This document shows, piece by piece, positions 1 through 64,000 of a stretch of 64,000 bases of DNA. Origin of the DNA: an archaeon (GTDB lineage: Archaea > Nanobdellota > Nanobdellia > SCGC-AAA011-G17 > PNOQ01); assembly GCA_018671245.1 (NCBI GenBank), contig JABHIB010000002.1:1-64000 (forward strand), read 5' to 3'. The position numbers and the translations under genes were made by a program. The stretch's first letter is position 1. Every line of letters starts with the position of its first letter. Under the pieces are notes generated by a model. It was not told the origin of the DNA. It saw only the letters and a list, made by a program, of their open reading frames with translations, and made no database searches.

Positions 1-1
1 A

Positions 2-1738
2 AATTCTCAAGATTATTGGAGTTCTACAAAACTTAGTGTTGCAACTCCTATGGACTGGAATGTTAATAGTATTACTGCAAATGTTTGGGAAGGTTCTTTT
101 GGTGATGAACAATTATATTTATTTGTAATTGATTCGGAGGGTGAAGTAAGTAATGGCGCTCCTATAAGTTTTGGTTCTACAAGTCAAACTCCATTTTGTG
201 AAGATGGAATTTGTAATGGTGTAGAAAATTGTAATTCTTGTGAACAGGATTGCGAAGTTTGTCAAGAGTGTGTTAATGATCAGTTAATAACTGGTTGGTG
301 TGATTGTAATGGAACTAATTATCAAATAGGTTATTGTTGTGAGGGAGTTTATCAAGTTGAGTTTTGTGGACAAACTCAGACAGAAGTGATAATTGATAAT
401 GATGATATAAATACTGATTCTAATGGTAATTGGTTATCTTCAACACATTATCCTCTTTATTATGGTGATAACTATCTCTATTCTACTCCTGAATCTCAGG
501 AAGGTTTGTGGTTTGAGTGGAGTACAGATAATTTATATCCCGGATTGTATAATGTCCTTGTTTCATGGACAAATTCTCCAGGAAGGCCTTATGATGTTTC
601 TTATGAAATTACTCATGCTGATGGTGTCGATTTAGTCGAGAATGTAGATCATAGGGTCAGTGAAACTTTATGGAACCAGATTGGTCAATATAACTTTAGT
701 AATGAAGGTTCTGTTAGGGTAATAAGTGGTTCTACAGGTCCAAGTGAGGGTACTTGTGCTGATGCTGTCAAATTTTTTAAAGTTGATAACTCAGGCTGTA
801 CTTCGGATTCTCAGTGTACTGATTATGATATTTGTACTGATGATGTTTGTTCTAATGGAGTTTGTCAAAATAATAACAATGTTGCTCCTTGTGATGATAG
901 TGATCTTTGTACTGAAAATGATGTTTGTTCTAATGGGATTTGTGAGGGGACCTTGAAAGATTGTTCTGGAAATGATTTTGATGAGATTGCTAGTTGTAAT
1001 GGTGTTCCTGATGGATTGAACTTTACATGGGATTATCTTGCCGAGTTTGATTCTGTTTGTCAGACAGGAGTTTGTACAATTGGAGATAGTACATTGGAAC
1101 ATAGTTGCAACATTGAAATTTGCGGTGCTGAGTGTGAGAGTGATATTGGTTGTCAGGATACAAATCCTCTTACTGAAGATTTTTGTAATTCTAGTTGTGA
1201 ATGTGAACATATATCTCAAGAAATTATATCTCAAACTATAATAATTAAATCAGGTTGGAATGTTATTTCTGTTAATATATCAACTAATTTACCCTCTTCT
1301 GAATTAGAACCTCATTTAGTATTATCGTATGGTGAGAGAGGTTGGGAAAGAGTTTCTGAAGTTTTGGAACCTTTAAAGGCATATTATGTTTATTCTGTTT
1401 CTAGCGAGGATATTATTTATCCTTTTGAAGGAATTAGTTTAGGTTCAGAATATAAGTATGGTTTGATTGATATGGGCTGGAATTTATTTTCTGTTTCTAT
1501 TCCTGGAACATTTAATGGATTATATCCTGAGTTTGATGAGACTTTTGGATTATATGAAATTAACATTGTTGAAGGAGATTTTAGTTTTAATAGATTGAAT
1601 GTTACTAATGATATTTTACAACCTGGCCATTATTATTGGATTGATACAGGGAGTGAATTAGGGTCTCCATTAGGGTATCAGAGTGGGATAGTCGGGATCA
1701 TTCTTGAAGTTATTAGATATTTTAAAAATATAATATAA
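2..1738 (+). CDS. Secreted Cys-rich protein with golvesin/xanthan-lyase-like beta domain; 5' end lies outside the window
   Basis: Frame is open from base 2 upstream of the track's ATG at 50; CDDSDLCTENDVCSNGICEG-type repeats; YYGDNYLYSTPESQEGLWFEWSTDNLYPGLYNVLVSW...VRVIS golvesin-like block. Confidence 0.7.
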   Translation, partial: NSQDYWSSTKLSVATPMDWNVNSITANVWEGSFGDEQLYLFVIDSEGEVSNGAPISFGSTSQTPFCEDGICNGVENCNSCEQDCEVCQECVNDQLITGWCDCNGTNYQIGYCCEGVYQVEFCGQTQTEVIIDNDDINTDSNGNWLSSTHYPLYYGDNYLYSTPESQEGLWFEWSTDNLYPGLYNVLVSWTNSPGRPYDVSYEITHADGVDLVENVDHRVSETLWNQIGQYNFSNEGSVRVISGSTGPSEGTCADAVKFFKVDNSGCTSDSQCTDYDICTDDVCSNGVCQNNNNVAPCDDSDLCTENDVCSNGICEGTLKDCSGNDFDEIASCNGVPDGLNFTWDYLAEFDSVCQTGVCTIGDSTLEHSCNIEICGAECESDIGCQDTNPLTEDFCNSSCECEHISQEIISQTIIIKSGWNVISVNISTNLPSSELEPHLVLSYGERGWERVSEVLEPLKAYYVYSVSSEDIIYPFEGISLGSEYKYGLIDMGWNLFSVSIPGTFNGLYPEFDETFGLYEINIVEGDFSFNRLNVTNDILQPGHYYWIDTGSELGSPLGYQSGIVGIILEVIRYFKNII

Positions 1739-1775
1739 GATAGTTTTAAATAGAAGTTTTTTCTTTTTTATCTTT

Positions 1776-2255
1776 ATGAAAACTATTTGTGTAACTGGTG
1801 CTGTTGGAACAGGTAAAACTGAGGTTTCTAAAAAATTGGCCAGACATTTGAAATTTGATTATTTAGATGTTACTAAATTAATAAAAAAAGAGAAAATAAG
1901 TTGTGGATATGATAAGGAAAATAAATGTGATATAATTGATACCAAAGAATTAAATAAAATTTTGATTAAAAAGATAAAGGAGTCAGAAGGATTAATTATC
2001 GATTCTCATATGAGTCATTATTTGCCAAAAAGAGTTGTTGATCTTTGCATTGTTACTAAATGTGATATTGAGGTTTTAAATAAAAGATTAAAAAAGAGAA
2101 GATATTTAAAAGCAAAAATAAAATCTAATCTTGAGGCAGAGATATTTGATGTTTGTTTATTGGAAGTTAAAAAGAAAAAACACAATGTTTTAGTTATTGA
2201 TACTAGTAAGGGTATAAAAATAAGGGAGATTATAAATTATATAAAAAATGCATGA
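1776..2255 (+). CDS. Archaeal adenylate kinase-like NTPase (AK6/Fap7 family)
   Basis: N-terminal P-loop GAVGTGKTEVSKKLA, DYLDVTKL, LIIDSHMSHYLP motifs. Confidence 0.8.
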   Translation: MKTICVTGAVGTGKTEVSKKLARHLKFDYLDVTKLIKKEKISCGYDKENKCDIIDTKELNKILIKKIKESEGLIIDSHMSHYLPKRVVDLCIVTKCDIEVLNKRLKKRRYLKAKIKSNLEAEIFDVCLLEVKKKKHNVLVIDTSKGIKIREIINYIKNA

Positions 2256-2985
2256 ACTTGTATATATTTTGGGAGCTACACTTTTTGTTAGTTTAATTTC
2301 GTTTGTTGGAGTTTTTACTCTTGCAATGAAGAAAAAGGATCTAGAGAAATCAATATTATTGTTAGTTGCTCTTTCTGCAGGTGCTTTAATGGGTGGAGCT
2401 TTTCTACATTTGATTCCAGAGGCTGTTGAAAGTTCAGTTGGAGATAATGTATTTTTATTTGTATTGATAGGTTTTATAGCCTTCTTTTTTATTGAGAAAG
2501 TGCTTCATTGGAGACATTGCCACAAGGATCATTGCGAAGTACATAGTTTTGCTTATATGAATATTTTTGGAGATGGAGTTCATAATTTTATTGATGGATT
2601 AATTATAGCTGTAAGTTTTATGATAGATGTTCAAGTAGGTATTGTTTCAACAACTGCTATAATCTTACACGAAGTTCCGCAAGAAATTGGAGATTTCGGA
2701 GTTTTATTACACGGAGGATTTAGTAAGGTTAAGGCTCTTGTTTTAAATTTTATTTCTGCAGTTACTGCTATTGTAGGAGGAGTTGTAGGATATCTTCTGT
2801 CTGGGGTTGCTGAAACATTCACTTTAATTTTATTACCTTTTGCAGCTGGAGGATTTATTTATATAGCTGCTTCGGATTTAATTCCTGAGTTGAGACAGGA
2901 GAAAGACATCTGGAAGTCTTCGTTAATTTTTTTGGTTTTTTTGATAGGTATTTTCTTAATGTATGCAGTTAAGTTTTTAGAGTGA
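2248..2985 (+). CDS. ZIP family metal transporter
   Basis: Multi-TM; GDGVHNFIDGL and HEVPQEIGDFGVLLHGG motifs. Confidence 0.9.
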   Translation: MHELVYILGATLFVSLISFVGVFTLAMKKKDLEKSILLLVALSAGALMGGAFLHLIPEAVESSVGDNVFLFVLIGFIAFFFIEKVLHWRHCHKDHCEVHSFAYMNIFGDGVHNFIDGLIIAVSFMIDVQVGIVSTTAIILHEVPQEIGDFGVLLHGGFSKVKALVLNFISAVTAIVGGVVGYLLSGVAETFTLILLPFAAGGFIYIAASDLIPELRQEKDIWKSSLIFLVFLIGIFLMYAVKFLE

Positions 2986-3017
2986 TTTTAGTTAGTTTTT
3001 TAAATTAAAATTATTGT

Positions 3018-3554
3018 GTGTTAATTATGAAACAATTTGTTTTTAAACAGGATATAGGATTTGAAAAACATCTCGGTATAGAAACTGAGAGGATTTCTAT
3101 AATTGAACCTCCTGTTAAGAGTTTTCATAATATGGTTAAAAAAGCTAAAGGGCCAGTTATTATTTTGGGTGGTGATGAGAAAATCAATAGATTGGCTGTT
3201 GAGAATAAGAAAGTAAGTATTTTATTGAGTCCAGAAAGAAATGATAGAAAAGATTCATTATTTATTAGGAGAAGTGGATTAAATCAAGTTCTTTGCAAAT
3301 TGGCTGCGAAAAATAATGTTTCAGTAGGTTTTGATTTTAGTTCTGTGTTGAAAAGTTCTGAAAAAAAGCGAGCTAGGATAATTGGGAGAATGGCACAAAA
3401 TGTTAAGTTGTGTAGGAAGTATAAAGTTGGAATAGTTGTTGCTAGTTTTGCTTCAAATAAATTTGAATTGAGAAGTAATGATTCTTTGAGATCTTTTTGT
3501 AAGGTCATTGGAATGGATACTAAACAAATAAAGTCGATTTTTGGAAAAATTTAA
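3018..3554 (+). CDS. rnp3: RNase P protein component 3 (Rpp30)
   Basis: PHP-like Rpp30 layout: LLSPERNDRKDSLFIRRSGLNQVLCKLAAKNNVSVGFDFSSVL. Confidence 0.75.
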   Translation: MLIMKQFVFKQDIGFEKHLGIETERISIIEPPVKSFHNMVKKAKGPVIILGGDEKINRLAVENKKVSILLSPERNDRKDSLFIRRSGLNQVLCKLAAKNNVSVGFDFSSVLKSSEKKRARIIGRMAQNVKLCRKYKVGIVVASFASNKFELRSNDSLRSFCKVIGMDTKQIKSIFGKI

Positions 3555-3591
3555 CGAAAGTTTTATAAAGATTTTACTCAATAAGTGGTAT

Positions 3592-4233
3592 ATGGAAGAA
3601 GAGGTACAAATAAATTTTGTTCGACCTATGTTGGTTCTTAAAATTAGGGAAACTTATAAGGCTCCTTATCATAAGAATAAATATATTTCTGTAAAAAAAC
3701 CTGATGTTATGGATAAGTCTGGTTTTAAAAAATTGATTCAGGGATATACATCAAATTGGTCTAGCGGGATTTATGATTTACAATATTTACAATCTAAGCG
3801 AACTAAGATGTTTAATGAGATGTATGCTACTTTTGTTAGATTCGATGTTAGAGATGGAAAAGTTGTAAAGTTTTGGAAGTTGTCGCCATATTCTAAAAAA
3901 GAATACCCTTGCTGGGAGTATTTCAGAGAGGGCCTAAGGAGAAGGAAGGAAATGAAAAAGAAAGCATTAAAGAAAAAAGCGGTGAAGAAAAAACCGGTTA
4001 AAAAGAAAGTAATTAAAAAAACAGCTGTAAAAAAGAAAGTGGTTAAGAAGAAGCTTGTTAAGAAACCAGTTGTTAAGAAAGTTATTAAGAAAAAACCGGC
4101 AAAAAAAACAGTTAAGAAAGTAGTAAAAAAAGCAGTAAAAAAGGCAGTTAAGAAAGTTGTTAAGAAGAAGCCTGTTAAGAAAAAGATTGCTAAGAAAAAA
4201 ACTGTTAAGAAGAAGCCTGCTAAGAAAAAGTAA
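3592..4233 (+). CDS. Conserved protein with histone-H1-like lysine-rich tail
   Basis: ORF in track begins at TTG 3541; a TATA-like tttataaag about 25 nt before ATG 3592 supports a leaderless start there; about 90 aa C-terminal KKxVKKK tail. Confidence 0.75.
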   Translation: MEEEVQINFVRPMLVLKIRETYKAPYHKNKYISVKKPDVMDKSGFKKLIQGYTSNWSSGIYDLQYLQSKRTKMFNEMYATFVRFDVRDGKVVKFWKLSPYSKKEYPCWEYFREGLRRRKEMKKKALKKKAVKKKPVKKKVIKKTAVKKKVVKKKLVKKPVVKKVIKKKPAKKTVKKVVKKAVKKAVKKVVKKKPVKKKIAKKKTVKKKPAKKK

Positions 4234-4251
4234 ATAACGATCTTAAAATTG

Positions 4252-4296
4252 TGGTTTAGTTTTAAACCATTTTTATTTTTTTATTTTTTTATAAAA
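4252..4296. terminator. Hairpin plus T-tract between convergent genes
   Basis: 7-bp perfect stem tggttta-gttt-taaacca (4252-4269) followed by T-rich run. Confidence 0.5.
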
Positions 4297-4298
4297 AA

Positions 4299-4700
4299 CT
4301 ATTTGTTATATTTTTTTAGAAATTCTTGTTCATTATTAAATTTTGGAAAATCTTTATGATGCCTTGGAGTAAGAAAACTTTCATCATCTTCATGTTTTAT
4401 TCCACACCAATATATTTCACTCCTTCCTGCTATTTCTGTAGCATAGTTAAGTAATCCATTAGTGTATCCACAGTATGTGCAGTTAATTTTCTCAATTTTA
4501 TTTAGATATCTTAGTTTCTTCCGGTCCATCTTTATATATTTTGATCTGTCAACTAAATCTAGATTACATAGTCTAAATCCTATATTGTGATAAAGCTCTA
4601 ATGATATGTCCATTATCACTGCAGGAATAATAAAAGGATATAAAACTAGTGCAGTCAAACTATGTTTCAATTTCATATTTTCTTTTAGCTTGTAATCCAT
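4299..4700 (-). CDS. Conserved hypothetical protein with CxxC
   Basis: Intact ORF; LNKIEKINCTYCGYTNGLLNYATEIAGRSEIYWCGIKH block. Confidence 0.65.
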   Translation of the reverse strand: MDYKLKENMKLKHSLTALVLYPFIIPAVIMDISLELYHNIGFRLCNLDLVDRSKYIKMDRKKLRYLNKIEKINCTYCGYTNGLLNYATEIAGRSEIYWCGIKHEDDESFLTPRHHKDFPKFNNEQEFLKKYNK

Positions 4701-4864
4701 TTTATCTATAAATTATTCATATCATTTAAACTTTATTATTATTTTTATCAAATTCTAGGTTTTTTGGTATGTATTAATTATAGAAAATTTTATAAAGTGA
4801 TTTATTTTATGTTTCGTTGAATAGAGAGAAGCAAAACACGGCGACTTCTCGGGTATATAATAAT

Positions 4865-5215
4865 ATGAAACCCATGCTGCCAACACTAAAAGAAAAGAAA
4901 AGATACATTGTGTTTGAGATAATTTCAGATGAAAAGATAAGTAGTATATTAGCAAAAAAAACTATTAGTGATGATTGTTTGAAATTTCTTGGAGAATTAG
5001 GTGTATCTCGAAGTGGTTTGATGATCATAAGTGACCAATTTAAAGATAATATTGGAATAGTTAAGGCCAATAATAAGTATGTAGATGAAGTAAAAACAGC
5101 ATTATCTTTAATAAAAAAGATCGATAACAAAAAAGTCATAGTAAACACAATAGGAGTATCTGGCACATTAAAAAAAGCAAAAATCAAATTTATTGAAAAA
5201 ATGGAGGCAAAATAA
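4865..5215 (+). CDS. rnp2: RNase P protein component 2 (Pop5)
   Basis: MKPMLPTLKEKKRYIVFEI start and KANNKYVDEVKTALSLIKKI.NKKVIVNTIGVSGTLKKAK; start trimmed from track start 4817. Confidence 0.75.
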   Translation: MKPMLPTLKEKKRYIVFEIISDEKISSILAKKTISDDCLKFLGELGVSRSGLMIISDQFKDNIGIVKANNKYVDEVKTALSLIKKIDNKKVIVNTIGVSGTLKKAKIKFIEKMEAK

Positions 5216-5218
5216 AAA

Positions 5219-5941
5219 ATGCAACAAGGTAACTCAGTAACTCATCAAATGATGGGGTACGATAGGGCAAGTATGTTTAGTCCTGATGGAAGATTATTTC
5301 AGGTAGAATATGCTAAAAAGACAGTAAAACAAGGGACTGCAGTACTAGGAATGGTCTGTAGTGATGGTGTTCTTCTAGTAGCTGATAGAAGGGTTCTAGA
5401 TAGATTGATAGTTTCTCAAACAGTTGAGAAAATATTTCAAGTAGATGATCATATTTCTGCTGCTGCTTGTGGTATAATGAGCGATGGTAGGATTCTTATT
5501 GAAAAATCTCAACTTTTAGCACAGCAACATAAGGTTACATATGATGAACCTATAGATGTTAGAAGTTTAGTTAAGGATATTTGTAATACAAAACAATCAT
5601 TTACACAGTATGGTGGTGCAAGGCCTTTCGGTGTTTCACTTTTGTATGCTGGAATTGATGATAAACCTAGATTATTTATGTCTGATCCCACTGGTGTTCA
5701 CTGGGAATACAGGGCAAATGCTATTGGTGAATATGAGGATGAATTAAAAGAAATTCTACTTAAAGAGTATAAAGAAACTATGACTGTTGAAGAAGGATTG
5801 AAGTTAGGTGTTGGAGCATTGAAGAGTGTTTTAGGAAAAGAGTTCAGTGTTGAAAGACTTGATGGATCATATATAAAATCTAATGAAAAGAAATTTCATA
5901 GGATCACTAAAGAAGGCTTTAAGAAAATTTTGAGGAAATAA
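5219..5941 (+). CDS. psmA: Proteasome subunit alpha
   Basis: GYDRASMFSPDGRLFQVEYAKKTVKQGTAVLG. Confidence 0.97.
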   Translation: MQQGNSVTHQMMGYDRASMFSPDGRLFQVEYAKKTVKQGTAVLGMVCSDGVLLVADRRVLDRLIVSQTVEKIFQVDDHISAAACGIMSDGRILIEKSQLLAQQHKVTYDEPIDVRSLVKDICNTKQSFTQYGGARPFGVSLLYAGIDDKPRLFMSDPTGVHWEYRANAIGEYEDELKEILLKEYKETMTVEEGLKLGVGALKSVLGKEFSVERLDGSYIKSNEKKFHRITKEGFKKILRK

Positions 5942-5942
5942 A

Positions 5943-6644
5943 ATGACTAATATTGAAGATGCAGTAATTGCTAGGTTAAAAACGCACGGACAAAATTTTG
6001 AGATTCTTGTAGATTGTGAAAAAGCTATAGCGTATAAACAAGGAAATGCTGAATTAAGTGATGCACTTGTTTCTGATGCTATCTATAAAGATACCAAAAA
6101 AGGAGAGCAAGCATCTGAAAGTGATTTAAAAGAAATTTTTGGTAGTGAGGATGTTAACCAAATCTCTGAAAAAATAATCAAAGATGGTGAGATTCAACTT
6201 ACTACAGAGTATAGAACAAAGTTAAGAGAGAGTAAGAAGAAAGAAGTGATTGATTTAATAGTCAGAAATGCTATGGATCCTAAAACTGGATTACCTCATC
6301 CTCCTCAAAGAATTGAGAATGCGATGAATGAAGCAGGAATTAAGATTGATGAGTTTAAAAACGCTGAATCTCAAATAAAAGACATAGTTAAAGGCATGAC
6401 TTCGGTTTTGCCTATTAGTTATGAATTGAAGAGAGTGGCTTTTACTGTTCCTGCAGAATTTACTGGGGCTAGTTATGCTGTTTTTAAAAGATATGGCACT
6501 ATCCTCAAGGAAGATTGGCAAAATGATGGAAGTTTAGTTGTCCAAGTTGAAGTTCCAGCTGGATTACAAAATAAATTGTTTGATGACATTAATCATTTGA
6601 CTCAAGGAAGAATTGAGTCACAAGTAATAGAAAAGAAAGAATAA
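5943..6644 (+). CDS. Ribosome maturation protein SDO1/SBDS
   Basis: SBDS fold sequence TTEYRTKLRESKKKEVIDLIVRNAMDPKTGLPHPPQRIENAM. Confidence 0.95.
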   Translation: MTNIEDAVIARLKTHGQNFEILVDCEKAIAYKQGNAELSDALVSDAIYKDTKKGEQASESDLKEIFGSEDVNQISEKIIKDGEIQLTTEYRTKLRESKKKEVIDLIVRNAMDPKTGLPHPPQRIENAMNEAGIKIDEFKNAESQIKDIVKGMTSVLPISYELKRVAFTVPAEFTGASYAVFKRYGTILKEDWQNDGSLVVQVEVPAGLQNKLFDDINHLTQGRIESQVIEKKE

Positions 6645-6649
6645 AAATT

Positions 6650-7351
6650 ATGGAGAAAAAAATGACGAGCAAATTATTATTTAAGGAAAGGGGCTTAGTT
6701 ATACCGGGTCAAGAATTGGCTGCAGGTATGGACTATTTGCCTGGAGTTGGCACTCTTCGAAGTGGAGATAATATAGTGTCAACATCTGTTGGACTTGGAG
6801 ACGTAAACGGAAAAGTTATTAGAGTAATTCCGTTAAAAGGAAAGTATATCCCTAAAGTTGGAGATACAGTAATAGGAAAAGTATCAGATATTCTGATTTC
6901 CGGATGGAGATTAAATATTGGTTGGGCTTTTTTAGCAGGTTTAAGACTTGCTGAAGCAAGCAGAGATTATATACCAAATGATGCTGATCTTTCTAGATAT
7001 TTTAATGTTGGGGAATATGTTGTTTGTAAAATTACAAAAATTTCAGGCACTAAATTTATTGATGTTACTGCAAAAGGTCCTGGTTTGAGAAAATTAGGTA
7101 AGGGCAGAGTCATAAGTTGTCAATCAACAAAAGTTCCTAGAATTATTGGAAAGCAAGGTAGTATGATTTCTACAATCAAAGAAGCTACTGGTTGCAATAT
7201 AACTGTAGGACAAAATGGAATTGTTTGGATTTCAGGAGAAGATTCTAAGATGGAATTTTTAGTTGAAAAAGCAATTAGAAAGATAGAAAATGAATCACAC
7301 AAATCTGGATTGACTGAAACAATTGGTCAGTTCTTAGAGGAGAATAAGTAA
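6650..7351 (+). CDS. rrp4: Exosome complex RNA-binding protein Rrp4
   Basis: S1 plus KH domain; VPRIIGKQGSMISTIKEATGCNITVGQNGIVWI. Confidence 0.95.
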   Translation: MEKKMTSKLLFKERGLVIPGQELAAGMDYLPGVGTLRSGDNIVSTSVGLGDVNGKVIRVIPLKGKYIPKVGDTVIGKVSDILISGWRLNIGWAFLAGLRLAEASRDYIPNDADLSRYFNVGEYVVCKITKISGTKFIDVTAKGPGLRKLGKGRVISCQSTKVPRIIGKQGSMISTIKEATGCNITVGQNGIVWISGEDSKMEFLVEKAIRKIENESHKSGLTETIGQFLEENK

Positions 7352-7352
7352 A

Positions 7353-8069
7353 ATGGCAAAGAAATTTCAAAGAAATGATAAAAGAAAAATAGATGAAATT
7401 AGGCCAATGGAAGCAAAAGTTGGAGTAGTTCCATCTGCTGAAGGAAGCGCTATGTTCAAAATGGGAAAGACTATAGCTATTGCTGCAGTTAGAGGACCTA
7501 GACAAGTTGTTCCTGCACACAAACAAAAGTCAGATAGGGGATTATTAAGATGTACATATGATCTTATGAGCTTTTCAGTTAATGATAGGAAAAGACCTGG
7601 TCCAAGTAGAAGAAGTAGTGAGATATCTATGGTAATTGAGAATTCTTTGTTACCGGCTATGGATCTATCAAAACTGCCTTATACTTCTGTTGATTTATAT
7701 GTTTATATAACTCAAGCAGATGCTGGAACAAGATGTGTTGGTATAAATGCAGCTTCTTTAGCACTTGCAGATGCTGGAATTCCTATGAAGGAATTGGTTT
7801 CTGCTGTTGCTGTTGGTAAAGTTGATGGAAATGTTATTCTTGATTTAGATAAGTTTGAAGAAGATCAAGGTGAGTTCCCAACTGATATTCCTATAGCAAT
7901 GATGCCTAAAGTTGGAAAAATAACTCTTTTACAGTTAGATGGAAAAGTTTCTCAAAAAGAATTGGATGAAGCTATGAAACTTGCTGAGAAGGGTTGTAAG
8001 GATGCACAAGAAGTTATGGAAGAAGCATTTCGTGTCAAATATGATTTGGATGGAGGGAAGAAAGAATGA
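7353..8069 (+). CDS. rrp41: Exosome complex exonuclease Rrp41
   Basis: RNase PH family; RCTYDLMSFSVNDRKRPGPSRRSSEIS. Confidence 0.95.
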   Translation: MAKKFQRNDKRKIDEIRPMEAKVGVVPSAEGSAMFKMGKTIAIAAVRGPRQVVPAHKQKSDRGLLRCTYDLMSFSVNDRKRPGPSRRSSEISMVIENSLLPAMDLSKLPYTSVDLYVYITQADAGTRCVGINAASLALADAGIPMKELVSAVAVGKVDGNVILDLDKFEEDQGEFPTDIPIAMMPKVGKITLLQLDGKVSQKELDEAMKLAEKGCKDAQEVMEEAFRVKYDLDGGKKE

Positions 8070-8836
8070 AAAGTTACATAAAATCTTTAATAGAAAATGG
8101 TCAGAGAGTTGATGGAAGAAAATTAACTGATGTTAGAGATATTGTCATAACAAATGATGTTTCTACTAAAGCTGAGGGTTCAGCTAGAGTTAAGTGGGGA
8201 GATACAGAAGTAATTGCTGGTGTTAAAATGTCAGTTGGTACACCTTATGGTGATTCTCCTGATAAGGGAACTTTAATGGTTACTTCAGAACTTTTACCAA
8301 TGGCAAATGAAGCTTTTTCAGCTGGTCCTCCTTCAATTGAGTCTATTGAATTAGCTAGAGTAATTGATAGAGGAATTAGAGAGTCTAATATGATAGATTT
8401 GAAAAAATTATGTATTAAAGAAGGAGAAGCTGTTTGGACAGTTTTTGTTGATTTATATATAATTAATGATGCTGGTAATATTCTAGATGCTGCTGCTTTG
8501 GCTGCTGTTTCTGCATTAAAGGATTCATTAATTCCTACATTGGAAGAAGGTAATAAAGTTGATTACGATACTCCAACAAAGAATAAGTTGCCTTTGATTG
8601 AAGATAGAATACCTTTAACTTCAACTGTATTTAAGAGTGGAAATAAATTATTTGTTGATCCAGTTTTAGAAGAAACAAGTGAAGTTGATGCAAGAGTAAC
8701 GATAGGAATCTCAGCAAGTGGAGATATCAATGCTATGCAAAAAGGTGGAGCAGGTTTTTTCACAATAGATGAAGTTAATGAAGCTGTAAAGATGGCTAAG
8801 GTTGTCACAGATTCGTTGAGGAAGATTTTAAAGTGA
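8066..8836 (+). CDS. rrp42: Exosome complex component Rrp42
   Basis: RNase PH family; GQRVDGRKLTDVRDI...ARVIDRGIRES; overlaps the previous gene. Confidence 0.95.
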   Translation: MKSYIKSLIENGQRVDGRKLTDVRDIVITNDVSTKAEGSARVKWGDTEVIAGVKMSVGTPYGDSPDKGTLMVTSELLPMANEAFSAGPPSIESIELARVIDRGIRESNMIDLKKLCIKEGEAVWTVFVDLYIINDAGNILDAAALAAVSALKDSLIPTLEEGNKVDYDTPTKNKLPLIEDRIPLTSTVFKSGNKLFVDPVLEETSEVDARVTIGISASGDINAMQKGGAGFFTIDEVNEAVKMAKVVTDSLRKILK

Positions 8837-9024
8837 AACACACAAAGTATGAAAAAGCAAGAATAATTGGTGCTAGGTCTCTGCAGTTAGCTGCAGGGGC
8901 ACCAGTATTGATTAAATTGTCTAAAGCTGAATTGGAGTCTATTAATTTTAGTACTGTTAAAATCGCAGAACTTGAGTATGAAAAGAAAGTCTTGCCAATT
9001 AGTATTAAAAGACAGTTAGCTTAA
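8833..9024 (+). CDS. rpoK: DNA-directed RNA polymerase subunit K
   Basis: KYEKARIIGARSLQLAAGAPVLIKL; GTG start. Confidence 0.85.
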   Translation: MKHTKYEKARIIGARSLQLAAGAPVLIKLSKAELESINFSTVKIAELEYEKKVLPISIKRQLA

Positions 9025-9037
9025 TTCATTTTTAAAG

Positions 9038-9718
9038 ATGAAATACAAAATTGGTAATATCAACCCTATTGATTTTTCTTTTTTTATCGGAGGCATAGAG
9101 TTTTTTGCTTTGTTTTTAATGGGGCTTTTTATTTTCAATTTTGATATAATTATTAGTAATACTTTTTATGGATTTCCAATAGGTTTTTTTGGAACTTTTA
9201 TGTTGTTAATTATTTTTAATTATTTTTGTAGTAAAACTAGATATGGTCTTAGATTATCTTGCTGTAATGAGAAAAAACTTGTTAAGAAAGTAGAGCCTTG
9301 GTCTGCTTCTATTATTGGAGGAATATTCTTATTTATTTTATTTGTTATTCAGAGTTATTACCCTTGGATTCCTAATTATGGATTTTATTATGGTAGAATT
9401 TTAATGGGATTTTTTGCAACTTTTGTTGCTGTTATCGCAGGTACTTTTCTATATAATTATAATCCCTTAAAATTTAGAATTTGGTTTGGAGATAAATTAT
9501 TCATTCTAAATAAAGTTAGTGTTTTGAAGGTGGGTCTGTTTGTTTCTTTTATGGAGGCAATGATCTTGCCAATTATGTTTTTTTTTCTTTCCCATTCCCA
9601 TTCTACTATTTTATATGCTTTTTCTGGATTTTTCGCAGGAGCGATTGCCGCATTTGTTAGCTCTTTATGTTATAATCGTTTTGCTGGAAAAAGGTTTCAG
9701 ATTGAATTTAGTGTCTAA
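9038..9718 (+). CDS. Multi-pass membrane protein of unknown function
   Basis: Intact ORF with several hydrophobic segments. Confidence 0.6.
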   Translation: MKYKIGNINPIDFSFFIGGIEFFALFLMGLFIFNFDIIISNTFYGFPIGFFGTFMLLIIFNYFCSKTRYGLRLSCCNEKKLVKKVEPWSASIIGGIFLFILFVIQSYYPWIPNYGFYYGRILMGFFATFVAVIAGTFLYNYNPLKFRIWFGDKLFILNKVSVLKVGLFVSFMEAMILPIMFFFLSHSHSTILYAFSGFFAGAIAAFVSSLCYNRFAGKRFQIEFSV

Positions 9719-9761
9719 ATCAACAAAATCTTTATAAGTAAATATTCTACTTGTTAATCTA

Positions 9762-10976
9762 ATGATTATTAAAAAGATTAAAGCTAAAAAAATAAAGAAT
9801 TCTCGTGGTGAGGAAACCATTAAAGTTATTATCAAATCTGATATCGGTAAGGGTGAGGGTTCAACTCCAAGTGGCGCTAGTAAGGGCGTACATGAAGTTG
9901 CTGCGTTTCCTGAAGCTGGTGTAGATTTTTGTGTTGATGCAATAAATAAAGAATTAAAAGATGGTCTAATTGGTCTTGAAATTAATTGTTTTTCAGATTT
10001 AAAAAAGATTGAAGATATAATTGATTTTAAAAAATATGGTGGAAATACTGTATTGGCTGTAGAGTATGCTGTGTTAAATTCATTTGATGCTGCTTGGGAA
10101 GTTTTAGATCAAAATGCTAAACAGGTTCCTAGGCCGATTGGAAATGTTATTGGAGGTGGCGCACATATTAAAGGTAATTCATCTCCAGATTTTCAAGAGT
10201 TTTTAGTATTTTCTTTAGATTGTAATTCTTTTAGTGATGCTGTGTTTGCTAATTTTAAGATACATGATCTTGTTAGAAAGAGAATGAAAAAACTTGATGA
10301 AAATTTTAATCGTGAAACAAGTGATGAAGGTGCATGGGTAGCAGATATTTCAAATTATCAGGCTCTTGAATTATTAAGGGGTGCAATTAAAGAAGTATCT
10401 AAGGAATTTGGGTTTACAATACATATTGGATTAGATGTTGCAGCTTCTAGTTTCTATAAAGATGGAAAATATCATTATCATAATTTTTCTGATGAACAAA
10501 AAATTAAAGTTTTAACGAGTGCTGAGCAAATAAAATTTATTGGTGAGCTTATTGAAAAATATAATTTGAAATATGTTGAAGATGCTTTACACGAAGAGGA
10601 TTTCGAAGGATTTGCTAAGCTTCGTAAAGAATATAGTAATAATTGTATAATTGTTGGAGATGATCTAACTACTACTAACTCTACTAGATTGGATAAAGCT
10701 ATTAAGAATAACTCTATAAGTGGAATTATTATCAAACCTAATCAGATTGGCGGATTAATAGAAACTAAAAAAGTTGTTGATAAAGCGAAGGCTAACAAAC
10801 TAATTTGTGCTATGAGTCACAGATCTGGAGAGACTAAAGATAAGATTCTCGGACATCTTGCTGTAGGGTTTGGTACTCAGTTAATTAAGACTGGAATCTA
10901 TGGTAGTGAGAGAGAAGTTAAGCTAAAAGAGATAAAATCTATAGAGGGCCAAATTAAATTAAAAAAATATAAGTAG
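9762..10976 (+). CDS. eno: Enolase
   Basis: GEGSTPSGASKGVHE, VGDDLTTTN, SHRSGETKD motifs. Confidence 0.95.
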   Translation: MIIKKIKAKKIKNSRGEETIKVIIKSDIGKGEGSTPSGASKGVHEVAAFPEAGVDFCVDAINKELKDGLIGLEINCFSDLKKIEDIIDFKKYGGNTVLAVEYAVLNSFDAAWEVLDQNAKQVPRPIGNVIGGGAHIKGNSSPDFQEFLVFSLDCNSFSDAVFANFKIHDLVRKRMKKLDENFNRETSDEGAWVADISNYQALELLRGAIKEVSKEFGFTIHIGLDVAASSFYKDGKYHYHNFSDEQKIKVLTSAEQIKFIGELIEKYNLKYVEDALHEEDFEGFAKLRKEYSNNCIIVGDDLTTTNSTRLDKAIKNNSISGIIIKPNQIGGLIETKKVVDKAKANKLICAMSHRSGETKDKILGHLAVGFGTQLIKTGIYGSEREVKLKEIKSIEGQIKLKKYK

Positions 10977-10980
10977 AAAA

Positions 10981-10990
10981 CTTTATATAG
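10981..10990 (+). promoter_or_regulatory. TATA-like element of rps2
   Basis: ctttatatag about 24-33 nt upstream of ATG 11014. Confidence 0.5.
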
Positions 10991-11013
10991 TCCTTTTTTT
11001 CTCGTTTCTTGAT

Positions 11014-11613
11014 ATGGCAGAAGAAAATTATATGGTTCCGTTGGATAAATATTTAGAAGCCGGAATACACATTGGAACAAAGACTAGAACTAATGCGATG
11101 TCTAAATTTATTTACAAAGTTAGATCTGATGGTTTGTCTGTTCTTAATGTTGAAGAGATCGATAATAGAATTAGAATTGCTTCTAAAATGATTAGTAATT
11201 ATGAATCTGGTCAGATATTAGTTGCTTGTAGAAGAGAGAATGGTTGGAAAGCTGCTAAGTTGTTTGGAAAATTAACTGGTGCAAATGTTTTCATTGGAAG
11301 ATATCCACCTGGAACTTTAACAAATGTTGATTTGGAAGATTTTGTTGAAGCTAAATTAATCATTTCTGTTGATCCAATACCTGATAAGAATGTTATTGAT
11401 GATGCTAAGAGATTAGGTGTTCCTGTTATTGCGCTTTGTGATACTAATAATGAAACTTCTTATATTGATTTAGTAGTTCCTTGTAATAATAAAGGTAAGA
11501 AAAGTTTAGGAATAATCTTCTGGATTTTTGCTAAAGAATTTTTGAAAGCTAAAGGGATTATAAAATCTGATGAAGATATATCAAAAACTATGGATGATTT
11601 TACAAGCATATAA
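11014..11613 (+). CDS. rps2: 30S ribosomal protein uS2
   Basis: YLEAGIHIGTKTRTNAMSKFIYKVRSDGLSVLN...IGRYPPGTLTN. Confidence 0.95.
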   Translation: MAEENYMVPLDKYLEAGIHIGTKTRTNAMSKFIYKVRSDGLSVLNVEEIDNRIRIASKMISNYESGQILVACRRENGWKAAKLFGKLTGANVFIGRYPPGTLTNVDLEDFVEAKLIISVDPIPDKNVIDDAKRLGVPVIALCDTNNETSYIDLVVPCNNKGKKSLGIIFWIFAKEFLKAKGIIKSDEDISKTMDDFTSI

Positions 11614-11657
11614 TTGAGTTTGCGTAGAAATTCCTTTTATAATTAATTTTTATATTT

Positions 11658-11810
11658 TTATTCTTCTTCACTAGCCGATTCTTCTGTATATGATGAATTA
11701 TAACCTGCCATAAAACCTTCTTCTTCTGAAGATATTTCGTCAGATTCTAACTTTTCTTCACATCCACCATCGCCATAGATTGTAGTATTTTCGAAAGTTT
11801 CTTCTTCCAT
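11658..11810 (-). CDS. Small acidic protein, 50 aa
   Basis: Read by hand (below the ORF-track cutoff): MEEETFENTTIYGDGGCEEKLESDEISSEEEGFMAGYNSSYTEESASEEE*. Confidence 0.65.
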   Translation of the reverse strand: MEEETFENTTIYGDGGCEEKLESDEISSEEEGFMAGYNSSYTEESASEEE

Positions 11811-11897
11811 ATTATTTGTAATATTGAGTTGTTTTTAAGCTTTTTGCATGTAAATAATAACCATAGTTTTATATAAATTTTTCAACTATCTTTTTTT

Positions 11898-12758
11898 ATG
11901 AGAGCGAGTGTATTTGATGGAAAATATTACAAGAGAAATTTTGAGGAATTAGATAATCAAATTCGCGAATCTTTCATTTCTGATTTTGGTCCAGGAGAGT
12001 TACCCATTAAAAGGGGTGAGGGCTTGGTCAACGGAATAATAGTTCCTAACTCATTTTATTCAATTGCTGGACCTTGTTCTGCATGGGCATATAAGGGATT
12101 AGGAGAGGCTAGTTTTGCCGAAGTTTACGTTGTTGTAGGCACAAATAGTTCTAGTTTTGGTAATATGATTTCTTCTGAAAATTGGTCTACTCCTTTTGGT
12201 AAGGTCTCTGTTGATGAAGGTTTTGGAAAGTTACTATTAAATTCCCTTAGTTTTGTTCATGTGAATGATATTGCTCATAAAAAAGAGTTCAATATTGAAG
12301 TCCAGTTACCATTTTTACAGTTTGTTTCAAAAGATAAATTACATGATCTTAAGGTGTTACCTTTAATCCTTAGTAAAGATTCTGATTATGAAAGATTGAG
12401 AGATATGGGTAGGATCATTGGAGAATCTGAGAGAAATATTTGTGTTATAGCTATATCAAATCTTTCACATCGTAAAAAATTTGATAGTCTTGATGTTGAA
12501 GTAGATGCTAGGCTTGCAGCAAAGCAGCTAGATAAGGGAGCTATTAGATTAATTGAAAATATGGATAGCAAAGGATTTTATGACTATGCTACTGGAAAGG
12601 GCCTTAGTTTTGATGGAATTGGCCCAATAGTTGTTGCTATTGAAGCTTGTAAACTTCTTGGTAGCAGAAGTTCTAAGTTATTGAGGCATTATTCTTCAAG
12701 AGAAATTAATAATAATTTTGATGAAGTTATTAATTTTGGTAGTTTTATTTTTGAATGA
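11898..12758 (+). CDS. MEMO1 family protein
   Basis: SIAGPCSAWAYKG...GTNSSSF...EFNIEVQLPFLQFV; conserved archaeal neighbourhood with eno and rps2. Confidence 0.85.
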   Translation: MRASVFDGKYYKRNFEELDNQIRESFISDFGPGELPIKRGEGLVNGIIVPNSFYSIAGPCSAWAYKGLGEASFAEVYVVVGTNSSSFGNMISSENWSTPFGKVSVDEGFGKLLLNSLSFVHVNDIAHKKEFNIEVQLPFLQFVSKDKLHDLKVLPLILSKDSDYERLRDMGRIIGESERNICVIAISNLSHRKKFDSLDVEVDARLAAKQLDKGAIRLIENMDSKGFYDYATGKGLSFDGIGPIVVAIEACKLLGSRSSKLLRHYSSREINNNFDEVINFGSFIFE

Positions 12759-12795
12759 AAAGCTTTAAAAGAGATTTGGTTCTTGTTTAATTTCT

Positions 12796-13167
12796 ATGTT
12801 ATTCGATATATTTAAAGATAATTTAATAATTGCAGATCGTGCCTTGTATAAAAAGAATGTTATGTTTAAGGTGAAGGGTTTAATGTTTACTAAACCTCTA
12901 AAGCATGGTGAGGCAATAATTCTTGAAGCTAAAGATGAGGGAATTCTCGAAACTACTTTACACATGCTATTTGTTTTTTATCCTATTGATATTCTATGGT
13001 TAGATAGTAAGAAAAAAATTGTTGATATAAAACGAGGGGTTCTTCCATTCAGACCCTGGATAGTTCCGAAAAATCCTGCTAAATTTGTTATTGAGCTGAA
13101 GTCTGGTTCGACAAAACCTCTCAAGATTGGCGATGTATTGGGGTTCAAACAGTCTAATAATTTTTAG
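12796..13167 (+). CDS. DUF192 family protein
   Basis: GLMFTKPLKHGEA...MLFVFYPIDILWLDSKKKIVDI...PWIVPKNPAKFVIEL. Confidence 0.8.
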   Translation: MLFDIFKDNLIIADRALYKKNVMFKVKGLMFTKPLKHGEAIILEAKDEGILETTLHMLFVFYPIDILWLDSKKKIVDIKRGVLPFRPWIVPKNPAKFVIELKSGSTKPLKIGDVLGFKQSNNF

Positions 13168-13212
13168 ATATATAGAAAGTTATATAAACAAACTCCTTAA
13201 GTTTTAGGGTAT

Positions 13213-14553
13213 ATGAACGTAGAAATTATTGCACTTGGTGGTTATAGTGAAGTTGGAAAGAATATGACTGCTATAAAAGTGGGAGATGAAATTGTAGTTT
13301 TAGATTGTGGATTCTATTTACCTAGTCTTGTAGAGTTTCAAGAAGGCGGAGGAAATAAAAAATATTTGACTCCTAAAGGTTTACAAAAAATTGGTGCTAT
13401 TCCTGATGATACATATTTAGAGAGTAACAAAGATAAAGTAAAAGCTTTTGTGGTTTCTCATGCTCACCTTGATCATGTTGGAGCTATACCTTATGTTGCA
13501 GGAAAATATAATGCGCCAGTTATTGCTACACCTTATACTATTGAAGTTCTTCGAACTTTAGCAAGAGATGATGATGTAAAAATAAAGAATAAATTAATGC
13601 CAACAAAAACTGGTTCAATTATCAAAGTTTCAAAAAATATTTCTATTGAATTAATAAATATGACTCACTCAACAATTGATGTTGCTTCTATAGCTGTTCA
13701 CACACCTGAAGGAGTTATAGTATATACTAATGATTTTAAGTTTGATAATCATCCTGTAGTTGGTAAGAAACCTGATTATAAACGATTAAAAGAGCTTGGT
13801 GATGAAGGAAATGTTAGAGCTTTAATCTTAGATTCTTTGTATTCTGCTAAGGGTATGAAAACTCCGTCTGAAAAAGTTGCTAGAGAGCTATTAAAAGATG
13901 TTATGCTTGGAGCTGAGAATAAAGGCCATGCAATTTTCATAACTAGTTTTGCAAGCCATATGGCTAGATTGAAAAGTATGATCGATTTTGCTAAGAAGTT
14001 AGATAGGAAAGTTGTTTTCATGGGAAGATCACTTTCTAAATATACTAAGGCTGCAGAAAATGTTGGTTTGGTTGATTATTCTAAGGATGCTAATATTCTT
14101 ACTTATTCAAGACAGGTTCAGAAAATGCTTAAAACTATCGAGAAAAATAGGGATAAATATGTTGTTGTTTGTACAGGTAGCCAAGCAGAACCTAATGCTA
14201 TTCTATCAAGAATTGGAAATAAGCAATTACCTTTTAATTTTGTTCATGATGATCATATAATTTTCTCTTGTAAAACTATTCCTGTTGAACCTAATATATC
14301 TAACAGAGAAAAACTTGAGAAACAGTTGACTAGTAGAGGTGTTAGAATTTTCAGAGATATTCATGTTTCTGGTCATGGTTCTATAGAAGATATGCGAGAT
14401 ATGATTGATATGGTAAAGCCGGAGATCATAATTCCTGGTCATGGAGATTATAAAGTCGTAAGTAATATTGAGCAGTTGACTGATGTAATTGGTTATAAAC
14501 CTGGGAAAAATTTGATATATTTAACTAATGGAAAATCTCTCAAGTTAAAATGA
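13213..14553 (+). CDS. Ribonuclease J (metallo-beta-lactamase/beta-CASP)
   Basis: GGYSEVGKNMTAI, VSHAHLDHVGAIPYV, GSQAEPNAIL, PGHGDYK. Confidence 0.93.
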   Translation: MNVEIIALGGYSEVGKNMTAIKVGDEIVVLDCGFYLPSLVEFQEGGGNKKYLTPKGLQKIGAIPDDTYLESNKDKVKAFVVSHAHLDHVGAIPYVAGKYNAPVIATPYTIEVLRTLARDDDVKIKNKLMPTKTGSIIKVSKNISIELINMTHSTIDVASIAVHTPEGVIVYTNDFKFDNHPVVGKKPDYKRLKELGDEGNVRALILDSLYSAKGMKTPSEKVARELLKDVMLGAENKGHAIFITSFASHMARLKSMIDFAKKLDRKVVFMGRSLSKYTKAAENVGLVDYSKDANILTYSRQVQKMLKTIEKNRDKYVVVCTGSQAEPNAILSRIGNKQLPFNFVHDDHIIFSCKTIPVEPNISNREKLEKQLTSRGVRIFRDIHVSGHGSIEDMRDMIDMVKPEIIIPGHGDYKVVSNIEQLTDVIGYKPGKNLIYLTNGKSLKLK

Positions 14554-14702
14554 AAAAAATATTAGCTAGTCTAGCCCTTTTAATTTTAATTGTTAATTTA
14601 GTCCTGATGGTTTTAGGTTATCTTGATGCTTTGGTTTTTTGGGGAGTTTTGGGAGTGGTTGCATTGTTTGCTTTCAAAGGACTGCACAGAATTAAGAAGT
14701 GA
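14550..14702 (+). CDS. Small membrane protein, 50 aa
   Basis: ATGA overlap with RNase J stop; MKKILASLALLILIVNLVLMVLGYLDALVFWGVLGVVALFAFKGLHRIKK*. Confidence 0.55.
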   Translation: MKKILASLALLILIVNLVLMVLGYLDALVFWGVLGVVALFAFKGLHRIKK

Positions 14703-14916
14703 ATAAGTATGTAAAATTCATAAATTCATAAGTAATATAGTTAGTTGATTGTAGTGTCCTTTCAAGAATGTTTAAGTTCAGAATTTCTAATATATGATCT
14801 AGACTATAATTTAATCGGCGATTATTTTAGATATTTATTTTTTTTCAGTAAATTTTATATATAGGCAATCCTATATCTTAATATATAATTTCAAACTAAA
14901 AAGAGTGGGATAATAA

Positions 14917-16110
14917 ATGGGTAATAAAATAATACTTGGAATTTTGGTTTTGGCCGTGATTATGATTTCTAGTTGTAGTCTCCAAATGAGCCCTGAAAGT
15001 AAAAGTTTGCAATTAAATGTTCCCGATATTAATCCAAATTATTTTTCTAAAGATCTTAATGGAATTATTCATTGTGGTCATGCTAGAGTGGGTTCAACTG
15101 GTATTGTTAAGAGTATTATTTATACTGCTGTAGATAATAGTATGTTAAGGAATATGGATCCAGCTTTAGATGATTATACAGCTATTTGTACTTCTCATGT
15201 GACCGATATGTATAGTATGTTTGATGGTGCTGATGATTTTAATCAGAATATTAGTGATTGGGATGTTAGTAGGGTGACTAGTATGGGGAATATGTTTAAT
15301 GGTGCTGATGATTTTAATCAACCTATTGGTGATTGGGATGTTCCAAATGTAACTGATATGCAGAGTATGTTTGCTGGTGCTGATGCTTTTAATCAACATA
15401 TTGGCGATTGGGACGTTAGTAGTGTTACTAGTATGGATCGTATGTTTTCTGGTGCTGATGCCTTTAATCAGGATATTAGTGATTGGGACATTAGTAGTGT
15501 CACTAATATGGATGGTATGTTTTTGGGTGCTGAGGATTTTAATCAACCTATTGGCGATTGGAAGGTTAGTAGTGTTACTAGTATGTGGGGTATGTTTTGG
15601 GGTGCTGAGAATTTTAATCAACCTATAAAACATTGGAATGTTAGTAGCGTGACAGATATGCAATATATGTTTGCTGGTACTGATGCTTTTAATCAACCTA
15701 TTGGTGATTGGGATGTTAGTAGTGTCATTAATATGAGGAATATGTTTTTGAGTGCTGATGCTTTTAATCAACCTATTGGTGATTGGGACGTTAGTAGTGT
15801 CACTAATATGGACAGTATGTTTTATGATACTGGTGATTTTAATCAACCTATTGGTGATTGGGACGTTAGTAGTGTCACTAGTATGGATCGTATGTTTTTG
15901 GGTGCTGAGGATTTTAATCAACCTATTGGCGATTGGAAGGTTAGTAGTGTTACTAGTATGTGGGGTATGTTTTGGGGTGCTGAGAATTTTAATCAACCTA
16001 TAAAACATTGGAATGTTGATAGCGTAGTTTTTTGTAATAATTTTAGGTTAAGTTCCGCTTTAATCTGCCCGAATATTCCAGATTTACCAATTTTTTGCAC
16101 AAACTGTTAA
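14917..16110 (+). CDS. BspA-type (DUF285) surface lipoprotein
   Basis: Lipobox MISSC; 11 tandem 25-aa repeats of type [25 protein letters not shown]. Confidence 0.92.
15208..16032 (+). repeat. 11 x 75-nt coding tandem repeats
   Basis: Repeat period of 25 codons read from translation; includes an exact 128-bp copy pair at 375-bp offset. Confidence 0.85.
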
Positions 16111-16153
16111 TATTTTTAGTTAACTTTAATAGTTTCTTTTAATTCTCTTTTTT

Positions 16154-17332
16154 ATGAAGTTTGCACATTTGGCAGATTGCCACATAGGTGGTTGGTCTGA
16201 TCTTAAATTAAAAGAGTTGAATATGAGGGTTTTTTCTAAATCTATTCAAGAATGCATCAATAGGGAAGTAGATTTTGTTTTGATTGCAGGAGATTTATTC
16301 AATACTGCTTTGCCTAGTATTGATTTGATTAAAGAGACTACTTTACATTTGAAAAAGTTGAAAGATAGTGAGATCCCTTGTTATATTATTCCTGGAAGTC
16401 ATGATTATTCTCCTTCTGGTAAAACTATGCTTGATGTTTTTGAAAATGCAGGTTTAGTTGTTAATGTTGTAAAATTTTCTGAAGTTGATGATAAGGTAAA
16501 TCTTAAGTTTTGTAGTGATAAAAAAACTGGTGTGAAAATTACTGGTTTGTTTGGTAAGAAGGGCGGATTAGAAAAAGGTTATTATGAAGTATTGAATACT
16601 AAAAATTTAGAGGATGAACAAGGAAGAAAAATATTCATGTTTCACACAACTTTAACTGAATTTAAACCCGAACATTTAGCTATGATTTCTTCTGAACCTG
16701 CAGCTATTTTACCTAAGGGTTTTGATTATTATGCTGGAGGGCACCCTCATTATATATTTAATGAAGTTAAGGAACCTTATGGCAAGATAGTTTATCCTGG
16801 TGCCTTGTTCCCTAATAATTTCGGCGAATTAGAAAGATTTGAACATGGAGGATTTTGGATTAATGAATTTGTTGGTGAAGAGATTAATTCCGAATATGTC
16901 CCTATTAAATTAAAAGAAGTTAAAAAGTATCGTATTGATCTTAGTGGTAAGGATTCTAGTCAAGTAAAAGATTATATTTTAGAGAAGATAGAGAGTATTG
17001 ATGATTGCATTGTTTTACTAAGGCTTGTTGGAACTTTAGAGTCTGGGAAATTGTCAGATATTGATTTTAAATCATTATTTGATTCCTTAAGTTCTGCATT
17101 TATAGTTTTGAAAAATACTTCTGAATTAAAAATAAAAGAATTTGAAGAGTTAGATATTATAGATGAAGATAATGTTGAAGAAGAACTTGTTTCTAGACAT
17201 GAAAAAGATGAAAATTTTGTTAATGGTCTAATTGATTCACTAAATACTGAAAAAATGGATGGCGAGAAAAACTTTGATTTTGAAAGTAGGATATTGAATG
17301 ATTGTTATAAGGTACTAAATTTAGAAAAATGA
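16154..17332 (+). CDS. mre11: DNA double-strand break repair nuclease Mre11
   Basis: HLADCHIGG, IAGDLFNTALPS, GSHDYSPSG, GGHPHY phosphoesterase motifs; next to rad50. Confidence 0.93.
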   Translation: MKFAHLADCHIGGWSDLKLKELNMRVFSKSIQECINREVDFVLIAGDLFNTALPSIDLIKETTLHLKKLKDSEIPCYIIPGSHDYSPSGKTMLDVFENAGLVVNVVKFSEVDDKVNLKFCSDKKTGVKITGLFGKKGGLEKGYYEVLNTKNLEDEQGRKIFMFHTTLTEFKPEHLAMISSEPAAILPKGFDYYAGGHPHYIFNEVKEPYGKIVYPGALFPNNFGELERFEHGGFWINEFVGEEINSEYVPIKLKEVKKYRIDLSGKDSSQVKDYILEKIESIDDCIVLLRLVGTLESGKLSDIDFKSLFDSLSSAFIVLKNTSELKIKEFEELDIIDEDNVEEELVSRHEKDENFVNGLIDSLNTEKMDGEKNFDFESRILNDCYKVLNLEK

Positions 17333-19392
17333 AGATAAAAAGTATTAGATTAAGAAATATACGGAGTTATGTTGATCAGAGAGTTGATTTTCCAAAAGGT
17401 AGCATCTTACTAAGTGGGAATATTGGTTCTGGTAAGACTTCTTTATTATTAGCTATTGATTTTGCATTATTTGGTTTGAGAAGAGGGAATTTATCTGGCT
17501 CTGGATTGCTAAGGAAAGGTGCTGAAGAAGGTTCTGTTGAACTTGAGTTTGATATTTCTGATAAGAATATTTTGATAAAAAGAAATTTGAAGAAAACTAT
17601 CAATGGTGTCAGTCAGAGTGCAGGTTATTATAGCGAGGATGGATCATCTGAAGACCTTACACCTGTTGAGCTTAAACAGAAGATATTAACCCTATTTAAT
17701 TATCCAAAAGAGTTTTTGACAAAGTCTAAATCCTTGATATATAATTATACTGTTTATACACCTCAGGAAGAGATGAAGGCTATTCTGCTTGCGGATTCTA
17801 AAGAACGATTAAATATACTAAGAAGAGTATTTGGTATTGATAAATATAAATTAATTGTTGAGAATTCTAGGATATTAGTTTCTGATTTAAAAGGAAAAAA
17901 GAAAGAGTTTGAGATTAGAAGTTCTGATTTAGATAGTTTGGTTAGTGAAAAGAAAATTAAAGAATTAGAAATAAAAGATTTTGGTAGTTCTTTGGAGAAA
18001 TTGAAGCAGTCTTTGAATAATGTTTCTGTCGAGATTGAGTCTAAAAAGAGAGAGTTGGAAGAGTTTGAAGAAAAGAGTAAGAGAAGGGATGGAGTCATGA
18101 AGAATCTTGATATTTTAAATAATATAATTGAGAGTCTTGCTGAAAATTTTAGTAAGAATAATAGTGAGATTAAAAAATTAAATGAGGATATAGATTCACT
18201 TGAGGAATCAATCGATGGGAAGAGTGTTGAAAATTCTGAATCTCTAAAAAACGAAGTTCTTGAGATAGAAAATGAAATTAGAGTTTTAGAGTCTGAGAAT
18301 AAACATATTGTTAGAAGTATTGGGGAGATAGAGTTCGGGATAAAATCTTCTGAAAAAATAAAGAGTGAAATAGAAGTTATTGACGTTTGTCCTACTTGTA
18401 GACAAGAGGTTAGCGAAGCTCATAAGTGTAGTATTGATGAGAAAGAAGATGTAAATCTGAGGGATTTAAAGAGAAATTTAGAAGAACATAATAAGAAAGA
18501 AGATGAAAATGATAAACGTATGTTTGAGTTGAAAGAGAAGTTAGAAAGATTTAGAATTGTCCAGGGAGATTATAGTGTTTTAAAAATTAAACATGAAAAT
18601 TTGTTAGAAAAAAGAGAGAGAGTTGCGAATCTAGTAGATGAAAAATCTCTAATGAAAAAAGAGATTGGTAGTTTTAATTCACAGAAAATTGATTTAAATA
18701 AGGTTATGGATAGTTTTCCAGATAACTTTGAAATATTTAATAGTCTAAAAAGTAGTGTTGATGAATTATTGAAAAAGAAAAATGAATTGAGTTCCCAATA
18801 TAGTTCTGTTGAAACTAGGTTTGGTATGCTTTCTGAACGAATTGAGAATCTCTCTTCTGAGATTAGTAAAAAATTAGTGTATAGGGAGAGAGTGGTTAAA
18901 TATTCCCAACTTGTAGATTATATTGAGAAAGAGTTCGTTCAGTTAATTCAAACTATTGAGAGATCGATGATGAAGAAGGTTCATTCTGATTTCGATGCTT
19001 TGTTTAAAACTTGGTTTGGGTCTCTGATCGAAAGCGAAGATCTTGAATTAAGTTTAGATTATGAATTTAGTCCAATTATTAGTCAAAATGGGCATGATAT
19101 TGATTATGGTCATCTAAGTGGTGGTGAAAGAACTGCGGCAGCTTTGGCATATAGGTTGGCTTTGAATCAAGTGATCAATACAATAATGTCTAGTATAAAT
19201 ACTAAAGATATTCTGATTTTAGATGAACCTACTGATGGTTTTTCATCTGAACAGGTTGATAAGCTTAGATTAGTTTTGGAAAGTTTAGATGTTGAGCAGA
19301 CTATTATTGTTAGTCATGATCCTAAAATTGAGAGTTTTGTTGACGAAGTCATAAGATTTGAGAAGAAAGAGGGCGAGAGTTTCATTTGTTGA
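17329..19392 (+). CDS. rad50: DNA double-strand break repair ATPase Rad50
   Basis: Walker A GNIGSGKTSLL, zinc hook DVCPTC, LSGGERTAAALAYRLAL, ILDEPTDGFS. Confidence 0.95.
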   Translation: MKIKSIRLRNIRSYVDQRVDFPKGSILLSGNIGSGKTSLLLAIDFALFGLRRGNLSGSGLLRKGAEEGSVELEFDISDKNILIKRNLKKTINGVSQSAGYYSEDGSSEDLTPVELKQKILTLFNYPKEFLTKSKSLIYNYTVYTPQEEMKAILLADSKERLNILRRVFGIDKYKLIVENSRILVSDLKGKKKEFEIRSSDLDSLVSEKKIKELEIKDFGSSLEKLKQSLNNVSVEIESKKRELEEFEEKSKRRDGVMKNLDILNNIIESLAENFSKNNSEIKKLNEDIDSLEESIDGKSVENSESLKNEVLEIENEIRVLESENKHIVRSIGEIEFGIKSSEKIKSEIEVIDVCPTCRQEVSEAHKCSIDEKEDVNLRDLKRNLEEHNKKEDENDKRMFELKEKLERFRIVQGDYSVLKIKHENLLEKRERVANLVDEKSLMKKEIGSFNSQKIDLNKVMDSFPDNFEIFNSLKSSVDELLKKKNELSSQYSSVETRFGMLSERIENLSSEISKKLVYRERVVKYSQLVDYIEKEFVQLIQTIERSMMKKVHSDFDALFKTWFGSLIESEDLELSLDYEFSPIISQNGHDIDYGHLSGGERTAAALAYRLALNQVINTIMSSINTKDILILDEPTDGFSSEQVDKLRLVLESLDVEQTIIVSHDPKIESFVDEVIRFEKKEGESFIC

Positions 19393-19432
19393 TGTTGGTT
19401 AAATTTATAAAACTGTAACAATTTATCTTATT

Positions 19433-19753
19433 ATGGTATTAAGTGATTTTATATTGGATATTGAAAGTAATAAGATGATTTCAAGTTTTATTGTTGGAGC
19501 TTATACAGGTCTTATTGGTGAAATCGCAGATTTGGATAGTTTGGTTAAGGATAAAAAATTTATATCTGATAGTTCTGAAGTAAATGTTGAGTTTTCAAAA
19601 AATGTTATTAGTGGAGTTGTAGGATTGGGACATATAGATTATAGCGGCTCTTTAATTGGAGATTTTGGTGAATTATCTGTTTATGGTTTGTCTGCAAGAT
19701 TAGGTTATAATTTTACAAGTAATTTGGTTAAGAAAATTAAAAATCATCAGTAA
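19433..19753 (+). CDS. Hypothetical protein
   Basis: Intact ORF with upstream TATA-like sequence. Confidence 0.45.
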   Translation: MVLSDFILDIESNKMISSFIVGAYTGLIGEIADLDSLVKDKKFISDSSEVNVEFSKNVISGVVGLGHIDYSGSLIGDFGELSVYGLSARLGYNFTSNLVKKIKNHQ

Positions 19754-19801
19754 AGTTTATATATTTTTCATCATTCTTAGTTTTAAATTTTGGGGATAAA
19801 A

Positions 19802-19972
19802 ATGAAAAAAATATTTACAATTATATTGGTCTTAGTTTTTTTGATGAGTTTTGGATTTGTTAGCTCTGGTGACGGCGATTTTATTAAAAAAGTTTATAGT
19901 TCTACTGCAAAAGAATTCAATGATTTTCGTGAAAGTGTTCCGTCTGTTTTGATAAGTTTTATAAATTGTTAA
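19802..19972 (+). CDS. Small secreted protein
   Basis: Signal-peptide-like MKKIFTIILVLVFLMSFGFVSS. Confidence 0.5.
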   Translation: MKKIFTIILVLVFLMSFGFVSSGDGDFIKKVYSSTAKEFNDFRESVPSVLISFINC

Positions 19973-19987
19973 TGGTTTAAGTTTATT

Positions 19988-21382
19988 ATGAAGGTTAAGT
20001 TGGAAATAGTGTTTTTAGGTATAATATTATTATTTGGATTATTTATTAGGGTTTATAATCTGGGTGTGGCTCCTTTGTGGATTGATGAGAGTATTTCTTC
20101 AATTGCAGCTAAAGAAATATTGGAGAAGGGTGCTCCTGTTTTTGATTCCGGATTATTTTATTCAAGAGCTTTATTTTATCATTATTCTGAAGCATTCTTT
20201 TTATTGTTTGGAGTGAATGATTTTAATGCCAGGATTGCTTCAGTTATATTTGGATTGGCCACTATTCTGTTAGTTTTCTTCATTGGTCGCGAATATTCTA
20301 AAAGTGGCGGAGTTATTTCCGCATTATTTATGTCTGTATTTTATTTAGAAGTGTTTTTTTCTAGGCAAGCTAGATTTTATCAACTATTTCAATTAATGTT
20401 TTTCTTATCTTTGTATTTATTGTATAAATCTCGTAAGAATAGTAAATTGTTGTATTATGCTCTGGGGGCTTTGTTGATTGCCATTGATACCCATACTGCA
20501 GGTCTTGTTTTAACTCCATTTTTTATTGGATTTATTCTTCTTTATCATAAACCTAAGTGGTTAGCTTCTATTCCTGGGGCACTTTTGTTAAGGGATTTTA
20601 TTAGTGCTTTGAGAGTTAGTACTTCTGGGGTTGGAGAATCCTTACGTGGAGTTTATTTTGAGAGATATAGTTGGTATCTTAGAAATATTCATTATATGTT
20701 AGTATTGTTTGTGCCTGGAGTTATTTGGGGGTTCTTTAAACAGAGATTGTTGACTCTGTTATTGGTTGTTCCTGCTTTGATATTATTATTTAGTTTATTA
20801 TCTGTTAAAGTGTTCGCATTTAGATATATGTATTTTTCTATTTTTATTTTAGTTCTTTATAGTTCTTTATTGATTTCTTTTCTTTATGAGAAGTATGGTA
20901 AGATTGTTTTGATTTCTTTAGTTGCTTTGGTCCTTTTACCTTCTAATTTATTTTTTCCTTTAGCTGGTTCTATCATCTTAGATCCTGTTTCTACTTCTTT
21001 TGATGATCCTTCTGCCCCTTATACTGATTATAAGAGTTTAGATGGTTCTTTAGTTAATGATTTAAGATCTGGTGTATTAGTTAGTTTATTTAGTTCTGAT
21101 GTTGAATGGTATATCAAGAAACCAGATTATGTAATTCCTTTTTCTATGAGTGGTATGGGGAATGATAGTATTAGTTTGAATGGTGTTGATAGGTATAGTG
21201 GCGCTTTGATTTTAGATTATTCCTTTGTTTCTGGATATGTGATTGCGGACGGTTTTTCTGTTTCTAAGTTGAATTCTTTACAGAGGGAAGAATTTGATTT
21301 ATTTGTTAATGGATGTGAATTAGTTGAGAATAATCAAGATTTGAGAGTTTATTATTGTTCGGAAAGTTTAAAAAGTAAGTAA
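19988..21382 (+). CDS. PMT/ArnT-like (GT39-type) membrane glycosyltransferase
   Basis: APLWIDESISSIAAKEIL N-terminal DE motif, many TMs. Confidence 0.75.
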   Translation: MKVKLEIVFLGIILLFGLFIRVYNLGVAPLWIDESISSIAAKEILEKGAPVFDSGLFYSRALFYHYSEAFFLLFGVNDFNARIASVIFGLATILLVFFIGREYSKSGGVISALFMSVFYLEVFFSRQARFYQLFQLMFFLSLYLLYKSRKNSKLLYYALGALLIAIDTHTAGLVLTPFFIGFILLYHKPKWLASIPGALLLRDFISALRVSTSGVGESLRGVYFERYSWYLRNIHYMLVLFVPGVIWGFFKQRLLTLLLVVPALILLFSLLSVKVFAFRYMYFSIFILVLYSSLLISFLYEKYGKIVLISLVALVLLPSNLFFPLAGSIILDPVSTSFDDPSAPYTDYKSLDGSLVNDLRSGVLVSLFSSDVEWYIKKPDYVIPFSMSGMGNDSISLNGVDRYSGALILDYSFVSGYVIADGFSVSKLNSLQREEFDLFVNGCELVENNQDLRVYYCSESLKSK

Positions 21383-21403
21383 ATGCATTGAAGTTAGTTA
21401 AAA

Positions 21404-22468
21404 ATGGAAGAAAATAATAAAGAAAATATTGAACCAAAAACATTATTATCTAAAATACTAATTTTCTTTGCTTTTGCGATTCCCATTGCAATTCTTTTGT
21501 TTGCATTTTACATTAATTATCTTCCTTTTGGATATTCCGAGAACTATGAATTAACAATTGATAGTGAAGGGATTATTTCCCCGCTTTCAAATGAAATTTA
21601 TATTACAAATTCTATTGGGAGGAGAATATTGTCTTTGCCAGATGGAATAAATGGGCAAGTGAACCTTATTGTTGAACCTAAAGTAGTACTTAATAATGCA
21701 ATTGTAAATATTTCAATTAATGGGGATGAAGGCGTTTATATTGGCTCTTCCTTGAAAATGAATTTATCTGAACTAACTTGGGATTATGAATGGAAATTTA
21801 GTGAAGGAATTCCAGAATATTTAGAAGGAACGGCAGAGTATAATGGAGAATTGGGCTGTGTTTATTTTGATGCTATAAAAGAACAAACATTATACTTACC
21901 AGGTTCCTCCAGGATGTTTGAATCTGGGCCAATGTCCATTTATGTTAAATGGATGCCTTCAAAGACAAGCGAATTTCTTGGAGATTATCAAAGATTAGTT
22001 GGACACTATAATTGGGAAATCTACCAAGGATTAGGGGAAATTAAATTTAAAATTGGAAGGATGAATAATGTAACTGGAAGGTTCTATGAAATTAATTATC
22101 CCATAGGTGAAAAAATTTGGTTTGAAAGTGAACATGAATTATTAGCAATTTATTGGCCCGATGTTTCTGATAATAATGGCCATATTGAATTATTTGTTGA
22201 TAATAATTTTGTTGAAAGAATTGATTTTGGTGAAGATATAATTTATACTGGGTATAATAGTGAAAATGATTTGGGTTTTGGTTGGAGTCCACATAGTTAT
22301 GGGAAAAATCCTTTTTTTGATGGTTGCATTTATGAGGTAAAAATCATTAATAATAAAATAGAAGAAAAGAAATATATTGATTCTTTTAATTTCGATAGTT
22401 TTTTATTGGTAATTCCAATTGTTGGAAGGGGAAACCTTAGTTCAATAAATATCAGGATTTCACAATGA
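21404..22468 (+). CDS. Membrane-anchored protein with LamG/ConA-like domain
   Basis: N-terminal TM; FFDGCIYEVKIINNKI LamG-like end. Confidence 0.5.
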   Translation: MEENNKENIEPKTLLSKILIFFAFAIPIAILLFAFYINYLPFGYSENYELTIDSEGIISPLSNEIYITNSIGRRILSLPDGINGQVNLIVEPKVVLNNAIVNISINGDEGVYIGSSLKMNLSELTWDYEWKFSEGIPEYLEGTAEYNGELGCVYFDAIKEQTLYLPGSSRMFESGPMSIYVKWMPSKTSEFLGDYQRLVGHYNWEIYQGLGEIKFKIGRMNNVTGRFYEINYPIGEKIWFESEHELLAIYWPDVSDNNGHIELFVDNNFVERIDFGEDIIYTGYNSENDLGFGWSPHSYGKNPFFDGCIYEVKIINNKIEEKKYIDSFNFDSFLLVIPIVGRGNLSSINIRISQ

Positions 22469-24615
22469 AACAAGGATTTTATTTAGTGGGGTTTCTTTTT
22501 TTTATTAATCTTTCAATAGCCTCTTTTATTTTACTTTTATTAAATAATTTTACTTTGCTTAAAATCGATTTCTTATTAAATTCTAAATGGTTTTTTTCTA
22601 TTGGAACTTTTTCGTTATTACTCTCTTTATTATTGAAGTATAATTTTAATTTATTAAAACATAAAAAAAATAGATTTATAGAAAGTATTTTTTTAAGTTC
22701 CTCATATTATTTTTTATCTTTTTTAGTTATAATCATAATTAATCAATTTTTAAAATTAAATTTTTTAACTGGAAGGTTATTTTACTTCATAATTTTTGCA
22801 ATCTTTTTTGGATTTTTGACTTTTTATAAAAATAGGGATTATGTTGAAAAAAAAATTGAAGATGAACAGATTTCAAAAAAGAATAAGAAATTCTTTTATG
22901 CTTTTGGATTTATTTTATTTCTTTTTATTCAAATATATAAAATATATTCTACGGGGATCGGAACAGATGAGGGAAATTTCCTATACACCACAAAATTGCT
23001 TTTTGAAGAAAATTCATTATTTTTAGATTTCTGGTCTAGAGAGAGCCTTTCACTATTTTTCCTCGTTCCTTATTTTAAACTCATCTCCATTTCAATAATT
23101 AATCTGAGATATTTTGTTTTAATTTTACATATAATCTTCTTTTATTTATCTTATTTAATAGTAGAAAAAATTTATCCCAATAAAAAATGGAATCCTGGAA
23201 TTCTGACTTTTATATTAATTGTTTTTACATTTAATGGGCCGCTTGACTTTTTCCAAGGAATTTTTTACCAATTTTCTTACCTCTTTTATTCGTTAATCAC
23301 TTTTCTGATGCTTTTTTATTGGAAACATTCTTCTTACAAAAAATTATTTTTAATTGGGTTTATTATTGGGGCTGGAACACTCTTTTATAAAGGAGTTGAA
23401 TTATTTATAGTAATAATACCCCTATTTATTTTAATGGGGAACTCGCTAGATAAGAGGAGGGCCTATCTTGCCTTTTTTTGTTCATTTTTGATTCCATTAA
23501 TTTTTTATTGGTTATACTATTCTATTTTCACAAATATTTTTCACATATATTCAATTATTTTAAAGGATGTGCTGCAAAAGTTTTTCATTATTGCTTTTAG
23601 TTATTTGGCATTATTTTATCTCAGTTCATTTACTAAAATAAAAAAAATTATTACCGAAATTAATTTGGTGATTATTTCAAATATATTCATTCTTTTAATA
23701 ATTAGTTATCTTCTTTTTCAAGACTATCAGTTATTTTTTAACAGTTTTTATTCTGGAGCGATTTTTCAATTTATGATAATTATTATTTGTTTGCAATCAT
23801 TAAATCTTGCAATCTTGAAAAATAATATCTTCTTAAAAATAATTTATCTCTTCATGAATCTTGGTATTTTAATATTTGGATTTGGAAGTAGGGGATTTTT
23901 TACAAATATTCCATTAAATTATCACATAATAATTTTTATTGCATTCTTAATATATACCTTATACCTTTTTATTCAAGGTTTTCAATTAAAATCTTCAAAT
24001 TCTCAAATCAATATTCTTAAAATAGTAATCTTTGTTAATTTATTTTTTGCCATTTCACTAATTGGAGGATATTTGATGCCAACAAGATTTCAGTCTATTT
24101 TAGGAATATTTCAAATTTTAATTTTTGGATCAATTTTCATAACTAAGAAAAAACATATCCTTCTTTTCTTTATTTTATTCTCTTTATTTTTTTCGTTTTT
24201 CTCTTCAATTAATTTGTCTAATGATCTTACATATTATGATCGGCAAACATTTCAAGAAACTGTAAATTACTTAAATTCTAAACCTAATGTGGATATCTTT
24301 TCTGCAGATACCTCTATTTTATCTGAGATAGGCCATAATTCAATAATTTTATTCCATTCTCCCTTCCATTTCAGAGAGGAAAAAGATATTTATTTCTATG
24401 AAGGAATTGAAAAAAAATATTTTAATAAAGATATTTCTCTTTCAAAAAAAGAAATATTGTCCAAATTAAAATCTGAAAAACCAGAGATTATTTTTGGATC
24501 CTGGAGGGCTACATTTAGGTTATTTGAAGATATTGAATGGAGGGAATTTTTAGAAGAGAATTATCAAGAAGAAAAAAAGATTGGAAGAATAACAATTTAT
24601 AGACTTATTTCTTAA
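22465..24615 (+). CDS. Large multi-TM glycosyltransferase-like protein
   Basis: GIGTDEGNFLYTTKLLFEE motif, >10 hydrophobic segments; overlaps the previous gene. Confidence 0.65.
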   Translation: MKQGFYLVGFLFFINLSIASFILLLLNNFTLLKIDFLLNSKWFFSIGTFSLLLSLLLKYNFNLLKHKKNRFIESIFLSSSYYFLSFLVIIIINQFLKLNFLTGRLFYFIIFAIFFGFLTFYKNRDYVEKKIEDEQISKKNKKFFYAFGFILFLFIQIYKIYSTGIGTDEGNFLYTTKLLFEENSLFLDFWSRESLSLFFLVPYFKLISISIINLRYFVLILHIIFFYLSYLIVEKIYPNKKWNPGILTFILIVFTFNGPLDFFQGIFYQFSYLFYSLITFLMLFYWKHSSYKKLFLIGFIIGAGTLFYKGVELFIVIIPLFILMGNSLDKRRAYLAFFCSFLIPLIFYWLYYSIFTNIFHIYSIILKDVLQKFFIIAFSYLALFYLSSFTKIKKIITEINLVIISNIFILLIISYLLFQDYQLFFNSFYSGAIFQFMIIIICLQSLNLAILKNNIFLKIIYLFMNLGILIFGFGSRGFFTNIPLNYHIIIFIAFLIYTLYLFIQGFQLKSSNSQINILKIVIFVNLFFAISLIGGYLMPTRFQSILGIFQILIFGSIFITKKKHILLFFILFSLFFSFFSSINLSNDLTYYDRQTFQETVNYLNSKPNVDIFSADTSILSEIGHNSIILFHSPFHFREEKDIYFYEGIEKKYFNKDISLSKKEILSKLKSEKPEIIFGSWRATFRLFEDIEWREFLEENYQEEKKIGRITIYRLIS

Positions 24616-25522
24616 TCTTTAAATAAATGTACCCTATTATCCCTAAAATTATTGAAGGGATTAATATTAATAAATGATAAAATAAAATTTTTGGTAAAAT
24701 TTTATCATAAGTGAATCCAAATAAAACTAAAAAATAGGTCCAACCTGCCTCAAAGATTCCAAAATTTCCAATTGTTTGGATTGGAAAAAGTCCAACTAAA
24801 AGAAGAGTTAAAGAAATAAATACTATTTTAATAAAAGATAAATCAATTTCTAAAAGAATGAATACTATATATGTTAAAAATATTCTTGATAACCAATAAA
24901 TAAAAGAGAAAATGATTATTATTAAGAGTGTTTTTTTAGAAAGATCCCTAAAAGAGCCTATTCCCTTTTCTAAGAAATTAATTATTCTTTTCATTTTATT
25001 GTTTTTGAATTTTGTTCTTATTTTAATAACTGCCCAACATAATATAAAAAATATGAGAAGGGAGATTGTAAAAAGAATCGAAATTTTCCCAATGAGATTA
25101 TTTTGGTTTTTTATCCCAATAAAAAAACTTGAAACTAAAAATAGAGTATAAACTACTAGATAATCAATAAATCTTAAACCCATTAATCCAACTGAGGTTT
25201 TTGAATAGGGCATTTTGAAATATTTTCTAAATCCTTGAATATATGAGAATTCTCCTGTCCTAAGGGGAAGTATACTTAACATCAAATTTGAGAAAGATAA
25301 TAAACAAAATAATTTTGAACAAATTTTTATAGAGTAGATAAGTGAATATCTTATAGTATTTATTAATTTAATTATCATGAACATTAATAATGAAATAAAT
25401 AATATTAAACTATTTTTTTCACTAAATAAATCAAGAAGGTTATAATTAATTTCTTTAAATAAACAAAATAAAATTCCAAAAGTCAGGATGACTGAAATAA
25501 CTAATTTTAATATTTTTTTCAT
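24605..25522 (-). CDS. UPF0104/AglD-type lysylphosphatidylglycerol synthase TM family protein
   Basis: LPLRTGEFSY..., TIGNFGIFEAGW motifs, multi-TM. Confidence 0.75.
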   Translation of the reverse strand: MKKILKLVISVILTFGILFCLFKEINYNLLDLFSEKNSLILFISLLMFMIIKLINTIRYSLIYSIKICSKLFCLLSFSNLMLSILPLRTGEFSYIQGFRKYFKMPYSKTSVGLMGLRFIDYLVVYTLFLVSSFFIGIKNQNNLIGKISILFTISLLIFFILCWAVIKIRTKFKNNKMKRIINFLEKGIGSFRDLSKKTLLIIIIFSFIYWLSRIFLTYIVFILLEIDLSFIKIVFISLTLLLVGLFPIQTIGNFGIFEAGWTYFLVLFGFTYDKILPKILFYHLLILIPSIILGIIGYIYLKIKK

Positions 25523-26556
25523 TTTTCTACATTCTCCCTATTAAAGTTTTTAAACCAATATTCTATTTCTTCATTTGAAACTTTTTTCGACAATTGAATT
25601 TTAATTCTCTTAATTAACATTCTTGGGATTAAAAATATAAACGAAAAGTGTGCCTTAATTAAAACCTCTATCAATCCGGCAAATCCTATATTTCCTCTTA
25701 ATTTTTTTATAGAAGAATTATTTCCTTTCTTTGCGTATTCAATCTTTAATTTAACATTTGAAAAAAGAAATTTTGCAAATTTCCAAGAAGAGAAATTCTT
25801 GAATGCTGTTAAAAGAGTATTTCTTTCTGAATAATATGCTTTAAATTTAGATGCAGATCCTCCTGTTATGGAGTGTAAATGGATCAACTTTGCATTTACA
25901 GACAAATAAGATTTCCACCCCAATAATCTCCCCCTAAATCCTAAATCCAAATCTTCAGCATAAGCAAAATATCTTTCATCAAAAAATTCTTTATCTCTCC
26001 TATAAATCTCTTCAAGCATCTCTCTCTTGTATAATGGTGCAACTCCTCCCGGGACAAAAATTTCTTTGTCGGAATTCAAATTAACCTCCTTGTCTTTTTT
26101 TCCAAAACCAATTGATATCCCTCCTGGCTTATTTAGCTGTAAGGGGCCCTCCAAGCTTAGGCCCGCATTTTGTATTTCCCCTGTTTTAAAATATGCTTTA
26201 CTGGAAACCATTCCAATTTTTTTACCTCTGTCTGCGGTTTTGATTAACTCTTTTAACCAATTTTTATCAACAATGGTATCATTATTTAAGCAAACTATAT
26301 ATTTCGTTTTATTATCTTTTAATGATTTTTTTATGCCCTCGTTCATCCCTTTCGCGAATCCTTTATTTTTATCTAATTGGAAAATGTTTGATTTTGGAAA
26401 GTTCTTTTTAACATGGGCTATAGAATTATCTGTAGATCCATTATCTATAAAATAAACTTCAAAATTTTTATATGTTTGATTATAAACTGAATTTAAACAA
26501 TCTTTAATGAGGCCCTTTCCATTCCAATTAAGGATTATTATTGAAGCTTTTTTCAT
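25519..26556 (-). CDS. GT2 glycosyltransferase (rhamnosyltransferase-like)
   Basis: KKASIIILNWNGKGLIKDCLNSVYNQTYKNFEVYFIDNGSTD; start trimmed from track start 26619, which lies in duplicated remnant DNA. Confidence 0.85.
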   Translation of the reverse strand: MKKASIIILNWNGKGLIKDCLNSVYNQTYKNFEVYFIDNGSTDNSIAHVKKNFPKSNIFQLDKNKGFAKGMNEGIKKSLKDNKTKYIVCLNNDTIVDKNWLKELIKTADRGKKIGMVSSKAYFKTGEIQNAGLSLEGPLQLNKPGGISIGFGKKDKEVNLNSDKEIFVPGGVAPLYKREMLEEIYRRDKEFFDERYFAYAEDLDLGFRGRLLGWKSYLSVNAKLIHLHSITGGSASKFKAYYSERNTLLTAFKNFSSWKFAKFLFSNVKLKIEYAKKGNNSSIKKLRGNIGFAGLIEVLIKAHFSFIFLIPRMLIKRIKIQLSKKVSNEEIEYWFKNFNRENVEK

Positions 26557-26566
26557 CTCATCTCCT

Positions 26567-26824
26567 TCAAATATATATTTCTTGCATTTTTTTACTTTTG
26601 TTGTCAGTAGCTTGACCATAATTTTTGTTTATATCTATTATTTTTACTTTTGAAAGTTTTTTAAGTTCTTTTAGAGAATTATCGGATGAACCATCATTAA
26701 CATATATAATTTTATAGGTTCCTGAAAGTTGATTCATTACTTGTTTAATTTCTTTATCGAGAATTTTCATATTATCTTCCCCTTCATATATTGGAATGCC
26801 AACTGAATATTTTACCATTTTCAT
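26567..26824 (-). pseudogene. Truncated GT2 remnant, partial copy of the 27921-28862 gene
   Basis: First 72 aa nearly match the full gene, then unrelated residues and stop. Confidence 0.85.
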
Positions 26825-26831
26825 TTTATTT
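26605..26831. repeat. 227-bp direct repeat, copy A
   Basis: Near-identical ungapped copy of 28643-28869 at constant 2038-bp offset. Confidence 0.85.
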
Positions 26832-27924
26832 CATTTAAATATTTTTTAACAATTTTTTCATATCTAAAATTTAATTTATATCTTTTCCTTGAGTTTTTCA
26901 TAAATTTGGTTAATAATTTTTCATTTTCTAATAATATTTTTAATTTATTTTTAATTTCTTCAATATTTTCTCTTTTAACTAAAAATCCAACGTCTTTTGA
27001 TACTGTTTCCTTGCAGGCAGTAATATCTGAGGACAAGATTGCACAACCGCAACTCATGCCTTCAATAAAAACAATTCCTTGACTTTCTCTTTCGGATAAA
27101 AGTGAAAAAATTTTTGATTTGTTTAATAGATTTGAAAATTTTTGGCCTTTATTATTTATCCATCCAGTAAAAATAATATTTTTATTTTTATTTGCAATTT
27201 TTAATAATTCTTTCTTATATGGCCCATCTCCTACGATGTAGAGTTTCCAATTTTTTGGATCTAATTCATTAAATCCTTGAATTAAATATTGATAACCCTT
27301 TCTTTTTAAAAGCCTCCCAGAACTTAAAATGATATTTTCTTTTTTGATTGATCTGTTCAAATAATCCTCCGATCCATTTGGAATGGTTATAATATTATAT
27401 CTCCCAATTTCTTTTTTTATTAGATTTGCTAAGTAACCAGAAGGAGTTGTTAAAAATTTTGATTCCTTGCAAATATTATTTAATATTGGGCCAGTGAATT
27501 TATGAAGTATTTTAAACCTATCTGGGTTATAATTTGGCACATCACTTCCATGGGCAGTTATAATATAGGGGATTTTAAATTTCTTTTTAACCCATAAAGC
27601 AACAATTCCAGTTGGAATAATAAAGTGGCAGTGACAAATATCATACCTATTATCTTTCAAATGTTTTTTTAAGAATTTTTTAGCAGAGATTATGTAAGTT
27701 AATTGTTCCCAAGGATGACATATCTCTTTTTTAGAACGTAAACATTTGACTCTATGGATATTAATCCCTTCTTTTACTTCAAAATGGGGTAAATCTTTGT
27801 AACCCATTGTCACAACATCTACCTTATGACCTAATTTTACATATCCTTTAGAAATTTCATATGAAACGGGTGAAGCTCCTCCTCCAAGGGGAGGAAATTC
27901 ATAATTTAAAACCAATATTCTCAT
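26821..27924 (-). CDS. GT4 family glycosyltransferase
   Basis: EFPPLGGGASPV, ITAHGSDV, ILSSGRLLKRKGYQYLI, ESQGIVFIEGMSCG. Confidence 0.9.
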   Translation of the reverse strand: MRILVLNYEFPPLGGGASPVSYEISKGYVKLGHKVDVVTMGYKDLPHFEVKEGINIHRVKCLRSKKEICHPWEQLTYIISAKKFLKKHLKDNRYDICHCHFIIPTGIVALWVKKKFKIPYIITAHGSDVPNYNPDRFKILHKFTGPILNNICKESKFLTTPSGYLANLIKKEIGRYNIITIPNGSEDYLNRSIKKENIILSSGRLLKRKGYQYLIQGFNELDPKNWKLYIVGDGPYKKELLKIANKNKNIIFTGWINNKGQKFSNLLNKSKIFSLLSERESQGIVFIEGMSCGCAILSSDITACKETVSKDVGFLVKRENIEEIKNKLKILLENEKLLTKFMKNSRKRYKLNFRYEKIVKKYLNEIK

Positions 27925-28862
27925 TTCCCTATAACTTCCCTGATATAATATCTTTTTTCATAAGGTGAACTATTTAACTTTATTTTTATCAATATATTTA
28001 GTATCATTCCAAATCCAAAAGATAATAGTGCCATCATCATAAAGAAAAATCCTAAGAAGAACCATCCATTTCTATTTAAACTTAAACCTTCAAATATTCT
28101 TTGATAAAGTGACCATAAGAAAGATAGTCCTCCAACAAAAAAGGCTCCAATACTAAAATATCCGAATATATGCAGGGGCCGTTGAGAATATTTTTGCATA
28201 AACCAAATATACACCAAATCAATTAAACCTCTAACTGCTTTAGAATAACCATATTTAGTTTCCCCATATTTTCTAGCATGATGATTGACCACTTCTTCAC
28301 CTATCTTAAATCCTTTCCATTTTAATAACGCTAGAATATATCTATGCATCTCTCCTTGCAAATCTAAAGCTTTTATTGCCGTTCTTCTATAAACTCTCAG
28401 AGTACATCCAGTATCATGAACTTGATCTTTAATTATTATTTTTCTAAGAAGTCTTCCGATTCTAGTTAGTACTTTAATTCCAGGGGCATCTTTTCTTTTC
28501 TTTCTCCACCCCGCAACTACATCCAATTTATCTTTTTCTAATCTTTTTAGTAATTTTGGGATATCTTTTGGATCGTTTTGTAAGTCTCCATCTAAAGAAA
28601 TAACAATTTCACCAGTACTTGATTTAAATCCTGCGTCCATTGCAGTAGCTTGACCATAATTTTTGTTCAGATCTATTGTTTTCACTTTTGAAAGTTTCTT
28701 AAGTTCTTTTAGAGAATTATCAGATGAACCATCATTAACATATATAATTTCATATGTTCCTGAAAGTTGATTCATTACTTGTTTAATTTCTTTATCGAGA
28801 ATTTTTATATTATCTTCCTCTTCATATATTGGGATGACAACTGAATATTTTACCATTTTCAT
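27921..28862 (-). CDS. GT2 (DPM1/GtrB-like) polyprenyl-phosphate glycosyltransferase with 2 C-terminal TMs
   Basis: YSVVIPIYEEEDNIKIL, YVNDGSSDNSL, SLDGDLQNDPKDIPKL. Confidence 0.9.
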   Translation of the reverse strand: MKMVKYSVVIPIYEEEDNIKILDKEIKQVMNQLSGTYEIIYVNDGSSDNSLKELKKLSKVKTIDLNKNYGQATAMDAGFKSSTGEIVISLDGDLQNDPKDIPKLLKRLEKDKLDVVAGWRKKRKDAPGIKVLTRIGRLLRKIIIKDQVHDTGCTLRVYRRTAIKALDLQGEMHRYILALLKWKGFKIGEEVVNHHARKYGETKYGYSKAVRGLIDLVYIWFMQKYSQRPLHIFGYFSIGAFFVGGLSFLWSLYQRIFEGLSLNRNGWFFLGFFFMMMALLSFGFGMILNILIKIKLNSSPYEKRYYIREVIGK

Positions 28863-28869
28863 TTTATTT
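28643..28869. repeat. 227-bp direct repeat, copy B
   Basis: See copy A. Confidence 0.85.
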
Positions 28870-29002
28870 TAACCCTCTCAAGTATTTAAGCTTTAATAAA
28901 TAATTGAAAACCAAACCTTTATAAACCTTTCTAAACTCCTCACTTCCGAGTAATAACAAAATAAAAAACAATTAGATTTATATATAGAAAACAAACTACA
29001 AA

Positions 29003-30253
29003 ATGGCAATGAATAGCAATAAACACAAGATTTCAAGCATATTGTTTACGACTTTAATAATTTTCACATTAGTATTAATGGGCCCAGCGTCTGCTATTAC
29101 TATTAATATAGGGGAACCTAATGATGCAAATCAAGGTGAAGATGTACAATTTCAAGTAAGTGTTGATTTAGACACGCCCGATATGTATTTGCCGATTGCC
29201 TATACAACTTTAATTTTCACAAATCCAGATAATACTCAATTCGAGTGTAGAGTATATAATGATGGATCAACTAATTGCGATAATATTGAGGTAATAGTAA
29301 CATCTAATTTAACTTATGGACAAGGTATTCAATATGGTTATGGCTATGGTTATGGTTATGGGTATGAATACACTCATTTCGGATATGGTTATGGCTATGG
29401 TTATGCTGGTGAAAACGGGCAAATGACTTATGATGTAACTTTACATTTAGAAAGTGATTCCCAAATTGGAGATTATGCTGTAAGGGCAGAAACCTATGTT
29501 GCTAGTGAAGATTCAATTAATTCTGAATACTCTCCTTGCGAAATTATGTTGGGGATGTACAGAACACATTATGTTTTAATTAATCAAGAAGGATCATATT
29601 ATGATCCTGAATTAGATTTAAATGAAGATGGAACAATTGATTTATCTGATATAGTTGTTTTTGCAACTAATTATTCTGGAGATGCAGAATTGTTTGGAAG
29701 ATTCCAAGAGTTTATGAGATTTAATGGTGATCAAACTTTTAATCCTGCTTTGGATCTGAATGGTGATGGGATAATCAATTTATCTGATATTGTTTTATTT
29801 GCTAGTAATCAAGAAGAATCTTGGTGTGCAGTACAATTGGATTTAATAGATGAAGGTGTTGAAAGGACCTATGTTTCAGATGAAGTAGAATTTACAGTTT
29901 CAAGTGTGCCTGTTGAACAATCTCAAACTGGAAATTATGGTGGTGGGAGAAGTTCAGGCGGTAATAATCAACCTGTGGCTGATGTAGAGCCTGTTGAAGA
30001 ACAAAATGCTGAAGAACAAAATGCTGAAGATTACAATAATCCAGAAACTTCAACTGGTGATAAATTAGAAACTTCAACTGGTGACGAGAATATAGGATTT
30101 TTTAGTGGATTTTTTAGTGCTATAACTGGTGCAGTAGTTGGTGCAGGTGAATCACTAGGTCTTGGAGAAACAATGTATTATTTGTTTGCTCTATTTTTGT
30201 TAGGGATGATAGTTGTTGGAATAGCAAGAAGATTCAGAAAAAAATCTGAATAA
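29003..30253 (+). CDS. Secreted membrane-anchored protein with dockerin-like calcium repeats and Tyr-Gly repeats
   Basis: LDLNEDGTIDLSDIVVFATNYSG and LDLNGDGIINLSDIVLFASN; YGYGYGYGYEYTHFGYGYGYGYA; C-terminal TM plus RRFRKKSE. Confidence 0.8.
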   Translation: MAMNSNKHKISSILFTTLIIFTLVLMGPASAITINIGEPNDANQGEDVQFQVSVDLDTPDMYLPIAYTTLIFTNPDNTQFECRVYNDGSTNCDNIEVIVTSNLTYGQGIQYGYGYGYGYGYEYTHFGYGYGYGYAGENGQMTYDVTLHLESDSQIGDYAVRAETYVASEDSINSEYSPCEIMLGMYRTHYVLINQEGSYYDPELDLNEDGTIDLSDIVVFATNYSGDAELFGRFQEFMRFNGDQTFNPALDLNGDGIINLSDIVLFASNQEESWCAVQLDLIDEGVERTYVSDEVEFTVSSVPVEQSQTGNYGGGRSSGGNNQPVADVEPVEEQNAEEQNAEDYNNPETSTGDKLETSTGDENIGFFSGFFSAITGAVVGAGESLGLGETMYYLFALFLLGMIVVGIARRFRKKSE

Positions 30254-30435
30254 TTTTTTTCTTTTTAATTAAGTATTAGATTCTATATATAGATAATTTT
30301 GACACCACTTCTTATATTACTCTCTTTTATTATGATGTTTTTGTTTTCCGCCTATATTAGAATAACCTCCTTGTCCTGTTTCTAAACTTATGTTGCGATT
30401 TATCCTTTTTTCAATTTTCCATATAATTCCATTAA

Positions 30436-30645
30436 TGAAAGTTTTTCAGAAATTTCAATTAACATCTTTGTTTTTGATGATAGTGAAATAGATAGTATTT
30501 GGTTTAATATTACAAAGGGTTTGCAATTATATGAATGACAGGTTTATGCAAATTTATCCGAAATCTCTAATTATGAGTCCTGGCTAGGATTGTCAGGTTT
30601 AGTATGAGAAATGATGGACTTTCCATTTCCTTTTTAGAGTTTAGG
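30436..30645 (+). pseudogene. Decayed fragment of a secreted-protein gene
   Basis: NESFSEISINIFVFDDSEIDSIWFNITKGLQLYE*QVYANLSEISNYESWLGLSGLV* readable in one frame through stops. Confidence 0.4.
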
Positions 30646-30691
30646 GGAATTTCCAAAGGTTTATATATTTTTTATTATTCTTAGTTTTAAA

Positions 30692-31240
30692 ATGGAAACT
30701 CTTGATGAAAGACTAACTGCAGTCAAATATGGTATAAGGGAAAGGTTACAAGATAAAGAAATGGTAATGTCTGAGTATTGGGAAACTACTTATAATCTTC
30801 TTTTGAATGAGGGTATTGTTGAAGCGCCTTATAGTGCTGTAGATACAATGACTATTAGTACAAGAATAGGTAGTGGCATGATTGATAATCTTGGCCTTAA
30901 GGAGTGTAGAGGAATTTATGGTAGATATGTTTGTAGATCTGATGTTAAATTATCTGAAGCTGCACAGAATGATGTTGAGGCACTGTCTGAGTTTAAGAGT
31001 AGTTTGAGAGATTATCTTGCTGCAGTATTTGATTCAAACTCATTTACGAGATCCGAGTATGATACTTTAGTTAGAGATTATGTTGAAAGTAGTGCTGATA
31101 TATACGATTTCCGTGCTAAGTCTGAACTTACTGGAATTATGTTAGCAAGTATGGAATCTTGTTTTGATATTGAGGAAGATGGCCCTAGAATTGGGAGATA
31201 TAATATTAAATTATTAGAAGAATCTATGAAGAGAATTTAA
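30692..31240 (+). CDS. Hypothetical protein
   Basis: Intact ORF starting directly after a promoter-like module. Confidence 0.5.
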   Translation: METLDERLTAVKYGIRERLQDKEMVMSEYWETTYNLLLNEGIVEAPYSAVDTMTISTRIGSGMIDNLGLKECRGIYGRYVCRSDVKLSEAAQNDVEALSEFKSSLRDYLAAVFDSNSFTRSEYDTLVRDYVESSADIYDFRAKSELTGIMLASMESCFDIEEDGPRIGRYNIKLLEESMKRI

Positions 31241-31397
31241 ATAATTCTCTAACTTTCTTTTTTTATAAATTTCTTCCAGAAATATAGGTTATTATTGTAT
31301 TTATGAAATTTCAAACTAATAATTTTTATGTCAAGGTTCAGAATAATTTTAATTCTCGAATAAATAAATTTATAATTAAGAGAGTATTTCTTTTTTT

Positions 31398-31967
31398 ATG
31401 GTAAAAATCTTAACTTTTGATGAATTGAACTCTTCTGAGATAATTAAAAGAATGAAAGAAGGAGATATTTTTATTTATCCAACTGATACAATCTATGGAA
31501 TTGGATGTAATGCCTTGAATCAAAAGAGTGTTGATAAGATTCGTAAATTGAAAAAAAGGGGAGGAGATAAGCCATTTTCTGTCATAGCGCCGACAAAAAA
31601 GTGGATTGAAACTAATCTAGAAGTAGAGAATAAGAATTATATAAAGAAATTGCCAGGTCCTTTCACTTTTTTGTTAAAAATTAAAGCTAGATCTATTGCT
31701 AAAAAGATTAATCCTGGTTTTGATATAATCGGGCTGAGAATACCAGACCATCCGTTCAGTAATCTTGTAAAACGGGCAAAAATTCCATTTATTACTACAA
31801 GTGTTAATTTATCTTCTAAACTGCCTATAAGGGATACTAATAAGATTCCTAAAAGTATCTTAAAACATGTTGATTTTGTTATTGATGATGGTTATCTTCA
31901 TAGATATCCTTCAACAATTATCGATCTGACTGGCAAGATGCCAAAAATCATAAAAAGAAGAATGTGA
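31398..31967 (+). CDS. Sua5/YciO/YrdC L-threonylcarbamoyladenylate synthase
   Basis: FIYPTDTIYGIGCNAL, KRGGDKPFSVI, LPGPFTFLL, GLRIPDHPF, TSVNLSSKLP. Confidence 0.93.
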   Translation: MVKILTFDELNSSEIIKRMKEGDIFIYPTDTIYGIGCNALNQKSVDKIRKLKKRGGDKPFSVIAPTKKWIETNLEVENKNYIKKLPGPFTFLLKIKARSIAKKINPGFDIIGLRIPDHPFSNLVKRAKIPFITTSVNLSSKLPIRDTNKIPKSILKHVDFVIDDGYLHRYPSTIIDLTGKMPKIIKRRM

Positions 31968-32011
31968 TTATACAAAGGTTTATATATTTTTTAAGATTCC
32001 CTATTTATGTA

Positions 32012-33415
32012 ATGGTTATTACTAACAAATTATTGGTCGGAATATTTGTATTTTGTATATTTTTGTGTAGTACAGTTTATGCGGGAAATTCAATTTTAGT
32101 CGCTGAGGAAGAAGTGAAAGAGGTTGTCTTTGCTGGGGAAACAGCGGTGTTTAAACTGTCTATATCTAATAGTCAGGATTTTGATGATTCTTTCAGATTT
32201 TCAATTTTAAATATTGATTGGGAATTTGAAACCGATCCATTTGTGTTGAGTGTCGATTCAGAAGATATTGAAGTGGTTGAAATGAGATTTTCACCGTCTT
32301 CAAAATTAGGTCCTGGAAAACATGGAGTTACGGTTTTAATATATTCTTTATCTGATGAGACTGTATTTACTGAGCATATATTTGATATTAGAGTTATAGA
32401 TTTTTATGATGTGATTAGTACAACTCTTGAATTACCAAATGATATTAATCCTCAAAAACAACTTGTTATAAAAGCAATTTTAGAAAATAATTATGATGAA
32501 CATCTTGAAGATTTGACTTTTAAATTAGAGAGTGATTTTTTTCAGGATGAAATTAATTTTAGTTTAGCTGCTTATGAAACTCAGGTTAGTGAGTTTTCAG
32601 TTGATTTTGAAGGAGATGTTGAAGAAGGAGTTTATGATATAGTTTTGAAGATTTATAATGGTGAAGATTTGCTTTTGGAAAACACTGTAGAAATGCTTGT
32701 TGGATATTATCCTGATGTTGATGAGACTAGATCTCCGGAATCGGGATTTTTGTTGAATAGAATTTTGGTTACAAAAACTAATCATGGCACTTCAACTAGT
32801 CATGAACTTTATACTAAAAGATTTTCATTTTTTGAGAGGTTATTCACAAGTACTGACCCTCAACCTGATCAATTATTTAGTGAAGGAGGATATTATACTC
32901 TGCAATGGGAGTTTGATTTATCTCCTGGAGATACAAGGCAGATATTTATAGAAACAAATTATAGATTTTTTGCCATTCTAGTTAGTGTATTATTAATTTT
33001 ATTATATTTCTTTTATAATTATTTTAAACGAGATGTATCTTTAACTAAAAAAGTTGTTACTGTTAAGCATTCTCAAGAGGGAATATCTACTATGAACATT
33101 TTATTGGTTTTGAAAAATAAGACTAATAAGACTTTAAAAAATCTTAAAGTCATGGATAACCTTGTCAATGTCGCTGGAGAGCCAACGAACTTTGGAACAA
33201 TAAGTCCATCTGTTGTTAAGAGGGGACATTCTGGGGCTAGAATGATGTGGAATATTGAAAGTCTTGAAAAAGGTGCAGAAGTTATAATTTCTTATCAAGC
33301 AAAATGTAAGGTTCAAGTAATAGGCCACCTAAATATACCTACTGCTGTAGCTAAATATATTAAAAATGGCAGGCCTATAGTAGTTAAGTCTAACAAAGTA
33401 AAATTATTTTCATAG
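32012..33415 (+). CDS. Secreted/membrane protein with Ig-like NEW3/DUF11-type domains
   Basis: Signal peptide after ATG 32012, TM near residue 325, repeated beta-type domains; start trimmed from 31964 using TATA tttatatatt. Confidence 0.6.
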   Translation: MVITNKLLVGIFVFCIFLCSTVYAGNSILVAEEEVKEVVFAGETAVFKLSISNSQDFDDSFRFSILNIDWEFETDPFVLSVDSEDIEVVEMRFSPSSKLGPGKHGVTVLIYSLSDETVFTEHIFDIRVIDFYDVISTTLELPNDINPQKQLVIKAILENNYDEHLEDLTFKLESDFFQDEINFSLAAYETQVSEFSVDFEGDVEEGVYDIVLKIYNGEDLLLENTVEMLVGYYPDVDETRSPESGFLLNRILVTKTNHGTSTSHELYTKRFSFFERLFTSTDPQPDQLFSEGGYYTLQWEFDLSPGDTRQIFIETNYRFFAILVSVLLILLYFFYNYFKRDVSLTKKVVTVKHSQEGISTMNILLVLKNKTNKTLKNLKVMDNLVNVAGEPTNFGTISPSVVKRGHSGARMMWNIESLEKGAEVIISYQAKCKVQVIGHLNIPTAVAKYIKNGRPIVVKSNKVKLFS

Positions 33416-33434
33416 TATCTTGAGGTAATTAAAA

Positions 33435-34895
33435 ATGGTTGAGAAAAAAAAGAAATCACCAAAAGTTGAGACATATATAATTACTTCTGCTCAGGCATCC
33501 TATTATGAAAACAAAGATGGGGATGTAGTCCCTTATGGTGGCGGACCTATCAAGGGTAAACCTCATAAAAAATTTCTTAGAGGATTGGAAGTTTGTGCAG
33601 ATGAGTTGGATGCTGAATTGGTCATTGCTCCGATTGCTGGTAAGTCAAGCTTAGAAAATATTCTTCACGAAGATCTTGCTGGTTCTACAAATCTATTTGA
33701 AGGGACTAATTTATGGTTAAATAAAAATATTCAACTAAGAGATATTGTTGTTCCTCCTCAAAATGTTGATCCTACAACTGGGAAGGCTAGTCTGATTAGT
33801 AAATATAATTCATCTTTGATTATTCCTCATTCCAAACAGAGATTCTTACCAGTTCCTGTTTTCAATTCGGATTTACCTAGATATTTATTTACTACAGGTT
33901 CTGTAACTTTGCCAAATTATAATACTAAAAATCACAAGGGAGATACTGCTGAAAGAAATCACGTATTCGGTGGAATGGTAGTAGAAGTTATTGATGATAC
34001 TTTTTTCAATGTTAGAAATCTCAGGGCCTTAAAGAATGGTAAATTTGCTGATCTTGGTCAGGTTTATAATGGTGATAGTGTTCCTAAAAATATAGGAGTT
34101 GATACACTTGTACTTGGTGATATTCACTGGGGTGATCATGATGAAGAGACTAGACAAGCAAATTATGAGATGATTGATTTTTTCAAACCTAAGAGGATAT
34201 TTTTACATGATTTTTTTAATGGACATAGTATAAATCATCACGAAAGAAATAATTTTTTGAAGAAAGTTAGAGAGTATGATAGAGATAGACTTTTTTTAGA
34301 AGATGAATTTGAGGGATGTTATAATGAACTATGCAATATTTCTAAAGCTGCTGGAAGTAGAACTGAGATTAATGTAGTTTCATCAAATCATCATGCGTTT
34401 CTTCCTAGATATGTAAATAGTGATGCTTGGAGGAAGAGTGATTTATGGAATGCAGAGATTGGATCATATTTATTTGCCCAGGGTGTTGCTCAAGGAAGTG
34501 ATGAAAAAGAAATTGATGATTCTTCATTTTTGATTGAAGAGGGATTAAAAAGACATGGCAAAATTCCTTCTAATGTTGAAATTTTGAGATTAAAAGATAA
34601 TTATAGGAGACATGGTTATCAATTAGCTAGTCATGGTGATAAAGGTGGCCATGGGTCTCGGGGTGGAAGTGCAAAATCTAGATCTGTTACAGGTGGCGGA
34701 AAGAGTATTACTGGACACAGTCACTGTATGGAGATTTTCGGAGATACTTATGTTGTAGGAACCTCTAGTCAATTAGATCTTCCTTATACTGCTGGCGGAG
34801 GATCTGCTTGGATTGCTGCGAATGCTGTCTTATACCAAAATGGTAGTGTGCAGATGTTACCGATAATTAAGGGTAAGTGGAAAGCTAAAAGGTAA
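33435..34895 (+). CDS. Calcineurin-like metallophosphoesterase, phage T5 A1-like
   Basis: GDIHWGDHDEE, HDFFNGHSINHH, SSNHHAFLPRY, HGDKGGHGSRGG, ITGHSHCMEI. Confidence 0.65.
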   Translation: MVEKKKKSPKVETYIITSAQASYYENKDGDVVPYGGGPIKGKPHKKFLRGLEVCADELDAELVIAPIAGKSSLENILHEDLAGSTNLFEGTNLWLNKNIQLRDIVVPPQNVDPTTGKASLISKYNSSLIIPHSKQRFLPVPVFNSDLPRYLFTTGSVTLPNYNTKNHKGDTAERNHVFGGMVVEVIDDTFFNVRNLRALKNGKFADLGQVYNGDSVPKNIGVDTLVLGDIHWGDHDEETRQANYEMIDFFKPKRIFLHDFFNGHSINHHERNNFLKKVREYDRDRLFLEDEFEGCYNELCNISKAAGSRTEINVVSSNHHAFLPRYVNSDAWRKSDLWNAEIGSYLFAQGVAQGSDEKEIDDSSFLIEEGLKRHGKIPSNVEILRLKDNYRRHGYQLASHGDKGGHGSRGGSAKSRSVTGGGKSITGHSHCMEIFGDTYVVGTSSQLDLPYTAGGGSAWIAANAVLYQNGSVQMLPIIKGKWKAKR

Positions 34896-34937
34896 TTAGA
34901 AAGCTTTTTAATTTCTTCTCAGTTTCTTATTTTTACA

Positions 34938-35267
34938 ATGAGACTAGATACAATACTTGAATACTCTGATAGTAAGTTTTATGAGATTGGAGATAGTATA
35001 AAATTGGGAGATGATCTGTTTGAAGTCTATGGTATTATGGATATGGGCTCTGAATATCTTTATCATCTTTTTCCAAAGTTTGAGAGAGACGAATTAACTG
35101 ATAACTTGATTAGTAATGGTTATTTAGATGATGTTGCTGATGTTTATGTAAATGCGTTTGAGAAGTTTCCTGTATTAGAAGATAACTTATTTAGTAAGGA
35201 AAGAAATGAATATATAGATATAAATCTTGGTCAGCTTAGCAGAATCTATGGATTAGATAATCGTTAA
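34938..35267 (+). CDS. Hypothetical protein
   Basis: Intact ORF, no recognised motif. Confidence 0.45.
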   Translation: MRLDTILEYSDSKFYEIGDSIKLGDDLFEVYGIMDMGSEYLYHLFPKFERDELTDNLISNGYLDDVADVYVNAFEKFPVLEDNLFSKERNEYIDINLGQLSRIYGLDNR

Positions 35268-35278
35268 TTTTATAAATC
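35268..35278 (+). promoter_or_regulatory. TATA-like element upstream of tRNA-Tyr
   Basis: ttttataaatc about 25-33 nt before the mature 5' end. Confidence 0.4.
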
Positions 35279-35300
35279 TTCATAGGGTTTATTTTTTTAT

Positions 35301-35422
35301 CCCTCCATAGCTCAATGGCAGAGCGTTCGGCTGTAGATACTGTTTGATTATGTCGTATGACTAAAGATGATTAATAGTTAGCCGTCACCGAAAGGTTCCC
35401 AGTTCAAATCTGGGTGGGGGGA
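35301..35422 (+). tRNA. tRNA-Tyr(GUA), intron-containing
   Basis: Acceptor ccctcca/tgggggg with C1-G72 and A73; D-arm gctc..gagc; ttcgg-ctGTAga..ccgaa; T-arm cccag-ttcaaat-ctggg; about 50-nt intron near 35337-35386 after position 37. Confidence 0.9.
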
Positions 35423-35495
35423 TTTTAGTTAGTTTTTGTTCTTAAGGATTAACAATAATTTTATAAATTGGTTATAGTTGTATAGATTTGTTAAA

Positions 35496-35912
35496 ATGAA
35501 AAAAGAGATTTTAAATAAAGCAATTTTAGTACTTGGAATAATTTTAGTAGTTCTTTTTTTGTTTAAATTAGATCTTGGAGAAGGAAACATGGAATTAAAA
35601 ATAGAAGTTATTCAAGAAGGTAGTGGAGATCAAGAAGTAAAATCTGGAGATAGTATAAGTGTTCATTATACTGGTACACTAGAAAATGGTAAGAAGTTTG
35701 ACTCAAGTGTTGATAGAGGTCAGCCATTTGATTTTACTATTGGAAAAGGAATGGTTATCCAAGGGTGGGAGCAAGGTTTACTTGGTATGAAGGTTGGAGA
35801 AAAGAGAAAGTTGACAATACCTTCCACAATGGGATACGGAGATAGAGATATGGGTTCTATACCTCCTAATTCAGTTTTATTATTTGATGTAGAACTGATT
35901 TCCATTAATTAA
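35496..35912 (+). CDS. FKBP-type peptidyl-prolyl isomerase, membrane anchored
   Basis: [52 protein letters not shown]-terminal TM. Confidence 0.93.
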
Positions 35913-35988
35913 AAAATATTATAATCTTTTTTCTTATTTTTTTATCAATTAAGTAAGTTTTATTAATACACTAAACTGGTTTATTACT

Positions 35989-36537
35989 ATGAATCATGAA
36001 GAACTAGGGGATTTGGATGAAGAAGATTCGTTTCTAAAAAAGATTTCTGTTATAGTTATTGGAGTATTTATGATTCTTTTATTGCTATCTTATTTTTTAA
36101 CCACTCCTGCCGTGAGGAATGTTATTATTGGTATGGTTGAAAGTTCTAATCTTGAAGATGATTACTCTATGGATATAGGAGGGGGAAATAAATTAATTTT
36201 TATTAATAGTTCGTATATTGAGCTTTTGAATTTATACGATTCAAATTTGGATGTAGAAATTAAGGCTTGTTTGTTTGGAGAGATAATTGGTGGTGATTAT
36301 TTTATTTCCGAGGTTGTTCAGCCAGTAATTTATTCTCAATCTTATGATCGAGTTGTTTCTGCACCTTGTTCAAATATTAGTCTTGTTAGTTTGCATAGTC
36401 ATCCTCATATGCATTGTGCACCTTCTCAACAAGATCTTGAAAGTTTCTCAAAATTGAAAGAAACCAATCCAGACATTTTGATGATAATCATGTGTGAAGA
36501 AGATAGATTTAATGTTTATACTAATGTTCATAGTTAA
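35989..36537 (+). CDS. Membrane-anchored JAMM/MPN+ metalloprotease domain protein
   Basis: HSHPHMHCAPSQQD fits HxHx7SxxD; upstream EIKACLFGE supplies Glu; N-terminal TM. Confidence 0.75.
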   Translation: MNHEELGDLDEEDSFLKKISVIVIGVFMILLLLSYFLTTPAVRNVIIGMVESSNLEDDYSMDIGGGNKLIFINSSYIELLNLYDSNLDVEIKACLFGEIIGGDYFISEVVQPVIYSQSYDRVVSAPCSNISLVSLHSHPHMHCAPSQQDLESFSKLKETNPDILMIIMCEEDRFNVYTNVHS

Positions 36538-36549
36538 GTTTAAATAGTA

Positions 36550-36855
36550 ATGAATATGATTGAGATTATGGTTAAGAGAACTAAGTTGAGCAACGGTAAG
36601 GCTAAAACTAGTATGATTCTTGGAATATCTAGTATTATTTTATCTATGATTCCAATCCTTGGATTGTTATCTGGAATTTTTGCAATTGTATTTTATGTAA
36701 AATCTAGATCTTTGATTATAAAAGATTCTCATAAGTATGGTGGTGGAAAATTATCGCTTGCAGGACTTATAACTGGAATTGTAGGGATAGTTTTCAGTTT
36801 GCTGATTTTCATTTATGCTACTATCGTAGCTATCCTATTAGCTGTAACTCAATAA
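36550..36855 (+). CDS. DUF4190-like two-TM protein
   Basis: KTSMILGISSIILSMIPILGLLSGIFAIVFY...SLAGLITGIVGIV. Confidence 0.65.
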   Translation: MNMIEIMVKRTKLSNGKAKTSMILGISSIILSMIPILGLLSGIFAIVFYVKSRSLIIKDSHKYGGGKLSLAGLITGIVGIVFSLLIFIYATIVAILLAVTQ

Positions 36856-37008
36856 TTACTACTGTTCTTTTTTAAATGGGTTTTTAAATAAAAACAAAAC
36901 CTTTATATAGTGGATAATTGCGCTAAATACAACAGGCAGGTACCCTCTTTCAAAATGAATCTAAATTTTCAAAATATCACAAATTTTATTTCGTTTAGAT
37001 TGAGCTAT

Positions 37009-37083
37009 GCCCTGGTAGTGTAGTTCGGTTTATCACCTGGCCCTGTCGAGGCCATAACCCGGGTTCGAATCCCGGTCAGGGCG
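37009..37083 (+). tRNA. tRNA-Asp(GUC)
   Basis: gccctgg/tcagggc acceptor, anticodon loop with GTC, ggttcgaatcc T-arm. Confidence 0.95.
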
Positions 37084-37098
37084 TCCTGTTAACATCAT

Positions 37099-37172
<74 letters not shown>

Positions 37173-37189
37173 CTTTAAACTTATATAAA

Positions 37190-37432
37190 ATGGCAGAAAA
37201 ATTCGATATATCAAAACATATACTTGTACCTAAACATACAAAGTTAAATGATGACGAGAAAAAAGAGATTCTTGAGCAATTAAATATTGATGAAACAAAA
37301 TTGCCTAAGATATTCTTAAAAGATCCAGCAGTAAAGAATCTAGATGTTGTTCCTGGGGATATTATAAAAATTATTAGAAAAAGTCCTACTAATTTAGAAA
37401 GTATTTTTTATAGGGTGGTAATAAATGGTTAA
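37190..37432 (+). CDS. rpoH: DNA-directed RNA polymerase subunit H
   Basis: FDISKHILVPKHTKLNDDEKKEIL...LPKIFLKDPAVK; start after tRNA-Lys, not 37115. Confidence 0.93.
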   Translation: MAEKFDISKHILVPKHTKLNDDEKKEILEQLNIDETKLPKIFLKDPAVKNLDVVPGDIIKIIRKSPTNLESIFYRVVING

Positions 37433-38909
37433 AAATTATAAAAAACTGATTGGAAATTATTTTGATAAACATTCATTTGTTGAATCAAACATTAAGTCTT
37501 TTGATTATTTTCTAGATAAAAGATTACAAGCTCTTGTTGATGATGTTGGAGAGATAGTCCCAACTATTATTCCTCAAGAAGTTGAGAATTTTATGATTAA
37601 ACTTGGTAAAATCTCTATTGGTAAACCTGAGATTACCGAGGCTGATGGTTCAAAAAGAGATATTTATCCTACTGAAACTAGGTTAAGAAAACTTACTTAC
37701 GCTGCACCAATAACTTTGAAAGTTAGCTCAGTTATTAATGGTGTGACAAATGAATCTTTTGATGCATATCTTGGAAAAATGCCAATTATGATTAAGTCAA
37801 AACACTGCCACTTATATGGCCTTAAGAAAGAAGAACTTATTGAGAAAGGAGAGGATTCAAATGATCGTGGTGGATATTTTATTTTAAATGGTAATGAAAG
37901 AGTTTTAATTATGGTTGAAGATCTTGCTTCAAATAAATTCTTTGTTAAGAAAACTAAAATAGGTCCAAGTAAGTTTGTTGGAAAATTATTTTCTCAAAAA
38001 AGTAGTTATCGTATTCCTCACACTATTGAGCAAATGAAAGATGGAATATTGTATATCAGTTTTACTAGATTCAAGAGAGTTCCTATAATACCTTTGATCA
38101 AAGCACTTGGTGTTGTTAGCGATCAAGAAATAATGGAGTCTATCTCTAAAGATGATTCATTTGATGATGTATTGATGAATTTATATGATTCTATCGATAT
38201 TAAATCTCAAGAAGAAGCTCTAGATTTTGTTGCTAAAAAAGTAGGAATTACTCAAAAAGAAGTTAGAGTTGAAAGAGTGAGAGAGTATCTTGATAAATAT
38301 TTATTACCTCATGTTGGTGTTGATTCAAAAGACAGAAAACTAAAAGCTTACAATCTTTGTAAATTGATAAAGCGATTCTTATTAGTTTCTAAGGGGAAGA
38401 TGAATTCTCCTGATCAAGACCATTACATGAACAAGAGATTAAAACTTAGTGGAGATTTATTAGAAGATCTTTTCAGAATTAATGTTCGTTCTTTGGTTCA
38501 AGATATATTATATAATTTCCAAAGACTGGTTAAGAGGGGGAAGTTTACTTCATTGAAGATAATTATTCGTGAACAGTTATTGAGTTCTAGAATTCATAGT
38601 GCTATGGCAACTGGTTCATGGGTAGGTGGAAGATCAGGTATAAGTCAGAATATGCAAAGAACAAATGGTATTGACACTGTTTCACATTTACAAAGAGTTG
38701 TTAGTTTGTTAACTGCTACTCAAGAAAACTTCGATGCTAGGGCTTTGCATAGTACTCATTGGGGAAGATTGTGTCCTGTTGAGACTCCTGAAGGTTCACC
38801 TATTGGTTTAAGGAAAAATTTGTCTATGCTTGCAAATATTACTAGAATTGAACCAAACGAAGCAAAATTGAAAGAGAAATTGAAGGAGGTAGGATTGAAA
38901 TCACTTTAA
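37425..38909 (+). CDS. rpoB2: DNA-directed RNA polymerase subunit B''
   Basis: GGYFILNGNERVLI...HSTHWGRLCPVETPEGSPIGLRKNLS; ends before B'. Confidence 0.96.
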   Translation: MVKNYKKLIGNYFDKHSFVESNIKSFDYFLDKRLQALVDDVGEIVPTIIPQEVENFMIKLGKISIGKPEITEADGSKRDIYPTETRLRKLTYAAPITLKVSSVINGVTNESFDAYLGKMPIMIKSKHCHLYGLKKEELIEKGEDSNDRGGYFILNGNERVLIMVEDLASNKFFVKKTKIGPSKFVGKLFSQKSSYRIPHTIEQMKDGILYISFTRFKRVPIIPLIKALGVVSDQEIMESISKDDSFDDVLMNLYDSIDIKSQEEALDFVAKKVGITQKEVRVERVREYLDKYLLPHVGVDSKDRKLKAYNLCKLIKRFLLVSKGKMNSPDQDHYMNKRLKLSGDLLEDLFRINVRSLVQDILYNFQRLVKRGKFTSLKIIIREQLLSSRIHSAMATGSWVGGRSGISQNMQRTNGIDTVSHLQRVVSLLTATQENFDARALHSTHWGRLCPVETPEGSPIGLRKNLSMLANITRIEPNEAKLKEKLKEVGLKSL

Positions 38910-38910
38910 A

Positions 38911-40713
38911 ATGGCAGATGTATATTTAGATGAAATATTTGTAGGATTTGTTGATGATCATAATAAATTCATTACAGAAGTTAAACAGTTAAGAAGAGAG
39001 AGTAAGGTTTCTAAAGTATTAAACTTACATTATGACGAGGGTGCTAATGAAATCATAATTGAAACAACTAGAGGTAGACTTAGAAGGCCTTTGATAATTG
39101 TTGAAAATGGTAAACCTAAATTAAATAATGATCATGTTGAAGATCTTGATTCTGGAAAGATATCTTGGAAAGATTTAATTGATGATGGGGTAATCGAATA
39201 TGTTGATGCTTGTGAAGAAGAAGATTGTTTTGTTGCTATCCAAGAAGAGGATTTAACTACAAAACACACACATCTTGAGATAAGTCCTATAACTATTCTT
39301 GGTGTTTGTACATCTCTTGTACCTTATTCAAATTTTGGAAGTTCATCAAGATTGATAAGAGGTTCTAAGATTCAGAAACAATCAATGGGATTATATTCTA
39401 CTAATTTTTTAAATAGACTTGATACTGATGCTAATTTGCTTCACTATCCTCAGAAACCTATTGTAAAAACATTTATGCATGATGTTTTTAATTATGATAA
39501 AAATCCTTCTGGACAGAATTTTGTTATTGCTGTTATGAGTTATGACGGATATAACATGGAGGATGCACTTATTGTTAATAAAGGAAGTATTGATAGAGGT
39601 TTAGCTAGATCTACTTTCTTCAAACCTTATAACTTAGAAGAATTAAGATATTCAGGTGGTTTAAGAGATGAAGTTGGTATCCCTGATAAGGAAGTTAAAG
39701 GTTACAAATCAGAAGAAGATTATAGATTCCTTGAATTAGATGGTATAGCTCATACTGGTGCTAAAGTTGATGCAGATGATATTATTATCGGTAGATCAAG
39801 TCCTCCTAGATTCCTTTCAGGATTAGAAGAATTTAGTGTTGCTGCAAATGTTAGAAGGGAGAGTTCTATTAGTCTTGGAGAAGGAGCAAACGGTATTGTT
39901 GATATGACTCTTTTAACAGAGAGTGGTTCAGGAAACAGGATGATCCAAACTAGATTGAGACAACCTAAAACTCCTGAAATTGGTGATAAATTTGCATCCA
40001 GACATGGACAGAAAGGTATTATTGGTATGATGTATCCTCATGAGGACATGCCGTTTACTGAGTCTGGAATTATTCCTGATATAATTTTCTCTCCACACAG
40101 TCTTCCTGGAAGAATGACAGTTTCTCACATGATTGAGATTTTGGCTGGAAAAGTTGGAGCACTAAATGGTGAGTATATTGATGCTACTAGTTTCGATACA
40201 CCTTCAGAGGATAGACTTAGGACAACTCTGTCTGAGCTTGGATTTAGAGAGAACGGTACAGAGGTAATGTATAACGGTTTGACAGGTCAAAGATTCAAGG
40301 CGAGAATATTCGTTGGAAATATATATTATTTAAGACTTAAACATTTAGCAGACAAGAAATTACATGCTAGAGCTGCAGGTAGAATTCAATTATTAACAAG
40401 ACAACCTGTTGAAGGAAGAGCTATGGGTGGAGGATTGAGACTTGGAGAGATGGAGAAAGATTGTTTAGTTGCACATGGTGCATCTCTATTATTGAAAGAA
40501 AGGTTCGATTCAGATAAGACTAAGCTTTATGTGTGTGAAGATTGTGAAATGGTTGCTATTTTTGACAACTATAGAAATAAATCTTATTGTCCGCGTTGTG
40601 GAAATGCCGCAAAGGTAAGTCCTGTTGAGATGAGTTATGCATTCAAACTTTTATTGGATGAGTTAAAATCTATGGGAATTTTCCCTAGTTTGAAATTGGG
40701 GGATAAATTTTGA
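38911..40713 (+). CDS. rpoB1: DNA-directed RNA polymerase subunit B'
   Basis: SYDGYNMEDALIVNKGSIDRGLARSTFF; GDKFASRHGQKGIIG. Confidence 0.96.
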   Translation: MADVYLDEIFVGFVDDHNKFITEVKQLRRESKVSKVLNLHYDEGANEIIIETTRGRLRRPLIIVENGKPKLNNDHVEDLDSGKISWKDLIDDGVIEYVDACEEEDCFVAIQEEDLTTKHTHLEISPITILGVCTSLVPYSNFGSSSRLIRGSKIQKQSMGLYSTNFLNRLDTDANLLHYPQKPIVKTFMHDVFNYDKNPSGQNFVIAVMSYDGYNMEDALIVNKGSIDRGLARSTFFKPYNLEELRYSGGLRDEVGIPDKEVKGYKSEEDYRFLELDGIAHTGAKVDADDIIIGRSSPPRFLSGLEEFSVAANVRRESSISLGEGANGIVDMTLLTESGSGNRMIQTRLRQPKTPEIGDKFASRHGQKGIIGMMYPHEDMPFTESGIIPDIIFSPHSLPGRMTVSHMIEILAGKVGALNGEYIDATSFDTPSEDRLRTTLSELGFRENGTEVMYNGLTGQRFKARIFVGNIYYLRLKHLADKKLHARAAGRIQLLTRQPVEGRAMGGGLRLGEMEKDCLVAHGASLLLKERFDSDKTKLYVCEDCEMVAIFDNYRNKSYCPRCGNAAKVSPVEMSYAFKLLLDELKSMGIFPSLKLGDKF

Positions 40714-43310
40714 AAATGGTCGAATCTATAACTAATAAAATTAAATCAATTAAATTTAGTCTGCTTTCTCCTAGTGAGATTAAGAAGATGTCTGTCGCGA
40801 AAATAGTTACTCCTGAATTGTATGATAGGGAAGGTTATCCTGTTGATGGAGGATTAATGGACATTAGACTTGGTGTTATTGATCCAGGTTTGAGATGTAA
40901 AACTTGTGGACAGAAATTGAGAGAGTGTATTGGACACTTTGGACATGTTGATTTTGCTAGACCTGTAATTCATATAAGTTTTATAGATAAAGTTCTTGCA
41001 TTCTTGAGAACTTCATGTAAAGATTGTGGAAGAGTTTTGGCAACAGAAGAAAAAATTCGAAAACAATATGATGAATTGGAAAGAGTTTCTAAGGAAAAAA
41101 CTGTCAAAGATAGAGAGATTGCTATTAGAAAATTTGTAAATTCTCTTAAATTGATTACTAAATGTCCTCATTGTAATGTTAAACAAGAGAAAGTAACTAT
41201 AGATAAACCTACAACTATTTTTGGTGATGGTAAAAGATTAAGTCCTATTGAGATTAGATCAAGATTGGAAAAAATTAATGATGAGGATCTAGAATTATAT
41301 GGGATTAATGCTAAGTCTGCTAGACCTGAATGGATGGTTTTGACTATATTGCCTGTATCTCCAGTAACTATTAGGCCAAGTATAACTTTGCAGAGTGGTG
41401 AGAGAAGTGAGGACGATATAACTCATAAGGTTGGAGATATAGTTAGAATAAATCAGAGATTATTTGAAAATATAAATGCTGGTGCGCCAGAAGTTATTAT
41501 AGAAGATCTTTGGGATTTGTTACAGTACCACGTTACAACCTTATTTAATAATGCTGTAACTCAAGTTCCTGTTGCAAGGCATAGATCTGGTCAGCCTTTG
41601 AAAACTCTAACACAAAGAATTAAGAGTAAAGAGGGTAGATTTAGACATAATCTTGCTGGAAAGAGAGTTAATTATTCTTCTAGGGCAGTTATTAGTCCTG
41701 ATCCAAAAATTAAGTTTAATGAAGTTGGAATTCCTCAATCTGTAGCTATGACTTTGACTGTTCCTGAACAAGTTACTGAATGGAACTTAGATTGGTTAAA
41801 AAAATTAGTTGAGAATGGTCCAACTAAATATCCAGGAGCAAATTATGTTATTAGCCCTGATGGAAAGAAAAAGAAAGTTACTGTGGAATCTATTGAATTA
41901 TTATTAGAAGAGCTTGAACAAGGATATGTTGTTGAGAGACATCTTCTTGATGGAGATATATCTATCTTTAACAGGCAACCAAGTCTTCACAGAATGAGCA
42001 TAATGGGTCACATAATTAAATTATTACCTGGAAAGAGTTTCAGATTAAATCCTTCTGTTTGTTCACCTTATGGTGCGGATTTCGATGGAGATGAGATGAA
42101 CCTTCATATTCCTCAGACTCCAGAAGCAAGGGCAGAAGCTATGATATTACTTAATGTAGAGAATAATATCATAAGTCCTAAGAATGGATTTAATGTTGTT
42201 GGTTCTATTGCTGATGCTATAACTGGGAATTATCTTCTTACAAAGAAGATCAAACTTCCTAAGGATGAGGCAATACATCTATTAGTATCTATAGGAATAT
42301 ATGATTCTGAGAAATTTTCCGGATTTGGAGATGAAGTTAGTGGAAAAGAAATATTCAGTACATTATTACCTGATGATTTAAATTTCGTAGGTTATTCTAA
42401 GGAGTATTCTGAAGATAATCCTGATGATGCTTATGTTGTTAAAATAAAAGATGGAAAATTAATTGGTGGAATTATTGATAAAGCTACAATTGGCGAAGAT
42501 AATGGTAGTTTAGTTAGAACTATTTATTCTAAGTACGATAATAGTGTAGCTTTAAACATAATTAATAATATGTCAAAGTTAGGTTTAATGGTATTATTAC
42601 GTCACGGATTTACAACATCTATCTCTGATACTGATCTTCCAGAAAAAATAAGAAATAGAAATACTGTTTTATTAAAAGCTGCAAATTCTGAAGTTGAGAA
42701 ATTGATTAAAGATTTTTACGCAGGTAAAATTGAAGCAATTCCTGGTAATAGTGTAGAAGATACATTAGAATTAAAGATTGTAGAGATTTTGAATAAAGTA
42801 AGAAACAAAATTGGTAAACAGGTTTCTGATTCAATTAAAGAAAACTCCACAGTTATCATGGCAAATTCCGGAGCACAAGGTAATTTCCTTAATATAGCTC
42901 AGATGTCTGCATGTGTTGGACAGCAATCTATGAAGGGTAAAAGGGTAGTTGGTGGATATGATGGTAGAACTCTTTCAGTATTTAATAAAGGAGATCTTAG
43001 TCCTTCATCTAGAGGATTTATTCAGCAAGGATATAGGCAAGGTATGAGTCCAACTGAATACTTTTTCGGAGCTATGACTGGTAGAGATGGTCTGATGGAT
43101 ACTGCTCTTAGAACACCAAAGTCCGGATATTTATATAGGAGACTAGCGAATGCCTTACAAGATATTAAGGTAGAATATGATAATACTGTTCGTGATGCTT
43201 ATGGGAATATTATCCAATTTAAGTATGGTGAAGATGGTATAGATATCTCAAAAAGTGACGGTGGAACTATAAATGTTAATAAAATAATTAAGGAGATTAG
43301 AGGTAAATAA
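40710..43310 (+). CDS. rpoA1: DNA-directed RNA polymerase subunit A'
   Basis: [28 protein letters not shown]. Confidence 0.97.
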
Positions 43311-43311
43311 A

Positions 43312-44475
43312 ATGGCTGATGTATATAAAAAATATGAAGATTTTATCTCTCCTAAATTATTAGAAGAAATAAAAACTAAAGTTGAAGTAGAAAAATTGAG
43401 TTCTGCAGAGATTACTAAAGTTCTAGATAGAGTTGCAGAAGAATTTGAAAACTCCTTAGTTGAGCCTGGTGAGTCTGTTGGTCTTGTAACTGCTGAATCA
43501 ATCGGAGAGTCCGGTACTCAGATGACGCTGGATGTATTCCACTTTGCTGGAGTTGCAGAACTTCAGGTTACTATGGGATTGCCAAGATTGATAGAGATTT
43601 TTGATGCTCGTTTGAACCCAAAAACTCCTGAGATGGAAGTTAGACTTAAATCTAAATATACTAAAGATGAAAAAACAATAAGAAGAGTTGCAAGTTATTT
43701 GAAAGAGATAACTTTGGAAGATATAAGTTCAGAATTCTCTTTAAATCTTGTTAAGGGAAGTATCGAGGTAGTTTTGGATCTTGAGAAAATAAAGGCTTTT
43801 GGATTTGAGATTAAAGATATAGTTAGTAAATTGATTGAGGAATTAAAAGATGTCAATGTTAAAGAATCAAAAGGTATACTTATGTTAGAATCTATATCTG
43901 GTGATTTAGAATTATCTCAATTATATAAATTAAAAGAAAAGGTTAGAGAAGTAGTTCTTAGAGGAATTCCAGGAATTACACAAGTCATGCCAGTGAAAAG
44001 AAATAATAAATTTGTTGTTTCTTGTGGTGGTTCTAATGTGAGTAAAGTATTAGAAATGGAAGAAGTTGATGCAAAATATGTTACATCAAATAATCTTTTC
44101 GAAATAGCTTCTTCTCTTGGTATCGAGGCTGCAAGACAGACAATAATTAACGAGGCTTTAGCAGTTATTGAAAATCAGGGTCTTGATGTTGATGTAAGAC
44201 ATATCTTACTATTAGCTGAATTAATGACTACTACTGGAAAAATAAAAGGTATAACTCGTGGTGGAATAGCTGGAGAGAAAGAAAGTGTTTTGGCAAGAGC
44301 AAGTTTCGAGATGCCAATGAAGCACCTTGTTGATGCTAGCGTCAGAGGAGAGTCTGATGAACTTAGAAGTGTAATTGAAAATGTAATTGTAAATCAACCT
44401 GTTCCAAATGGAACTGGATTACCTGTTCTTGTTTCTAAAGAACATAAAAAAGTTAAGAAGGAGAATAAAAAATGA
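43312..44475 (+). CDS. rpoA2: DNA-directed RNA polymerase subunit A''
   Basis: [44 protein letters not shown]. Confidence 0.97.
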
Positions 44476-44729
44476 GTTTAGCAAATTTAAGACCTGCACT
44501 TGAAGAGAAAAAGGTGGTTTTTGGAACTGAACGAGCTTTGAAGGCATTAAAGTCTGAGAAAGTTGAAGAGTTATTCATTTCAAAAAATTGCCCTATCGAT
44601 TTGAAAGAAAGGTTAATAAAATATGCAAAGATTAAAGAGGTTCTTGTTACAGAACTTAAAGAATCCAATGATGAACTTGGTGCTTTATGTAAAAAACCTT
44701 TTTCTGTTAATGTTTGTTATATTATATAA
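44472..44729 (+). CDS. rpl30e: 50S ribosomal protein L30e
   Basis: L7Ae/L30e-like, position after rpoA2. Confidence 0.8.
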
Positions 44730-44731
44730 AA

Positions 44732-45142
44732 ATGGGTACATACGATAAAAGAATAATTGACTATATCAATCTGTTTGAGAATATCACAAGATCGAGTGTT
44801 AGAGATTGTTTTTTTCAAAATGACATCCTCGTGTTTGTTGTAACTGAAGGACAGGCAAGTAAGGCTATTGGGAAAAATGGTAGAAATGTCATAAAGTTTG
44901 CGAGGCTGATTAATAAACGATTAAAAGTAATAGAATACCATTCAGATCCTTTAAAATTCATGAGAAATCTTATAGCTCCTATAAAACCAAAAGATATAAA
45001 ATTGGAAGATAAAACTTTAGAAGTGTTCGTTGAAAACACAAAAGACAAAGGTTTATTAATAGGAAGAGATAAAAGGAATTTAGAAAATTTTAAAAAGGTA
45101 ATGAAAAGTTACTTCAAGGTAGAAAATATCAAAATAAGATAA
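44732..45142 (+). CDS. nusA: Archaeal NusA-like KH protein
   Basis: [28 protein letters not shown]; position between L30e and S12. Confidence 0.9.
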
Positions 45143-45144
45143 AA

Positions 45145-45582
45145 ATGGCAAAAAAAAGCAAGGGATTAAATTCAGCAAAAAAACTCATGAGTAGAAGAGT
45201 TCAGTTTAGATGGAAAGATAGCTACTTCACTCGAAGAGCTCTTGGTTTGAAAAAAAAGTCAGATCCTATGAAGGGAAGTTCTCAAGGTTCAGCTATTGTA
45301 TTAGAAAAAGTACAAATTGAAGCTAAGCAGCCAAACTCCGCCCTTAGAAAATGTGTAAAATGCCAATTAGTTAAAACTGGAAAGAAAATAACTGCTTTTG
45401 TTCCAGGAGATAATGCAATTAAATTCATAGATGAGCACGATAGTGTTATGGTAGAGTGTTTAGGTGGAGCTAAAGGTAGATCCAAAGGAGATTTATCAGG
45501 TATTAGGTTCCAAGTTATCAAAGTTAATGATCAAAGTTTAAATGCTCTTGTTAAAGGAAAAATAGAGAAAGGTAGAAGATGA
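45145..45582 (+). CDS. rps12: 30S ribosomal protein S12 (uS12)
   Basis: [34 protein letters not shown]. Confidence 0.97.
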
Positions 45583-46178
45583 TAAAATTATTCGGTGAGT
45601 GGGATACTAGTAATATTAAAGTTGAAGAGGCTGCTTTAGTCCCTTATATTGATTTAAAACCTTTAATGGTTCCTAGAACTTGTGGAAGAAGTGCACAAGG
45701 TAGTAGGGTTTGGGGAACAAAGATACATATAGTTGAGAGATTAATAAATAAATTAATGGTTCCTGGGCACAGAGGTAAGAAACACAAAATAAGTTCTGGA
45801 CATTGTGCAGGTAAGGCTACAAAATCTTATAATATCGTTTATAAAACATTCAAATTAATTGAAAAAAGTTTAGGTAAAAACCCTGTTGAGGTTTTTGTTA
45901 AGGCTGTTGAAAATTCTGCTCCAAGAGAAGAAGTTATCTCTATCGAGTATGGTGGAGCTAGATATACAAAAGCTGTTGAAGTTGCTCCTCAGAGAAGAGT
46001 AGATCTTGTTCTTAAATTAATGGCACAAGGTGCATATGCAAAAGCTTTCAATTCTAAAGTTGATGTTGAGAGAACTCTTGCAAATGAGATTATTGCTGCT
46101 TATAAGATGGATGTTCAAGCGAGCGGAGCATTGAGTAAGAAACTAGATCTTGAAAGACAATCAGATGCATCTAGATAA
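45579..46178 (+). CDS. rps7: 30S ribosomal protein S7 (uS7)
   Basis: [28 protein letters not shown]. Confidence 0.96.
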
Positions 46179-46210
46179 TCTTATATACTTTTTATTTCTT
46201 ATTTAGTTTT

Positions 46211-46396
46211 ATGGCAGAAAAATTTTTCAAAACACTACCTATTGATTTTAAGTTCGATATTCCCTTGAATGAAAAAGATATTGAATATCAAAGGGCGAAA
46301 TTGATGTTAGAGATTTTTAAAGAGTTAGAAAAACGTAGTGAGGATCATCCTGATGATTGTCCTTGGTGTAAAAAAGATTATGAGAAAAATCATTAA
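46211..46396 (+). CDS. Small CPWC-containing protein
   Basis: 61 aa; HPDDCPWCKKDYEK. Confidence 0.5.
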   Translation: MAEKFFKTLPIDFKFDIPLNEKDIEYQRAKLMLEIFKELEKRSEDHPDDCPWCKKDYEKNH

Positions 46397-46429
46397 GTTT
46401 ATAAATGACTTTTTTTAATTGTTGATAAA

Positions 46430-46912
46430 ATGGATAATGAACTAACTGTTGAATTTGAAAATAAATTTAAATTATTCAAAAATGATGTAGGATTGAAATC
46501 TAGTTTTAAGAAATTAGATGGAGCCTTTTTATTGAAAGATTCTATTCTAGAAGAAGGTTTTGTCGGAGAGGATGTATCTCGTACTTTATCTAGAAGAATA
46601 GTTGATGTTTACACATATTGGGCGAATAACATACATGGTTTAATCTTACCAAATCCTGGTTCAATCATAAGTATAACTCAGCATGATATGTTTGATGAAT
46701 CTGAAAGAAATGAGATGAGTATTCTTTTAAACAAAATGCTTGCGTTGACTAGCAGAAATTCAGTTCTATCTCTAACAAGAGATAAAAAAGAAGAAGCAAA
46801 ATTCATTGATGATTCTTTGAAATTCTGGACTAAAGAACTTTCTCCAAAGATGAAAGTCATATATAATAAGATTAGTGTGTCTTGGGAAAAGAAAGCTAAT
46901 CAAAAATACTAA
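46430..46912 (+). CDS. Hypothetical protein
   Basis: Intact ORF. Confidence 0.5.
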   Translation: MDNELTVEFENKFKLFKNDVGLKSSFKKLDGAFLLKDSILEEGFVGEDVSRTLSRRIVDVYTYWANNIHGLILPNPGSIISITQHDMFDESERNEMSILLNKMLALTSRNSVLSLTRDKKEEAKFIDDSLKFWTKELSPKMKVIYNKISVSWEKKANQKY

Positions 46913-46949
46913 AAGAAACGTTTTTAAATCTTTTATTTAAGATATTAAT

Positions 46950-47906
46950 ATGATATGTTTAGGTATTGAATCTACTGCACACACTTTTGGTGTAGGTATT
47001 GTAAATGAAAAGAAAGTTCTAGCTAATGTTAAGGAATCTTATACTACTGAATCTGGTGGAATGAATCCAATTGAGGTTTCTAGAGCTCATGAAAAAATTT
47101 ACAAAAAGGTTATTGATCTTGCCCTTTCTGAAGCAAATCTTTTGCTTAGTGATATTGATATTGTTTCATATTCTAGGGGTCCAGGCTTTGGCACTTGTTT
47201 GAAAGTTGCTATGAAAGCTGTTGAAGAGATTGGTAAGCCTTTTGTTGGTGTCAATCACTGTGTTTCTCATTTAGAAGTCGGAAAATTTGCAACGAAGGCT
47301 AAAGATCCTGTTTTATTATATGCTTCTGGAGCTAACACTCAAGTTATAGCATATGAGGGCAAAAAATACCGCGTTTTTGGAGAGACTTTGGATATGGGTG
47401 TTGGGAACTTTATTGATTCTTTTGCACGCTATATGGGGCTAGGATTCCCTGGTGGGCCAAAAATTTCCATACTCTCTGAGGAATCTGATAAAGAATTCAT
47501 TAAATTGCCATATGTTGTTAAGGGAATGGATGTTTCTTTCAGTGGACTATTAACAAATCTTAAACAAAAATATGATTCTAGAAATTATAAGAAAGGTAAT
47601 CTTGCTTATTCTATGCAAGAGACTACTTTTGCAATGTTATTAGAGGTTGCTGAGCGAGCTATGGCGCATTGTGATAAAAAGGAGCTTTTGCTTGGCGGAG
47701 GTGTGGCGTGTAATAAACGACTACAAGAGATGGCTAAGAAAATGTGCGAAGAACGAGGTGCGAAGTGTTTTATCCCACCCAATGAGTTAATGTTAGATAA
47801 CGGTGCGATGATTGCTGTCAGCGGACTTTATCATTATAAGAAAGGTAGAAAAGAAAAATTAGAAATCAGACCTTATGAAAGGACTGATGATGTTAAAGTT
47901 GATTAA
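46950..47906 (+). CDS. kae1: tRNA N6-threonylcarbamoyladenosine protein Kae1
   Basis: GIESTAHTFGVGIV, YSRGPGFGTCLKVA, VNHCVSHLEVGKF; no Bud32 fusion. Confidence 0.96.
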   Translation: MICLGIESTAHTFGVGIVNEKKVLANVKESYTTESGGMNPIEVSRAHEKIYKKVIDLALSEANLLLSDIDIVSYSRGPGFGTCLKVAMKAVEEIGKPFVGVNHCVSHLEVGKFATKAKDPVLLYASGANTQVIAYEGKKYRVFGETLDMGVGNFIDSFARYMGLGFPGGPKISILSEESDKEFIKLPYVVKGMDVSFSGLLTNLKQKYDSRNYKKGNLAYSMQETTFAMLLEVAERAMAHCDKKELLLGGGVACNKRLQEMAKKMCEERGAKCFIPPNELMLDNGAMIAVSGLYHYKKGRKEKLEIRPYERTDDVKVD

Positions 47907-48493
47907 TTATGTACAGCCAAACCTGTTAGATATTTTGCTAATCCACTTTTTGGTTTTGGAACTCCGAGAATTGTATCTATAAATATTGATCCTTCTCCAC
48001 CACCATAATTATATACTGCATATCTGTCTGAGCTCATTTCATTGAATGAAACATCGAAAGTGTACCATTTAAATTCATTTGTTAGCGAACCTTCTCCAAC
48101 CTTTCTTGTTGGTCCCCAGATTTCAAAACTGGAATCTGATCCATCATTTTTCATATAAAGTGATAGTATCACTATTTTTTTTTCGAAATCTAGATGTAAA
48201 AAGTGATCTTCTCCTTCTCCAGGAATTGAAGTAGGATTTAGTAATATGTAAGAATTATCTTTATCTAATAGTTCTTTTGATGCGGAAGAAATCACATCAT
48301 GTTCATTTGTTTTTAATAATGCTGCAGCCATTGGCGATATTGCTTCATCAACATCATCTATATCGAAACCTTCGCTTACTGCTTTTCCTGTTATTGAGCT
48401 GTATTGGTATTCTTCTAATACTGCTCCTAACCCTATTGAGAAGCTTATTAAGATTATTAATACCATCATGTAGTTAGTTTTATGGATTTTCAT
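47903..48493 (-). CDS. Secreted protein with beta-rich domain
   Basis: N-terminal signal/TM; SITGKAV and YLTGLAVHN motifs. Confidence 0.55.
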   Translation of the reverse strand: MKIHKTNYMMVLIILISFSIGLGAVLEEYQYSSITGKAVSEGFDIDDVDEAISPMAAALLKTNEHDVISSASKELLDKDNSYILLNPTSIPGEGEDHFLHLDFEKKIVILSLYMKNDGSDSSFEIWGPTRKVGEGSLTNEFKWYTFDVSFNEMSSDRYAVYNYGGGEGSIFIDTILGVPKPKSGLAKYLTGLAVHN

Positions 48494-48502
48494 TTTTATT
48501 AG

Positions 48503-49576
48503 TTAAAATAACCTTTTAATAAAATTGATTATTGTATTAAAAAGGTTTTCTCTTTTTTCATCTTGTTCAAGTGTAACTTTTCCTGTTATTTCTTGTCCTA
48601 TTGGGGCTTTTGTTTCTGGTGATAGTTCTAATACACCTAATTTTATGTTATCTTCGTTGTTTTTGTCTTCCTCATTTATTATTTCTAGCGAGTATTCTAA
48701 ATCTGATGTAATGCATTGTCCTGTTAGATCGACTTCAATTATTTCTCCAGGTTGTAGTACATAATCTACATTCAAAGTTTCTTCTATCCCATTTGATGTG
48801 AAATTTAATTTAAAATCTGTTGATTTTGTTCCAACGTTTTTTATTTCTGTTTTTATTTGACAGTTGTTTTCCTTTACTGATAGTATTTTTAGATCTGCTT
48901 GTAATTTTTCTGATTCATTCATCGTTTCTTCAATTATGCATGCTCCATCTTCACAACCATTTGGGCATACATGCCATGCACTATCACAACTATCAGTTTT
49001 TCCACAGCTGAATTCCATAACCAGAGTTTTATCTGCACTACAATAGTCTGTAGGATATGCATTGTTCATGAATTTGCCTCTATCATCCTTACAGGTACCT
49101 TTTTTGAAGTAGTTTATGTTATTGTCTATAAAGTCTGAACAAGAAGGCATGTGATTTATTGATTTTGTACTACTACCACCGCTACTAGAACTAGTTGATT
49201 GTTTTGAAGTTTCTGCTACGGATTCTTCTTCAGGTTCTACTGATTCTTCTTTTGTAGGTTCTACTATTTCTTCTTTTGTAGTGATTTCTTTATCAATTGT
49301 TTCTACAATTTCTAGTTTTTTTGAAGGTTCTTCTTTCGGTTTTTCAACTATTTCTTTAGCTTCAACTTTCTTGGGTTCTGGAGGACTTAGAGGTTCTTTA
49401 GATTCAGAGATTGCTTCAGTAGCTTTTTCCGCTACTTCTAGAATTGCCATTCCTGTAATCGAGAAACCCTTGAAAAAGTCTTCAACATCTTCAAAAAAAT
49501 TTGAGATAGAGTAAGCTGATGCTATTGGCATTAGTAAAACTGCTAAAAATATTATTGCTGTCACTCTCTTTTTCAT
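48503..49576 (-). CDS. Secreted protein with Glu/Lys/Pro-rich stalk and CARDB-like domain
   Basis: Signal peptide; VEKPKEEPSKKLEIVE stalk; LKILSVKENNCQIKTEIKNVGTKSTDFKLNF. Confidence 0.6.
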   Translation of the reverse strand: MKKRVTAIIFLAVLLMPIASAYSISNFFEDVEDFFKGFSITGMAILEVAEKATEAISESKEPLSPPEPKKVEAKEIVEKPKEEPSKKLEIVETIDKEITTKEEIVEPTKEESVEPEEESVAETSKQSTSSSSGGSSTKSINHMPSCSDFIDNNINYFKKGTCKDDRGKFMNNAYPTDYCSADKTLVMEFSCGKTDSCDSAWHVCPNGCEDGACIIEETMNESEKLQADLKILSVKENNCQIKTEIKNVGTKSTDFKLNFTSNGIEETLNVDYVLQPGEIIEVDLTGQCITSDLEYSLEIINEEDKNNEDNIKLGVLELSPETKAPIGQEITGKVTLEQDEKRENLFNTIINFIKRLF

Positions 49577-49612
49577 TAGCTTAAAATTACTTTGTTAAAT
49601 ATATAAGTTTTT

Positions 49613-50389
49613 CTATATTCTTTTGAGAATAAACTTAGGTGTTACAAATTCACTACCAATAATACCTTGAACCTTTGTTTTTTCTGATAGGTTTGCTTCT
49701 AATACTGGATTTGTTTCAGAAATTTTAGTTTTTGATTTTTTTGCAAATACTTTTATCATATTATTTATTTCTTTTGTCGTTTCGAATGTTAAATTAGTCT
49801 TTAATCCTTCTTCGAATTCTGTATCTACTAAAATCTGTTTATTCGGACCGTTACAGTATATTGTTTTTATTTTTTGATCCATTAGTAATGGATCGATTTT
49901 TCCAAATACTTTATTTTTAGGAGAGTATTTTATCCTATAAATTCCTTCTTCACTAACTTCTTCCTTCTTGTGTAGTGGAGTTATGTTTTCTTTGTAAGGA
50001 TTTATTTTCTTTTTAATTATAGGTAATTCTGATTTTTTTAGTTTTGATTCTAAAACTGGTAGTGTTTTTATTGGTTTCTTTGCTAAGAAGTCTGGCATTT
50101 TTGTTGGTGTTTTTACAGGTAGTGTTGTAGTTCGTTGAGGATAGAGGGGCAACCTTTCCAATCTTCTTATTGTTGGTTTTATTTCAGGAGCCTTATCTTT
50201 CTTTATGTCTTCTATTTTTACATGTCTTAATTGTCTTGGTCCTGCAGCATCTGCTAATGCTATCAAATATCTTTTTAGAAATATTGCTTTTGGATCACGA
50301 ATTTTATCAATTTCTTTTGATACTTCTACAAATAACTTTTTAGCATCTTTTGCCGATTCATCGTGTATAAAAGAAATTTCTTTTTCCAT
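49613..50389 (-). CDS. Free-standing N-domain of type II/IV secretion (archaellum/pilus) ATPase
   Basis: IDPLLMDQKIKTIYCNGPNKQILVDTEFEEGLKTNLTFETTKEINNMIKVFAKKSKTKISETNPVLEANLSEKTKVQGIIGSEFVTPKFILKRI*; no Walker A domain follows. Confidence 0.6.
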   Translation of the reverse strand: MEKEISFIHDESAKDAKKLFVEVSKEIDKIRDPKAIFLKRYLIALADAAGPRQLRHVKIEDIKKDKAPEIKPTIRRLERLPLYPQRTTTLPVKTPTKMPDFLAKKPIKTLPVLESKLKKSELPIIKKKINPYKENITPLHKKEEVSEEGIYRIKYSPKNKVFGKIDPLLMDQKIKTIYCNGPNKQILVDTEFEEGLKTNLTFETTKEINNMIKVFAKKSKTKISETNPVLEANLSEKTKVQGIIGSEFVTPKFILKRI

Positions 50390-50761
50390 TTAAATTTTAG
50401 GTAATGGTTTTGGAGTAAATCCTGTCGGTTCGTATGCAGTTCTACCTCTCACATATTTCTCGAGTAAAACTAAACCTTTTGCAAGATCTTTATTTTCATC
50501 TACCAACTCTCCTATTCTTGATGTTAGTTCTCCAATACGTTTGTCAGATAGTTCAACTTTACCAACATTTTTACTTGCTTCTTCGAATAATCCGACTAGC
50601 GTACTTATTCTTTTATTCAAATCATTGTTTGAGTTAACTATATCTATAGAAATTTTTTGAAGTGTAAGAGTATTCTCAATTAATTTATCAATTTTATTAT
50701 CTTGTTTTGTTGATGTTTTTTTTGGAGTTGCTTTTTTTTTAGTTTTCTTTTTAACAGGCAT
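50390..50761 (-). CDS. Lys-rich coiled-coil protein, cotranscribed with the ATPase N-domain
   Basis: MPVKKKTKKKATPKK tail and heptad-like region; abuts the next gene. Confidence 0.5.
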   Translation of the reverse strand: MPVKKKTKKKATPKKTSTKQDNKIDKLIENTLTLQKISIDIVNSNNDLNKRISTLVGLFEEASKNVGKVELSDKRIGELTSRIGELVDENKDLAKGLVLLEKYVRGRTAYEPTGFTPKPLPKI

Positions 50762-50820
50762 AATAATCGACCTCTTTAGTTTAATAAGTATAATTTAAAG
50801 AAGGAGGTATAAAAAGGTTT

Positions 50821-51747
50821 CTACTTTTTATTCTCTGAAACTTTGCTTTTCAATTTTTCTTCTAGGCCCAATTCTTTTATTAGTTCTTTGTACCTATTTC
50901 TAATTGTAACTTCTGTAACTCCTGCTACGTCCGCTACTTCACGTTGAGTTCTTTTCTCATTATTAATTAATGCCGCTACGTAAAGTGCTGCTGCTGCGAT
51001 TCCAGTTGGTCCACGACCAGAAGTTAATTCTTGTTCTTGAGCTTGTTCTAATATTTCAACTGCTTTACTCTGTGTTTCTGCATTTAATTTTAGAGCTGAA
51101 GAGAATCTTGGTAAATAGTCTACAGGATTACTTGGTAGGATTCTTATTCCTAATTCTCTTGTAATGAATCTGTAAGTTCTTCCTATTTCTTTTTTATCAA
51201 TTCCAGAAGCTATTGCTAGTTCATCTAGTGTTCTCGGAACTTCATGACGTCTACATGCTGCATATAATGCTCCTGCAACAACAGATTCCATTGATCTTCC
51301 TCTAACTAATCCTCTTTGAACTGCATTTCTGTAAATTTCAGAACTATCTTCAATTACTGAATGTGGTAATTTTAAGTATGAGCTAACTCTTTTTAATTCT
51401 GCAAGAGCTAATTTAAGATTTCTTTCAATGGCTGTAGAAATTCTTTGTTGCCATTTTTGAAGTCTCATGTATTTATCTTTAGATTTTCCACCAAGCCTAT
51501 AAATGTCTGCATCTGTACCTATGCTTGTTCCTAAACCTTGGTCGAATTTTGTAACAGTTATTGGAGCTCCAGTTCTTCTTCTTTTACCTGCTTGATCAGA
51601 ATCAAATTCTCTCCATTCTTGGCCCATATCTATCATTTTTTCTTCGATAACTAGACCACAATCTCTACAGATAACTTCTCCACGTTCTTCCTTAACAATT
51701 AGATTTATGCTTGCGCAATCTGGACATTTTTTTATGTATGATGTCAT
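50821..51747 (-). CDS. tfb: Transcription initiation factor IIB
   Basis: CPDC..CRDCGLVIEE zinc ribbon, GQEWREFDSDQ, two cyclin repeats. Confidence 0.97.
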   Translation of the reverse strand: MTSYIKKCPDCASINLIVKEERGEVICRDCGLVIEEKMIDMGQEWREFDSDQAGKRRRTGAPITVTKFDQGLGTSIGTDADIYRLGGKSKDKYMRLQKWQQRISTAIERNLKLALAELKRVSSYLKLPHSVIEDSSEIYRNAVQRGLVRGRSMESVVAGALYAACRRHEVPRTLDELAIASGIDKKEIGRTYRFITRELGIRILPSNPVDYLPRFSSALKLNAETQSKAVEILEQAQEQELTSGRGPTGIAAAALYVAALINNEKRTQREVADVAGVTEVTIRNRYKELIKELGLEEKLKSKVSENKK

Positions 51748-51972
51748 ATATTTTTCACCACCAGTAAAAGGTACTGATATGTTTTATAAGGTTTTCTCTC
51801 AAAATTGATTTATAAAGCTTTCTATTTGTGTAAAATTAGTTATTTTCATCTATTAAATATTTTATCTTTGAAACTAGATTTTTTCGGTTTTCTTCAGGAG
51901 TTCGAATTATCAAGATGATCCTATCTATTGTATAAATTACATCTATATCATATTCTTCATTCTGAAAATGTT

Positions 51973-52389
51973 TTATTTATCGTGATCTATTTTCTTTTTA
52001 TTGCTTTCTTTCGGGGTGATTGTTGAATGTCCGCTAACTAGATTTGTTATTGATTTTCTCCAGATGAATACTACAATCATTGTGATTGTTAAATATATCA
52101 TTGCTTGCGGTGCAAAATAAGATGATTTATTTGTGTCTTCAAGTATTGGTGGAATTATATATATGATCTCGTCAAGTATCATTCCTATTACGATTGCAAA
52201 TGGATAAAATATTTTCTTGTGAAATTCGTAGTTTATAATCGTTAAAATTACTAATGCTATAATCCCTGTATATATGTGGTGATAAGAATCTGCATATATC
52301 CAACTATCTGTCGGAATTAATAATAAAGATAGTCTAGTTATAAGAACAGTTAAAATAATAATTAAAAAAAATTTATTTTCTCTTTTCAT
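51973..52389 (-). CDS. Multi-TM membrane protein
   Basis: Intact hydrophobic ORF. Confidence 0.5.
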   Translation of the reverse strand: MKRENKFFLIIILTVLITRLSLLLIPTDSWIYADSYHHIYTGIIALVILTIINYEFHKKIFYPFAIVIGMILDEIIYIIPPILEDTNKSSYFAPQAMIYLTITMIVVFIWRKSITNLVSGHSTITPKESNKKKIDHDK

Positions 52390-52420
52390 AAATATTAAAC
52401 AAAGTTAAGAATTTATAAAA

Positions 52421-52804
52421 TTATTCTTTGATAAGAACTGCATTTATACTTCCTTCTTGTCCAGGTCTAGAAGTTATTCTTGCCTTACCTTTTGTTGTTT
52501 CAACTATAGCACCTTTAGTTAGGATATTTCTTCTAACATAGTGTCTATTAGCATCACTTTCAATAACACTTTCTATTTTTATCTTAGAGAATTTTTTTGT
52601 TTTTTGATCATAAAGATTGACAGTATCTGCAACCAGTAATATCTCTTTCTTCTTACCAGACATTGTTCTTAGAGATCTTCTTTTTTTCTCTCCAACCTTT
52701 GTTAATGTTGGTTGTCTACCTAGTTCATACTGTTTTTTCTTTTTAAGAGGAATGTATCTGCTACCAGATGCTTTCTTCTTTGAACGATCTTGTGAGATTG
52801 CCAT
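52421..52804 (-). CDS. rps8e: 30S ribosomal protein S8e
   Basis: KKKQYELGRQPTLTKVGEKKRRSLRTMSGKKK...SRPGQEGSINAVLI. Confidence 0.93.
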   Translation of the reverse strand: MAISQDRSKKKASGSRYIPLKKKKQYELGRQPTLTKVGEKKRRSLRTMSGKKKEILLVADTVNLYDQKTKKFSKIKIESVIESDANRHYVRRNILTKGAIVETTKGKARITSRPGQEGSINAVLIKE

Positions 52805-52919
52805 GTTGTTTTTGAGTATATTGTCTATTTAAAAAGTTTTCTACAATTCTTTTTTCCGATAGTTTTTTAAATGAGTAGATAGTGTTTTGATTTAAATTTA
52901 ACTTGGGGGTTATATAACA

Positions 52920-53144
52920 ATGGTAACAGACAGACCTTTTGATGCATTAAACGATGCAAAAGACAAAAGAGCAATATTAGAATTAAAAAACGGAAAGCAA
53001 TTGGTTGGAACACTTAAAGCGTTTGATCAACATATAAACTTGGTTTTAGAAGACACAGAAGAAAGAGTAAATGGCGAAGCAACTAGAAAGTTAGGGACTG
53101 TTTTCGTTAGAGGCGACACAATTATATTAATTTCTGCGGAGTAA
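52920..53144 (+). CDS. Sm-like archaeal protein (Lsm)
   Basis: RPFDALNDAKDKRAILELKNGKQLVGTLKAFDQHINLVL...FVRGDTIILIS. Confidence 0.95.
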   Translation: MVTDRPFDALNDAKDKRAILELKNGKQLVGTLKAFDQHINLVLEDTEERVNGEATRKLGTVFVRGDTIILISAE

Positions 53145-53148
53145 GAAA

Positions 53149-53337
53149 ATGACAAAAGGAACACCATCTATGGGAAAAAAGTCTGGTAAGAAGAACTTTA
53201 TGAGATGTAGAAGGTGTGGAAAACCCGCATACCATTTAAGGAAAAAAAGATGTTCTAGCTGTGGATTTGGTAACAGTGCAAAATTAAGATTCTTTAATTG
53301 GATGAAAAATAGTAAAAAGAAGAGTTGTAAAAAATAA
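53149..53337 (+). CDS. rpl37e: 50S ribosomal protein L37e
   Basis: GTPSMGKKSGKKNFMRCRRCGKPAYHLRKKRCSSCGFG. Confidence 0.95.
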   Translation: MTKGTPSMGKKSGKKNFMRCRRCGKPAYHLRKKRCSSCGFGNSAKLRFFNWMKNSKKKSCKK

Positions 53338-53350
53338 AATATTATCTTTT

Positions 53351-53959
53351 TTAAAACGGTAAGATTCTAAAAGATAGTAATAAAAGTATTAGTGCAACTG
53401 CTGTTGTTATACTGTATATTTTCTTATCCCATCTAAGGATTTTTGATCCATCTAGATTTCCGAATGGAATCATATTAAATAATGCTAACCATGAATTGAT
53501 TAGCAAACCATATTTTGATAGCATTGGAAGTATTGAAAGATTTAGTAGTAATAAAAAGAATAGTGCTATAATTATATTTGTTATAGGTCCTGCTAGACTT
53601 ATTTTCCCATTTCTTTCTCTATTAATAACTCCTCTAATCATTACTGCTCCTGGTGCTGCAAATACAAAACCAAAAAAGCTCATGAATATTGCTAGAATTA
53701 ACATCTTGTCAAATGCTCTGAATTCCGCATAACAGTGATATCTTTGTGCAACATATTTGTGCGCTATTTCGTGAGCTAGAAATCCTAAACCTACCGTTAA
53801 TGCTGATACTATGACCATAGTTAGTAAATTTGGACTGAAGATCCCAGAAATGCCTCCAGATAGAACTATTCCAAATGCTAAAGATATTGCTACCCATGCT
53901 TTGAATAAATGTTCACGCTCTATTTTGCTGAATTTCATGGTGTAATTCTCGAATGACAA
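53351..53959 (-). CDS. Site-2-protease-like (M50) membrane metalloprotease
   Basis: FLAHEIAHKYVAQ (HExxH), LFNMIPFGNLDGSKIL. Confidence 0.88.
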   Translation of the reverse strand: MSFENYTMKFSKIEREHLFKAWVAISLAFGIVLSGGISGIFSPNLLTMVIVSALTVGLGFLAHEIAHKYVAQRYHCYAEFRAFDKMLILAIFMSFFGFVFAAPGAVMIRGVINRERNGKISLAGPITNIIIALFFLLLLNLSILPMLSKYGLLINSWLALFNMIPFGNLDGSKILRWDKKIYSITTAVALILLLLSFRILPF

Positions 53960-53991
53960 ACTTTATAAAGGTTTAGCTGGAACGAATTGTT

Positions 53992-54327
53992 ATGGAAGGA
54001 CTAAAAAAATTATTGGTTAGCGGATGTTTAGCAGGAAGTCTTTGTTTAGCTGGACCTACAGAAGCAAATAAATACAGTGCACCTGATAGTGTTAGTGTTG
54101 AGTCTAGTTTAGTTGATAGTACCTGTGTTGATCATCCTGATTTTTGTAGTTTCTTTGATTACAACAGAATTTCTTATGATGTTAATTATGATCCTTCTCT
54201 TGAACAATTTGAGGAAGCTGGAATGATAATGAATAGTGAATTAGTAAAAAAGCTTAATGATGATTTTGAATTAATCCTCGAATCTAATCCTGGCAAGGTA
54301 AGTGTTGGGCTAAGGTATAAATTCTAA
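53992..54327 (+). CDS. Small secreted hypothetical protein
   Basis: Signal-like N-terminus LLVSGCLAGSLCLAG. Confidence 0.45.
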   Translation: MEGLKKLLVSGCLAGSLCLAGPTEANKYSAPDSVSVESSLVDSTCVDHPDFCSFFDYNRISYDVNYDPSLEQFEEAGMIMNSELVKKLNDDFELILESNPGKVSVGLRYKF

Positions 54328-54347
54328 TTTTTTTTAAATAACAAAAA

Positions 54348-54355
54348 TTTTATAA
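54348..54355 (+). promoter_or_regulatory. TATA-like element of EF-2 gene
   Basis: ttttataaag about 25-30 nt upstream of ATG 54380. Confidence 0.5.
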
Positions 54356-54379
54356 AGGGCTTAGTAGTTCTTTTTTCTT

Positions 54380-56539
54380 ATGGCAGACATATCTATTGAA
54401 AAAATGAGAAAAGTGGCAGAGGATCCTAAATTTATCAGGAACATTGCTATTGCGGCGCATATCGATCACGGTAAAACAACTTTTTCTGATAATTTATTGG
54501 CTGGTGCTGGTATGCTTTCAGAAGATTTAGCTGGTTCTCAAAGAGCTTTAGATTTTCATGATGATGAGACAGAAAGAGGTATTACTATTGATTCTGCTAA
54601 TGTTAGTATGATTCACAAAGTTAGTGATAAAGATTATTTAATTAATTTAATTGATACTCCTGGACATGTTGATTTTGGAGGAGATGTTACTAGGGCTATG
54701 AGAGCTGTTGATGGTGCAGTTGTTTTATGTTGTGCTGTTGAAGGGATCATGCCTCAGACTGAAACTGTTTTGAAACAAGCTCTTAAGGAGATGGTTCGAC
54801 CGGTTTTGTTCATTAATAAAGTTGATAGACTGATAAAAGAAGTAAAGTTAACTCCTGAAGCTATGCAGGAAAAATTTATGCAAATAGTTACAGACATTAA
54901 TAAATTCATTTTCAATTATGCACCTGAAGAATTTAAAGAAAAATGGCAGGTTAGTATAAATGATGGTAGTGTTGCATTTGGTTCAGCATTCCATAATTGG
55001 GGAATTAGTGTTCCTTACATGAAAAAACATAACATTTCATTTAAAGATATTATTACTGCTTATGATGATGATAATCATAAGGAATTAGCAAAGAAAGCTC
55101 CAATACACGAAGTGGTATTAGATATGACTGTAGAGCATCACAATAATCCTATGATAGCTCAAGCTTATCGTATTCCAAAAATCTGGCATGGAGATAAAGA
55201 TTCAGAATTAGGAAAATCGTTAATTAATTGTGACCCTAATGGTCCGGTTGCTTTTGTTGTAACTAAAGTTGTTGTGGATAAACATGCTGGAGAGATTGCA
55301 GCAGGTCGTTTATTTTCTGGAACTTTGAAACAAGGAGATAGTGTATATCTTAATGCTGGAAAGAAACAGGTTAGATTACAGCAAGTTTCTGTTTACAAGG
55401 GTGCACAAAGAACTGCATTAGAATCAATTCCTGCAGGAAATATTGTAGGGTTAGTTGGATTGAAAGATACGTTTGCTGGAGAGACTATTTCTTCAGAACC
55501 TATAGAACCATTCGAGGCTATTAAACACATTTTTGAACCGGTTATTACTAAATCTATCGAGCCAAAAAGGGCTGCAGACTTACCTAAACTTATTGAAGTT
55601 CTGAAGCAAGTTGCTAAAGAAGATCCGAGTATTCAAGTTAATATTAATGAAGATACTGGTGAGAATTTAATGAGTGGAATGGGAGAATTACACTTAGAAA
55701 TTATTGAAAATAGAATTAAAACTGAGAAGAATATGGATGTTATCACCTCTCCTCCAATTGTTTCTTACAGAGAAACAGTTAATAGAGAGAGTCAGATTAT
55801 GGAAGGAAAAAGTCCTAACAAACATAATAAATTCTTCATATCTGTTGAACCTCTATCTGATGATATATATGGTGCAATAAAATCTGGTGATTTACCAGAA
55901 TTAAGAATTAAGAAAAAGCATACTGATATTGTTGAAAAACTTGTTGATCTTGGAGTTGCTTCTAAAGAAGCTAAGAAGTGGAGAGAGTTGTACAAGGGAA
56001 ACGCATTAGTTGATAATACAAGAGGTATTGTTTACATCAATGAAGTTATTGAGATGATTATGGATGCTTTTGAGCAAGTTATTGATGCGGGCCCTCTAGC
56101 AAGAGAGAACTGCGGTAAAATGCTTGTTAGAATAAATGATATGAAACTTCACGAGGATACTATTCACAGAGGTCCTGCCCAGGTTTATCCTGCTATTCGT
56201 GAGTCCATAAAGGGTGCGATGGAAAACGGTGGATCTTTCTTATTAGAACCTATTCAAGAGATTCAAATTGAGAGTCCTGCAGATTATCTTGGTGATTTAT
56301 CTGCTTTAGTTCAGAATAAGCGTGGTCAGTTGATTAATGTTGATCAAAAAGGTGAACACATCACTGTTAAGGCTAAATTACCTGTTGGTGAAATGTTTGG
56401 ATTAGCTTCAGATTTAAGATCAGCAACATCCGGTAAGGGAAGTTACTTTATTGTAGATCAGAGCTTTGAGAAATTACCAGCTAACTTACAACCTAAGATT
56501 GTGACTCAAATAAGAGAGAGAAAAGGTTTAAGGGTTTAA
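54380..56539 (+). CDS. fusA: Elongation factor 2
   Basis: AAHIDHGKTTFSDNLL, DTPGHVDFGGDV, NKVDRL. Confidence 0.97.
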   Translation: MADISIEKMRKVAEDPKFIRNIAIAAHIDHGKTTFSDNLLAGAGMLSEDLAGSQRALDFHDDETERGITIDSANVSMIHKVSDKDYLINLIDTPGHVDFGGDVTRAMRAVDGAVVLCCAVEGIMPQTETVLKQALKEMVRPVLFINKVDRLIKEVKLTPEAMQEKFMQIVTDINKFIFNYAPEEFKEKWQVSINDGSVAFGSAFHNWGISVPYMKKHNISFKDIITAYDDDNHKELAKKAPIHEVVLDMTVEHHNNPMIAQAYRIPKIWHGDKDSELGKSLINCDPNGPVAFVVTKVVVDKHAGEIAAGRLFSGTLKQGDSVYLNAGKKQVRLQQVSVYKGAQRTALESIPAGNIVGLVGLKDTFAGETISSEPIEPFEAIKHIFEPVITKSIEPKRAADLPKLIEVLKQVAKEDPSIQVNINEDTGENLMSGMGELHLEIIENRIKTEKNMDVITSPPIVSYRETVNRESQIMEGKSPNKHNKFFISVEPLSDDIYGAIKSGDLPELRIKKKHTDIVEKLVDLGVASKEAKKWRELYKGNALVDNTRGIVYINEVIEMIMDAFEQVIDAGPLARENCGKMLVRINDMKLHEDTIHRGPAQVYPAIRESIKGAMENGGSFLLEPIQEIQIESPADYLGDLSALVQNKRGQLINVDQKGEHITVKAKLPVGEMFGLASDLRSATSGKGSYFIVDQSFEKLPANLQPKIVTQIRERKGLRV

Positions 56540-56542
56540 TTT

Positions 56543-56953
56543 TTAGAGCAGAACTGCCAGCATTACAATAGCGCCGAATATAATACCTGCGAAAACTTGT
56601 AGTGTTGTATGTCCTTCTCTTTTTAATTGTTCTACCAGAGTCTCGTTAGGATATAATTTTTTGAATATTTTCTTTTGTTTTTCAACTTCTAATCTAACTC
56701 CTAAGGAATCTCTTATTACTATTGCACTGAAAGCTATAGTTACTAAAGTTAACATAGAAAGTTTTTCTGTCAATAACATCGCCGTACTTAGTGCCGATAC
56801 GAATGAGGAGTGTGAACTAGGCATTCCACCATCAACAAATAGTTGAGATAGGGATAGTTTTCTTGTTTTAATTATTTCTGTAATTGTTTTTATTGTTTGA
56901 GGGATAAATGTTGCTAAAATTAATCCTATGAATATCTTGTAAAATATTTCCAT
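56543..56953 (-). CDS. Divergent PAP2 family protein (DUF212)
   Basis: GGMPSSHSSFVSALSTA; RDSLGVRLEVEKQ; GHTTLQVFAG. Confidence 0.85.
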   Translation of the reverse strand: MEIFYKIFIGLILATFIPQTIKTITEIIKTRKLSLSQLFVDGGMPSSHSSFVSALSTAMLLTEKLSMLTLVTIAFSAIVIRDSLGVRLEVEKQKKIFKKLYPNETLVEQLKREGHTTLQVFAGIIFGAIVMLAVLL

Positions 56954-57020
56954 ATTGATAAATTAATAATTCGATTTATAAGTTTATTCGTGATTATTAT
57001 TTTTTTGACTGTTTTCGTAG

Positions 57021-57030
57021 AATTTATAAG
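57021..57030 (+). promoter_or_regulatory. TATA-like element of the 57052-62390 operon
   Basis: aatttataag about 25 nt before ATG 57052. Confidence 0.5.
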
Positions 57031-57051
57031 ATTATCTTACTTTCTTAATTT

Positions 57052-58050
57052 ATGGAAAAACTTCAAACTCAAGTGTATAATGATCTGATGGAGGATCCAA
57101 TATCTAAATTATTAATTGATTATTATGTGAATGTTCAAGTAAATGGAGTTAATAGTTCGGAACTTCCTAGATTTAGTGAAATATCTTCTAAAAATAATAA
57201 AAGTTGTGGGATATCTATTAATAATATATTTATGTTAAGATCTATTAAGGCTATGAGAGATATAATTGGAGGAGATACAATCTCTTATCAAGATGTTTGT
57301 TATCCTTATGAGGATTTGCCTTATGATTCTACTTGGACTTCTCTCTCCAGACTAGAAGAATGGTTTATGTCTGATCAGGGAACTTATGAACAAGGAGTTT
57401 CTGGAAAAGACGGAATTTTGTTTGCATTTGATTCTTGGATAAATGGAAAGGATGAGCTTATTGAAGTTAATGATAGTGCAAGAATTTATCATAATAAACT
57501 TGTAGGGGGAGAACCTAGGTCTGAATTTATGACACTAATGTTGAATTTATTCAGATATGATATGAAATCAACTTTATCTGAATTAGTTCATTCAAAGGGT
57601 GTCGGATCAGGGACTACTTCACAAGTATCGGAAATGGCCTTTGGTGCAATGTTAGCTGGTCCAACTATAAATGCTAGAACTTATAGATTAAGGAATACTA
57701 AGATTTCTCAAACTCTTGATGTTGGACATTTCATGGTTTATAATGTTGGTCTCACAGAAAAGCTAGTCGATGAGATGGTGTCTGAAAATTTTGATTTTAA
57801 TGCTATTTATGATCCAAAAAATAGAGTTGTTGATATTGTAGAAGATTGGAAAATTTGTTTTGATAAAGTTAGAAACCACTGTAATTCATTATATAGATCT
57901 CCTCGAGATTTGTTAGATTTATCAAGAACTTTGATTTATGCAGAACAAAAAGATGGTGAAAAAATTATAAGATGTAATTTCAAACCAGTTTCGCCAGAAT
58001 ATGATGAAAATATTACTTCTTATCTAGGAGTTACTCAGAATGGGAAATAA
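57052..58050 (+). CDS. Protein of unknown function, first gene of the operon
   Basis: Long intact ORF, overlaps next gene by 11 nt; no recognised motif. Confidence 0.7.
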   Translation: MEKLQTQVYNDLMEDPISKLLIDYYVNVQVNGVNSSELPRFSEISSKNNKSCGISINNIFMLRSIKAMRDIIGGDTISYQDVCYPYEDLPYDSTWTSLSRLEEWFMSDQGTYEQGVSGKDGILFAFDSWINGKDELIEVNDSARIYHNKLVGGEPRSEFMTLMLNLFRYDMKSTLSELVHSKGVGSGTTSQVSEMAFGAMLAGPTINARTYRLRNTKISQTLDVGHFMVYNVGLTEKLVDEMVSENFDFNAIYDPKNRVVDIVEDWKICFDKVRNHCNSLYRSPRDLLDLSRTLIYAEQKDGEKIIRCNFKPVSPEYDENITSYLGVTQNGK

Positions 58051-59158
58051 TAGAATATTAAATACATTAGATGATGCAAAAAGACTAAGTGCTGAATATA
58101 ATATACCTCTAACTGATATTATTTTGATAGGATTAAATATCGAAGGGGCTTATGATTCATCAATTGTTTCAGATAGGATGAGATTCAATATGGTCCCAGA
58201 TAATAGTGGAGGAAATGAGTTTTATTTCGCATTAACTAATACTAAAGATTCGAGATGGAAGATTAATGGTGGTGAACTTTCATTTAATGGTGAAAGGATA
58301 GGAAAAGTAGGAAATACTGAAGAAGATACTTGCGATAATACTTATTGGAGAAGATTTATTTCTTTAGGTGGAAAAAATTGTGGAACTGAATTGACTATAA
58401 ATTCAAATTCTAGAAGTTTTTGTTCTGGTTGTGAATTCTGTGGCACATATAATCTTAGTCCAGAGGATCAAGATGAAAAAGATTTATCTAATCCTGATAA
58501 ATTAAGAAGAAAATTGGATAATATCTTGTTAGAGAATGATATTGTAGATTTATCTAACTTGCATGAAATTGGAGTCGTAACTGGATGTTTTCCTAATGAA
58601 AATTTAACCTTACAACATCTTAATATGTTACATGATGTTTTGAGAGGAGATTATGATTTTTCTGGCGAATTGAAATATGTTGGTTCACAGATACAGTCTA
58701 GGGAGGCTTTAGAAAATTTAGTATCTCACGGACCGACTGGAATCTCTCAAACTGTTGAATGTTTTGAAAGGAGAGATATATTATTGCAACCAAAAAAACA
58801 ATTGTCTTTAGATTTTGCAAGGGAAATACTTGATAATGCTAAAGATTTAGGAATTAATACAACTTTATTATATATTATGGGACTTGATAAGTTATCTACT
58901 TTTGAAAATGAGATGAAATTATTTGTTCCATATCTAACTAAAATGCCAGTTATTAATACCTTGCAAGAATATGTTGAGGGGCAGAGTGATTTAAGAGTTC
59001 CAGAAGCAAGATCTATGGAATATTATTTAAAAGCTAGAAAGATAATGGAAGAAATCTGTGAACCTTTAGGTTTTAAACCTAATGTGTGGGAAAATTATAG
59101 AGGGCTATGGTTTACTGAATATTCTAAGGAGGGGTTAGAAAATGTCATCAGAATTTAA
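58040..59158 (+). CDS. Radical-SAM-like protein with CX2CX2C motif
   Basis: RSFCSGCEFCGTY; EIGVVTGCFPNENLTLQHLNML; alternating alpha/beta TIM-barrel-like sequence. Confidence 0.6.
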   Translation: MGNNRILNTLDDAKRLSAEYNIPLTDIILIGLNIEGAYDSSIVSDRMRFNMVPDNSGGNEFYFALTNTKDSRWKINGGELSFNGERIGKVGNTEEDTCDNTYWRRFISLGGKNCGTELTINSNSRSFCSGCEFCGTYNLSPEDQDEKDLSNPDKLRRKLDNILLENDIVDLSNLHEIGVVTGCFPNENLTLQHLNMLHDVLRGDYDFSGELKYVGSQIQSREALENLVSHGPTGISQTVECFERRDILLQPKKQLSLDFAREILDNAKDLGINTTLLYIMGLDKLSTFENEMKLFVPYLTKMPVINTLQEYVEGQSDLRVPEARSMEYYLKARKIMEEICEPLGFKPNVWENYRGLWFTEYSKEGLENVIRI

Positions 59159-60356
59159 TAGTTTATCAATTTCTGGCCATGATCCTTCTGATGAAGTCCA
59201 TAAAAGTCTTAAGAAAAATGGAGTGAATTTTGCAACAGGATTACCTTGTGGAATATTAAGATATTTTATGCATAATCTTACAAATGATTCAGAGATATTA
59301 CATATGCCAGGATTAAATGAACCTGAAACAATTGGTATTGCAACAGGAGCATGGCTTGCTGGAAAAACTCCTGCAATTTATATGCAAAATTCTGGAATGT
59401 TGAAATCTGTGAATGACATTGCAGGATTAATGATGGCTAGTAAGGCACCTTCAATAATTCTTGCAACTTATAGAGGATGTTCTGGAGATAATGCTACTCA
59501 ACATCAGATCACTGGTAGCATTACAAAACCTACTCTTGATGCATTAGGGTTGGAGTATCATGAATTAAGCGATGACAATATTTCAGGTACGATTGATGAT
59601 TGTTTCAATTTTATGGATGAAAGTGGATTTCCTGCAGTGTTATTAGTTAAAAGAGGGTGGTCTAATACAGAGGTTTTGAAAGATGTTTCTTTATATGCTG
59701 AAGAATTGAGAGATGAACTTAATTATCCTGTTGATCCTACTCTTGCAGTAGATAATGCCCTTTCAAAAATTATAGATTATAGAGATGGTAATATCCTTGA
59801 TAGGGATAGATCTCTTGATTCAATGTTTGAAGTTATAGGGAGAGATTCTGCAGTTTTTTCGTCTACTGGAATTATGAGTAGGTATATTTTTGAGAATTTT
59901 GATAGTCCGAATCAATTTTATAATTGTGGTGGTTTTGGTCAGACCTCAGTTATAGGGTCAGGATTTGCAGCGTCTAGAAAAGATGTGAATACTATTGCTA
60001 TTGATGGAGATTCAAGTTTACTTACTAATTTTGGCGCATTAGTCACTAATGGTAATCTGGGAACTTCAAATTTTACTCACATTGTTGTCGATAATGCAGC
60101 ATATGGTTCATGTTCAGAAGAAAAATCATTATCATTATCTGCCAATATCCCTCTGGTTGCTGCTATTCAAGATTATAAGAATGTGTTTCTTGTAGATTCT
60201 GCAGTTGGCATTCAAAAATCAATAGAATTGAGTTCGAACTTTAATGGACCAAATTTAATATATCTTAATATTAAGTTGGGTGGACCTAGGAATCCAAAAC
60301 GACCGTTAGATATGGACATTACTGCGAGGAGATTTAAAGAGTATTTCTCACAATAG
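59142..60356 (+). CDS. TPP-dependent decarboxylase, phosphonopyruvate/sulfopyruvate-decarboxylase-like
   Basis: GLPCGILR...GLNEPETIGIATGAWLAGKTPAIYMQNSGMLKSVNDIAGL; QHQITGSIT; IDGDSSLLTNFGALVTNGNLGTSNFTHIVVDNAAYGSC. Confidence 0.85.
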   Translation: MSSEFNSLSISGHDPSDEVHKSLKKNGVNFATGLPCGILRYFMHNLTNDSEILHMPGLNEPETIGIATGAWLAGKTPAIYMQNSGMLKSVNDIAGLMMASKAPSIILATYRGCSGDNATQHQITGSITKPTLDALGLEYHELSDDNISGTIDDCFNFMDESGFPAVLLVKRGWSNTEVLKDVSLYAEELRDELNYPVDPTLAVDNALSKIIDYRDGNILDRDRSLDSMFEVIGRDSAVFSSTGIMSRYIFENFDSPNQFYNCGGFGQTSVIGSGFAASRKDVNTIAIDGDSSLLTNFGALVTNGNLGTSNFTHIVVDNAAYGSCSEEKSLSLSANIPLVAAIQDYKNVFLVDSAVGIQKSIELSSNFNGPNLIYLNIKLGGPRNPKRPLDMDITARRFKEYFSQ

Positions 60357-60363
60357 GGTTTTA

Positions 60364-61107
60364 TTGAAAATGGAAACACTACAAAAAAATTATTCTGCAA
60401 TAATCTCTGATGCTGGAGATATTTTATTTAGTACTGTTAAAGGCCTTAAGAGAAAACAGGAAGTTATAGAGTATTTATCACATAGGTTTGATTCGAAAAT
60501 TCCTATTGATGAATCAGTAAAAAATTTTAAATATTATAATGACCTTGCTCAAACTAGTTTTGAGTTGTGGGAATCAATATTCTTATTTTCTAAATATGAA
60601 CTTGGAGAACAGATTGGATATGGAGATTGTAAACAACTTGAAGATTATATTGGTGCTCCAAATATAAAATTATTTGATGGAGTTGTAGATACCTTAGAAA
60701 AATTAGACTATCTAGGTTTGCCTTTTATTATTTTGACTAATGGTCCTAAATCTGGCAGATTCTATGATAGTTGTTTAGATGAAGTAATAAAAAGTGAATT
60801 AATTGAAAAAAAAGAGTTTGATAAATGGTCTTATAATTATGGTGATTATATTTTTGCCCAGATATCTTCAAAGGATCTTGGTGTGAGAAAGCCTGATGAA
60901 ATTATGTTTCAGACAGCATTTAATCTGGTTGATTCAACTGATTCTCCGAGAAATATTCTTTATGTTGCACACACAAAATCCGAGATTAATGGTGCCTTAA
61001 ATTTTGGATTTGATGTTGTAAATTGTGGCCCCGAAAACCTGGATGTCTCTCGAGATAATTTATATGAAATAAATAGATTTTCTGAATTATTAGGAATAAT
61101 CACATGA
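60364..61107 (+). CDS. HAD-superfamily hydrolase-like protein
   Basis: IISDAGDILFST, LTNGPKSG, GVRKPDEIMFQTAF. Confidence 0.75.
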   Translation: MKMETLQKNYSAIISDAGDILFSTVKGLKRKQEVIEYLSHRFDSKIPIDESVKNFKYYNDLAQTSFELWESIFLFSKYELGEQIGYGDCKQLEDYIGAPNIKLFDGVVDTLEKLDYLGLPFIILTNGPKSGRFYDSCLDEVIKSELIEKKEFDKWSYNYGDYIFAQISSKDLGVRKPDEIMFQTAFNLVDSTDSPRNILYVAHTKSEINGALNFGFDVVNCGPENLDVSRDNLYEINRFSELLGIIT

Positions 61108-62390
61108 AAGTTGCATTAATTAACCCTAAACAGATGGATACAATAAATGGGAGATATCCTCATTTGGGTATTGGTAGTTTAGCTTCAATTTTGGAGAAAA
61201 ATAATATTGAGGTCAAAATATGGGATATGCCAGTTTCCGAACTTAATGAAGAAGATATAAGTAATATGTTACAAGATTATGATCCCGAGATTGTTGGAAT
61301 TACTAGTAATTCTTTTACATTTCTTGAAGCAAAAAAGCTTGCAGGCCTTTCAAAATCAATCAATCCGGATGTTTTAACGATTGTTGGAGGGCCACACATA
61401 TCTATTTATCCTGTTGAAACTTTAGTAAATAATGAATTTGATATCGCAATACCCGGAGAGGCAGAGATTTCATTCCTTAATGTAGTTCAAACTCTACAAA
61501 ACAATAAAAAATTAGAAGATATTAGAGGAGTAGTTTATAGAAACGGATCACAAATAATTAAGAATTCTCCAGAAAAATTGATAAGTAATTTAGATAATTT
61601 ACCTCTTCCTGCAAGGCATCTTATGCCTAATGATAGTTATTTTTCTCCAATTGCTCACAATGATAATTATAGTATTGTTACTACAGTTAGAGGTTGTCCT
61701 TTCAAATGTTTTTATTGTTCTTCGAATAATGGCAAATCATTTAGAATGAGAAGCCCATCAAATGTTGTTGATGAAATTGAGTTTTTGATAAATGAGTACG
61801 ATACAGAATATATTCAGTTTTATGATGATTCTTTCTCTTTTAATAAAAATAGAGTGAGAGAAATATGTCGTCAAATTAAAGAGAGAGATTTAGAATTTAA
61901 ATGGGATGTTAGAACTAGAGTTGATATGGTCGATGCCAAGATATTAGAGGATATGGAGGATGCAGGATGTAAAAGAATACGATATGGTATGGAATCTGGA
62001 GATCAAAGAATTTTAGATATTATGAGAAAGGGAATTACTCTTGAACAAATTAATAATGCAGTAGATTTAACAAAAGAAGTTGGAGGCATGGAGATTCTTG
62101 CGTATTTTATGATTGGAACTCCGGGAGAGACTCTTGAATCAATAGATAAAACGATAAGTTTGGCACAAAATCTTTCTGTTGACCATGTTCGTTTCAATAT
62201 CACTACTGCTTATCCTGGGACTGATATGTATAAGTTTGGTTTAGAAAGTGGTTATTTTGATCAGGATTATTGGTTGCAGTATGCTAGAGGCGAATTAGAC
62301 TATATTCCTGATTTGATTTTCGAAACCGAAGAATATAATCGAAATGATCTTGAAAAAATAATTAAACATGCAAAAGAAGTTTGTTCATAG
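61104..62390 (+). CDS. B12-binding-domain radical SAM protein
   Basis: N-terminal LINP...GIGSLASILEKNNIEV cobalamin-binding-type domain; RGCPFKCFYCSS CX3CX2C; RYGMESGDQRIL. Confidence 0.93.
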   Translation: MKVALINPKQMDTINGRYPHLGIGSLASILEKNNIEVKIWDMPVSELNEEDISNMLQDYDPEIVGITSNSFTFLEAKKLAGLSKSINPDVLTIVGGPHISIYPVETLVNNEFDIAIPGEAEISFLNVVQTLQNNKKLEDIRGVVYRNGSQIIKNSPEKLISNLDNLPLPARHLMPNDSYFSPIAHNDNYSIVTTVRGCPFKCFYCSSNNGKSFRMRSPSNVVDEIEFLINEYDTEYIQFYDDSFSFNKNRVREICRQIKERDLEFKWDVRTRVDMVDAKILEDMEDAGCKRIRYGMESGDQRILDIMRKGITLEQINNAVDLTKEVGGMEILAYFMIGTPGETLESIDKTISLAQNLSVDHVRFNITTAYPGTDMYKFGLESGYFDQDYWLQYARGELDYIPDLIFETEEYNRNDLEKIIKHAKEVCS

Positions 62391-62491
62391 ATAGTTTTAA
62401 ATATATTTAAAATTAATTCTATTATGCCTTAATTAATAGAAGGAAATATAGAGCATAGTAGTAAGTTTGTAAATTAAAAGGAGGTTTGAAT

Positions 62492-62698
62492 ATGATAGAA
62501 GCGATATTATTTTATTCATGTTTGGTTGATAGTTTGATTGCTAATGTATTAGCTTGGACTAATCAAAAATGGTATAAAAAAAGATATAAAAAAATGTCGA
62601 AGTATCTTCCTATGACTAAAAGTTGGTGTTTTGTGTATCTAGCTTTTGTATTATGGGTTGGATTTTCGTTACTAAGGCTTAATATTTTGCCTTGGTAG
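62492..62698 (+). CDS. Small membrane protein
   Basis: SD-like ggaggt before ATG; two hydrophobic segments. Confidence 0.5.
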   Translation: MIEAILFYSCLVDSLIANVLAWTNQKWYKKRYKKMSKYLPMTKSWCFVYLAFVLWVGFSLLRLNILPW

Positions 62699-62754
62699 TC
62701 CCATTTTTTTGAAATAGTAAGCTTTTTATAGGCATATTTTGTGATTTTATTAAA

Positions 62755-63000
62755 ATGTTATATGAAAAATTATTCCTATATAGTGAAGATGGGCCAAAAA
62801 TTGGTATTAATAGAGATTTGCCAAGATTGAAGTTTGATCATCATTTCAAAAATGTTGAGATTGAACCTATAAAACCTATAGTGATTGAACCGTTTAAGGC
62901 ACCTATTGAGTATGAGCCTGTAAATCCTATAGAACTAGAACCTTCCAAGCCTTTTGAAGTGGAACCTGTTATTCCAGAGTATCAACCTTTCAAAGAATAG
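62755..63000 (+). CDS. Small Pro/Glu-repeat protein
   Basis: IEPIKPIVIEPFKAPIEYEPVNPIELEPSKPFEVEP; TATA-like sequence upstream. Confidence 0.5.
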   Translation: MLYEKLFLYSEDGPKIGINRDLPRLKFDHHFKNVEIEPIKPIVIEPFKAPIEYEPVNPIELEPSKPFEVEPVIPEYQPFKE

Positions 63001-64000
63001 TTAGAAATTTTTTTTATCTTTTCCCAAGGAAGTTCCTGATTTGAAAAGTGTCCGTAAGCTGCAGTTTTTTTGTAGATTGGTTTTTTTAGATCGAATTGAG
63101 AGATTATTTCTGCAGGTTTTAATCTAAAATTTTCCTTAATTAATTCTATCAATTCATCCTCAGATAGTTCTGATGTTCCGAAAGAGTCTACGAATATACT
63201 AACTGGTTCTGCAACTCCTATTGCATAGCTTATTCCTACTTCACATTTTTTACATATTTTATTTGCTACCAAACTTTTTGCTATGTGTCTTGTTGCGTAT
63301 GCTCCACTCCGATCTACTTTTGAAGGGTCTTTTCCCGAAAATGCTCCGCCTCCGTGCCTACCTATTCCTCCATAAGTGTCTACTATTATTTTTCTTCCTG
63401 TGACTCCTGCGTCACCTTCTGGTCCACCTATAATGAATTTTCCTGTAGGATTTACTAAGAATTTTGTGTTTTCATCTATATACTTTTTGCAAACAGGTTT
63501 TATTATATGTTCAATTACGTCTTCTTTTAGAGCTTCATATTCAATTTCTTCATCGTGTTGAGTTGATATGATTATTGTGTCTACTCTTTTTGGTTTGCTA
63601 TGATCGTATTCTACAGAAACTTGAGCTTTTCCGTCAGGTCTTAAGTAGGGAATTGTATTGTTTTTTCTTAGCTCTGATAGTTTCTTTGTTAGTTTGTGTG
63701 CTAAATATATTGATAGGGGCATTAATTCTTCTGTTTCGTCCGTTGCATAACCATACATCATCCCTTGATCTCCAGCTCCCTGTTCTTTGTGAAGTCCTTC
63801 TCCTTCAGTCACACCTTGTGAGATGTCTGGGCTTTGTTGTTCTATTATGGTTGTTATTTTACAACTATCTGCATCTATTCCGTATTTTAATTTTGTGTAA
63901 CCTATATCTCTTAGTGTAGTTCTAGCAATGTCTTCTATGTTTAGATTTGCTTTAGTAGTTAGTTCTCCAGCTATTACAAGATTGTTGCTTTTTACTAGGC
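62982..64000 (-). CDS. metK: S-adenosylmethionine synthetase, bacterial-type, N-terminus outside window
   Basis: SPDISQGVTEGEGLHKEQGAGDQGMMYGYATDET; GRKIIVDTYGGIGRHGGGAFSGKDPSKVDRSGAYATRHIAK; frame continues to the window end. Confidence 0.95.
   Translation of the reverse strand, partial: LVKSNNLVIAGELTTKANLNIEDIARTTLRDIGYTKLKYGIDADSCKITTIIEQQSPDISQGVTEGEGLHKEQGAGDQGMMYGYATDETEELMPLSIYLAHKLTKKLSELRKNNTIPYLRPDGKAQVSVEYDHSKPKRVDTIIISTQHDEEIEYEALKEDVIEHIIKPVCKKYIDENTKFLVNPTGKFIIGGPEGDAGVTGRKIIVDTYGGIGRHGGGAFSGKDPSKVDRSGAYATRHIAKSLVANKICKKCEVGISYAIGVAEPVSIFVDSFGTSELSEDELIELIKENFRLKPAEIISQFDLKKPIYKKTAAYGHFSNQELPWEKIKKISNYSLKG

Follow-up and report, generated by a model that had tools for sequence, protein, structure and literature searches.

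Results

Organisation of the operon

Five open reading frames lie on the forward strand of the window (the whole 64,000-nucleotide stretch of archaeal DNA that was analysed) between positions 57052 and 62390. An ORF check of the window returned the same coordinates as the preliminary description of this DNA, and the junctions, once rechecked, bore out its account of five same-strand genes joined by overlaps or a 7-nt gap: in order, an overlap of 11 nt, an overlap of 17 nt, a gap of 7 nt (13 nt if gene 4 starts at its ATG) and an overlap of 4 nt. A TATA-like element, TTTATAAG (57023..57030, forward strand), precedes the first ATG by ~26 nt. Because ~11 occurrences of this octamer are expected by chance per window and 4 were found, the motif is weak evidence when taken alone; it is its position ahead of the first ATG that suits a TATA box of the archaeal type and makes a leaderless start likely. 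The bacterial-type MetK gene adjoining the operon was considered as a partner and rejected, since it is commonplace there: 17 of 41 genomes of the family and order have it.

The first gene (gene 1; 57052..58050, forward strand) encodes an orphan protein of 332 aa. It had no relative in any library or collection tried, no viral relatives were found, and its single-sequence AlphaFold model reached a pLDDT of 33.5. One match in another genome, G114 (E 0.0017), was rejected as chance, since it overlaps a phosphorylase-like frame.

Two radical SAM enzymes

Gene 2 (58040..59158, forward strand; 372 aa) encodes a very divergent radical SAM enzyme, which scores 16.5 bits against PF04055, below the Pfam Radical_SAM cut-off. 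It has a C128-x2-C131-x2-C134 motif instead of the canonical CxxxCxxC, and the three cysteines are invariant in alignments of 12 and 31 sequences; a TGCF motif and an N-terminal domain of its own are further features of the family. The AlphaFold model matched lipoyl synthase in Foldseek (E 6.9e-7), and nearly all of the top matches were radical SAM enzymes, which supports a radical SAM partial TIM-barrel fold for the modelled protein. As in lipoyl synthase, viperin and biotin synthase, the cluster loop follows the first strand of the predicted barrel; gene 2 differs from these enzymes by its CxxCxxC spacing and an extra N-terminal beta-rich domain, and the TM-scores, normalised on the query, are only ~0.34-0.45. 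We infer that gene 2 would perform radical chemistry with a CxxCxxC-bound cluster. No viral relatives of gene 2 were found. A literature search for radical SAM proteins with CX2CX2C gave a match that was discarded, as it concerned a ferredoxin motif; the search also returned a paper on the flagellin methylase FliB.

Gene 5 (61104..62390, forward strand; 428 aa) combines a B12-binding domain (PF02310, 1.5e-19, 70.4 bits) with a Radical_SAM domain (PF04055, 5e-24, 85.7 bits), both over cut-off, and carries a CxxxCxxC motif (CPFKCFYC). Its best family and PDB matches are HpnJ and AprD4, which share this architecture. However, gene 5 missed every equivalog cut-off (198.3 bits against the HpnJ equivalog, for a cut-off of 577.6) and its gene context is different.

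An atypical HAD enzyme and a divergent ThDP enzyme

Gene 4 (60364..61107, forward strand) starts at TTG 60364 (247 aa) or at ATG 60370, and its product is HAD-like, although sub-threshold in profile search. In the five sequences compared, motif I reads DAGD, the nucleophile Asp being kept and the +2 position being Gly rather than an acid, and motif IV reads (A/S)HxxxE (AHxxxE in gene 4) in place of the GDxxxD metal motif. Because the usual +2 acid and GDxxxD are both missing, gene 4 is by its sequence not an ordinary phosphatase and, with two catalytic signature positions lost, it may be no phosphatase. Family checks of genes 2 to 5 thus agree with the enzyme classes first proposed for them (two radical-SAM-type proteins, a TPP enzyme and a HAD), with gene 4 sub-threshold and gene 2 below its cut-off.

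Gene 3 (59142..60356, forward strand; 404 aa) encodes a TPP (ThDP) enzyme of the Ppd/ComDE superfamily, with PF02775 over cut-off; an identity as acetolactate synthase was rejected. It shares with AepY, Fom2 and RhiEF (TIGR03297) the two-domain ThDP fold, the PYR-domain Glu (EPE), a conserved QH and a similar length, and it keeps the ThDP motif GD(S/A)S...DN. Nevertheless, it scores 200.1 bits against TIGR03297, and its homologue in G197 261.9 bits, for a cut-off of 312.5 bits that genuine AepY proteins pass with 413.7 and 446.1 bits. ComD and ComE belong to the same superfamily, but gene 3 is also below the cut-offs of TIGR03845 and TIGR03846 (90 and 89 bits, for 148 and 221.5). The Ppd loop STGGQ(P)T, which follows the Mg/ThDP Asn, is replaced by SC(S/T)EExS in the DPANN clade sequences, GSMG is mostly replaced by G(S/G/A)FG, and in the tree a branch with 100/100 support separates the clade from the sampled phosphonopyruvate decarboxylases. 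As judged from sequence, gene 3 derives from phosphonopyruvate/sulfopyruvate decarboxylase stock and probably has another specificity.

The operon had been suggested to make or modify a C-P or C-S compound. Fosfomycin biosynthesis uses Fom2 together with Fom3, and the window operon likewise combines a Ppd-like enzyme with a cobalamin-type radical SAM enzyme; the best family matches of gene 3 are Ppd and ComD/E, and among solved structures the phosphonopyruvate decarboxylase RhiEF is its nearest relative. In such a pathway, gene 3 would decarboxylate phosphonopyruvate or sulfopyruvate from outside or from an unrecognised enzyme, gene 5 would methylate the product and gene 4 would be a phosphonatase-like HAD. 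The missed equivalog cut-offs, the loss of STGGQ and the separate branch argue against this, as does the lack of partner enzymes: the genome-wide search called for by the preliminary description found neither PEP mutase (PF13714 absent in four genomes including G000, with the control positive in 11 of 14 and an assembly 93% complete) nor ComA (none over cut-off in six genomes). The fosfomycin pathway also has no counterpart of the noncanonical radical SAM enzyme. The C-P or C-S product was therefore not borne out, and we regard a phosphonate or sulfonate pathway as distinctly unlikely.

Genes 2, 3 and 4 form a core found in other DPANN genomes

Radical SAM, TPP and HAD genes follow each other in the same order in the window and in four other DPANN genomes from three further families (G197, G529, G343 and G538), and the overlap between the radical SAM and TPP genes is 17 nt at all five loci. 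As both the gene order and this overlap recur in four other genomes, the arrangement exceeds what chance would give. At each of these four loci a SAM methyltransferase gene, 60-89% identical between genomes, adjoins the core. In a sixth genome, G203, the radical SAM gene is followed by a split TPP enzyme with separate alpha and beta ORFs, resembling the ComD/ComE arrangement, and in G396 and G439 the radical SAM gene occurs on short contigs without TPP or HAD genes. The distribution is rare and patchy: six genuine matches (own genome included) and one weak match among 378 genomes of the class, four matches among 226 genomes of another order, and none in the eight other genomes of the family that were searched. 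The EF-2/EF-1A linkage, intact in G001, G005 and G008, is broken at the site of the window operon.

Genes 1 and 5 were not seen at the other core loci. Co-conservation of the operon hence holds for genes 2, 3 and 4 and fails for genes 1 and 5, and the five genes fall into two parts, the core and two genes absent from the other loci seen. This bears on whether the operon could be a peptide- or protein-modifying system (RiPP-like, or for cofactor maturation) in which gene 1 would be the substrate or scaffold of the two radical SAM enzymes. The orphan protein does stand alongside two such enzymes, and gene 5 distantly resembles radical SAM enzymes of the RiPP type, for example ApyD (185 bits). 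Yet gene 1 encodes a protein of 332 aa rather than a short precursor, features of RiPP recognition or of a leader were not seen, a TPP enzyme is unexpected in such a system and the core is kept where gene 1 is missing; we consider this explanation highly improbable.

Relatives of gene 2 in actinobacterial gene clusters

Full-length homologues of gene 2, with ~30% identity, were found in actinobacteria (53 in GTDB genomes, plus plasmid copies), the hosts including Streptomyces, Nocardia, Actinoplanes and a Mycobacterium plasmid. Among 59 actinobacterial loci, MR_MLE genes are present at 57, HAD genes at 56, methyltransferase genes at 54 and phosphoketolase genes at 52. Like the archaeal operons, these clusters bring together a radical SAM enzyme, a TPP enzyme and a HAD, and their HADs also have a DxG motif I. 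However, their TPP enzyme is a phosphoketolase, of a different family from gene 3; they carry enolase-superfamily (MR_MLE), PhyH and Sua5 genes that the archaeal operons do not have, and they are devoid of genes 1 and 5. Neither MR_MLE nor XFP was detected in the archaeal operons (window, other core loci and G203), whose radical SAM gene is homologous. No close relationship was detected between the archaeal and actinobacterial HADs (best E 0.11), and by sequence comparison gene 2 is the sole clear homology between the two sets of clusters. A search of open-licence papers returned no description of the actinobacterial gene set, which is a conserved and apparently undescribed cluster.

Cyclase-like domains occur near the radical SAM gene at some loci of both branches. 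A DAC-like domain is fused to the TPP beta subunit in G203 and adjoins the radical SAM gene in G396 and G439, thymidylate-kinase-like and adenosine-deaminase genes also adjoin it in G439, and a GGDEF-like gene is present at 20 of the 59 actinobacterial loci. With the viperin-like structures among the fold matches of gene 2, these neighbours would suit a system in which a signal, inhibitor or antiviral compound derived from a nucleotide is produced or altered by the core, with DAC (DPANN) or GGDEF (actinobacteria) as partner. We hold this to be unlikely: no DAC- or GGDEF-like domain was found in the operons of the window, G197, G529, G343 or G538, gene 1 gave no match to DAC proteins by hhalign, every DAC match is below the Pfam cut-off, and PADLOC returned no match for genes 1 to 4. 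In G000, the DAC match found on contig C5 was rejected as part of the operon: it represents a piece of another protein, which we take to be a DacZ-type cyclase.

Discussion

The explanation that we favour, and consider fairly probable, is a horizontally spread biosynthetic module whose conserved core consists of a CxxCxxC radical SAM enzyme, a ThDP enzyme of Ppd stock and an atypical HAD. As the core recurs across archaeal families and relatives of gene 2 lie in conserved Streptomyces clusters, the cluster probably makes a small molecule, and the product is probably a phosphorylated, sugar- or nucleotide-like metabolite. The substrate of gene 2 would be a small compound derived from a sugar or nucleotide and probably phosphorylated, which the enzyme would functionalise by means of a 5'-deoxyadenosyl radical. 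Gene 3 would form or break a C-C bond adjacent to a carbonyl group; its most likely reaction would be the decarboxylation of a 2-oxo acid, giving an aldehyde. Gene 4 would remove or handle a phosphate. A tailoring enzyme would complete the product, the SAM methyltransferase at the four other loci and the B12-type radical SAM enzyme, gene 5, here; gene 1 would be a lineage-specific partner.

A broader proposal, which we put forward tentatively and hold to be rather doubtful, is that of a cross-domain pathway centred on a new subclass of radical SAM enzymes (CxxCxxC, TGCF and its own N-terminal domain) that works with a ThDP enzyme, Ppd-derived in DPANN and a phosphoketolase in actinobacteria, with both branches recruiting DAC or GGDEF cyclase-like domains at some loci. 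Such partners in both branches would suggest that either the product or its control is nucleotide-linked.

The view of the locus as an operon of biosynthetic appearance is supported, and the DPANN gene cluster appears to be undescribed, no description of it having been found. DPANN archaea have tiny genomes, and to our knowledge secondary metabolism is not a known trait of theirs. A patchy yet conserved radical-chemistry operon in several of their families is a concrete handle on a new metabolite. The radical SAM enzyme of the gene 2 type is also common to dozens of uncharacterised Streptomyces-type clusters and, as the actinobacterial hosts are culturable, the chemistry is approachable there first. 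If shown to be active, the CxxCxxC family would add to the cluster-binding motifs known for radical SAM enzymes.

A five-gene operon built on a conserved three-gene core

The window belongs to contig C11 of a 616-kb assembly that is 93% complete, and EF-2, S8e and TFIIB are among its recognisable archaeal genes. It further carries a lipoprotein-like protein with tandem 14-residue, BspA/DUF285-like repeats (14917-16110), an RNA polymerase B subunit made up of two ORFs, rpoB''/rpoB' (37425-40713), and an AT-rich island (22000-28900; GC down to 0.23, GC skew reversed) that encodes glycosyltransferase-like and membrane proteins and was probably acquired.

The five ORFs of the preliminary description were located on the forward strand at 57052-58050, 58040-59158, 59142-60356, 60364-61107 and 61104-62390 (genes 1 to 5), with junctions of -11, -17, +7 and -4 nt. 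A TATA-like element, TTTATAAG (57023-57030), lies ~26 nt ahead of the first ATG, the position of an archaeal TATA box for leaderless mRNA. The order radical SAM-TPP-HAD (genes 2-3-4) is repeated in four DPANN genomes (G197, G529, G343 and G538), and in each of them, as in the window, the radical SAM and TPP genes overlap by 17 nt; the value was computed in G529, G343 and G538 and taken from coordinates in G197. A SAM methyltransferase of 215-218 aa adjoins the core in these four genomes, with 60-89% identity among its copies. Neither gene 1 nor gene 5 was seen at the other loci, so co-conservation extends to genes 2-3-4 and does not take in all five. The set is a genuine operon organised around a conserved core for which we found no description.

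Gene 1 had no match in Pfam, NCBIfam, PADLOC, PDB, plasmids, phages, IMG/VR or related genomes. Family profiles identified gene 5 as a clear B12-binding radical SAM enzyme; its nearest family is HpnJ and its nearest solved structure AprD4, and it resembles enzymes that act on cyclitols and aminosugars.

Genomic context and origin of the operon

Upstream of the operon, gene order as far as EF-2 is shared with the sister genome G001. In G001, as well as in G005 and G008, EF-1A comes next after EF-2; the window genome has EF-1A on a different contig, and the break after EF-2 is filled by the operon, DUF212, MetK and an RHS-like gene. The family's EF-2/EF-1A linkage is lost in the region 56543-64000 and at the contig end (66536), where a copy of the RHS-like gene lies, with more copies on contigs C2 and C5; recombination or an assembly break at this site is possible. 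The bacterial-type S-adenosylmethionine synthetase (62982-64000, to 64127 on the contig) is convergent to the SAM-using operon, and its gene is common in the order (17/41 genomes). Gene 2 was absent from all 8 other genomes of the family searched, and the patchy distribution among families suggests horizontal spread.

Gene 2 belongs to a divergent radical SAM family

The Radical_SAM profile barely matches gene 2 (16.5 bits vs a cut-off of 29.5). DPANN relatives were found in G197 and G203 (44-50% to the window), in G396 and G439, remotely in G033, and then in G529, G343 and G538. By tblastn, full-length relatives of ~30% identity occur on actinobacterial plasmids, and an alignment-driven scan of GTDB genomes yielded 53 distinct loci, every one actinobacterial. 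A 100/100 branch of the gene 2 tree separates six DPANN rows from 21 actinobacterial rows. The cluster motif CxGCx(F/W)C, i.e. CxxCxxC, is invariant in the alignment, which also shows TGCF, a T-x-E...R...K set and a C-terminal R...E...W...R set. In an AlphaFold model (31 sequences; pLDDT 80, pTM 0.84), a beta-rich N-terminal domain of ~110 aa is predicted ahead of the barrel, the cysteines fall in a low-confidence loop following the first barrel strand, and TGCF follows the next strand. The best PDB matches of this model (Foldseek) were lipoyl synthase, viperin-like enzymes, biotin synthase and MqnE. By its modelled fold, gene 2 is therefore a radical SAM enzyme, one whose cluster motif (CxxCxxC) is noncanonical, and we infer that it is enzymatically active. 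A very divergent CxxCxxC family member in G033 (L033:1378-2484) is adjoined by P-loop kinase-like and histidine-phosphatase-like genes, without a TPP enzyme.

Variant core loci and actinobacterial clusters

In G203, the radical SAM protein, TPP alpha and TPP beta are separate ORFs, and TPP beta runs on into a DisA_N/DAC-like domain (L032:2011-2895) that keeps the RHR motif. The 201-aa protein that comes next is transglutaminase-like by eye, has no Pfam match, and has a relative in G538 (33% identity). DAC-like proteins with GYH also lie just upstream of the radical SAM gene on very short contigs of G396 (L093:1612-2100) and G439 (L095:3191-3643), the latter recognised through similarity to G396; all three domains fall below the Pfam cut-off. 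Directly downstream of the G439 radical SAM gene are thymidylate-kinase-like and adenosine-deaminase genes (L095:270-2024), a hint of nucleotide chemistry.

The actinobacterial loci (L019-L024, L034-L086) form conserved, apparently undescribed clusters. The radical SAM gene is accompanied there by an enolase-superfamily protein similar to sugar-acid dehydratases (57/59 loci), a HAD protein (56/59), a methyltransferase (54/59) and a phosphoketolase (52/59). Two types occur: one has a GGDEF-like gene (20/59), and the other has PhyH together with Sua5-like and creatininase-like genes. No locus combines GGDEF with Sua5 (0/59).

Gene 4 is itself only a weak HAD match by family profiles. Its motif I, DAGD, retains the nucleophile with Gly in place of the usual +2 Asp, and motif IV, GDxxxD, is changed to (A/S)HxxxE in all five core sequences. 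The actinobacterial HADs have DxG wherever the motif is readable (38/58 matches) and mostly retain motif IV. Judged from these residues, ordinary phosphatase activity of gene 4 should not be assumed.

The TPP enzyme and its likely substrate

Gene 3 had been read as resembling phosphonopyruvate/sulfopyruvate decarboxylases. Profiles agree on a TPP enzyme near Ppd/ComD/ComE, with TIGR03297 and ComD/ComE nearest; gene 3 scores below the TIGR03297, ComD and ComE cut-offs alike. Its closest solved relative is RhiEF, a phosphonopyruvate decarboxylase (PMC12141560). Six DPANN sequences stand on a 100/100 branch of the gene 3 tree, apart from 12 Ppd-like sequences; these include AepY from loci annotated as phosphonate loci, and homologues of Ppd from within the same archaeal order. 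In the DPANN enzymes the loop following the Mg/ThDP Asn reads SC(S/T)EExS in place of STGGQxT, and GSMG is replaced, G203 excepted, by G(S/G/A)FG. This loop flanks the active site in ThDP decarboxylases, as is established for Glu477 in the pyruvate decarboxylase of yeast. The two acidic residues added there would make a phosphonate or sulfonate with two charges less likely as the substrate.

As to the C-P or C-S product proposed for the operon, a search of the genome gave no PEP mutase, and no ComA scored over the cut-off. The phosphonate/sulfonate reading is unlikely. The actinobacterial partners and the likeness of gene 5 to cyclitol and aminosugar enzymes lead us to lean, with low confidence, towards a phosphorylated substrate that may be sugar-like or nucleotide-like. 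The best-supported account of the operon is a radical-SAM/TPP pathway for a small molecule other than a phosphonate or sulfonate.
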